A stretch of DNA of 32,707 nt. Source: an uncultured Clostridia bacterium. GTDB lineage: Bacteria; Bacillota; Clostridia; Oscillospirales; Oscillospiraceae. Numbering within the stretch: the first letter of the stretch is position 1; the number at the start of each line of letters is the position of its first letter. This document shows positions 1-32,707 of this stretch, one piece after another. Both the position numbers and the translations under genes were made by a program. The notes beneath the pieces are model-generated. The model had not been told where the DNA came from. It saw only the letters and a program-made list of their open reading frames with translations, and did no database searches. The stretch spans positions 1 through 32,707 of the forward strand of contig CAMSIF010000018.1 in assembly GCA_947058885.1 (NCBI GenBank), given 5' to 3'.

Positions 1-41
1 TGCCTGCCTTGCAACTCTCTTTTTGGTAACTTCTGGTTAAC

Positions 42-572
42 TTAATGGCATTGCTTAAGCTGCCTCACATCTGTTTTTTTCTTGTCAAAGGCAATGCTTG
101 CAAGTCCCAGACGCTTCCACCGCTCACCGGCGGAGAGAACCGTCCCGGCCAATTCCTGACGGTAGCCGCCGCTGAGAATGTCCTCCGGGGTGCAGTATAA
201 ATGATTCTTCCAGGTCTCGGGGCCGTGCAGCGTTTTATCCACAATGTAAATCGTAAACGGCGTGTACTCGTCCTCTTTCATGTCCAGTGTCCGGTACAAG
301 ACAGCTAAGTCCGACTGGACAGCATACCACCACTCAGCCGCCTGTTCCCCATCGTAAATCGTATCCCGGACGCTAATCGTACATGGTCCCGATGTTGAGG
401 ACATGGTTTTGAACCACTCACGACAGACCTTTTGGTTGGATTCATGGGGGCTGCCCTCCGCAAAGGCAGGTTCCGGCAGGTCCTCCACGGGTTCAGCGGT
501 TTCGCCGCACCCGGCCAGCAGCAGTGAGATACAGCAAAGAAGCAGTGCGGCAACATTACGCAGGTGTTTCAT
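42..572 (-). CDS. Small lipoprotein of unknown function, possibly C-terminally truncated
   Basis: A 176-residue protein with a lipoprotein signal peptide: basic N-terminus, hydrophobic core at about residues 7-20, lipobox LAGC with the lipidated cysteine at 22. The mature part is acidic and then mixed, with no domain I recognise. The ATG at 572 has a GGAGG about 9 bases upstream, and a strong promoter lies behind it (620-648). The C-terminus (GLASIAFDKKKTDVRQ and onward) stops abruptly about 40 bases from the window edge, so the gene may be shortened by a mutation. It is divergent from the MATE gene. The function is unknown; it is likely attached to the outer face of the membrane. Confidence 0.7.
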   Translation of the reverse strand: MKHLRNVAALLLCCISLLLAGCGETAEPVEDLPEPAFAEGSPHESNQKVCREWFKTMSSTSGPCTISVRDTIYDGEQAAEWWYAVQSDLAVLYRTLDMKEDEYTPFTIYIVDKTLHGPETWKNHLYCTPEDILSGGYRQELAGTVLSAGERWKRLGLASIAFDKKKTDVRQLKQCH

Positions 573-619
573 GTTTCTTGACCTCCATCTGATTATGTTT
601 GCTGGCAGTTACTGGTTAA

Positions 620-648
620 ATTGTATCATTGAAGTCTTGTTATGTCAA
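620..648 (-). promoter_or_regulatory. Sigma-A-type promoter of the small lipoprotein gene
   Basis: On the minus strand, a perfect TTGACA (643-648) is followed by a 17-base spacer and TACAAT (620-625). It lies about 50 bases upstream of the lipoprotein start codon and points towards it. Confidence 0.75.
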
Positions 649-709
649 TTACTGGAAAAAGACGCTGTTACCTTCATTATAATTGTTGAAAAAACTGTTC
701 AATTCCATG

Positions 710-738
710 TTGACATTAAAATTTTTACATGCTACCAT
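710..738 (+). promoter_or_regulatory. Likely promoter of the MATE gene
   Basis: A perfect TTGACA (710-715), a 17-base spacer and a weaker TACCAT (733-738) point towards the MATE gene. A separate TATAAT at 678-683 has no good -35 and could be a second start. The predicted start point (about 745) falls inside the hairpin at 743-767. Confidence 0.5.
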
Positions 739-742
739 AAAC

Positions 743-773
743 GTGCCGCTTGTGAGGAAAGCGGCGCTTTTTT
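743..773 (+). terminator. Terminator-like or attenuator hairpin in the MATE leader
   Basis: GCCGCT (745-750) pairs with AGCGGC (760-765), extendable by two pairs, and is followed directly by a run of T from 768. It lies between the promoter and the MATE start codon (845), so it could attenuate transcription of the pump. It sits very close to the predicted start point. It may therefore act on a transcript begun further upstream, or be a 5' stabilising hairpin. Confidence 0.5.
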
Positions 774-844
774 GACCAAAACTCAAGAGACGGGAAACAA
801 GCAGACCAATCAAAAAGGGGACAGGCCCCGGAAAGGAATCTTTA

Positions 845-2206
845 ATGGAAGAAAAAGAAATGAAACCTCAGGAAAACAAAATGGGCGTGATGCCCATTAA
901 CCGCCTGTTAGTCAGCATATCAGTTCCTATTATGTTATCCATGCTGGTGCAGGCTCTCTATAATATTGTGGACAGCGTTTTCGTTTCCCGCATCAGCGAG
1001 AACGCGCTGAACGCGGTCGGTTTGGCCTTTCCGGTGCAGAACCTAATGATTGCCGTAGCCACCGGCACAGGCGTCGGCATCAATGCCCTCCTGAGCAAGA
1101 GCCTGGGACAGAAAAACTTTGAGCGTGCCAACCTAACGGCGGTCAACGGCGTATTTCTGGCATTATGCAGCGCGGCGGTATTCGCCGTGGCGGGGGCCCT
1201 GTTCTCCCGGACGTTCTTTCTGGTCCAGACCGATGTGGCAGAGATTGTGGACGGCGGTACAGCCTATATTACCATTTGTACTGTCTTATCCTTCGGCATC
1301 TTTCTGGCTATCACCTACGAACGGCTGCTGCAAGCTACAGGCAATACTATCTATACCATGATTACACAGATGCTGGGCGCGGTCATCAATATCGTTTTTG
1401 ACCCCATTTTTATCTTTGTATTCGATATGGGCGTAGCTGGCGCGGCATGGGCCACAGTATTGGGACAAACCGTCGGCGCGGCGCTCGGCATCTACCTGAA
1501 CGCAAAAAAGAATACGGAGATTACCTTGAATTTCAAAGGCTTCCGGCCTAACGGCGCAATTATCATGCGTATCTATTCCGTCGGCCTGCCTTCCATCATT
1601 ATGGCCGCTATCGGCTCGGTGATGACCTTCTGTCTGAACAAAATTCTCATTGCCTTCACCACTACGGCTACAGCGGTATTTGGCGTGTACTTCAAACTGC
1701 AAAGCTTCGTTTTCATGCCTATCTTTGGCATGAACAACGGTATGGTACCGATTGTGGCCTACAACTTCGGCGCAAAAAAACCGGACCGCATGACGGAGAC
1801 CGTGAAGCTTTCCATTCTCTACGCCACCGGCATTATGGTTATCGGTTTTACGCTGTTCCAAGTAGGGGCGGGATTCCTTCTTGGCTTCTTCGACGCCTCG
1901 GACTATATGCTGGAAATCGGCGTTCCGGCCCTGCGGACCATTAGTTTCCACTTCATTCTGGCGGGCTTCAGCATCGTCTGCTCCTCCCTGTTCCAGGCGT
2001 TGGGTCACGGCGTTTTGAGCCTGCTCATTTCTATGGTGCGGCAGCTGGTGGTGCTCCTGCCTACGGCATGGCTGATGAGCCTCTCCGGACAGCTGGCCCT
2101 GGTCTGGTGGGCGTTTCCGGTGGCGGAGCTGGCGTCCGTGGCTATGTGCGCCGTTTTCCTAAGGTATGTCTACCGGAAAGAGATTCTACCGCTGAGGCAG
2201 GCATAA
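845..2206 (+). CDS. MATE family multidrug efflux transporter
   Basis: A 453-residue polytopic membrane protein with about 12 hydrophobic segments, the usual length for the MATE family. Family-typical stretches include the N-terminal LLVSISVPIMLSMLVQALYN followed by IVDSVFVSRI, and a GTGVGINALLSKSLGQ segment near residue 80. MATE proteins export cationic drugs and other small compounds in exchange for Na+ or H+; the substrate cannot be read from sequence. The ATG at 845 has GGAAAGGA 7 bases upstream; a second in-frame ATG at 860 is possible. The leader has a promoter and a terminator-like hairpin. The gene converges on mcrC with only 7 bases between stop codons, and its last codons form one arm of a long inverted repeat. 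Confidence 0.93.
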   Translation: MEEKEMKPQENKMGVMPINRLLVSISVPIMLSMLVQALYNIVDSVFVSRISENALNAVGLAFPVQNLMIAVATGTGVGINALLSKSLGQKNFERANLTAVNGVFLALCSAAVFAVAGALFSRTFFLVQTDVAEIVDGGTAYITICTVLSFGIFLAITYERLLQATGNTIYTMITQMLGAVINIVFDPIFIFVFDMGVAGAAWATVLGQTVGAALGIYLNAKKNTEITLNFKGFRPNGAIIMRIYSVGLPSIIMAAIGSVMTFCLNKILIAFTTTATAVFGVYFKLQSFVFMPIFGMNNGMVPIVAYNFGAKKPDRMTETVKLSILYATGIMVIGFTLFQVGAGFLLGFFDASDYMLEIGVPALRTISFHFILAGFSIVCSSLFQALGHGVLSLLISMVRQLVVLLPTAWLMSLSGQLALVWWAFPVAELASVAMCAVFLRYVYRKEILPLRQA

Positions 2207-2227
2207 GCCAGCCTCAGCGGCAGAATC
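2182..2227. terminator. Long inverted repeat shared by two convergent stop codons
   Basis: The arms are 2182-2198 and 2211-2227: 17 bases each, complementary except for one position (2188/2221), with a 12-base loop. The left arm encodes the last residues of the MATE protein and the right arm the last residues of McrC. Neither side has a clear T-run, so this is a terminator-like structure for both directions rather than a textbook intrinsic terminator. Confidence 0.6.
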
Positions 2228-3278
2228 CGGGAGCCGTTCCAAAGTGCTCCGCAGCGATTTGATTCAGCTGTTCCGCAATTTCGGAAAACTCCCGGTTAAG
2301 GTCCAACGTTTTAACACTAATCTTGTTCCCGCTCATTTGGTATACACAGTCCGGCTGGACAGCCTCGTCCGTCCCGGCGTAGAGCAGCATTCCCGACACC
2401 TGTCGGGGGGACGAGGCCGCTTCATTTTTTACATAGGCAAAAATCTGATACAAATGCTCTGACCGAATCCGGTCCGCGTCATACCTTGCCTGCATAATGC
2501 GGGTATAATACTTCGCGTCGATAATCAGCTCCGTATTTCCCCGGCGCAGCACAACGTCGCTCTGCATCACCGGAAGCAGCGTCCCTGCTCCGTCGTCCAG
2601 CGCCCACGGTATTTGTGGCGCGCTGGTTTTTATTTGCGGATATTCTCTGATGAAATATTCAAGGATGAATTTCTCATACAACCGGCTCATTCGCTGCTCG
2701 TCCACAAACGACGCCAGCCTGTATTCTCCATTCCCTGTGGTCAGGAGCATCCCCTCCAAAACCAATTGACAGACGCCAAGCAGCATACGGTACGTATGGT
2801 TATTCCTCTGAAAACGAATGGCCGCCCATCGGATGGAAGGCGGGTCAACCGCGCTGACCTCCGAGAAGAAGAGGAGTTTCCTCTTCAAGTCTGTTTTATA
2901 CGTCTCCTCCACCTCCGGGTGCCGCATCAGAAGAATCGCCGTAGTTTTTAAAATCTGATTAAACGGATTGTTTTCCGAGAGTTCACCGTACTCGCATGTC
3001 AGAAGCCGCTTTCTGGCAAGGCGGTTTCTGACGGCTCCTTGCAGATCGATTTTTCCCCGCATGGCGGAAACGTCCTCCCGGCGGCTCAGATACTCCCGGT
3101 AAAGCCCCTGCTTGAGCTGAATGCCGATTCCCCTGGCAAGAATTGCCGCAAACAGATTATGAGGGTTCTCAAAACGTTCTCCCGCAACGCTTTTATAGCC
3201 GTCCTGACGCAGTGCGGCGAAGGCGTAGGCGAGCATATAATAGATGTTCTTAATAAAAATACTCTTATCTTTTGTCAT
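2214..3278 (-). CDS. mcrC: McrC-like nuclease subunit of a type IV restriction system
   Basis: A 354-residue protein of the McrC family, the endonuclease partner of McrB. The N-terminus (IFIKNIYYMLAYAF) is typical of the family. A PD-(D/E)xK nuclease centre is visible as D241 (QSDVV) and D254-A-K256 (IIDAKYY). McrC binds the McrB ring, stimulates its GTPase and cuts DNA bearing modified cytosines or similar marks. I chose the ATG at 3278 because it overlaps the mcrB stop as ATGA, which implies translational coupling. A longer frame reaches 3308 but would run further into mcrB. It is the last gene of the defence operon and converges on the MATE gene. Confidence 0.93.
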   Translation of the reverse strand: MTKDKSIFIKNIYYMLAYAFAALRQDGYKSVAGERFENPHNLFAAILARGIGIQLKQGLYREYLSRREDVSAMRGKIDLQGAVRNRLARKRLLTCEYGELSENNPFNQILKTTAILLMRHPEVEETYKTDLKRKLLFFSEVSAVDPPSIRWAAIRFQRNNHTYRMLLGVCQLVLEGMLLTTGNGEYRLASFVDEQRMSRLYEKFILEYFIREYPQIKTSAPQIPWALDDGAGTLLPVMQSDVVLRRGNTELIIDAKYYTRIMQARYDADRIRSEHLYQIFAYVKNEAASSPRQVSGMLLYAGTDEAVQPDCVYQMSGNKISVKTLDLNREFSEIAEQLNQIAAEHFGTAPGFCR

Positions 3279-5317
3279 TGAAATACACCGCGAAGGTTGT
3301 TTTCCCAACGCTGAAGCCTGTCCGCATCGTCAAACCAGTATTCCTCCAGCATGGGCAGAATATCATAATCCACGATGGAGCGCAGCCATTCCTCCGTGCA
3401 GCTGGTACAGCCGCAAAAGTAACTGTGCCCAATGCAGAAGCCCTTGCCCAGCGACTTATCCAATGTGATTTCCTTGTTCAGAGCCTTTACCTTTGCTATC
3501 AACTCATTCAAAGTCTCATGATTCAGGTTGTTCTGATACTGGAGAAATCCATCAGCATCAAACCCGGGCTCCATCTCAAAAAAGCTGAACCGGCGGCGCA
3601 GCGCGTAGTCAATCATGGCAAGACTCCGGTCCGCAGTATTCATCATGCCGATGAGGTACAAATTCTTTGGAATGGAAAACGGCAGGCCGTTATACGCCAG
3701 AACTGCCTCCGTTCCCCGGTAATCGCGCTCAATGAGCATCAGAAGTTCCCCAAAAATTTTACTCATATTTCCCCGGTTGATTTCATCTATAAGAAAGAAA
3801 AACTCCTTATCCGGCTGGTTGGACGCCTTCTGGCAGAAGCGGTAGAAAATCCCGTGCTTCAGCTCAAAGCCTTCTTTTACCGGTTTGTAGCCCATTACAA
3901 AGTCTTCGTAAGAATAATTCTGATGGAATTGTACCAATTCCACCCGGTTTTTGTCCTTTTCCCCCATCATGGAATACGCCAGACGTTTAGCGGCAAAGGT
4001 CTTCCCTACCCCGGGCGCTCCTTGCAGGATGATGTTCTTTTTGTTTCTCAGAGCCGCCGCCAGCCGGTCATACCGCTCCCCGGTCATATAGACCTCTTTC
4101 AGAAAATCCTCCCTCGTATATGTTTCAAATGAGGATTCCGGCTCCAGGGGATTCTCCTCCCGAATCAAGTCTACAATGAAGTCAAATTCAGCCTTGGAGA
4201 GCCTGAACAGACTGCCCTGGGGATTTCGGAAATACTCCATATTTTCCAGTTCCGGACAATCCTTCAAGACTTGGTAGTCTATGGGCGAGACCAGTCCCTC
4301 CAACTTCTTTATTCTAATCTCCTCGCCGTTTTCCTCCTGGCAGACTTGCCCGAGAGCCACTACCTGCTTAACCGGGTAGGACTCATAGCCAATTACCCAA
4401 TCCCCGGCCTTAGCGTCCAGGAAATTTTGAAAAATACGCCGTTTGTTTCCATTATCGTTATAAAGCGTATAGGTGACCTCTTCCCCGGCCGCAAGCTGAG
4501 AAAAGCTCCAAACTTTCGGATTAGCATTAAGCCACCAATACCCTCCCTCCTCTTCCCCTGAACGAGGCGTCTCTGAGCGGATATCCCCCGCCGTATGTTC
4601 CTCCAGCAGAATGCCGGACGGCAGCCCCACCTGCTGCTCATACGAAAAACAGCGGCTTATATAGAAGCCAACATCAAAGGTCAGCGTTTTCAATGCCGGG
4701 TCAGGATAACAGGTATCCGTGAGCCCGGCCCTGAGCAGGTTTACCAGCTCTGTGTCCTGTTTCAGCTCATTGCAGATTTCGTCGTAGAGCTTACAAAAAT
4801 TCCGGATATTATCGGCGTACGCGCCTTTCTTAAACCGGTAATTGCTCTCCAGCTCGCTGGCAACAGCCTTGATTTCATTGAATTTATAGATATAATACCT
4901 GTCCGGATAGCGAAGCCAAAGATAGGTGCTGACAGCGTTTTCGTACTGATAGTGCTGTCCCGCGCCGTTCCCATACTTCTCCAGGAGGACGGAGGACCGC
5001 GTCTTAAACGCACTTATCCGTTCGTAGATCTCTCCGCTTTCATCAAACAGATTGATAAACATCGCCCGGACCTCCTCAGGGGCCGTCCTGGCAAATCCGG
5101 TAATCATCTTGGCTGGAAAATTATTTGTAGACGCCAGTAGATTGCCCGTCCGGGACAAACTGCGCGCCAGCATTTCTGCAAAGTCCTCCGCTTTGACGTC
5201 CCAGTTGTCCTGAAATTGCTTGACCGCCTCCCATTTATATTTTTCCTTCGGCCAATGCCAGATAAACTCCTCCTTATATTTTCCCAAAAATCTTTTTAAT
5301 CGCGACTTATCAAACAT
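3275..5317 (-). CDS. mcrB: McrB-like AAA+ GTPase with EVE domain (type IV restriction)
   Basis: A 680-residue protein in three parts. The N-terminal roughly 250 residues are family-specific. An EVE (PUA-like) domain starts near residue 259 (YWWLNANPKVWSF) and runs to about 385. The AAA+ motor has Walker A GAPGVGKT (433-440), Walker B with D511-E512 (FLIDEINRG) and the McrB-type NTAD motif (560-563) associated with GTP use. EVE domains are known to read modified bases, so it probably recognises modified DNA and drives translocation, with McrC cutting. The ATG at 5317 is preceded by AGGGAG; an upstream in-frame ATG at 5350 lacks such a site. It starts about 40 bases after the RloC-like gene and overlaps mcrC by 4 bases. 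Confidence 0.93.
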   Translation of the reverse strand: MFDKSRLKRFLGKYKEEFIWHWPKEKYKWEAVKQFQDNWDVKAEDFAEMLARSLSRTGNLLASTNNFPAKMITGFARTAPEEVRAMFINLFDESGEIYERISAFKTRSSVLLEKYGNGAGQHYQYENAVSTYLWLRYPDRYYIYKFNEIKAVASELESNYRFKKGAYADNIRNFCKLYDEICNELKQDTELVNLLRAGLTDTCYPDPALKTLTFDVGFYISRCFSYEQQVGLPSGILLEEHTAGDIRSETPRSGEEEGGYWWLNANPKVWSFSQLAAGEEVTYTLYNDNGNKRRIFQNFLDAKAGDWVIGYESYPVKQVVALGQVCQEENGEEIRIKKLEGLVSPIDYQVLKDCPELENMEYFRNPQGSLFRLSKAEFDFIVDLIREENPLEPESSFETYTREDFLKEVYMTGERYDRLAAALRNKKNIILQGAPGVGKTFAAKRLAYSMMGEKDKNRVELVQFHQNYSYEDFVMGYKPVKEGFELKHGIFYRFCQKASNQPDKEFFFLIDEINRGNMSKIFGELLMLIERDYRGTEAVLAYNGLPFSIPKNLYLIGMMNTADRSLAMIDYALRRRFSFFEMEPGFDADGFLQYQNNLNHETLNELIAKVKALNKEITLDKSLGKGFCIGHSYFCGCTSCTEEWLRSIVDYDILPMLEEYWFDDADRLQRWENNLRGVFQ

Positions 5318-5356
5318 GTGCGGCTCCCTTCTATGTAAATACCGGCGCATGACCGG

Positions 5357-7639
5357 TTACAATGTTCCGGTCATCATGTTGTAATGCCTGGACTGGTCTA
5401 AGCATTGAAAAATCAGTTGGAACACACGCTTGCAGTCCTCTATATCTCTGCCGCTCTCAATAAAGTCTATGCCGCTGGTTCCCTGAGAACTGCCAGTATA
5501 CGCCAGCAAAGAGACCGCCAGACGGTACTTGGTTGAATCCAGCCGCTCATCTTCCCCGGCGGCGATAAACATATCCCTATGCCTCTCCAGCACGGTTTCC
5601 CGCAAGCTGTCCGCGTCATACCCGCAAAGCCGCAAAAAGTAGTACGATAAAATACGCCGCATGACGTTTATAGCGGGCACTGCCGATTTCACTTCCCGAA
5701 GCTCCTCCCACAAAGCGGCATAGGAATTTTGTATTGGGTTATAGTTTTCCCTGCCGGACGGCAGCGCGGCGTTTTGACGCTCGCACAGCCTGACTGTGGA
5801 AGAATTCTCGTTTTTTTGGACGGCGTAAAATGAGACGCGATCATAATACGCCAATTGTTGATACGTAATTTCCTGATGGAAATGCACGTTGTGCGTTAAA
5901 ATGAATACTTGCCTGATATAACCGCCCGGCGCCTTTGGATTCCGGCGTTCCGCGTTGTTTAGACAGGCGGCGGTCATCTCCCGAACAATGGAGCTCACAT
6001 AAAATAACGCCGTACCATCCATACCGGAAACCGGGTCGTCAATAACCACAATTTTCTCTTTGACACCGCCGCTACTGAGGCTCCCGCGCACCAGATGGTA
6101 AAAATACAGAAAAGCAATGAAGTTCTGTTCGCCCTCACTCAAATCTTCCACAGGCCCCTCCTCCTCGCGGCCGTCACGAACCACCTCATAGGTATTTGAC
6201 ATGCCTTCCCTGGCCCGAAGCCGGAAGCCCTGGAAGCCCGACTCCATCAACATGGTATTGATGCTGGCAACAGCCGCTTCCGTGTTTACTGTCTGCGCGT
6301 TCAACTCCGCAAGCTGGATACTGGCGGCGGCAATCTCCTTTTTCAGCTGTATGCCTCTGGTTTCCAGGATTTCTGCCTCCCGCTCAAGCCGGGCCTTTCT
6401 GTCGTAGTAGCTTTCCACCTCTCCGGAGAGCGTAAACGCAAGGTGCTCCATAACCTGAGTCCTGCATTTTTCTTTGCTGGCACGTCCTGCGTGTACCACG
6501 TCGTTATTCGCCTTAATCTGGAGATTTATCTCGTCTATCAAGCCGCCTGTTTCCAGAAGAAGGGAGTCCGTATCCTCCAGCGCAACGATACGTGCCGGTT
6601 CCCTTACCTTCTCCAAAAGCCGCTGGTTGTTGATTTGGAAACTGTTTTTCAGCATTGCCAGCTTCGCCTGGTATGGCGTTATTTCTATCTGCGGCATAAC
6701 ATCCGTCAGATTGTTTTCCAATACGCGGACAATCGCCGCGGTCTCGCTGGCGTAAGCCGCCTGGAACTGCTGGAGATCGCGGATATCCTGTTGATACTGC
6801 GCGTCGAAACAGGCGGCAATCTCCTCCTCAAATTCCGGCGGAAGCTTCTGCTGGCAATATGGACATTTCCCTCCGGCGAGGCCGGTGAGCCGGGCGTGTC
6901 CGTCCCGCACCCAATCCGTGGCGTTCAGGGCTTTCATAAACTGTGAGAAGGGCGTGTTGCTGCTGCTGACGGTCACTTTGTCCAGCAAATCTCTTCCCGG
7001 AAGGTTTCCGTAGGCCGGCGCACGGTCCACCCGCGAAAATTCCGGATAGACTCTGGCCGAGCTGTCGAACGCTACGCCGTACAGCCGCTTTAGTTCCTCG
7101 ATGCCGCGCTGCTGGGGGGACGCCTCTCTCAGCACGGCGTCCGCGAAGGTTTTCTTCTGTTTTTTCCCCTCCAGCGCCTTCCCGAACGCCTCCCGAAGCG
7201 CGGCGGCTTTGTTCCAACACTCTGTCTGAAAATCCCCCAGCAGGGCGTCTTGGGCGGCAGCTGTCCGCCTCCATTCCTCCAGCGCCGAGAACCGCTGCTC
7301 CTCCAGATGTTTTTTCTCCTCTGTTTTTTTCTGAATCTCCTGCTGGATTTGGATATTTGCCTCATTTACAGTATAAACGCCCGGAAGATTGGCGTAGCTC
7401 TGAAAGTTCCGATGAATAAAATCCTGGTTATAGACCAGCACGTCAAAATCGTCTGCGGCTGTTCCATGCTTCCAGGAAACGCCGCAGTTCTCCGCTATGG
7501 CTCGAGCGATAGTGGACTTTCCTGTACCGTTACTTCCGTAAAAAAAATTGACAAACGTCAGCTGTTCAACAGGCACATCTGAAAAAGTAGCCTTATTCAG
7601 CCTAATTTCCGTAATAGCCGAAGGAATTTTTCCCGTCAT
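5357..7639 (-). CDS. RloC-like AAA_13 ATPase with Rad50-type zinc hook
   Basis: A 760-residue SMC/Rad50-like ATPase of the AAA_13 family. Walker A GSNGTGKST is at 35-43. A coiled-coil region is interrupted by a CPYC zinc-hook motif (C259, C262). The ABC signature LSEGE is at 500-504 and Walker B IVVIDDP has D534-D535. The last roughly 150 residues resemble the C-terminal part of RloC, a tRNA anticodon nuclease activated by DNA damage or phage. The expected Arg-Glu-His triad is not complete: NVMRRILSYYF gives R661 with Ser at 665 where Glu is expected, and a late His is at 752. It may instead be a nuclease-free partner or a DNA-end sensor. The ATG at 7639 has AGGAGG 10 bases upstream. It is the first gene of an operon with mcrB and mcrC. 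Confidence 0.85.
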   Translation of the reverse strand: MTGKIPSAITEIRLNKATFSDVPVEQLTFVNFFYGSNGTGKSTIARAIAENCGVSWKHGTAADDFDVLVYNQDFIHRNFQSYANLPGVYTVNEANIQIQQEIQKKTEEKKHLEEQRFSALEEWRRTAAAQDALLGDFQTECWNKAAALREAFGKALEGKKQKKTFADAVLREASPQQRGIEELKRLYGVAFDSSARVYPEFSRVDRAPAYGNLPGRDLLDKVTVSSSNTPFSQFMKALNATDWVRDGHARLTGLAGGKCPYCQQKLPPEFEEEIAACFDAQYQQDIRDLQQFQAAYASETAAIVRVLENNLTDVMPQIEITPYQAKLAMLKNSFQINNQRLLEKVREPARIVALEDTDSLLLETGGLIDEINLQIKANNDVVHAGRASKEKCRTQVMEHLAFTLSGEVESYYDRKARLEREAEILETRGIQLKKEIAAASIQLAELNAQTVNTEAAVASINTMLMESGFQGFRLRAREGMSNTYEVVRDGREEEGPVEDLSEGEQNFIAFLYFYHLVRGSLSSGGVKEKIVVIDDPVSGMDGTALFYVSSIVREMTAACLNNAERRNPKAPGGYIRQVFILTHNVHFHQEITYQQLAYYDRVSFYAVQKNENSSTVRLCERQNAALPSGRENYNPIQNSYAALWEELREVKSAVPAINVMRRILSYYFLRLCGYDADSLRETVLERHRDMFIAAGEDERLDSTKYRLAVSLLAYTGSSQGTSGIDFIESGRDIEDCKRVFQLIFQCLDQSRHYNMMTGTL

Positions 7640-7713
7640 CCCAAGCCATCCTCCTGTTTTTATCCTATAACATGCGCCGCCGTTCGCTGCCGCGCAAAAA
7701 AAGCCGTGAAAAT

Positions 7714-7742
7714 AGCATACCATACATTATGATGAAACTCAA
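7714..7742 (-). promoter_or_regulatory. Likely promoter of the RloC-like/mcrBC operon
   Basis: On the minus strand, TTGAGT (7737-7742), a 17-base spacer and TATGCT (7714-7719) lie about 75 bases upstream of the first start codon. Both hexamers match the consensus at four of six positions, so this is a modest promoter. Confidence 0.45.
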
Positions 7743-7772
7743 GGGACACCCCGCCAAAATTGCCGGAAACGC

Positions 7773-7810
7773 GCAAAACCGCAAAAACAATAACGTTTAG
7801 GCGGTTTTGC
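7773..7810. repeat. Inverted repeat between ackA and the defence operon
   Basis: GCAAAACCGC (7773-7782) is perfectly complementary to 7801-7810, with an 18-base AT-rich loop. It lies 40 bases after the ackA stop, so it may help end that transcript. There is no good T-run, so it could equally be a binding site near the defence promoter. Confidence 0.4.
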
Positions 7811-7850
7811 AGCATTTCTAATATTCAGATAAACGCCCGGATTGTTCCGC

Positions 7851-9041
7851 TTACTTCTTGCAGAGCTCGGCGGTGTCCATAGCAATCATGAGTTCCTCGT
7901 TGGTGGGGATTACGAAAACCTTCACCTTGGAGCCAGCCGCGGAAACGTCTACTTCCTTGCCGCGAACATTGTTCTTCTCCGCGTCCATTTCCACGCCCAT
8001 GTAGCTCAGGCCCTCGCAGATCTTCTGGCGCAGGTCGCAGGAGTTCTCGCCGATGCCCGCAGTGAAGACGATGGCGTCCACGCCGCCCATAGCGGAGGCA
8101 TACGCGCCGATGAACTTCTTCACCTCATAAACGAATTTCTCCAGAGCCAGAGCGGCACGCTCATTGCCCTGGGCCGCCGCGTCGTCCAGGTCGCGGAAGT
8201 CGGAGCTGACTCCGGAAATACCCAGCACGCCGCTCTTCTTGTTCAGAATGTTCAGCATTTCCTTGATATCGTACCCATACCGGCCCATCAGATACTCCAG
8301 AATGGTGGCGTCCACATCGCCGGAACGGGTGCCCATGGGGAATCCAGCCAGAGGTCCAAGGCCCATGGTGGTATCCACGCACTTTCCATCCACCACGGCG
8401 GAGAGAGAGGAGCCGTTGCCCAGATGGCAGCAAATCACCTTGCTGTGCTCCGGATTGCCCAGCATGTCAATCGCCCGGGCGGAGACATAGCGGTGGCTGG
8501 TGCCGTGGAAGCCGTAACGGCGCACGTCGTCCTTCTCGTAGTACTCATAGGGGATGGCATAGATGTACGCCTTGGGGGGCATGGTCATGTGGAAAGCGGT
8601 GTCGAATACAGCCACCTGGGGCGTATTGGGCATGATAGCCTGGCAGGCCCGAATACCCATGAGGTTGGCAGGGTTGTGGAGGGGACCCAGGGGAATGCAC
8701 TTCTCAATAGCAGCGATACAGGCGTCGTCGATGATGCAGCTCTTGGTGAACGCCATGCCGCCGTGGAGCACGCGGTGGCCGACGGCCGCAATCTCATCTG
8801 TAGACGCGATGACGCCCTTCTGCGGATCCACCATGATATCCAGCACCGCCTGGATGGCCTCGCTGTGGGTGGGCATGGGAATATCCTGCTTCACGTCCTC
8901 CCGGCCGGGGACCTTGTGGGTCAGCCGTCCGTCAATGCCGATACGCTCACAGAGGCCCTTAGCAAAGACCTCGCCGCCTTCAGACTCCATAAACTGGTAC
9001 TTCAGGGAAGAGCTGCCGGCATTGATAATCAGAATTTTCAT
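7851..9041 (-). CDS. ackA: Acetate kinase
   Basis: A 396-residue protein, full length for the family. It interconverts acetate plus ATP with acetyl phosphate plus ADP, and in fermenting anaerobes mainly makes ATP from acetyl phosphate in the cytoplasm. Clear family motifs: N-terminal INAGSSSLKYQF, HRVLHGG, VFDTAFHMTMP, YGFHGTSHRY, HLGNGSSLSAV, GPLAGFPMGTRSGDVD and FTAGIGENS near the C-terminus. The ATG at 9041 starts the conserved MKILIINAG and has AAGGAGAG upstream; the longer frame to 9140 has no family support. No phosphotransacetylase gene is adjacent. It is divergent from tmcAL. Confidence 0.98.
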   Translation of the reverse strand: MKILIINAGSSSLKYQFMESEGGEVFAKGLCERIGIDGRLTHKVPGREDVKQDIPMPTHSEAIQAVLDIMVDPQKGVIASTDEIAAVGHRVLHGGMAFTKSCIIDDACIAAIEKCIPLGPLHNPANLMGIRACQAIMPNTPQVAVFDTAFHMTMPPKAYIYAIPYEYYEKDDVRRYGFHGTSHRYVSARAIDMLGNPEHSKVICCHLGNGSSLSAVVDGKCVDTTMGLGPLAGFPMGTRSGDVDATILEYLMGRYGYDIKEMLNILNKKSGVLGISGVSSDFRDLDDAAAQGNERAALALEKFVYEVKKFIGAYASAMGGVDAIVFTAGIGENSCDLRQKICEGLSYMGVEMDAEKNNVRGKEVDVSAAGSKVKVFVIPTNEELMIAMDTAELCKK

Positions 9042-9146
9042 GGTTTTTCTCTCCTTGTCCTTGTTAATTGTTATTGTTTTGTCATTTTTGTTTCCGTACT
9101 GTGGCTTGCATTTCCAGCCCGCCCCAGTTACAATAAACACATCTAT

Positions 9147-9175
9147 ATTGTAGACTATTCTTGCCGGTTAGACAA
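9147..9175 (-). promoter_or_regulatory. Likely ackA promoter
   Basis: On the minus strand, TTGTCT (9170-9175), a 17-base spacer and TACAAT (9147-9152) lie about 105 bases before the ackA start codon. I saw no equally clear promoter for tmcAL on the other strand. Confidence 0.55.
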
Positions 9176-9243
9176 CTGTTTTTTCGGAAGTTTTTCTGAA
9201 AATTTAGCTGTGGACCGGCGCTTATCGTGAAGGAGGGCCGTCT

Positions 9244-10440
9244 ATGGCGGTTGTAGGTGTGATTGCGGAGTACAACCCTTTTCACCGGGGCCACGCCTGG
9301 CAGCTTGCTCAGCTCCGCCGCCGTCTGGGGGAGGACACTGCCGTAGTGGTCTGCATGAGCGGCAATTTTGTCCAGCGCGGCAGCTTTGCCATTCTGAACA
9401 AGCACGCCCGCGCTGAAGCGGCTCTGCGCGGCGGCGTGGATTTGGTTCTGGAGCTGCCCTCCCCCTGGTCCGCCGCCACGGCGGAACGGTTCGCCCAAGG
9501 GGGCGTAGCCGTCTTAGCCGCCGCCGGAGTGGTCACCCATCTCGCCTTTGGCTGCGAGTGCGCCGCTCTGGAGCCTTTACAGACTGTGGCGGACTGTCTG
9601 GACAGCGGCCTTTTTCATGAGGCCCTTCGCCGCCGGTCCCGCGAGGGAACGACTTTTGCCGCCGCCCGGCAGGAGGCGGTCCGGGACCTGGCCGGTGATG
9701 CGGCGGACTGCCTCTCTTTTCCCAACAACGCCCTGGCGGTGGAGTATCTGCGCGCACTCAAAGCCTGTAAAGCCCCCATCATCCCCGCCGCTCTTCCCAG
9801 AACCGGCGCGGCGCACGACAGCGCCCTGGAAAGTTCCTGTCCCTCTGCCAGCGCCGTCAGACGGAAAATATTTCTGAACGCGGATTGGCGCACAGTCCTT
9901 CCGCAGGACACCGCTGCCATTGTTGACCGCGAAATCTCCGCCGGACGCGCCCCGGTGCATATGGCACACTGCCAGCGGGCGGTTCTCGCCCAGCTGCGCC
10001 GGATGGAGGAAGAGGAATTCCGTCCCTATGACGGCGGAAACGAGGGGCTGTACCACCGCTTCTACGAAGCTGTACGCGCCTCCGCCAGCCTGGAGGATAT
10101 TCTTCTGGGCGCAAAAACCAAACGCTATACGCTGGCCCGCCTGCGGCGGCTGCTGCTGCACAGCTACCTGGGCGTTCCACAGGCCGCGCAGGGAGATACG
10201 CCGCCCTATCTCCGCGTTCTCGGGGCCACCGCCCAGGGCCGCATACTACTGCGGCAAATGAGAAAAACCGCCGCCCGGCCTGTACTGACCAAGCCCGCCC
10301 ATATCCAACGGCTGGATTTGGAAGCCCGGCGGGTGTTCAGCCAGGAGGCCCGGTGTACGGACCTCTACACGCTGGCTTACCCGAATCTTTCTCAGGCGGC
10401 GCCGGGCAGCGAGTATACCGCTGCGCCGGTAATGCTGTAA
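9244..10440 (+). CDS. tmcAL: tRNA(Met) cytidine acetate ligase (TmcAL, formerly YlbM)
   Basis: A 398-residue nucleotidyltransferase-fold protein. The N-terminus GVIAEYNPFHRGH carries the HxGH nucleotide-binding motif (H14-H17), followed by the family-typical CMSGNFVQRG and ELPSPWSA. A later SASAVR motif near residue 204 is the usual second nucleotide-site motif. TmcAL activates acetate with ATP and transfers it to cytidine 34 of elongator tRNA-Met, giving ac4C for accurate AUG reading. The ATG at 9244 has GAAGGAGGG just upstream. It lies next to acetate kinase, whose product or substrate is acetate; this pairing occurs in other Bacillota. The lipoprotein gene follows after 32 bases. Confidence 0.93.
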   Translation: MAVVGVIAEYNPFHRGHAWQLAQLRRRLGEDTAVVVCMSGNFVQRGSFAILNKHARAEAALRGGVDLVLELPSPWSAATAERFAQGGVAVLAAAGVVTHLAFGCECAALEPLQTVADCLDSGLFHEALRRRSREGTTFAAARQEAVRDLAGDAADCLSFPNNALAVEYLRALKACKAPIIPAALPRTGAAHDSALESSCPSASAVRRKIFLNADWRTVLPQDTAAIVDREISAGRAPVHMAHCQRAVLAQLRRMEEEEFRPYDGGNEGLYHRFYEAVRASASLEDILLGAKTKRYTLARLRRLLLHSYLGVPQAAQGDTPPYLRVLGATAQGRILLRQMRKTAARPVLTKPAHIQRLDLEARRVFSQEARCTDLYTLAYPNLSQAAPGSEYTAAPVML

Positions 10441-10472
10441 CGCCGCCGATTCCCTTGTGAAGGAGAACTTTT

Positions 10473-11309
10473 ATGAAACAAAAATTTGCCGTTCTGCTGG
10501 CGTCCTGTCTTCTCTTTTTGGCAGCCTGTACCAGCCTGGGAACGCTCCCCTCCGATGCCTCGCCGGAACAAAATCATCTCTCTGCCCCGGACTTCGAGAA
10601 GCCGGACTACCAAATTGATACCGTAGCCTCTCAGAAACAGTTTCACATGGAGGACGGTACGGAACTGGCCCGGTATGACTACCAGCTTTTATCCTTGTCA
10701 GTACCCAACCTGGAAAATCTGTCCCCGGAGGAAGCGGAACCCGCTCAGCGGAACATTGACAATTTCAACAGCAAAATGGTCTCTATTATGGAGGACTCTG
10801 TCCATGTAGGCCAGGATTTAGGGGACGCTGCTCAGTACGACCACGACACCTTTGGCCTCCGGACAGCATATTATGACGAGACTACCGCCAGCGCGGCTCT
10901 CCTAGGTCAGATGATCAGCGTCCGGATTGACAACACCAGTTATACCGGCGGCGCACACCCAAACCGGTATACCTCCAGCTTCCTTTTTGACCTGGAGTCC
11001 GGACAGTTCATCAATCCCATTCAGATTGCTGAAAACCCGGAATCCTTCCGGACCGGCGCGGCGGACCTGCTGCTGAAAAGAGCGGACGCCATTCCGGAAA
11101 ACGAGGGCAACTACTGGCTGGACTACAAGGAAATTATTGCCCACTGGAACGAGGCCGCCGTGCTTTTTGACAAAGATGGGATGCTGGTAATCTATTCCCC
11201 CTACGACTTGGGCCCTTATGCCATGGGCGATGTAGAACTGCGCCTGACCTGGGACGAAGTAAAGGAACTAGCCGGAAAAACCAGTCTGGAGCATTTCGGC
11301 ATAACGTGA
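10473..11309 (+). CDS. DUF3298/RsiV-like lipoprotein
   Basis: A 278-residue lipoprotein with lipobox LAAC (cysteine 19). The mature part reads as a DUF4163/DUF3298 pair. The characteristic YTGGAHPN motif is at 157-164, followed by FDLESGQFI and a C-terminal ELRLTWDEVKEL segment. Such domains occur in RsiV (anti-sigma factor that senses lysozyme), PdaC and many uncharacterised surface proteins. There is no sigma factor next to it and no cytoplasmic anti-sigma part, so a sensor role is not supported here. AAGGAG lies before the ATG. It is probably cotranscribed with tmcAL and ends at a bidirectional terminator. Confidence 0.85.
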   Translation: MKQKFAVLLASCLLFLAACTSLGTLPSDASPEQNHLSAPDFEKPDYQIDTVASQKQFHMEDGTELARYDYQLLSLSVPNLENLSPEEAEPAQRNIDNFNSKMVSIMEDSVHVGQDLGDAAQYDHDTFGLRTAYYDETTASAALLGQMISVRIDNTSYTGGAHPNRYTSSFLFDLESGQFINPIQIAENPESFRTGAADLLLKRADAIPENEGNYWLDYKEIIAHWNEAAVLFDKDGMLVIYSPYDLGPYAMGDVELRLTWDEVKELAGKTSLEHFGIT

Positions 11310-11325
11310 TAACTGAATAGCAGCA

Positions 11326-11356
11326 AAAGAGACGGACCCCACAGGTCCGCCTCTTT
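11326..11356. terminator. Bidirectional intrinsic terminator
   Basis: AAAGAG-A-CGGACC (11326-11338), loop CCACA, then GGTCCG-C-CTCTTT (11344-11356), with one mismatch in the stem. T-rich sequence follows on the plus strand and the leading A-run serves the minus strand. It separates the convergent lipoprotein gene (+) and ABC ATPase gene (-). Confidence 0.8.
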
Positions 11357-11362
11357 CTCGTT

Positions 11363-12628
11363 TTACGCTTCTTCGTCCTCCGCGAAAGGATCGCCTACCG
11401 GCGGGATAACGCTATCCTCCGGCTGTTCCACTGCAGCCATAAATTGCGGTGTAACCTCCTCCGGCTCTTCAGCGGACACCGTCTCCACCGGTTCCGCCTC
11501 AGCTCGTTCCTCTCTGCTTTCCAGATTCCGGCCAGTCTCTTTATCAAATACGTGGGCCGCACTGCCTCGAAACGTAAAGTGTACCTGAGTTCCACGCAAA
11601 AAGAGGTCCCCGGACTCCGCTTCTTCCTCGCTCACCGGCACCACGATTACCACATCTCTCCCGCAGGCGGATACATGGATATGCACCGCGCTGCCCATCA
11701 TCTCCGACACGTCCACCGTTGCCTGGACAGCGTTCATATCTTCCGTAAGCACAATATGCTCCGGCCTGACCCCCAGGGTAATCTCCTGGGACCGCACCTC
11801 CCCGGCCAGCAGCCGGGCCTGCTTCTCTGGCGAAAGCGTCACCTCCGCAGAACCCAGCCGCACGGCATACTGGTCTCCCTTGCGCACCAATTCCGCATCG
11901 AAAAAATTCATCTGCGGCGTACCGATAAAGCCCGCCACAAATAGGTTTGCCGGGTGATGGAACACCTCCTGAGGCGTACCCACCTGCTGGACATACCCTT
12001 CCTTCATGATGACGATACGGTCTCCCAACGTCATAGCCTCCGTCTGGTCGTGGGTGACATAAATGAAGGTGGTATTCACCTTCTGCCGCAGCTTTATAAT
12101 CTCCGCGCGCATCTGATTACGCAGCTTGGCGTCCAGGTTGCTCAACGGCTCATCCATCAAAAATACCTGCGGCTCCCGCACAATCGCCCGTCCGATAGCC
12201 ACACGCTGCCGCTGTCCGCCGGACAACGCCTTGGGCTTACGCTTGAGCAATTCTGTAATATCCAATATTTCCGCCGCTTCCCGCACCTTCTGATCAATGA
12301 CCCGCTTGGGAAATTTTCGCAGCTTCAGACCGTAGGCAATATTATCGTAGACGGTCATATGGGGATACAACGCGTAGTTCTGAAACACCATGGCGATATC
12401 CCGGCTCTTGGGCGGAACGTTATTGACCTTCTTCCCGCCAATATAAATTTCGCCCTCCGTAATTTCCTCCAGCCCCGCTACCATCCGCAGCGTTGTTGAT
12501 TTCCCGCACCCGGAGGGTCCTACCAATACGATAAATTCCTTATCCGCAATCTCCAGGTCAAATGCCTGCACCGCTACTACGGTGTTATCATAGACCTTTT
12601 TTACTTTTCGCAAGCTCAGCTCCGCCAT
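11363..12628 (-). CDS. ABC transporter ATP-binding protein, MsmX/UgpC type
   Basis: A 421-residue ATPase of the carbohydrate-importer class. Walker A GPSGCGKST is at 37-45, Q-loop Q83, signature LSGGQ at 135-139 and Walker B LMDEP with D159-E160. The C-terminal TOBE-like region carries the LGVRPEH motif. About 50 residues at the C-terminus form an acidic Glu/Pro-rich tail not normally present (MsmX is about 365 residues). The ATG at 12628 follows GGAGGAG; a TTG two codons upstream is less likely. It is the last gene of the transport locus and the only ATPase there. It probably powers the two sugar-type permeases and, as inference, may also serve the MacB-like protein. Confidence 0.93.
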   Translation of the reverse strand: MAELSLRKVKKVYDNTVVAVQAFDLEIADKEFIVLVGPSGCGKSTTLRMVAGLEEITEGEIYIGGKKVNNVPPKSRDIAMVFQNYALYPHMTVYDNIAYGLKLRKFPKRVIDQKVREAAEILDITELLKRKPKALSGGQRQRVAIGRAIVREPQVFLMDEPLSNLDAKLRNQMRAEIIKLRQKVNTTFIYVTHDQTEAMTLGDRIVIMKEGYVQQVGTPQEVFHHPANLFVAGFIGTPQMNFFDAELVRKGDQYAVRLGSAEVTLSPEKQARLLAGEVRSQEITLGVRPEHIVLTEDMNAVQATVDVSEMMGSAVHIHVSACGRDVVIVVPVSEEEAESGDLFLRGTQVHFTFRGSAAHVFDKETGRNLESREERAEAEPVETVSAEEPEEVTPQFMAAVEQPEDSVIPPVGDPFAEDEEA

Positions 12629-12654
12629 GGACAATTCTCCTCCGGGTTTTTCTT

Positions 12655-12680
12655 ATTCTTTTTCTTGAAAGAAAAAGAAT
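12655..12680. repeat. 26-base AT-rich palindrome between transporter genes
   Basis: ATTCTTTTTCTT (12655-12666) and its exact complement (12669-12680) are separated by two bases. It lies between the MacB-like gene stop (12709) and the ATPase start (12628). It could form an mRNA hairpin that lowers or separates ATPase expression. The T-run is inside the stem, so it is not a standard terminator. Confidence 0.6.
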
Positions 12681-12708
12681 CAAAAAGAACTTTATAACGC
12701 TTCGCCAG

Positions 12709-13803
12709 CTATTCGTGAAATTTCTTCTCCAGACGTTTTTCTCTGCGCTTCTCAATCCCAGCTTCCACCTTCTCCGGCACCGTCTTCTTCAAGTACCGGT
12801 ATCCCCTGCGGACCGCCAAAATCCCAAATACCAGCGCAAACCCCGCCGGACAAATCCCAAACACCACAGCCAGCGCAAGCAGCAGCGCCGCGTAGTCCTC
12901 CGTCAGCCGCACCGCGTTTTCCCAGTAGGGATACACCACGCCGTTCGTCCGCATAGACCGTTGGCCAAATCCCCCTATCACCTCTGTCACCAAATGCGGC
13001 AGCCCGTACCGGTCGCTGTTTTCCACAATGTCCCCCTTCCCGATCGGGAAGATCTCCTTCACTACCCCCTTGGCATACCCGCTGATAGGGTCCGGCATAA
13101 CCACTTCATAAGAACTAATAGTGACCTCCTCTATCAGCCTGCTCATCGCGGAAAAGGACATAAACAGCCCCCCGTCCCCGCTGTACGCCTTCTTGGACGC
13201 AAAATCTTCCTCACGGCTGATGACCCCGGCCACCACAAAAGGCTCTTCATTAATATAGACCGTCATTCCCGCCAGGTCAGTGCCCCCAAAGAGCTTCCAC
13301 GCCAGCTCCTCATCCAGCACAACCAGGTCGTCCATCAAATCCTCGCCGTCAAAATAAGCCCCGCTCCTCAGCTGAAAGGGATGAAAGTAGAAAAAATCTC
13401 CTCCAACGCCTACAGCCTCTACACTCGCCGCCCCCCCTTCCGAGTTGACGTTCACAGAGGCGGCGGCACAGTACGCGTCAATATAGAGCCGTCCCCCCTC
13501 CGGAGCCTCCAGAGACTGCTCCACCATCTTGCCCTCCAAGCTCTGCCGGAAGGTAAGGATATCCTCTTCCGTTTTCCCTTCCCCCACCGGCAGAAAACAC
13601 GCCAACTGGGCAAACCGGGTTTCCCCGCCTCCCCGAAACCGCTCTGCGGCCGTCAGAGATTCCAGCGTATTCGCCATAATCCGCACTCCAACTATGGACG
13701 CCGCTGCGGCTAATATCAAAATGATATTCAAAATCAGCAGAAACCATTGCTTGAAGCTTAGTCTGCTGCCCTTTCCATCCTGCCGGCGAAAGATTATTCT
13801 CAT
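12709..13803 (-). CDS. MacB-like periplasmic-core-domain membrane protein lacking the FtsX permease domain
   Basis: A 364-residue protein. An N-terminal membrane segment (about 18-40) is followed by a large extracytoplasmic region resembling the MacB periplasmic core domain (VVLDEELAWKLFGGTDLAGM, then a FVVAGVISREEDF stretch), then one hydrophobic segment of about 33 residues near the C-terminus and a basic tail. Complete MacB-type permeases have four membrane segments and an FtsX domain; only two, or at most three, are present here. It overlaps the HlyD-like gene by 4 bases (ATGA), so the two are made together and probably form a MacA/MacB-like envelope assembly. Transported substrate unknown. 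Confidence 0.75.
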   Translation of the reverse strand: MRIIFRRQDGKGSRLSFKQWFLLILNIILILAAAASIVGVRIMANTLESLTAAERFRGGGETRFAQLACFLPVGEGKTEEDILTFRQSLEGKMVEQSLEAPEGGRLYIDAYCAAASVNVNSEGGAASVEAVGVGGDFFYFHPFQLRSGAYFDGEDLMDDLVVLDEELAWKLFGGTDLAGMTVYINEEPFVVAGVISREEDFASKKAYSGDGGLFMSFSAMSRLIEEVTISSYEVVMPDPISGYAKGVVKEIFPIGKGDIVENSDRYGLPHLVTEVIGGFGQRSMRTNGVVYPYWENAVRLTEDYAALLLALAVVFGICPAGFALVFGILAVRRGYRYLKKTVPEKVEAGIEKRREKRLEKKFHE

Positions 13804-15875
13804 GGATTCTCCACCATCCTGACCAAACTGCCCGGCTCCAAAGGCTTGCTGGACGTAGTTATCACGTAGTCGTTCGCCGCCACGCCGGTCACAGCCACGT
13901 TATTGTCATCCTCCGCCAGAACCTGCACGTCCACCCGGGTAGCGGTATACCTGTTCCCCAGCGGCGTACTCTTACTGGTCACCACAAGAACAAATTTCCC
14001 GTTATTGTCCTCTCGCAGTGCGCTTTTCGGAACAACCGTGTCCATCACAGTACTCTTCTGCCCAATAGAAAGGCTGATATTCGACCCTGCCTCAACATCG
14101 CCGGTCACCCGGAACACAAGTAATTTCTTCTGCCCCGGCGCGGACGAGTCGGATGCAATCGCCTCCAGAGTAGCGGTAATATCGCTCCAGCGATAGTTCG
14201 TCACCTCTGCGGTATCTCCAATTTTTACTGCCTTGGCCTGTTCGTTAGTGACAGATATCTTTATGGTATAGCCTCTGTCCACCACGTCAATCACCGCCAT
14301 AGCCTCCCCGGCGGTATTATCCTTTCCGGCGGTCACATTAATACTTTTTACCACACCGGAAACCTTGGAGGTAATTTCTGTATCTACAGATTCAGTTCGA
14401 TACTTTGCCACTAAAGCCTGCTGCCGTTCAATTTCCAGCCGCTTTGCCTCCAGCTCCAGATTATTCAGCTGCTTATCAATATCCTTCCCAGAGAGCGCTT
14501 CCTCCAGAGCTCTCTGCTTTTCCGCGATTAAACTCAGCGCGTCTTCATATAGCTTTTTCTTTGTCTCCAAAGCCGTGAGGTCCGATTCCAACGTTGTAAT
14601 CCTGGACTCCAAATCCCTCTTGCTTGATTCATAAATCCTGATTTGACTTTTCAATTGCTCATTGGAATTATTCGCTGCCTCCAACTGCGTCCGTGCGCCC
14701 TTCAGCTCATTCTGCGCCGTGATCAACTCCATCTGCGCGGCGTTCATCTTCTGCTGCAACACCTGCCGCTGCTGGGCAATTGTGTTGGAATCGCTGCTCT
14801 TATCCTCCAGCGCGCGGTCATACGTCTCCTGCGCGGTTTCCACCGCCGCCTGGCTGGTCAGCACCGCAGTATATGCGGCCCGCACATCGCTGTAGATATA
14901 GTCATATGTATCAGTAGGCTTGTTGTCTCCCTCATCCGGAGTCGTCGCGCCATTCTGAAATTGTTGCTTAATCGCGTCCTCTTGTCGTTTCAGCTCGCTC
15001 AACTGCCGCTCAATCTCCACCTGCTCACTGCTGGAAAACGCCCGTGGAGAGCTTCCAAGTTGATAAAATCCAGGAAGCTTTCTAAGGTCTGTCAAATTTG
15101 CCGCCCAATCCGCCGCCCATTTTGTCTGCGCCTTATCCAGAGCGTTTTTCGCGTCCTGAATCTTTCGCTCCGCATCCAAACTCGCGCCGGTATCCAGCTT
15201 CTCCAGCTCGTCCTCGAATCCCTTCACCTTCTCCGTCAGCGTGGATACCTTCGTCTCCAGCTCCGATACCTTTTCCTTCGCCGCCGCTGCCTTTTCATCA
15301 TTGCTCTGAGTAGCGTTCAGTTCTCCAAGAATCAGCTCCGTCTGACTCAATTGCGTTTTCGCCGCCGCAAGGTCCCCCTTGGCATACGAAACATCAGTAT
15401 CTGTCACCAGATTTTCATCCCGTTGCGCAATTGCCTTCTCCAACTCCAGCTTTATATTCCGCACGTTCAGGTCATCCGAGACATACTCCTTCGACAGATT
15501 CAATATCTGCTTCTGATAGTCTAGCTCCAACGTCTGCAGCTGCTCCTGCGCAGTTTTCAGTTCCTCACTCTCAATGTCGCCCAGCACAAACAGCAGGTCC
15601 CCCTCCTGTACGCTGTCCCCCACCTTCACACACACGGACCGCACCTCGCGGGTCTGGTTAATGACAACCTCATAGCTCTCATTCGCCGCCACCGTGCCGT
15701 TCCCGCGTATCTTCGCGTTAATCGTACCGGAACTAACCACCTGTGTCGCTACCTCGGGCAGCGAGTAGTTCATAAAGGTGTTGGAAAAGAAGGTCAAGAT
15801 CAATAGAATCACCAAAAAGATGATGGCGATAGTCTTGATAAGCTCCCTCTTTTTGGATTTTTCTTTGACTTCCAT
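13800..15875 (-). CDS. HlyD/MacA-like membrane fusion (adaptor) protein with very long coiled coil
   Basis: A 691-residue adaptor, against roughly 350-450 for most of the family. Order of parts: membrane anchor (about 13-30); first lipoyl-like half (GNGTVAANESYEV to VGDSVQEGDLLFVLGD); a coiled-coil hairpin from about 105 to 490, broken by a less helical insert (LRKLPGFYQLGSSPRAFS); second lipoyl half (ITSKVSGVVKSINVTAG, from about 497); and a beta-barrel and membrane-proximal region. The ATG at 15875 has AAAGGA upstream; the ATG at 15893 has none. It is coupled to the MacB-like gene by ATGA overlap and separated from the permeases by a repeat element. Such adaptors bridge an inner-membrane transporter and the envelope; the cargo is unknown. 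Confidence 0.88.
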   Translation of the reverse strand: MEVKEKSKKRELIKTIAIIFLVILLILTFFSNTFMNYSLPEVATQVVSSGTINAKIRGNGTVAANESYEVVINQTREVRSVCVKVGDSVQEGDLLFVLGDIESEELKTAQEQLQTLELDYQKQILNLSKEYVSDDLNVRNIKLELEKAIAQRDENLVTDTDVSYAKGDLAAAKTQLSQTELILGELNATQSNDEKAAAAKEKVSELETKVSTLTEKVKGFEDELEKLDTGASLDAERKIQDAKNALDKAQTKWAADWAANLTDLRKLPGFYQLGSSPRAFSSSEQVEIERQLSELKRQEDAIKQQFQNGATTPDEGDNKPTDTYDYIYSDVRAAYTAVLTSQAAVETAQETYDRALEDKSSDSNTIAQQRQVLQQKMNAAQMELITAQNELKGARTQLEAANNSNEQLKSQIRIYESSKRDLESRITTLESDLTALETKKKLYEDALSLIAEKQRALEEALSGKDIDKQLNNLELEAKRLEIERQQALVAKYRTESVDTEITSKVSGVVKSINVTAGKDNTAGEAMAVIDVVDRGYTIKISVTNEQAKAVKIGDTAEVTNYRWSDITATLEAIASDSSAPGQKKLLVFRVTGDVEAGSNISLSIGQKSTVMDTVVPKSALREDNNGKFVLVVTSKSTPLGNRYTATRVDVQVLAEDDNNVAVTGVAANDYVITTSSKPLEPGSLVRMVENP

Positions 15876-15902
15876 TGGTTTCCATCCTTTCATGGGATTT
15901 CA

Positions 15903-15963
15903 CCGCCTGCGGGCGGCGACCAGGGGCTCTGCCCCTGGACCCCGCAAGCCTTTGTAAAGGCTT
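15903..15963. repeat. Triple-hairpin intergenic repeat (REP-like) inside the transport operon
   Basis: Three adjacent perfect stem-loops: CCGCC/GGCGG (15903-15916), CCAGGGGC/GCCCCTGG (15920-15938) and AAGCCTTT/AAAGGCTT (15946-15963). They fill the gap between the second permease stop and the adaptor start. From memory, near-identical hairpin trios recur between genes in Oscillospiraceae genomes, so it is likely a dispersed repeat. It could also reduce read-through or protect upstream mRNA. Confidence 0.7.
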
Positions 15964-15977
15964 GACCTAAACTTTTA

Positions 15978-16865
15978 TTATCCCTTTACCGAGCCCTGGT
16001 GCGCTATTCCCTCCACAAGATAATCCTCTCCATGCAGGAATAACAATAGGCACGGCACCATATAGATCGTGGCTATGGCAAACGCCAACCCCACCTCATT
16101 TGCGTTAATTGTTGACAAATACACCGACAACGGCTGCTGCGCCGCATCCGGCAGCAGCACAATCGGCTGTTCCACCATATTCCAATAATCTATAAACACC
16201 AATATCGCTACCGAATACAACGCGCTCCTGCACTGCGGCAAACAAATATCCTTAAATACCTGCCACTCACTGGACCCATCCAGCTTCGCCGCCTCTATCA
16301 GCGACCCTGGTATCCTCCGCATGGATTTCGTCAGCAAAAACACCGAAAACGGAGCGAACATCCCCGGAAAGATAATCGCCCATCTCGTATTCAATATCCC
16401 CAGCCACCCGCTGACCAGGTAATTCGGCACCAGCGTCACCTGCGTTGGCATCAGCATCAAAATGACATAGAAAAAGAACAAAAACGCCCGCACTTTCCCC
16501 CGCCATCTTGTAAATCCAAAAGCCGTCACCGACGCCACCGCCAATTGCAGCAGTACAATCGGTACTACCAATATCGCGGAGTTCCAAAACTTCAGAAGAT
16601 AATCCGGACTCCGTATCAGTACATTGATATACTGGCTCAAACTCACCTTGTCCGGTATAAATTTAAGGTTCACCGTCTCCGCGATATACGTCTTCCCATC
16701 GCTCCCCGATACATTCGAAAAGACCTTACCATAATTCGCGCTGATTTCACTCTGGGTCATAAAGGAGTTGGAGATAGTCAGCACCGTCGGCAGCAAAAAC
16801 GCCAGCGCAAATCCTGCCGCCAGAACAGTCAAGGCAAACCGGCCAAAATACCGTTTCTTTTTCAT
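15978..16865 (-). CDS. Sugar-type ABC permease, MalG-like
   Basis: A 295-residue permease with about six membrane segments. The EAA loop that docks the ATPase (IEAAKLDGSSEWQVFKDICL) lies near residues 185-208. A large extracytoplasmic loop follows the first membrane segment, as in MalG-type proteins. It forms the translocation channel with the neighbouring MalF-like protein. Its ATG overlaps the preceding gene's stop (ATGA, 16862-16865), indicating coupled translation. The final residues (LVEGIAHQGSVKG) match the common C-terminal tail of the family. Substrate not readable; carbohydrate is the usual class. Confidence 0.94.
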   Translation of the reverse strand: MKKKRYFGRFALTVLAAGFALAFLLPTVLTISNSFMTQSEISANYGKVFSNVSGSDGKTYIAETVNLKFIPDKVSLSQYINVLIRSPDYLLKFWNSAILVVPIVLLQLAVASVTAFGFTRWRGKVRAFLFFFYVILMLMPTQVTLVPNYLVSGWLGILNTRWAIIFPGMFAPFSVFLLTKSMRRIPGSLIEAAKLDGSSEWQVFKDICLPQCRSALYSVAILVFIDYWNMVEQPIVLLPDAAQQPLSVYLSTINANEVGLAFAIATIYMVPCLLLFLHGEDYLVEGIAHQGSVKG

Positions 16866-17821
16866 CCCTCAACGTCCTTTCCAAATATATCCTCCGCCTT
16901 GAACAGCAGGGCTATCAATGCTACCATCACCAACGCCATCAGCACCGCCGCCGTGGACATCTTCTGATAATCCAGGTTATTAAAAGTATTGTTCATAAAG
17001 TGCTGCATCATATACAATCCGTCGTAAGGATAGTTCCCCGTTAGCAAATATATTTCCCGGAACACCTTAAACGAGTTAATGATGGACAAAATCGCTACAA
17101 ACAACACCGTCGGCGACAGATACCGCAGCTTGATATTAAAGAACTTATGAGCGGCTGAGGCCCCCTCTACGTCTGCCACCTCCAACAATTCCTTCGGAAT
17201 ATTGTTCAGCGCCGCCATAAAGAGAATCATATTATACCCCAGATTCTTCCACAAAAACAGAATCACAATCACCATCAGGCAGTACGGCGAGTTCAGCCAG
17301 TCAACCGCTTCCACCCCAAAGTTTGCCAATATGACATTAAACGTCCCCCGATAATGGAACACCACCTGCCAAATCAGCACCACCGATGCCACCGGCACCA
17401 TCATGGGACTCAGAAAGAATGTCCGAAACAAACTCTTGCACGGAATGCGGCACTCCAGCAGCAGCGCCAGCGAAAGACTAAGCACTACTGCCAGAGGTAC
17501 CGCAATGACAGAAAACATTGCCGTGTTTTTTGCCGCCGTCCGGAATGAGGTATTCTGTAAAACGGCCTTGAAGTTGTCCAAAAACACAAACTCAGGATTA
17601 ATTGGGCTTCGTATGACGGAGTAATAGACCACCACCAGGAACGGCACAATGAAAAACAGTGCCACCCCCGTCACGCTGGGACCAAGGAACCCCATACTGC
17701 AAAGCGTATCCCGCAGCCGTTCGTTCCCCTGGTCCCAAGCCCGGCGGGCAGTCCGCTGCTTACTCGCAGCCGTTTTCTCTCCGTTTTTTTTCTTCGTACC
17801 CCCAGCTTTACCGATTTTCAT
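16862..17821 (-). CDS. Sugar-type ABC permease, MalF-like
   Basis: A 319-residue permease. A basic cytoplasmic N-terminus of about 45 residues, rich in Lys and Arg, precedes six predicted membrane segments. The EAA loop (LLEVADVEGASAAHKFFNIK) is near residues 208-230. It pairs with the MalG-like protein. The ATG at 17821 lies inside the end of the binding-protein gene (14-base overlap) with AAGGTG upstream, so its translation probably depends on that gene. Confidence 0.94.
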   Translation of the reverse strand: MKIGKAGGTKKKNGEKTAASKQRTARRAWDQGNERLRDTLCSMGFLGPSVTGVALFFIVPFLVVVYYSVIRSPINPEFVFLDNFKAVLQNTSFRTAAKNTAMFSVIAVPLAVVLSLSLALLLECRIPCKSLFRTFFLSPMMVPVASVVLIWQVVFHYRGTFNVILANFGVEAVDWLNSPYCLMVIVILFLWKNLGYNMILFMAALNNIPKELLEVADVEGASAAHKFFNIKLRYLSPTVLFVAILSIINSFKVFREIYLLTGNYPYDGLYMMQHFMNNTFNNLDYQKMSTAAVLMALVMVALIALLFKAEDIFGKDVEG

Positions 17822-20384
17822 TGATATACAGTTGCACCTTGCCCTGAATCAGGCTTGCCGTCTCATCCAGGCCCTTATCTCCAGTAAAATAGCTCCCTGC
17901 CATTTCACTGATAATGTCATAGATGCTGGTATCATAGTTTGTGACCGTCTCTACCGCGTTATATAGTTCCATAATCTGGTCATATTCCTCCTGGGTAGTG
18001 GCCACAATGTCAATACTCAGGCTGTCACCCCAGCTCCAGCCGCCCTTGGATCTCTCTACCGGGTTGCCGTCCTGGTCCAGAACCTGCTTGCCCTCGCTGT
18101 CCGTTTCATATTCTACCTCCATCGCTTCGGCAACGGTGGCGTCAAAATCTGTCTTGTTAGTGGGGAAGTTCCAGCTATAAGCGTCGCCGTAATACTTACG
18201 GTCAGCCACCGGCAGCAGCAGCTCTCGGATAAAGGACCACGCGCCATCCTTGTCCTTACAGGCGCTGGACATTGCTATACCATTTGAAATACTGAAGCTG
18301 CTTCCACAGCTGCCGTCCTCCATGGGGTAACCCTTGAAGGTGACATACCGGCCCGGAATCAACCGTTGGAAGGTATTCATATCCATGCCCATACTGGCGC
18401 TGGACGAGCTGGCGGAACCCGTCGTCACCACCGTATAGCTGCCGCCAGAACCGTAAGAGCTCTCATAGGTTCTCAGCCCCTCTGTACCGGCAAACATGGC
18501 CTCATACATCTGGAAATCGTCAAAACCGCCCAGTGACACTCTCTTAAGCATCTGCTTGCCCGCCGCGATACGGACAGGCTCTTCCTCATAGTCCTCTCCC
18601 CGGGACTCCCAGTCATACTCCGCCGGGAAACTGTTGCAGAATTCCAGCATGGCCTTGAATTCATCGCTGTCAAACCGGCACTCGCCGCTGTCCCAGTCAA
18701 CATAAGCGTCCGTGTTCATGCCCATAGTGTACATCAGCATACCGCTCTTGGTATCGCTCTCGTCAAAGATGGAACATCCCTCCGGCATCGTAGCCAGCGC
18801 GGCTTTCAGTTCCTCCAGGGTCCAGCCCAAATCGTCTCCCACTACCTTCCGGGAACCAATAACCGTGTCAATACCGAAATTGGCGAAAACCTGATAGAGC
18901 TTTCCATCCTGCTCCGCAGCGGTAAACACCCGCTCCATTAAATTCTCCCGGCCAATTGCCGGATCATTCTCGATTAAAGGCCACAGGTCCTCCAGTATGC
19001 CCTTCGCGCCATACTGCTGCAACGGCAGGCCGCTGACCGACAGAATATCCGGCGCCGCTCCCGCCAGAATCTCCGTGTTCAGCTTTGTCAGCCCCGCCTG
19101 ATAGTCTTCCTCTGTGCTGTACTCAGAGTAGTCCTTAATTTCAATGCGGTACTTATCGTTGGTCTTGTTGAACTTAATGATGGCGGAACGTATATCTGAA
19201 TTCACTCCCATAGTAGCAAAGGTCAGAACCGTTTTATCCGCCAGAACAGACGCGTCTTTCTCCTCCAGAATCGCCAGCTCGGTAATCTGCTTATGGGAGT
19301 AATCGTCTCCGTTATTGACTCTGGCCCAATCCTGGGTCATGGCGGCCACCCGTCCGTCGGGCAGGAAGCTGAAGAATACCAGCCGGTCCATATTGATATC
19401 CGCCGCGCTCCAGCTCAAAAGCCGCTCCCCTTCCTGTGTCTCAGCGTTATAGCCGTACAGGGATTCTCCGCCATTATAATAGAAAAGGTATTTATCCGTA
19501 CCGTTGTAGATATTGTTGGCCGTATACGGCAGCGGGTAATCAGTACCCCAAGCCTTGGCCTCCGTGTCCAGTACCGACAGGGAGAGATTCCCTTCCGTGT
19601 CCCGGCGGCGCACTCCTACCGTGCCGTCCCCCAGGAGGGTAAAGTCCCCCCACGCGTTGTTCTCCAAAGAGAAGAGCACATTCATATCCTTGTCCAGCAC
19701 AGCGATTTGGGAGCCGTTCTCCCCGCTGATGGACACGTAGAAACGCCCTTCCGCATCCACTGTTACGCTGTTGATGTAATCCACTTCCCCCAGCTTCTCA
19801 TACATGGCGCTGGTGTCAATGACGCTAAGCTCCTTCCCTGTGCTGTCCAGCTGCCGCCGGAGTTCCACGTTCTTGCTGGTCTGGTAGTCCCATTTGCTGT
19901 CGGTTTCCTCGTTAAAATCCTCTGGCAAATCAAACTCGTATACTGTCGCCTGCTCGGCTACCCAGAGGGTGCCGTCCAGACCGGCGGAGATACTGCCAAT
20001 GTTGAACCAGCCCTCGTCGTAGCTGTTAAAGGTATAGGAAGGTTCGTAGTTCTCCAGCTCCGTCACGCTGCCATCCTCCAGAGAAATCCGGAAAATGGCG
20101 GCTCTGGAGCTGTAGTTGGTGGAAACCACCCCTGTTTCCGGGTCCGTGACCTCCTCCTCGTTGGAGATATCCGCCACAACATACACGTTTTGCCCGTCGC
20201 AGCAGGCGCTGTTTATGTATTCCGCTTCCAGGTCCAGGTCAATAAAAGAGGGTACGTAAATAGTCCCGCTGAGCTGGTCCGTGTCAGCATTTTTATCGTC
20301 CCCGCCGCTCCCGCAGGCCGCCAGCCCCAAGACAATGCAGAACGCCAGCAGCAGCGCAGTCAATTTCTTTCCTTGTATCCTCAT
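17808..20384 (-). CDS. Large two-part extracellular solute-binding lipoprotein (copy 1)
   Basis: An 858-residue lipoprotein with lipobox LAAC (cysteine 24). The first roughly 380 mature residues contain repeated short motifs such as DGTLWVAEQ, EGRFYVSIS and LGDGTVGVRR, like a beta-propeller. The rest is a family-1-type solute-binding domain (IIKFNKTNDKYRIEIKDYSE, LNTEILAGAAPDILSV, PEGCSIFDESDTK). Ordinary binding proteins are about 400-450 residues, so this one is doubled in size. The ATG at 20384 has AGGAGG 7 bases upstream. It is closely related to the adjacent copy 2 over its whole length and to that gene's upstream region. It should deliver the ligand to the MalF/MalG-type permeases. Confidence 0.92.
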   Translation of the reverse strand: MRIQGKKLTALLLAFCIVLGLAACGSGGDDKNADTDQLSGTIYVPSFIDLDLEAEYINSACCDGQNVYVVADISNEEEVTDPETGVVSTNYSSRAAIFRISLEDGSVTELENYEPSYTFNSYDEGWFNIGSISAGLDGTLWVAEQATVYEFDLPEDFNEETDSKWDYQTSKNVELRRQLDSTGKELSVIDTSAMYEKLGEVDYINSVTVDAEGRFYVSISGENGSQIAVLDKDMNVLFSLENNAWGDFTLLGDGTVGVRRRDTEGNLSLSVLDTEAKAWGTDYPLPYTANNIYNGTDKYLFYYNGGESLYGYNAETQEGERLLSWSAADINMDRLVFFSFLPDGRVAAMTQDWARVNNGDDYSHKQITELAILEEKDASVLADKTVLTFATMGVNSDIRSAIIKFNKTNDKYRIEIKDYSEYSTEEDYQAGLTKLNTEILAGAAPDILSVSGLPLQQYGAKGILEDLWPLIENDPAIGRENLMERVFTAAEQDGKLYQVFANFGIDTVIGSRKVVGDDLGWTLEELKAALATMPEGCSIFDESDTKSGMLMYTMGMNTDAYVDWDSGECRFDSDEFKAMLEFCNSFPAEYDWESRGEDYEEEPVRIAAGKQMLKRVSLGGFDDFQMYEAMFAGTEGLRTYESSYGSGGSYTVVTTGSASSSSASMGMDMNTFQRLIPGRYVTFKGYPMEDGSCGSSFSISNGIAMSSACKDKDGAWSFIRELLLPVADRKYYGDAYSWNFPTNKTDFDATVAEAMEVEYETDSEGKQVLDQDGNPVERSKGGWSWGDSLSIDIVATTQEEYDQIMELYNAVETVTNYDTSIYDIISEMAGSYFTGDKGLDETASLIQGKVQLYINENR

Positions 20385-20423
20385 GGGTAACCTCCTAAGC
20401 TTGCATGAAATAGTATGCTTCCA

Positions 20424-20482
20424 ATTGTATTCATCCATGCATCATATTTGCATCGTTCCCCCATCATTTCTGTCTTATTTTT
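20424..20482 (-). promoter_or_regulatory. Promoter and 11-bp-period direct-repeat operator of binding-protein copy 1
   Basis: Read on the minus strand: an A-rich AAAAATAAGACA (20471-20482), then GATG at 20462-20465, 20451-20454 and 20440-20443, each 11 bases apart. Fourteen bases after the start of the last repeat comes TACAAT (-10, 20424-20429). The -35 position holds TGCAAA, a poor match, so activator dependence is likely. The block matches that upstream of copy 2 at 37 of 46 positions. A small palindrome (CTTAAG twice, 20484-20498) lies upstream. Confidence 0.75.
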
Positions 20483-20520
20483 CCTTAAGATTCTTAAGAA
20501 AATTTTAAAATTCCAGCTTC

Positions 20521-22956
20521 TTACATCTGCTCTCCGATATACAGCTTCACCGCGCTCTGAATAAGGTTCGCCGCGTCGTCCAACGTCTTGTCTCCAGCAA
20601 AGTAAGGCCCGGCGTTCTCCTTCACGATGTCGAAAATGCTGTTGTCATAGCTCCAGATGGTGGTAACGCTGTTGTAAATATCCATAACCTGGTCCACTTC
20701 TTCCTGCGTGGCGGCATAGACCTCAATCTGGTGGTCGTCGTCTATCCACCAGGAGGACCGGCTCTCTTTCATAGGCTCGCCGTTTTCATCCAGAATTTGC
20801 TCGCCGTTTTCGTCTGTAACATACTTGATGGTCATAGAGTCGTTCATATACCGGTCAAAATCCTTGCGGTTGATGGGGAAGTCGTTAATCCAGTACTCCT
20901 CCTCCAGCTGGGGCAGAAGAGCCTTGCGAATGAAGGACCACACGGCGTCCTTGTTCTTGCTGACAGAACTCATGGCAAATTTGAACCGGCCCATGGGCTG
21001 GAAGCTGCTGCCGACGCTGCCGTCCTCCATGGGATAGCCCACAAAGCTGACTTCGCCGCCGAACATACCCTTTTGAATCTGAGGTATGGTAAAGCTGTCC
21101 AGGTAAATGAGCTTGAGCATCTGCTGACCGTTGACAATTCTATCTTCATCGTTCTGGTAATCTTCCCCAACTTCCTCCCAATTGAACTCATCCGGGAAGC
21201 TGTTGCAGAACTCCAGCAGAGCTTTGAAACTGTCTCCGTTAAAGCTGCATGTGCCGGTGGACCAGTCCACAAAGCTGTCGATGTTGCAGGAGAGGATATT
21301 GTCCAGTATACTTTCCTTGGTGTCGCTCTCGCCGAAGATAGTGCTTCCCTCGGGCATAGTGTCCATGGCGGCCTTCAGGTCGGCCAGGGTCCAGCTGGTG
21401 CGGTCCCCTACCACTCCGGCGGCTCCCACTATGGTACGGATATCGAACATATCGAAGATTTGATAGAGCTTTCCATTTTGCTCCGCAGCCTTCAGGGCAT
21501 TCTCCATAACGCCCGCGCGGCCCCCGATTTCCTCATCGTTTTCAATGTAGGGCCACAGATCCTCCAGCAGGCCCTTTGCGCCGTATTGGCCGATGGGCAT
21601 ACCGGTTCCGGCGTCCAGAATGTCCGGCACGCGTCCGGCCAGTATCTCGGTGTTCAGCTTGGTAAGACCCGCTGTGTTGTCCTCGCCGGTATTGTACTCA
21701 TTGTAGTCCTGCACCTCAATGCGGTACAGCTCGCTGGTCTTGTTGAATTCAATAATCGTGTTGCGCATATCATACCCCAGGCCCATACAGGCGTATGTAA
21801 GGGTAGTTTTCTGCGGCAGCGTAGAGGCGTCGGTAGGAGTGAGCATTGCTATCTCATTCTCGACTTTTTCGCCGTCCCAATTCCGTGTCAGCGCGGCCAC
21901 CCGTCCATCGGCCAGGAAGGTGAAAAACTGCACCTGATCCTGGTCGATATCGGAGTTAATCCAGGAGAAAATCTTCTCCCCCTCCCCGCTGCCCGCCTTC
22001 TGGCCGTACACAGAGGTGCCGTTACGGTAGTAGAAGAGGAAGTCCCCGCCGCCGGTATAGACATCGTAGGCGCTCTGGCTCAATTCATAGCTGGCTCCCC
22101 AATCCTTGGCGGCCACATCAATGACTTTCAGGCGGGTACCGCCGTTTTTGCTCTCTTCGTCGTAGTAGGACTGACGCATTCCCACGGTGCCGTCCCCCAA
22201 TATGACCATACTGCCGTACATATCTTTGCCGTCAAGGGAGAACAGCAGGTTCATCTCCCTGTCCAGCACCGCCACCTTGCTGTCGGAGTTGGTATAGATG
22301 TTTCCTGCATCGTCAACGATGGTGTCATAGACATAATCCAGCCCCGCCTTCTCCTGGATATTTTCCAATTCGATACGATCCAGCTCCGCGCCGGTTTTAT
22401 CCAGCTTGCGCACGATAATGGTGTTTTTCTCGCCGGTTTGGTAGTTGTACTTACTGTCGGTCTCCTCATCGAAGTCTTCCGGCAAGTCGTAGGTGTAGGT
22501 ATACAGGGTTTCGGTGACCCACAGCGAGCCATCCGTGCCAGCACGCAGTTTGGAAATGTCTGAGCTGCCCTCCATCGAGTCCTCCGGGAGTTTTGTGGGC
22601 TCAAAGCCGCTGAGCTCCTGTGCCGTACCGCCAGCCAGAGGAACCTGGAAAAGCTTGGTCACATAGTCGTAGTAAGTGTAGGACTCGGTCTGTTCCACAC
22701 CGTTCTCATCCGTCCAGGTGTGGGTCTCCTCGTGTTCTTCTCCCTGAACCATGCCCGTAAAATAGATGTACTCGCTGTCCGCGCATCCCTGTTGGATGTA
22801 CTCAGCTTCCGATGTAATACTGGTAAAGGTTGGCACATAGATAGTTCCGCTGATTTGCTGCGCGCCGTCGTCCTTCTCTTCGCCGCAGGCCGCCAGCCCC
22901 AGCAGTAAGCAGGCCGCCAGCAGCAAGGCGGTCAGCTTCTTTCCCAATCTTTTCAT
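20521..22956 (-). CDS. Large two-part extracellular solute-binding lipoprotein (copy 2)
   Basis: An 811-residue paralogue of copy 1: same signal peptide plan (lipobox LAAC, cysteine 24), same SGTIYVP start of the mature part, same DLPEDFDEETDSKYNYQT and ILGDGTVGMRQ motifs in the propeller-like half, and the same LNTEILAGRVPDIL and PEGSTIFGESDTK motifs in the binding half. It lacks a segment of copy 1 after the motif LKRVSLGGFDDFQMYEA (a Ser/Gly-rich stretch), which explains most of the length difference. The ATG at 22956 has AAGGAGG upstream. It is first in the locus, with its own promoter; copy 1 follows after 136 bases with another promoter. It probably feeds the same permeases with a related ligand. 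Confidence 0.92.
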   Translation of the reverse strand: MKRLGKKLTALLLAACLLLGLAACGEEKDDGAQQISGTIYVPTFTSITSEAEYIQQGCADSEYIYFTGMVQGEEHEETHTWTDENGVEQTESYTYYDYVTKLFQVPLAGGTAQELSGFEPTKLPEDSMEGSSDISKLRAGTDGSLWVTETLYTYTYDLPEDFDEETDSKYNYQTGEKNTIIVRKLDKTGAELDRIELENIQEKAGLDYVYDTIVDDAGNIYTNSDSKVAVLDREMNLLFSLDGKDMYGSMVILGDGTVGMRQSYYDEESKNGGTRLKVIDVAAKDWGASYELSQSAYDVYTGGGDFLFYYRNGTSVYGQKAGSGEGEKIFSWINSDIDQDQVQFFTFLADGRVAALTRNWDGEKVENEIAMLTPTDASTLPQKTTLTYACMGLGYDMRNTIIEFNKTSELYRIEVQDYNEYNTGEDNTAGLTKLNTEILAGRVPDILDAGTGMPIGQYGAKGLLEDLWPYIENDEEIGGRAGVMENALKAAEQNGKLYQIFDMFDIRTIVGAAGVVGDRTSWTLADLKAAMDTMPEGSTIFGESDTKESILDNILSCNIDSFVDWSTGTCSFNGDSFKALLEFCNSFPDEFNWEEVGEDYQNDEDRIVNGQQMLKLIYLDSFTIPQIQKGMFGGEVSFVGYPMEDGSVGSSFQPMGRFKFAMSSVSKNKDAVWSFIRKALLPQLEEEYWINDFPINRKDFDRYMNDSMTIKYVTDENGEQILDENGEPMKESRSSWWIDDDHQIEVYAATQEEVDQVMDIYNSVTTIWSYDNSIFDIVKENAGPYFAGDKTLDDAANLIQSAVKLYIGEQM

Positions 22957-23047
22957 TGTTCTTCCTCCTTACAGGTATAATGTCATAGCAATCCGTCTGG
23001 AATGATAGACGTAAATTGGAGCAGGAAGGTTCCCCCTCCATTTCTAT

Positions 23048-23106
23048 ATTTTATTTCCTCGTGCATCATTTTTGCATCTATCCACCATCACAGTTGTTTT
23101 ATTTTT
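23048..23106 (-). promoter_or_regulatory. Promoter and 11-bp-period direct-repeat operator of binding-protein copy 2
   Basis: Minus-strand order: AAAAATAAAACA (23095-23106), GATG at 23086-23089, 23075-23078 and 23064-23067 (exact 11-base steps), then TAAAAT (-10, 23048-23053) starting 14 bases after the first base of the last repeat. The -35 position is TGCAAA, as in copy 1. The geometry is identical to copy 1, although the distance to the start codon differs (leader about 85 bases here, about 33 there). Confidence 0.75.
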
Positions 23107-23110
23107 CTAA

Positions 23111-23138
23111 ACCTGCCGGCAGTTTCCTTCCGGCAGGT
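23111..23138. repeat. GC-rich inverted repeat between divergent promoters
   Basis: ACCTGCCGG (23111-23119) and its exact complement (23130-23138), with a 10-base centre. It lies upstream of both the predicted start of the binding-protein transcript and that of the cbi transcript, so it should be in neither mRNA. That favours a DNA-level role or a relic over a terminator. Confidence 0.5.
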
Positions 23139-23191
23139 CCCGCCGAACCTTTTTCCCAGGCGGAAAAACAGGCATAATGGCGAAATTTTTC

Positions 23192-23220
23192 TTTACACCC
23201 GGCAAATGGCATGATATAAT
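23192..23220 (+). promoter_or_regulatory. Promoter of the cbi operon
   Basis: TTTACA (23192-23197), a 17-base spacer and a perfect TATAAT (23215-23220). The predicted start is near 23227, shortly before the cobalamin riboswitch. Confidence 0.85.
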
Positions 23221-23238
23221 GCGGACAAGTTCATATTG

Positions 23239-23347
23239 CGCCAGCTGCGGCCTCCCCAATGGCACATGGAATAGGGTGGGAATCCCTGCGAGTCGGTCAC
23301 TGTGATGCTTCCCCAAGAAGCTCAGTCAGATACATGGCAGTTTGGCG
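23239..23347 (+). ncRNA. Cobalamin riboswitch (aptamer)
   Basis: An outer stem forms from CGCCA-g-CTGC (23239-23248) and GCAG-tt-TGGCG (23337-23347). Inside are the conserved cobalamin-aptamer elements in order: GGAATAGGGTG, GGAATCCC, the CACTGTGA core near 23298-23305, and a B12-box-like AGTCAGATACATGGCAG at the 3' side. This last differs from the usual CCTGCC ending. It lies between the cbi promoter and cbiD and is followed by an intrinsic terminator, so bound B12 should switch the operon off. Confidence 0.88.
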
Positions 23348-23413
23348 GCATTCTGCCGAAACCGGAAGTGCGCTTTCTGTTCGGCCTCGCTGTATTTACG
23401 GCGGGGCTTTGTG

Positions 23414-23445
23414 CGTTCCGCTCCTTGGCGGGACGTTTTTCTTTT
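23414..23445 (+). terminator. Riboswitch expression-platform terminator
   Basis: CGTTCCGC (23414-23421), loop TCCTTG, GCGGGACG (23428-23435), then TTTTTCTTTT. It stands 25 bases before cbiD. A second stem just upstream (CCTCGCTG/CGGCGGGG, 23385-23406) may take part in the switch. Confidence 0.82.
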
Positions 23446-23469
23446 CCGGTTTTTGCGCTATTTTAAGAG

Positions 23470-24636
23470 ATGGGGGCGGATACGACGTTGGACGAGGCTG
23501 CATTTTCGTACTATATCCGAAGTGGACCTGTGTTACTGCGCTGCGGGTACACAACCGGAACCTGCGCCGCTCTGGCGGCCCAGGGAGCTGTACGGCTTCT
23601 ACTGGCGGGGGCGCCTCCAAAGACCGTCTCCCTGGTGACCCCCAAGGGCATACCAGTGTCGGTCCCGTTGCGGGAGGCTGTTCTTTTGGACGATGGGCAG
23701 TCCGCCCGGTGTGCCGTCCAGAAGGACGGCGGAGATGACCCGGATGCCACCGACGGTCTTCTGGTGCGGGCCACTGTTCGCCGGTGCGAGGGCGGCGGTG
23801 TCCGGATTGACGGCGGCGAAGGAGTTGGCCGGGTGACCAAGCCTGGTCTGGACCAGCCGGTTGGCGCGGCGGCCATCAACCGGGTCCCCCGGCGGATGAT
23901 TCAGGAACAGGTACGGGCCGTGTGTCACGAATTGGGCTACGCGGGAGGCGTGGAAGTGGTGGTCTCCATCCCCGGCGGAGCTGGTATTGCGGAGAGAACG
24001 TTTAACCCCGCGCTGGGTATTACGGGAGGACTCTCTATTCTGGGAACCTCCGGGATTGTGGAACCCATGAGCGAACAGGCCATTGTGGATACCGTTGCCG
24101 TCCAGCAGCGGCAGGCCGCCGCCGCTGGCGCGGACGCTCTCATCCTGACGCCCGGCAATTACGGCAAGGATTTTTTGCGGGAATCCGGCCTGGACAGGCG
24201 GGGCGTCCCTGTGGTTAAGTGCTCCAATTTCATCGGAGACGCCCTGGATATCGCCGCCACGCATACATTTAAACAAATCCTGCTGGTAGGCCACATTGGA
24301 AAACTGGTAAAGCTGGCTGGAGGCGTCATGAACACCCACTCCCGATACGCTGACTGCCGCGCGGAACTTTTCTGCGCCCATGCCGCCCTCTGCGGCGGGG
24401 ATCGGGAGCTCTGCCGGAAGCTGATGGATTCCGCCACCGCAGATGCCTGTATCGCTCTGCTGGACGGGGCCGGACTGCGGAACGCGGTTATGTCCAGCCT
24501 CCTGGCGGCCATCCAAAGCCACCTTGAACGGCGAACCGCCGGGGCTTATGAAATTGGCGCGGTGGTATTTTCCAATCCATACGGCCTCCTGGGTGTTACA
24601 GAGAAGGCAAAGGAGATTTTGGAACAATGGACATGA
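23470..24636 (+). CDS. cbiD: Cobalt-precorrin-5B C1-methyltransferase CbiD
   Basis: A 388-residue protein with the CbiD hallmarks RCGYTTGTCAALAAQGA near the N-terminus and NPALGITGGLSILGTSGIVE in the middle. CbiD methylates C1 of the corrin ring during ring contraction in the anaerobic B12 pathway. The ATG at 23470 has only a weak, very close AAGAG. An in-frame TTG at 23488 is an alternative, but neither has a strong ribosome site. It is the first gene of the riboswitch-controlled operon and overlaps cbiL. Confidence 0.95.
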   Translation: MGADTTLDEAAFSYYIRSGPVLLRCGYTTGTCAALAAQGAVRLLLAGAPPKTVSLVTPKGIPVSVPLREAVLLDDGQSARCAVQKDGGDDPDATDGLLVRATVRRCEGGGVRIDGGEGVGRVTKPGLDQPVGAAAINRVPRRMIQEQVRAVCHELGYAGGVEVVVSIPGGAGIAERTFNPALGITGGLSILGTSGIVEPMSEQAIVDTVAVQQRQAAAAGADALILTPGNYGKDFLRESGLDRRGVPVVKCSNFIGDALDIAATHTFKQILLVGHIGKLVKLAGGVMNTHSRYADCRAELFCAHAALCGGDRELCRKLMDSATADACIALLDGAGLRNAVMSSLLAAIQSHLERRTAGAYEIGAVVFSNPYGLLGVTEKAKEILEQWT

Positions 24637-25325
24637 AAAAAGGCACATTTTACTGCATAAGCGTGGGTCCCGGCGACCCGGAACTTCTGACCTTGAAAGC
24701 GGTACGTACTCTGGAACGCTGTCCGGTAATTGCGGCGCCTCAGACCAAAAGCGGCGAAACCCTGGCCCTGGATATTGTCCGGCAGGCTCTGTCCCTGGAG
24801 GGCAAGGCCATTCTGCCGGTCTCCTTTGGTATGGAGCGGGACAAATCCCTCTGGCGGGTGTCACACGAACGGGCGGCGGATATAATTGAAGCGCATCTGA
24901 CAGCGGGACGGGACGTAGCAATGCCCAATTTGGGTGACGTCTCCATCTACTCCACTTCCGGATACTTAATGGATTTGCTGCGGGAAAGAGGCTTCTCCTC
25001 CGTCATGATACCGGGCGTTCCCAGCTTCTGCGCGGCGGCGGCGCGTCTGGGAACTACGCTGGTGAGCGGCGGCGATTCTTTGCATATTCTTCCAGTGGGA
25101 GGCGAAACGCTGACGCCGCTTCTGTCGCTGCCGGGAGCAAAGGTGCTGATGAAGGCGGGCCGGAGCTTCCCCCAAGTGGTGGACGCCCTGCGGAAAACAG
25201 GCCAGTTGGAACGTTCGGCCCTGGTAGAGGACTGCGGCCTGCCCGGCGAACGGGTCTGCCGGAACCTGGACCGTCCTCCGGAAGACGTCGGATATTTTGC
25301 CACAATCATCGTGAAGGAGCAGTAA
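24627..25325 (+). CDS. cbiL: Cobalt-factor II / precorrin-2 C20-methyltransferase CbiL
   Basis: A 232-residue tetrapyrrole methylase. The N-terminal SVGPGDPELLTLKAV is the SAM-binding motif of the family, and PNLGDVSIYSTSGYLMDLL and IPGVPSFCAAAARLG are typical of the C20 enzymes (CobI/CbiL). It adds the methyl group at C20 after cobalt insertion. The ATG at 24627 has AGGAG 11 bases upstream and overlaps cbiD by 10 bases; the ATG at 24633 would give an ATGA overlap. Confidence 0.95.
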   Translation: MDMKKGTFYCISVGPGDPELLTLKAVRTLERCPVIAAPQTKSGETLALDIVRQALSLEGKAILPVSFGMERDKSLWRVSHERAADIIEAHLTAGRDVAMPNLGDVSIYSTSGYLMDLLRERGFSSVMIPGVPSFCAAAARLGTTLVSGGDSLHILPVGGETLTPLLSLPGAKVLMKAGRSFPQVVDALRKTGQLERSALVEDCGLPGERVCRNLDRPPEDVGYFATIIVKEQ

Positions 25326-25326
25326 C

Positions 25327-26079
25327 ATGGTACATTTTGTGGGAGCCGGCCCCGGCGCGCCGGACCTGATCACCCTGCGGGGCGCGGAGCTTTTAAAAAA
25401 CGCCGGTGCCATTATCTATGCCGGAAGCCTTGTAAATCCAGCTCTGCTGGCATTGGCAAGGGAGGACTGCCGCATCTATAACAGCGCGGAAATGACCTTG
25501 GAGCAGGTCATAGAGGCCATACGCAAGGAGAACGGCAGGGGCGGGGATATCGTGCGGCTGCACACCGGAGACCCCTGCCTCTACGGCGCGGTCCGGGAGC
25601 AGATGGACGCCCTTGACGCTTTGGGAATCCCCTGGGATGATACGCCGGGCGTCTCCAGCTTCTGCGGCGCGGCGGCGGCGTTAGGCGCGGAGTATACTCT
25701 GCCGGGCGTCAGCCAGAGCGTTATCATCACACGTATGGCGGGGCGCACGCCGGTACCGGATGCGGAACGTTTGGAAAACCTGGCGCGGCATGGCGCGTCT
25801 ATGGCCATTTTCCTGTCCGCCGGAATGCTGGAGGAAGTACAAACCGCCCTTTTAAGCGGAGCATATTCTGCCGATTCCCCTGCCGCCATCGTGTACAAGG
25901 CCACCTGGCCGGAAGAAAAAATCGTTCGCTGTACCGTGGGGACCCTGGCACACTCTGGCGGGCTGGCCGGAATCCGAAAGACAGCCATCATATTAGTAGG
26001 CGGCTTCCTTTCGGGCGGATATGACCGCAGCAAGCTCTATGACCCGGCTTTTACCACAGAATTCCGCAAGGGCACCTGA
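25327..26079 (+). CDS. cbiF: Cobalt-precorrin-4 C11-methyltransferase CbiF
   Basis: A 250-residue tetrapyrrole methylase. The start MVHFVGAGPGAPDLITLRGA, then YAGSLVN, RLHTGDPCLYGA and TPGVSSFCGAAAALG, are diagnostic of CbiF/CobM. It methylates C11. AAGGAG precedes the ATG, which starts one base after the cbiL stop. The usual neighbour cbiG does not follow; cbiH comes next. Confidence 0.96.
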   Translation: MVHFVGAGPGAPDLITLRGAELLKNAGAIIYAGSLVNPALLALAREDCRIYNSAEMTLEQVIEAIRKENGRGGDIVRLHTGDPCLYGAVREQMDALDALGIPWDDTPGVSSFCGAAAALGAEYTLPGVSQSVIITRMAGRTPVPDAERLENLARHGASMAIFLSAGMLEEVQTALLSGAYSADSPAAIVYKATWPEEKIVRCTVGTLAHSGGLAGIRKTAIILVGGFLSGGYDRSKLYDPAFTTEFRKGT

Positions 26080-26096
26080 AAGGATGGTATCATATT

Positions 26097-26852
26097 TTGG
26101 CAACTACTTTATATGTTGTGGGCATCGGCCCGGGGGACGCGGCGTTTTTGACTGCCCAAGCCCGTAACGCCCTGGAGGACGCCCAAGTCTTATGCGGCTA
26201 TACGGTTTATGTAGAGTTGGTATCCGGCCTGTTTCCCGGCAAAGAGCTCTACACTACCCCCATGCGGCAGGAAATTGACCGCTGCCGCTGGGCGTTGGAG
26301 ACAGCGGCGGCAGGTAAAACCACGGCGATGGTTTGCAGCGGCGACGCCGGTGTGTACGGCATGGCGGGCCCTATTTTGCAGCTGGCTCCGGAGTGGCCCG
26401 GCGTAGAAATTATAGTCGTCCCCGGTGTGACAGCCGCGCTTTCCGGCGGGGCCGTGCTTGGTGCGCCGGTTGGGCACGACTTCTGTGTAATTTCCCTTTC
26501 CGATTTATTAACCCCCTGGGAGATAATCGAAAAGCGGCTGCGGCTGGCGGCAGAGGGGGATTTTTCCATCTGTATCTATAATCCCTGTTCCCACAAGCGG
26601 GCGGATTATTTGGAAAAAGCCTGCGATATCCTTCTCTCTGCCGGAAAATCCCCCCAAACGGTCTGCGGCTATGTCCGGAATATCGGCAGACCGGGTGAAA
26701 CAGCCGCCGTTCTGTCTCTGGAGGCTTTGCGGCTGGCAAAACTGGACATGTTTACCACCGTGTTTATTGGCTCCTCCTCTACCAAAGAGATGAACGGCCG
26801 GATGGTCACCCCCAGAGGGTACGAAGGGAAGCGAGGAATATGCGTATTGTAA
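26097..26852 (+). CDS. cbiH: Cobalt-factor III C17-methyltransferase CbiH (TTG start)
   Basis: A 251-residue tetrapyrrole methylase with YVVGIGPGDAAFLTAQA at the N-terminus, CSGDAGVYGMAGP and VPGVTAALSGGAVLGAP, matching CbiH/CobJ. It methylates C17 and contracts the ring. The start is a TTG at 26097 with AAAGGA 12 bases upstream; the nearby ATG at 26084 is out of frame and the protein aligns from this TTG. The size excludes a fused CbiG domain. It overlaps cbiJ by 13 bases. Confidence 0.94.
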   Translation: MATTLYVVGIGPGDAAFLTAQARNALEDAQVLCGYTVYVELVSGLFPGKELYTTPMRQEIDRCRWALETAAAGKTTAMVCSGDAGVYGMAGPILQLAPEWPGVEIIVVPGVTAALSGGAVLGAPVGHDFCVISLSDLLTPWEIIEKRLRLAAEGDFSICIYNPCSHKRADYLEKACDILLSAGKSPQTVCGYVRNIGRPGETAAVLSLEALRLAKLDMFTTVFIGSSSTKEMNGRMVTPRGYEGKRGICVL

Positions 26853-27583
26853 TTTTCGGCGGCACCACCGAAGGCCGCCTGCTCTCCCGTGAGCTGGCCG
26901 ATTTGGGCGCGGAGGTTACTGTCTGCGTGGCTACCAGCTATGGCCGGGAGGAACAGGGCGGTTATCCAGGGACGGCCGTATTCTCCGGACGGCTGGACGC
27001 CTTGGAAATGCGGCGGGTCGTTGCGGGAATGGATCTATGCGTAGACGCAACCCACCCCTACGCCGCAGAGGCCAGCCAAAATATCCTGGAAGCCTGCCGC
27101 CAGGAGCAGGTACGGCGCGTCCGGCTTCTGCGCGGACAGAGCGAAATTCCAGAAAACGCCAAGGTCTTTGCAGATGCCTCCGGCGCGGCGGAGTGGCTGA
27201 AATCCACTTGCGGAAATATTCTGCTGGCCACTGGAGCCAAGGAACTGGGCGTCTTCTCGGCTCTGGGCGGCGAGAGGCTCTATCCCAGGGTACTTCCCCT
27301 TCAGGAGAGCCTTGCCGCCTGTGAAGCCGCCGGAGTACCCCGCAGCAATATTATCGCTATGCACGGTCCTTTTTCCCAGGAGCTGAACGAAGCTCTCATC
27401 CGGCAGTTTGAGATCCGTTACCTGGTGACAAAGGACGGAGGCCGGGCGGGCGGCTTTGCTGAAAAGGCCGCTGCCGCCGCCGCTGCTGGTGCGCGGCTTA
27501 TATTGATTCGCCGTCCGGCAGAGGATGGGTTGGATTATAACGCTGTTTTGACACAGTGCAGGGAGATGATAACATGCGGGTAG
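26840..27583 (+). CDS. cbiJ: Cobalt-precorrin-6A reductase CbiJ
   Basis: A 247-residue protein. The N-terminal IVIFGGTTEGRLLSREL is the dinucleotide-binding start of the family, followed by VDATHPYAAEASQN, LLATGAKELGVF and VTKDGGRAGGFAEKAAAA, all typical of CbiJ/CobK. It reduces the ring at C18-C19. The gene starts inside cbiH (13-base overlap) and ends 10 bases inside cbiET. Confidence 0.95.
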   Translation: MRIVIFGGTTEGRLLSRELADLGAEVTVCVATSYGREEQGGYPGTAVFSGRLDALEMRRVVAGMDLCVDATHPYAAEASQNILEACRQEQVRRVRLLRGQSEIPENAKVFADASGAAEWLKSTCGNILLATGAKELGVFSALGGERLYPRVLPLQESLAACEAAGVPRSNIIAMHGPFSQELNEALIRQFEIRYLVTKDGGRAGGFAEKAAAAAAAGARLILIRRPAEDGLDYNAVLTQCREMITCG

Positions 27584-28773
27584 TTTTGGTCTCGCTGGGC
27601 GGCGGGACGCCGGAGACTATAACGGCGGAATGTCTGGACGCGCTGCGGCAGGCGGGGTGCATACTGGGAGCAAAGCGGCTGCTGCTGCATCTTCCCCAAG
27701 GCTGTACCCGGAACCAGATAATAGCTATCCGCCCTTCCGAGCTGCTGGAGGCTATCCTGCGCCAGCAGGAGGACTGCGCGGTAGTTTTCAGCGGCGACGC
27801 CGGGTTCTACTCCGGCGCACGGGGCCTGCTGCCGCTCTTGACAGAACACGGCATCCCATTCAAGGTTCTGCCCGGTATTTCCAGCGTACAGCTGCTCTCC
27901 GCCCGGCTGGGACGCCCCTGGCAGGATTGGGAGCTTGTGTCGGCCCATGGCAGGGACTGCGCCGCAGTTCAGGCTGTAACCCATGGAAAACCGGCTTTTT
28001 TCCTCACCGGCGGAGACCTTGGACCTGGAGAAATCTGCCGGCGGCTGGCGGAGGCCGGTCTGGGCGGACTGCCTGCCGTTGTGGGAGAAAACCTGTCCTA
28101 TCCGGATGAAAAAATTACCCTTAGCCCGGCGGCGGAGCTGGCGGGACGTTCCTTCGCGCCCCTGTCCGTCCTGCTGGTGGAGGCCGCCCCCAGGCACCCG
28201 CGCCGCTGCCCCGGCTTCCCTGACGAGGCGTTTCTGCGGGGCGCGGTACCTATGACCAAGCAGGAGGTACGCGCCGCCGTCCTGGCAAAGCTGGCGGTGC
28301 GCCCCGGCGATATCCTTTGGGATATCGGCGCGGGAACGGGCAGCGTCAGCGTAGAAATGGCCTTAACGGCGGAACAGGGCGCAGTTTACGCAGTGGAATG
28401 CGGTGCAGAGGCCTGCGAGCTTATCCGCGAGAACAGGGAGAAATTTTCCGCGTGGAATCTCCATTTGGTGGAGGGTTTTGCCCCTGATGTGTTGACGGAC
28501 CTTCCGGCGCCGGACGGCGTCTTTGCCGGCGGTACCAAGGGAAATATGGATAAAATCGTAGACATGGCGCTGGAGCGCAATCCACATGCAAGGATATGCG
28601 TTTCCGCCATTGCCCTGGAGACCCTGGCCGCCGCTGCCGCCGCCCTGGCGAAGCGAGGACTGGAGGCAAAGGTCACCCAAATCTCTGTCAGCCGCAGCAG
28701 AGCGGCGGGAAAATTACACCTGATGACCGCCAACAATCCCGTGTTTTTAATTACAGGTAATTGTGATGCTTGA
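27574..28773 (+). CDS. cbiET: Fused CbiE-CbiT: C5/C15-methyltransferase and C12 decarboxylase
   Basis: A 399-residue fusion. CbiE occupies about 1-210 (SGDAGFYSGARG, VLPGISSVQLLSARLG, SAHGRD). CbiT occupies about 215-399 (PGFPDEAFLRGAVPMTKQEV, then the SAM-binding DIGAGTGSVSVEMAL from D250). Together they methylate C5 and C15 and remove the C12 acetate carboxyl; the fusion is the same arrangement as CobL. The ATG at 27574 follows AGGGAG; a GTG six codons upstream is less likely. It overlaps cbiJ by 10 bases and cbiA by 8. Confidence 0.95.
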   Translation: MRVVLVSLGGGTPETITAECLDALRQAGCILGAKRLLLHLPQGCTRNQIIAIRPSELLEAILRQQEDCAVVFSGDAGFYSGARGLLPLLTEHGIPFKVLPGISSVQLLSARLGRPWQDWELVSAHGRDCAAVQAVTHGKPAFFLTGGDLGPGEICRRLAEAGLGGLPAVVGENLSYPDEKITLSPAAELAGRSFAPLSVLLVEAAPRHPRRCPGFPDEAFLRGAVPMTKQEVRAAVLAKLAVRPGDILWDIGAGTGSVSVEMALTAEQGAVYAVECGAEACELIRENREKFSAWNLHLVEGFAPDVLTDLPAPDGVFAGGTKGNMDKIVDMALERNPHARICVSAIALETLAAAAAALAKRGLEAKVTQISVSRSRAAGKLHLMTANNPVFLITGNCDA

Positions 28774-30133
28774 ATTGATGATATCCGCTCCCGCCTCGGG
28801 CAGCGGAAAAACGATTTTAACTTGCGCCCTGCTGGCGGCCCTGAAGCGGCGGGGCTATGACCCCTGCGCCTTCAAATGCGGCCCCGACTACATTGATCCT
28901 ATGTTTCACCGCTCTGTTCTGGGGGTAGAGAGCTGTAATCTGGACTTGTTCCTCTCGGATGAAACAACTGTCCGGAGGCTTTACGGTTTCTACAGCGCAT
29001 GGCGGAACGCGGCGGTGGTGGAGGGGACCATGGGCTTTTATGACGGTCTGGGCGGTTCCACAGACCGGGCCAGCGCATGGCATGTGGCGGATACGCTGGG
29101 GCTTCCGGTTTTGCTGGCAGTGCGGCCCAGAGGAGCCAGTCTTACTCTGGCGGCGCAAATCAAGGGGCTAACGGCCTTCCGGAAATCCAGTCATATCGCG
29201 GGAATCCTCTTGAACGATTGTTCCCCCACGCTTGCCCAAAGTCTTTCCTCTATGCTGGAGAAAGAAACCGGCCTGCCGGTGCTGGGATATCTGCCCCACA
29301 TGGACGAGGCGGTTCTGGAGAGCCGTCATCTGGGTCTCTGTACCGCCGGGGAAATCCGTAATCTGGTGGAACGTATAGACCGGACCGCATTTCAGCTGGA
29401 TGAAAATATGGACTGGGACCGGCTTTTCCCCTTGTTTGAACGGCGCGGCGGCTGGGAGCTGCCTCCCTCCCCCGTCTCCCGTCTGCGGGTTCCCCTGGCA
29501 GTGGCGCGGGACGAGGCGTTCTGTTTTACCTATGCGGAGACATTGGAGGCCCTTCGGGCAGCGGGGGCCGAACTGCTGTTTTTCAGCCCTCTTCGGGACA
29601 CAGGACTGCCCTCAAACGCCTGCGGCTTATACCTTCCTGGCGGCTACCCAGAGCTGTACGCCGGAAAGCTTGCGGAAAATGTTTCCATGCGCCGCGCCAT
29701 ACGGAAAGCGGTGGAGAGCGGCCTCCCCACTGTAGCGGAGTGCGGCGGTTTTTTATACTTGGGCCAGTCTTTGGAAGATGCCGGAGGTACGATTTTCCCT
29801 ATGGCAGGGGTTCTCCCCGGCAAGGCCATCCGCAAACAAAAGCTGGTACGGTTCGGCTACTCGGAGCTTTCCGCCAGCGCGGACAGCCTGTTGTTCCGCC
29901 AGGGCGAGACCCTGCCGGTCCACGAGTTCCACTATTGGGACTCCAGCGAAAACGGCGGGGACTTGACTGCCAAAAAGCCGCTGACTGGCCGGAACTGGCA
30001 GTGCGGATTTTCCAGCGAACGGCTTTATGCCGGCTTTCCCCATCTGTATTTTGCGGGACACCCCCATTTAGCGGAACGATTTGTCCAGGCGGCAATTTTG
30101 TATAGAGCGGAGCGTGGCGAACATGAAGCTTAA
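28766..30133 (+). CDS. cbiA: Cobyrinate a,c-diamide synthase CbiA
   Basis: A 455-residue glutamine-dependent ligase. The P-loop APASGSGKT is near the N-terminus, then KCGPDYIDPMFH and VEGTMGFYDG. The C-terminal class-I-like amidotransferase domain has YLPGGYPELYAGKL, the nucleophile C326 in AECGGFLYL, and H426 in FPHLYF. It amidates the a and c side chains using ATP and glutamine. A GTG one codon upstream is also possible; the ribosome site is weak, consistent with coupling to cbiET. It overlaps cbiB by 11 bases. Confidence 0.96.
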   Translation: MLELMISAPASGSGKTILTCALLAALKRRGYDPCAFKCGPDYIDPMFHRSVLGVESCNLDLFLSDETTVRRLYGFYSAWRNAAVVEGTMGFYDGLGGSTDRASAWHVADTLGLPVLLAVRPRGASLTLAAQIKGLTAFRKSSHIAGILLNDCSPTLAQSLSSMLEKETGLPVLGYLPHMDEAVLESRHLGLCTAGEIRNLVERIDRTAFQLDENMDWDRLFPLFERRGGWELPPSPVSRLRVPLAVARDEAFCFTYAETLEALRAAGAELLFFSPLRDTGLPSNACGLYLPGGYPELYAGKLAENVSMRRAIRKAVESGLPTVAECGGFLYLGQSLEDAGGTIFPMAGVLPGKAIRKQKLVRFGYSELSASADSLLFRQGETLPVHEFHYWDSSENGGDLTAKKPLTGRNWQCGFSSERLYAGFPHLYFAGHPHLAERFVQAAILYRAERGEHEA

Positions 30134-31079
30134 TCTGCTTGCCATCATCTGCGGGTTCTGTCTGGACCTGCTGCTGGCCGACCCGGCCTGGATGCCCCAT
30201 CCAGTCATATGCATGGGCAAGGCGATTACGTCCTTGGAAAAATTTTTACGCCCCCGGCTTCCGCAGACGCCGCAGGGAGAACTGCGGGGCGGCATACTGC
30301 TGGCGGCAGCGATGCCTTTAGGGACGCTTCTGGTGTGCGGCGGGGCCTGCGCCTTGGCGGACTGGCTCCATCCTGCGGCGGGGTTCTTGATTCAGGTTCT
30401 ATGGTGCTGGCAGGCGTTGGCGCTGCGGGGACTTGCGGCGGAGAGCCGTAAAGTATGCCGGGAACTGTCCGCCGGAAATCTGCCGGCCGCCCGTCAGGCG
30501 GTCAGCCGCATTGTAGGGCGGGATACGCAGTCCCTGACGGCAGAGGGTGTAGCGAAAGCCGCAGTAGAGACAGTGGCGGAAAATTTTTCCGACGGCGCTG
30601 CCGCCCCGCTTTTCTACATGCTGCTGGGCGGCGCACCATTGGCGATGGTCTATAAGTCCATTAACACTATGGACAGTATGGTGGGCTACAAAAATAGCCG
30701 GTATCTCTACTTTGGACGCGCCGCGGCCCGGCTGGACGACGCCGCAAACTTCCTCCCTTCCCGGCTGGCGGCGTTTCTCTGGATTGCCGCAGCGTTTCTC
30801 ACTGGGCACAACGCCAGAAACGCTTACCGCATCTGGCGGCGGGACCGCCGGAACCACGCCAGCCCTAATTCCGCACAGACGGAATCCGCCTGCGCAGGCG
30901 CGTTGGGGGTGCAGCTCGCCGGACCTGCGTCCTATTTTGGAAAAATTTACGAAAAGCCCACCATCGGCGACCCGCTGCGGCCTGTTGAACCCGAAGATAT
31001 TCTGCGGGCAAACCGGATGTTGTATGTAGCGGGTCTTCTGGCGCTCCTGCTGGGAGCCGGACTGCGGGCGTTAGTTTGA
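30123..31079 (+). CDS. cbiB: Adenosylcobinamide-phosphate synthase CbiB
   Basis: A 318-residue integral membrane protein. Family motifs are LLLADPAWMPHPVICMGKAI near the N-terminus, GVAKAAVETVAENFSDGAAA and PLFYMLLGG in the middle, and YKSINTMDSMVGYKNSRYLYFG. It joins aminopropanol phosphate (made by CobD) to the f side chain. The ATG at 30123 has GGAG 10 bases upstream and lies inside cbiA; the frame extends further upstream but without family similarity. Confidence 0.95.
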   Translation: MKLNLLAIICGFCLDLLLADPAWMPHPVICMGKAITSLEKFLRPRLPQTPQGELRGGILLAAAMPLGTLLVCGGACALADWLHPAAGFLIQVLWCWQALALRGLAAESRKVCRELSAGNLPAARQAVSRIVGRDTQSLTAEGVAKAAVETVAENFSDGAAAPLFYMLLGGAPLAMVYKSINTMDSMVGYKNSRYLYFGRAAARLDDAANFLPSRLAAFLWIAAAFLTGHNARNAYRIWRRDRRNHASPNSAQTESACAGALGVQLAGPASYFGKIYEKPTIGDPLRPVEPEDILRANRMLYVAGLLALLLGAGLRALV

Positions 31080-31101
31080 TGTAGATTGGAGGAGGATTTC
31101 T

Positions 31102-32172
31102 GTGGACAACGCTCTCGTTCACGGCGGCGATTGGGCCGGTTTTGAGGCGGAATACGGCACGTTACCCCTGGACTTTTCTTCCAATGTCAGTCCATTGGGA
31201 CTCCCCCCCCGTGTTCAGAAGGCCATTGAGCAGTACCTGCCCAGCACCGGACGCTACCCCGACCCCCTGTGCCGCCAGCTGCGCCAAGCCATTGCCGCTG
31301 CGGAACAGGTCGATCCGGACTGGTGCCTGTGCGGCTGCGGAGCCGCCGGACTGATTTACCAGGCGGTTTTGGCAAAACGTCCAGGAAAGTCCCTTTTAAC
31401 CGCCCCCACCTTTGCGGAGTATGAGGCGGCGTTGGCGTTGGTTGGTTCCAAGACGGCGTATTGGACGCTGCGGCCAGAAGACGGGTTTTTATTGGATGAA
31501 CAATTTCTCCATATGGTTACGCCGGAGGTAGAGATGGTTTTTCTCTGTCAGCCCAACAATCCCACCGGCCGGACCGTTTCCCAGGAATTTCTGCTCCGGC
31601 TGCTTTCACGCTGTCAGGCGGTGGGAGCGCTGTTGGTGGTTGACGAGTGTTTCTGCGATTTTCTGGAGGACCCCGCCGCCGTTACGATGAAAGGCTTTCT
31701 CCGCGAATATGGCAACCTTCTCATTTTAAAGGCATTTACCAAGCTTTACGCTATGGCTGGGCTCAGGCTGGGCTACGCCCTTTGCAGCGATACCGCGCTG
31801 CTTGCCGCGATGGGCAGGGCGGGGCCGCCTTGGGCAGTATCTGGTCCCGCGCAGGCAGCTGGCGCGGCGGCCTTACAGGAAACCCAATACGTAAACGCGG
31901 TACGGGAGCTGACCGCCAGGGAACGTCCGCTGCTGTCCGGCGCACTGGAGCGGCTAGGCTTCCAAGTTGTCCCCGGAGAGGCGAACTATCTCCTCTTCTT
32001 CTCCCGGACTCCCCTGCTGGAACCCCTGCGCCGGAGAGGAATTCTTTTGCGGGATTGCAGCAATTACAGGGGCCTGAAAGAAGGTTGGTACCGCACAGCG
32101 GTACGCACACATAGCGATAACCAGAGGCTGATTGCCGCGCTGGAGGAAATTTTGAAGGAGGAATCCACATGA
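31102..32172 (+). CDS. cobD: L-threonine-O-3-phosphate decarboxylase CobD (PLP enzyme)
   Basis: A 356-residue fold-type I PLP enzyme related to histidinol-phosphate aminotransferase. Visible: HGGDW and [11 protein letters not shown] at the N-terminus, [18 protein letters not shown] and the PLP lysine K214 in [15 protein letters not shown]. In this operon it most likely makes aminopropanol phosphate for CbiB rather than acting in histidine synthesis. It starts with GTG at 31102 after a strong GGAGGAGG. It overlaps cbiP by 4 bases (ATGA). Confidence 0.93.
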
Positions 32173-32663
32173 GCCGCGCAAAATGCATTATGGTACAAGG
32201 CACTATGTCCGGCGCGGGAAAAAGCCTGCTCTGTACGGCCTTATGCCGGATTTTCGCCCAGGACGGCTGGCGGACCGCCCCGTTCAAGAGTCAGAATATG
32301 GCCCTGAACAGCTTTGTTACGCGGGATGGACTGGAAATGGGCCGCGCCCAGGCGGTCCAGGCTCAAGCCGCCGGAACAGAACCAGATGTACGTATGAATC
32401 CCATCCTGCTCAAGCCCAGCAGCGATGTGGGAAGCCAGGTAATCGTGGGCGGCGAAGTGCGGGGACAAATGCCTGCCGCCGAATATTTTCGCTACAAAAA
32501 GCGGCTTATTCCAGAAATCCTTGCCGCTTATGAGAGCCTTGCCTCGGACTACGATATAATTGTCATTGAAGGCGCGGGCAGTCCGGCGGAGATTAACCTA
32601 AAAACGAACGATATCGTCAACATGGGCCTGGCCCGTCTGGTGGACGCTCCGGTTCTGCTTGCT
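32169..32663 (+). CDS. cbiP: Cobyric acid synthase CbiP/CobQ, N-terminal part only
   Basis: The first 165 residues of cobyric acid synthase, cut by the end of real sequence. The P-loop GTMSGAGKS (11-19), [23 protein letters not shown] and [11 protein letters not shown] are diagnostic. The complete enzyme (about 500 residues) amidates the b, d, e and g side chains. AAGGAGG precedes the ATG, and an ATGA overlap couples it to cobD. The frame stays open through the adapter, so the apparent C-terminus [10 protein letters not shown] is artefact and must not be annotated. Confidence 0.95.
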
Positions 32664-32707
32664 AGATCGGAAGAGCACACGTCTGAACTCCAGTCACACT
32701 CAGATAT
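32664..32707 (+). other. Illumina TruSeq adapter plus index (assembly artefact)
   Basis: The window ends with AGATCGGAAGAGCACACGTC followed by the rest of the TruSeq read-1 3' adapter (34 bases, 32664-32697), then ACTCAGAT, which fits an 8-base index, and AT, the first bases of the next adapter part. This is not biological sequence. Confidence 0.97.

Follow-up and report, generated by a model that had tools for sequence, protein, structure and literature searches.

Upstream of two neighboring, paralogous binding-protein genes in an uncultured Clostridia bacterium (Oscillospiraceae), the same short block of direct repeats stands next to a promoter-like hexamer. What are these repeats, which protein would read them, and which other genes carry them? 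Here, we address these questions for the window (the whole 32,707-nt stretch of DNA analyzed) and its relatives. Our sequence comparisons indicate that the repeats form a genuine operator that is conserved and belongs to the PhoB/OmpR direct-repeat class. They yield a testable regulator, a DNA code, and a target list for uncultured Oscillospiraceae, and they tie an uncharacterized SBP-ABC-HlyD-MacB transporter to predicted cell-envelope control.

The repeat blocks and the genes that they precede

All features described in the window are on the minus strand. SBP1 (20521..22956) encodes an 811-aa lipoprotein-like protein that has no Pfam or NCBIfam match of its own and is 50% identical to its paralogue SBP2 (17808..20384), an 858-aa protein that matches SBP_bac_1 weakly, short of the Pfam cut-off. 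Domain matches identify two ABC permeases (BPD_transp_1; 15978..17821, made up of 16862-17821 and 15978-16865), an HlyD/RND-type adaptor protein (13800..15893), and a MacB-type permease (MacB_PCD; 12709..13803). A UgpC/MalK-type ABC ATPase (11363..12634) scores above the NCBIfam UgpC cut-off.

An earlier note on this DNA had reported three GATG repeats at 11-bp steps before both genes, and direct reading of the minus strand finds them exactly so. The units lie at 23089-23086, 23078-23075, and 23067-23064 before SBP1 and at 20465-20462, 20454-20451, and 20443-20440 before SBP2; two exact copies of GATG-N7-GATG-N7-GATG are present in the window. From direct reading and the site alignment, the −10 hexamers are TAAAAT (23048..23053; SBP1 promoter 1) and TACAAT (20424..20429; SBP2); as had been claimed, each starts 14 nt downstream of the first base of the last GATG. 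The claimed A-tract is likewise seen at an equal offset upstream of both operators. Before SBP1 it reads AAAAATAAAACAA (23094..23106; direct reading and column information), and its AAAACA, one more 11-bp step upstream, may be a degenerate fourth unit. The conserved core, as delimited by the site alignment, consists of two units with an 11-bp period, GATGCAAAAATGATGCA (23062..23078) before SBP1 and GATGCAAATATGATGCA (20438..20454) before SBP2. The distal (third) GATG was read directly at 23086..23089, where site comparison finds it weakly conserved, and at 20462..20465. Thus, all three GATGs are present in the window, but 'three GATG' is better described as a strong pair of units accompanied by one or two that are weak. 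The poor −35 TGCAAA does lie 17 nt before both −10s, but it falls within the conserved GATGCAA and is no independent −35.

The likeness of the two blocks is confined to the blocks themselves. The best 46-nt match, at 20483-20438, is identical at 37/46 positions, the number first reported, and 40 mononucleotide shuffles reached at most 29; for the 46 nt terminating in the −10, identity between SBP1 and SBP2 is 33/46. The flanks differ, as had been said, with an identity of 8-13/46 in the same register from 60 to 120 nt off either side. So do the leaders, at 122 nt from core start to ATG for SBP1 versus 70 nt for SBP2. A promoter scan returned no sigma-70 promoter at either operator, and an Rfam search gave no match at the gathering score.

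Conservation of the operator core

Relatives of SBP1 were found in at least 41 of 99 genomes, including the source genome (an assembly of 2.40 Mb in 178 contigs, 75.8% complete). Among the matches listed, 40 regions were fetched, containing 60 related ORFs, of which 57 were counted and 3 were dropped because their start was not assignable. Start codons were placed by a lipobox rule, and a few are possibly off.

Absence of the motif before the genes of relatives would have refuted the proposal of the earlier note; it is not absent. The core GATGCAA-N3-TGATRCA, with at least 13 of its 14 fixed letters within 300 nt upstream, precedes 37 of the 57 binding-protein genes (among the matches listed). 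These genes come from 22 genomes of the genus, including the source genome, and from G039 of another genus. TANNNT begins 25 or 26 nt past the core start in 29 of the 37 sites. The sites thus have at least two like units in the same orientation with a period of about 11 bp, and the units overlap or replace the −35 at a fixed distance from the −10 (29/37 binding-protein genes), which are the features of a direct-repeat operator. The distal unit is GATG in 9 of the 37 sites, keeps GAT in 6 more, and is something else in 22. The conserved core of the predicted operator is therefore the two promoter-proximal units, and the distal GATG is no conserved requirement. The full triple followed by TANNAT at the described distance occurs, among the 99 genomes, at only the two places in the window. 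In 28 aligned sites, which were picked by their match to the core, the information content is 1.56-2.0 bits at the 13 unambiguous core letters but 0.04-0.35 bits in the columns that begin 3 nt beyond the −10.

The tree groups the proteins by paralogue. SBP1 of the window pairs with SBP1 of G015, and SBP2 of the window with SBP2 of G015, each with support of 100/100; the copies of G007 join their respective groups with support of 100/99 (five SBP1 rows) and 99/91 (three SBP2 rows). The paralogues therefore arose before G000, G015, and G007 diverged, and the sequences indicate that the operator is kept in each lineage after the paralogues separated.

A candidate regulator

A survey of OmpR-type regulator genes found 12 in the source genome. 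One of these, RRa (C15:3377-4039; receiver PF00072 and Trans_reg_C PF00486), sits in one gene cluster with a VanY-type D,D-carboxypeptidase and a histidine kinase. Within this cluster (RRa-kinase-X-VanY1), three units precede vanY1, and TAATCT follows 15 nt past the last unit; TANNNT is found at 15 nt in all three VanY arrays examined (own vanY1, own vanY2, and vanY1 of G001). We searched the 4 kb downstream of 11 RRa genes and found the full array (18/18) in 2, the source genome and G001. Another 4 scored 14/18, which is possibly chance because one of them (G006) sits at another place, and 5, including the nearest relative G015, scored 11-13/18. No array lies upstream of the RRa gene itself in any of 11 genus clusters, including that of the source genome, and none precedes any of the other 11 OmpR-type regulator genes of the source genome.

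RRa orthologues with 81-95% identity are present in 20 of 24 other genomes of the genus, one of them partial. RRa was not found in the site-bearing genomes G008, G014, G021, and G022, whose assemblies are 67-98% complete. Among 15 genomes of other families, full-length RRa relatives of at least 58% identity occur in G072 and G074, the only two with motif matches, in a comparison whose pattern had N9 instead of N8 before the −10, so that the counts are lower bounds. A third, G064, has a 55% RRa-like fragment at a contig edge and no motif match.

Beyond the genus, arrays stand before regulator genes of the same family. The motif precedes the RRa relative in G072; in G375, three units precede an RRa-family regulator gene that was found by pattern alone; and in G074, there is a six-unit array (fifth unit GACGCA) before an RRa relative on contig C4 and an array before a regulator gene on C16, a locus found by protein homology. 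The paralogue RRb has an array before its own gene in 4 of 6 clusters. The −10 distance is kept in only 3 of these 8 arrays, with TANNNT at 15 nt in G072, G074:C16, and RRb of G002. No TANNNT follows the arrays of G375 and G074:C4, and the last unit of the latter starts 24 nt before the start codon; these two may therefore repress or act otherwise. RRb clusters use the variant unit GATGCC, which suggests that specificity varies inside the regulator family. The stretch VDLHVQRLRKK, which we take to be the recognition helix, is common to RRa, RRb, and the relatives in G072, G074, and G375 with at most two changes, and is not found in the 11 other regulators of the source genome.

RRa matches none of the named types against which it was compared. 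None of the best 25 NCBIfam models scored above its own cut-off, including the PhoB equivalog (185.8 bits; cut-off, 296.2), the YycF (YycF/WalR) equivalog (168.9 bits; cut-off, 340), and the best VanR model (162.2 bits; cut-off, 350).

Further putative targets of the operator

The exact GATG triple has three occurrences in the source genome versus one for a reversed-pattern control, and with two mismatches there are 104 matches versus 52, so most of the latter are noise. The exact GATGCAA-N3-TGATRCA-N8-TANAAT pattern matched 22 stretches in a collection of species genomes (stated size, 84,980), of which 17 are genus genomes already compared and the other 5 are scattered.

We built a profile (R1) on 23 of the 28 sites, omitting five with a shifted or weak −10; its matches on these 23 are by construction. 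In a search of 62 genomes, we read 20 further places. By our reading, fifteen precede genes for envelope or secreted proteins, comprising large secreted proteins in eight genomes, lipoproteins in two, and VanY-like proteins in two, and in three genomes a protein with SLH and a phosphate-binding-like domain is encoded downstream of an R1 site. Domain scans of four target proteins found SLH in three and DUF6612 in one. Two places (G006 and G012) lie before RR123-type regulator genes. The remaining three did not fit: G021:C269 and G024:C71 precede a short gene of another kind, and G004 meets a contig end.

In the source genome, GATRCM-N5-GATRCM occurs 7 times versus 4 for the reversed control: before SBP1 and SBP2, twice at vanY1, before a large secreted-protein gene on C78, and at two places, on C11 (beside a LexA-like gene) and C19, that look like chance given the four control matches. 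A VanY-domain gene on C14 has the units GATGCC, GATGGC, GATGGG, and TATGCA at 11-bp steps, with TAAGAT 15 nt after the fourth unit TATGCA. This array (C14:16280) was first taken for chance and is likely a regulon member with RRb-like units. We rejected C4:25524 as an operator, as the same-strand ORFs below it are antisense to a clear regulator ORF.

A three-unit pattern, applied to 394 genomes of the order with no protein reference, matched in seven genomes; the array of G179 was left out of the reading. Its matches include the array upstream of the RRa-family regulator gene in G375 and the six-unit array at the RRa relative of G074. A FemAB-like gene adjoins the array in G074 and G262. The place in G109 lies before a phage-terminase-like ORF and that in G437 has no nearby ORF. 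From the sequences of these targets, the operator probably also controls cell-envelope genes.

Proposed mechanism and alternatives

With moderate confidence, we read the repeats as an operator driving SBP1 and SBP2 that would be bound by a response regulator of the PhoB/OmpR family; among the regulators considered, RRa is the most likely one. By analogy with PhoB, successive GATRCA units, spaced by one helical turn, would each take up a monomer of RRa-P in head-to-tail arrangement; the last units would stand in for the −35 and bring the main holoenzyme to the TANAAT that lies 14 nt downstream. In this way, RRa would turn on the SBP-ABC-HlyD-MacB operon from two points, SBP1 and the internal site at SBP2, and this operon would belong to a wider cell-envelope regulon. 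The carboxypeptidases, S-layer-type proteins, and efflux-like transporter suggest that the inducing signal is cell-envelope stress. The cooperative activator over a weak −35 proposed in the earlier note is favored by the comparative evidence, and its suggestion of a response regulator or AraC-type protein encoded elsewhere narrows to a PhoB/OmpR-family response regulator, with an AraC-type protein less favored.

A different OmpR-family regulator could bind the operator instead, be it one missing from a source assembly that is only 76% complete, RRb, or one of the RR123 type. We consider this rather unlikely, although RRb has arrays before its own gene in the 4 of 6 clusters noted above, the motif is found at the RR123 genes of G012 and G006, and RR123 shares a fetched region with a binding-protein gene in G006, G012, and G017. 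The sites of the source genome are intact, yet its 12 OmpR-type regulators include neither an RR123 orthologue (best, 41-42%) nor RRb (the next match to RRa is 43%). Moreover, RRb arrays are mainly GATGCC rather than GATGCAA, and the binding-protein genes adjoining RR123 in G006, G012, and G017:C18 use a different promoter. RR123 was rejected as the regulator in the source genome on these grounds.

An AraC-type or other non-OmpR activator on the repeats would be permitted by the sequence alone, and direct repeats at one-turn spacing are compatible with some other activators as well. However, AraC-type proteins bind two unlike half-sites, and the units here are alike; array searches also point again and again to OmpR-family regulator genes, making such an activator very improbable. 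Least plausible of all, to the point of being nearly negligible, is that the likeness of the blocks is a functionless leftover of gene duplication. SBP1 and SBP2 are indeed paralogues with 50% identity, but they separated before G000, G015, and G007 did, the DNA outside the block has no match in register, and the core has persisted at 37 genes in 23 genomes and is also found upstream of unrelated ones.

A putative ECF-type second promoter of SBP1

Extracytoplasmic function (ECF) promoters generally have a GGAAC-type −35 and a CGTC-type −10. By sequence match, SBP1 has such a pair downstream of its operator, with GGAAC at 23029..23033 and CGTCTAT at 23005..23011 separated by a 17-nt spacer; GGAAC-N17-CGTCTAT agrees at 12/12 letters (23033-23005), and the spacing falls within the 16-17 nt expected. 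The earlier note had not noticed this putative promoter 2. SBP2 has the operator alone, without an ECF element. The second promoter fits as an account of the longer leader of SBP1 (122 versus 70 nt).

ECF-like pairs with at least 11 of 12 letters occur at 20 of the 37 operator-bearing genes versus 1 of 20 without the operator (Fisher p = 0.0002, relatedness ignored). In all 20, GGAAC lies 42-50 nt from the operator start, and in 15 it lies at 45 or 46 nt. A check of RR123 genes, which took in G006 and G012 and left out G017, found the operator-ECF pair at 43 nt, with 11 and 10 of 12 letters, respectively. Nine large secreted-protein genes have the reversed order, with GGAAC 73-83 nt upstream in seven and 125 and 221 nt upstream in two; 11-12 letters agree in six and 9-10 in three. 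In G002, G005, and G022, the operator is preceded at 55 nt by an ECF-like element of the CGTCCTAT form. Four vanY genes have only 8-9 letters, near the shuffled level. Allowing one mismatch, GGAAC-N17-CGTCTA has 40 matches genome-wide versus 81 for the reversed control; the pattern is noise at that stringency, so our claim rests solely on near-exact matches at a fixed place.

The feature of greatest interest at this locus is the predicted coupling between the operator and an ECF-type promoter. A second, ECF-sigma-dependent promoter of SBP1 at a fixed distance downstream would mean that two envelope signals can feed the operon. More speculatively, one operator may serve both the main-sigma and ECF holoenzymes as a two-signal coincidence module reused across the envelope regulon, which we regard as unlikely but worth stating. 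The main-sigma promoter would then be activated through the covered −35 (core at about −37 to −21, start near 23041), and the ECF promoter through the same core, which would lie at about −79 to −63 relative to a start near 22999. The constant distance of 42-50 nt in the 20 strong-ECF genes would follow, because one operator would serve two holoenzymes.

Relation to known systems

The closest model is the Pho box. Excerpts of PMC4971064 and PMC4415409 describe at least two like tandem units that substitute for the −35 near a sigma-70 −10, bound head to tail by PhoB, which contacts sigma. The predicted operator resembles the Pho box and PhoB (PhoP) in its tandem units replacing the −35 and in its PhoB/OmpR-family candidate regulator. 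It differs in that the unit is GATRCA and not the Pho unit, the targets read are mostly envelope genes, and RRa falls below the PhoB equivalog cut-off.

Clustering of an OmpR-family regulator with a histidine kinase and a VanY-domain protein is likewise a feature of VanRS/VanY/VanX, but the RRa cluster scores far below the cut-offs of the VanR and VanS models listed. DraRS, an envelope system of Clostridioides difficile studied in a sigma-V deletion strain according to an excerpt of PMC10601699, is a parallel and no precedent for the operator. Searches of open-licence papers gave nothing relevant on the operator and no comparable study of these bacteria, which is weak evidence of absence; on Oscillospiraceae regulons, the open-licence literature yielded a riboswitch review only.

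What appears to be new here is a direct-repeat operator in rigid pairing with an ECF-type promoter, which is unusual. This fixed, predicted pairing with a PhoB-type operator offers a handle on the sharing of genes between a two-component system and an ECF sigma. In an excerpt of PMC4971064, PhoB and the ECF sigma VreI act on one upstream region at pdtA and phdA of Pseudomonas aeruginosa, where the box immediately precedes the ECF −35 and acts on that ECF promoter. Our locus is alike in that a PhoB-family-type operator and an ECF-type promoter are predicted in one upstream region. Here, however, a sigma-A-like −10 belongs to the operator itself, and about 45 nt separate the operator start from the beginning of the ECF-type −35.

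A different promoter, marked by GTAAG repeats and TGTAAGATTT, was found upstream of a sister group of the binding-protein genes, where it is present at all seven loci of the set (fetched regions L086-L089 and L091-L093, from the relatives' genomes G006, G009, G017, G023, G008, G011 and G012). At three of these seven loci, the same fetched region also holds a regulator of the RR123 type, an OmpR-family response regulator. The GTAAG-repeat promoter and the RR123-type regulator possibly form a second regulator-operator pair. Within the window, two CTTAAG elements lie upstream of the operator of the binding-protein gene SBP2 (20498-20484, minus strand), and a CTTAA-like, TT-rich stretch about 34 nt before the operator core was found again in many operator sites.

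The operon (11363-22956, minus strand) comprises SBP1, SBP2, two permeases, an HlyD adaptor, a MacB-type permease and a UgpC-type ATPase, and combines importer and exporter components. Counterparts of its genes are clustered in many of the fetched regions from the genus, and in some of those from the family's other genera.

The cobalamin-synthesis genes, which are divergent, are preceded by a sub-threshold AdoCbl riboswitch match (23265-23336, plus strand; 20.6 bits against a cut-off of 50), accompanied by a promoter-like TTTACA-N17-TATAAT (23192-23220). Elsewhere in the window, the genes at 2214-7723 (minus strand) probably constitute a defence cluster: They encode a McrC-like protein, an AAA_5 protein that also carries an EVE domain, and a protein of the AAA_13 type, the last of which matches the PADLOC candidate PDC-S06.
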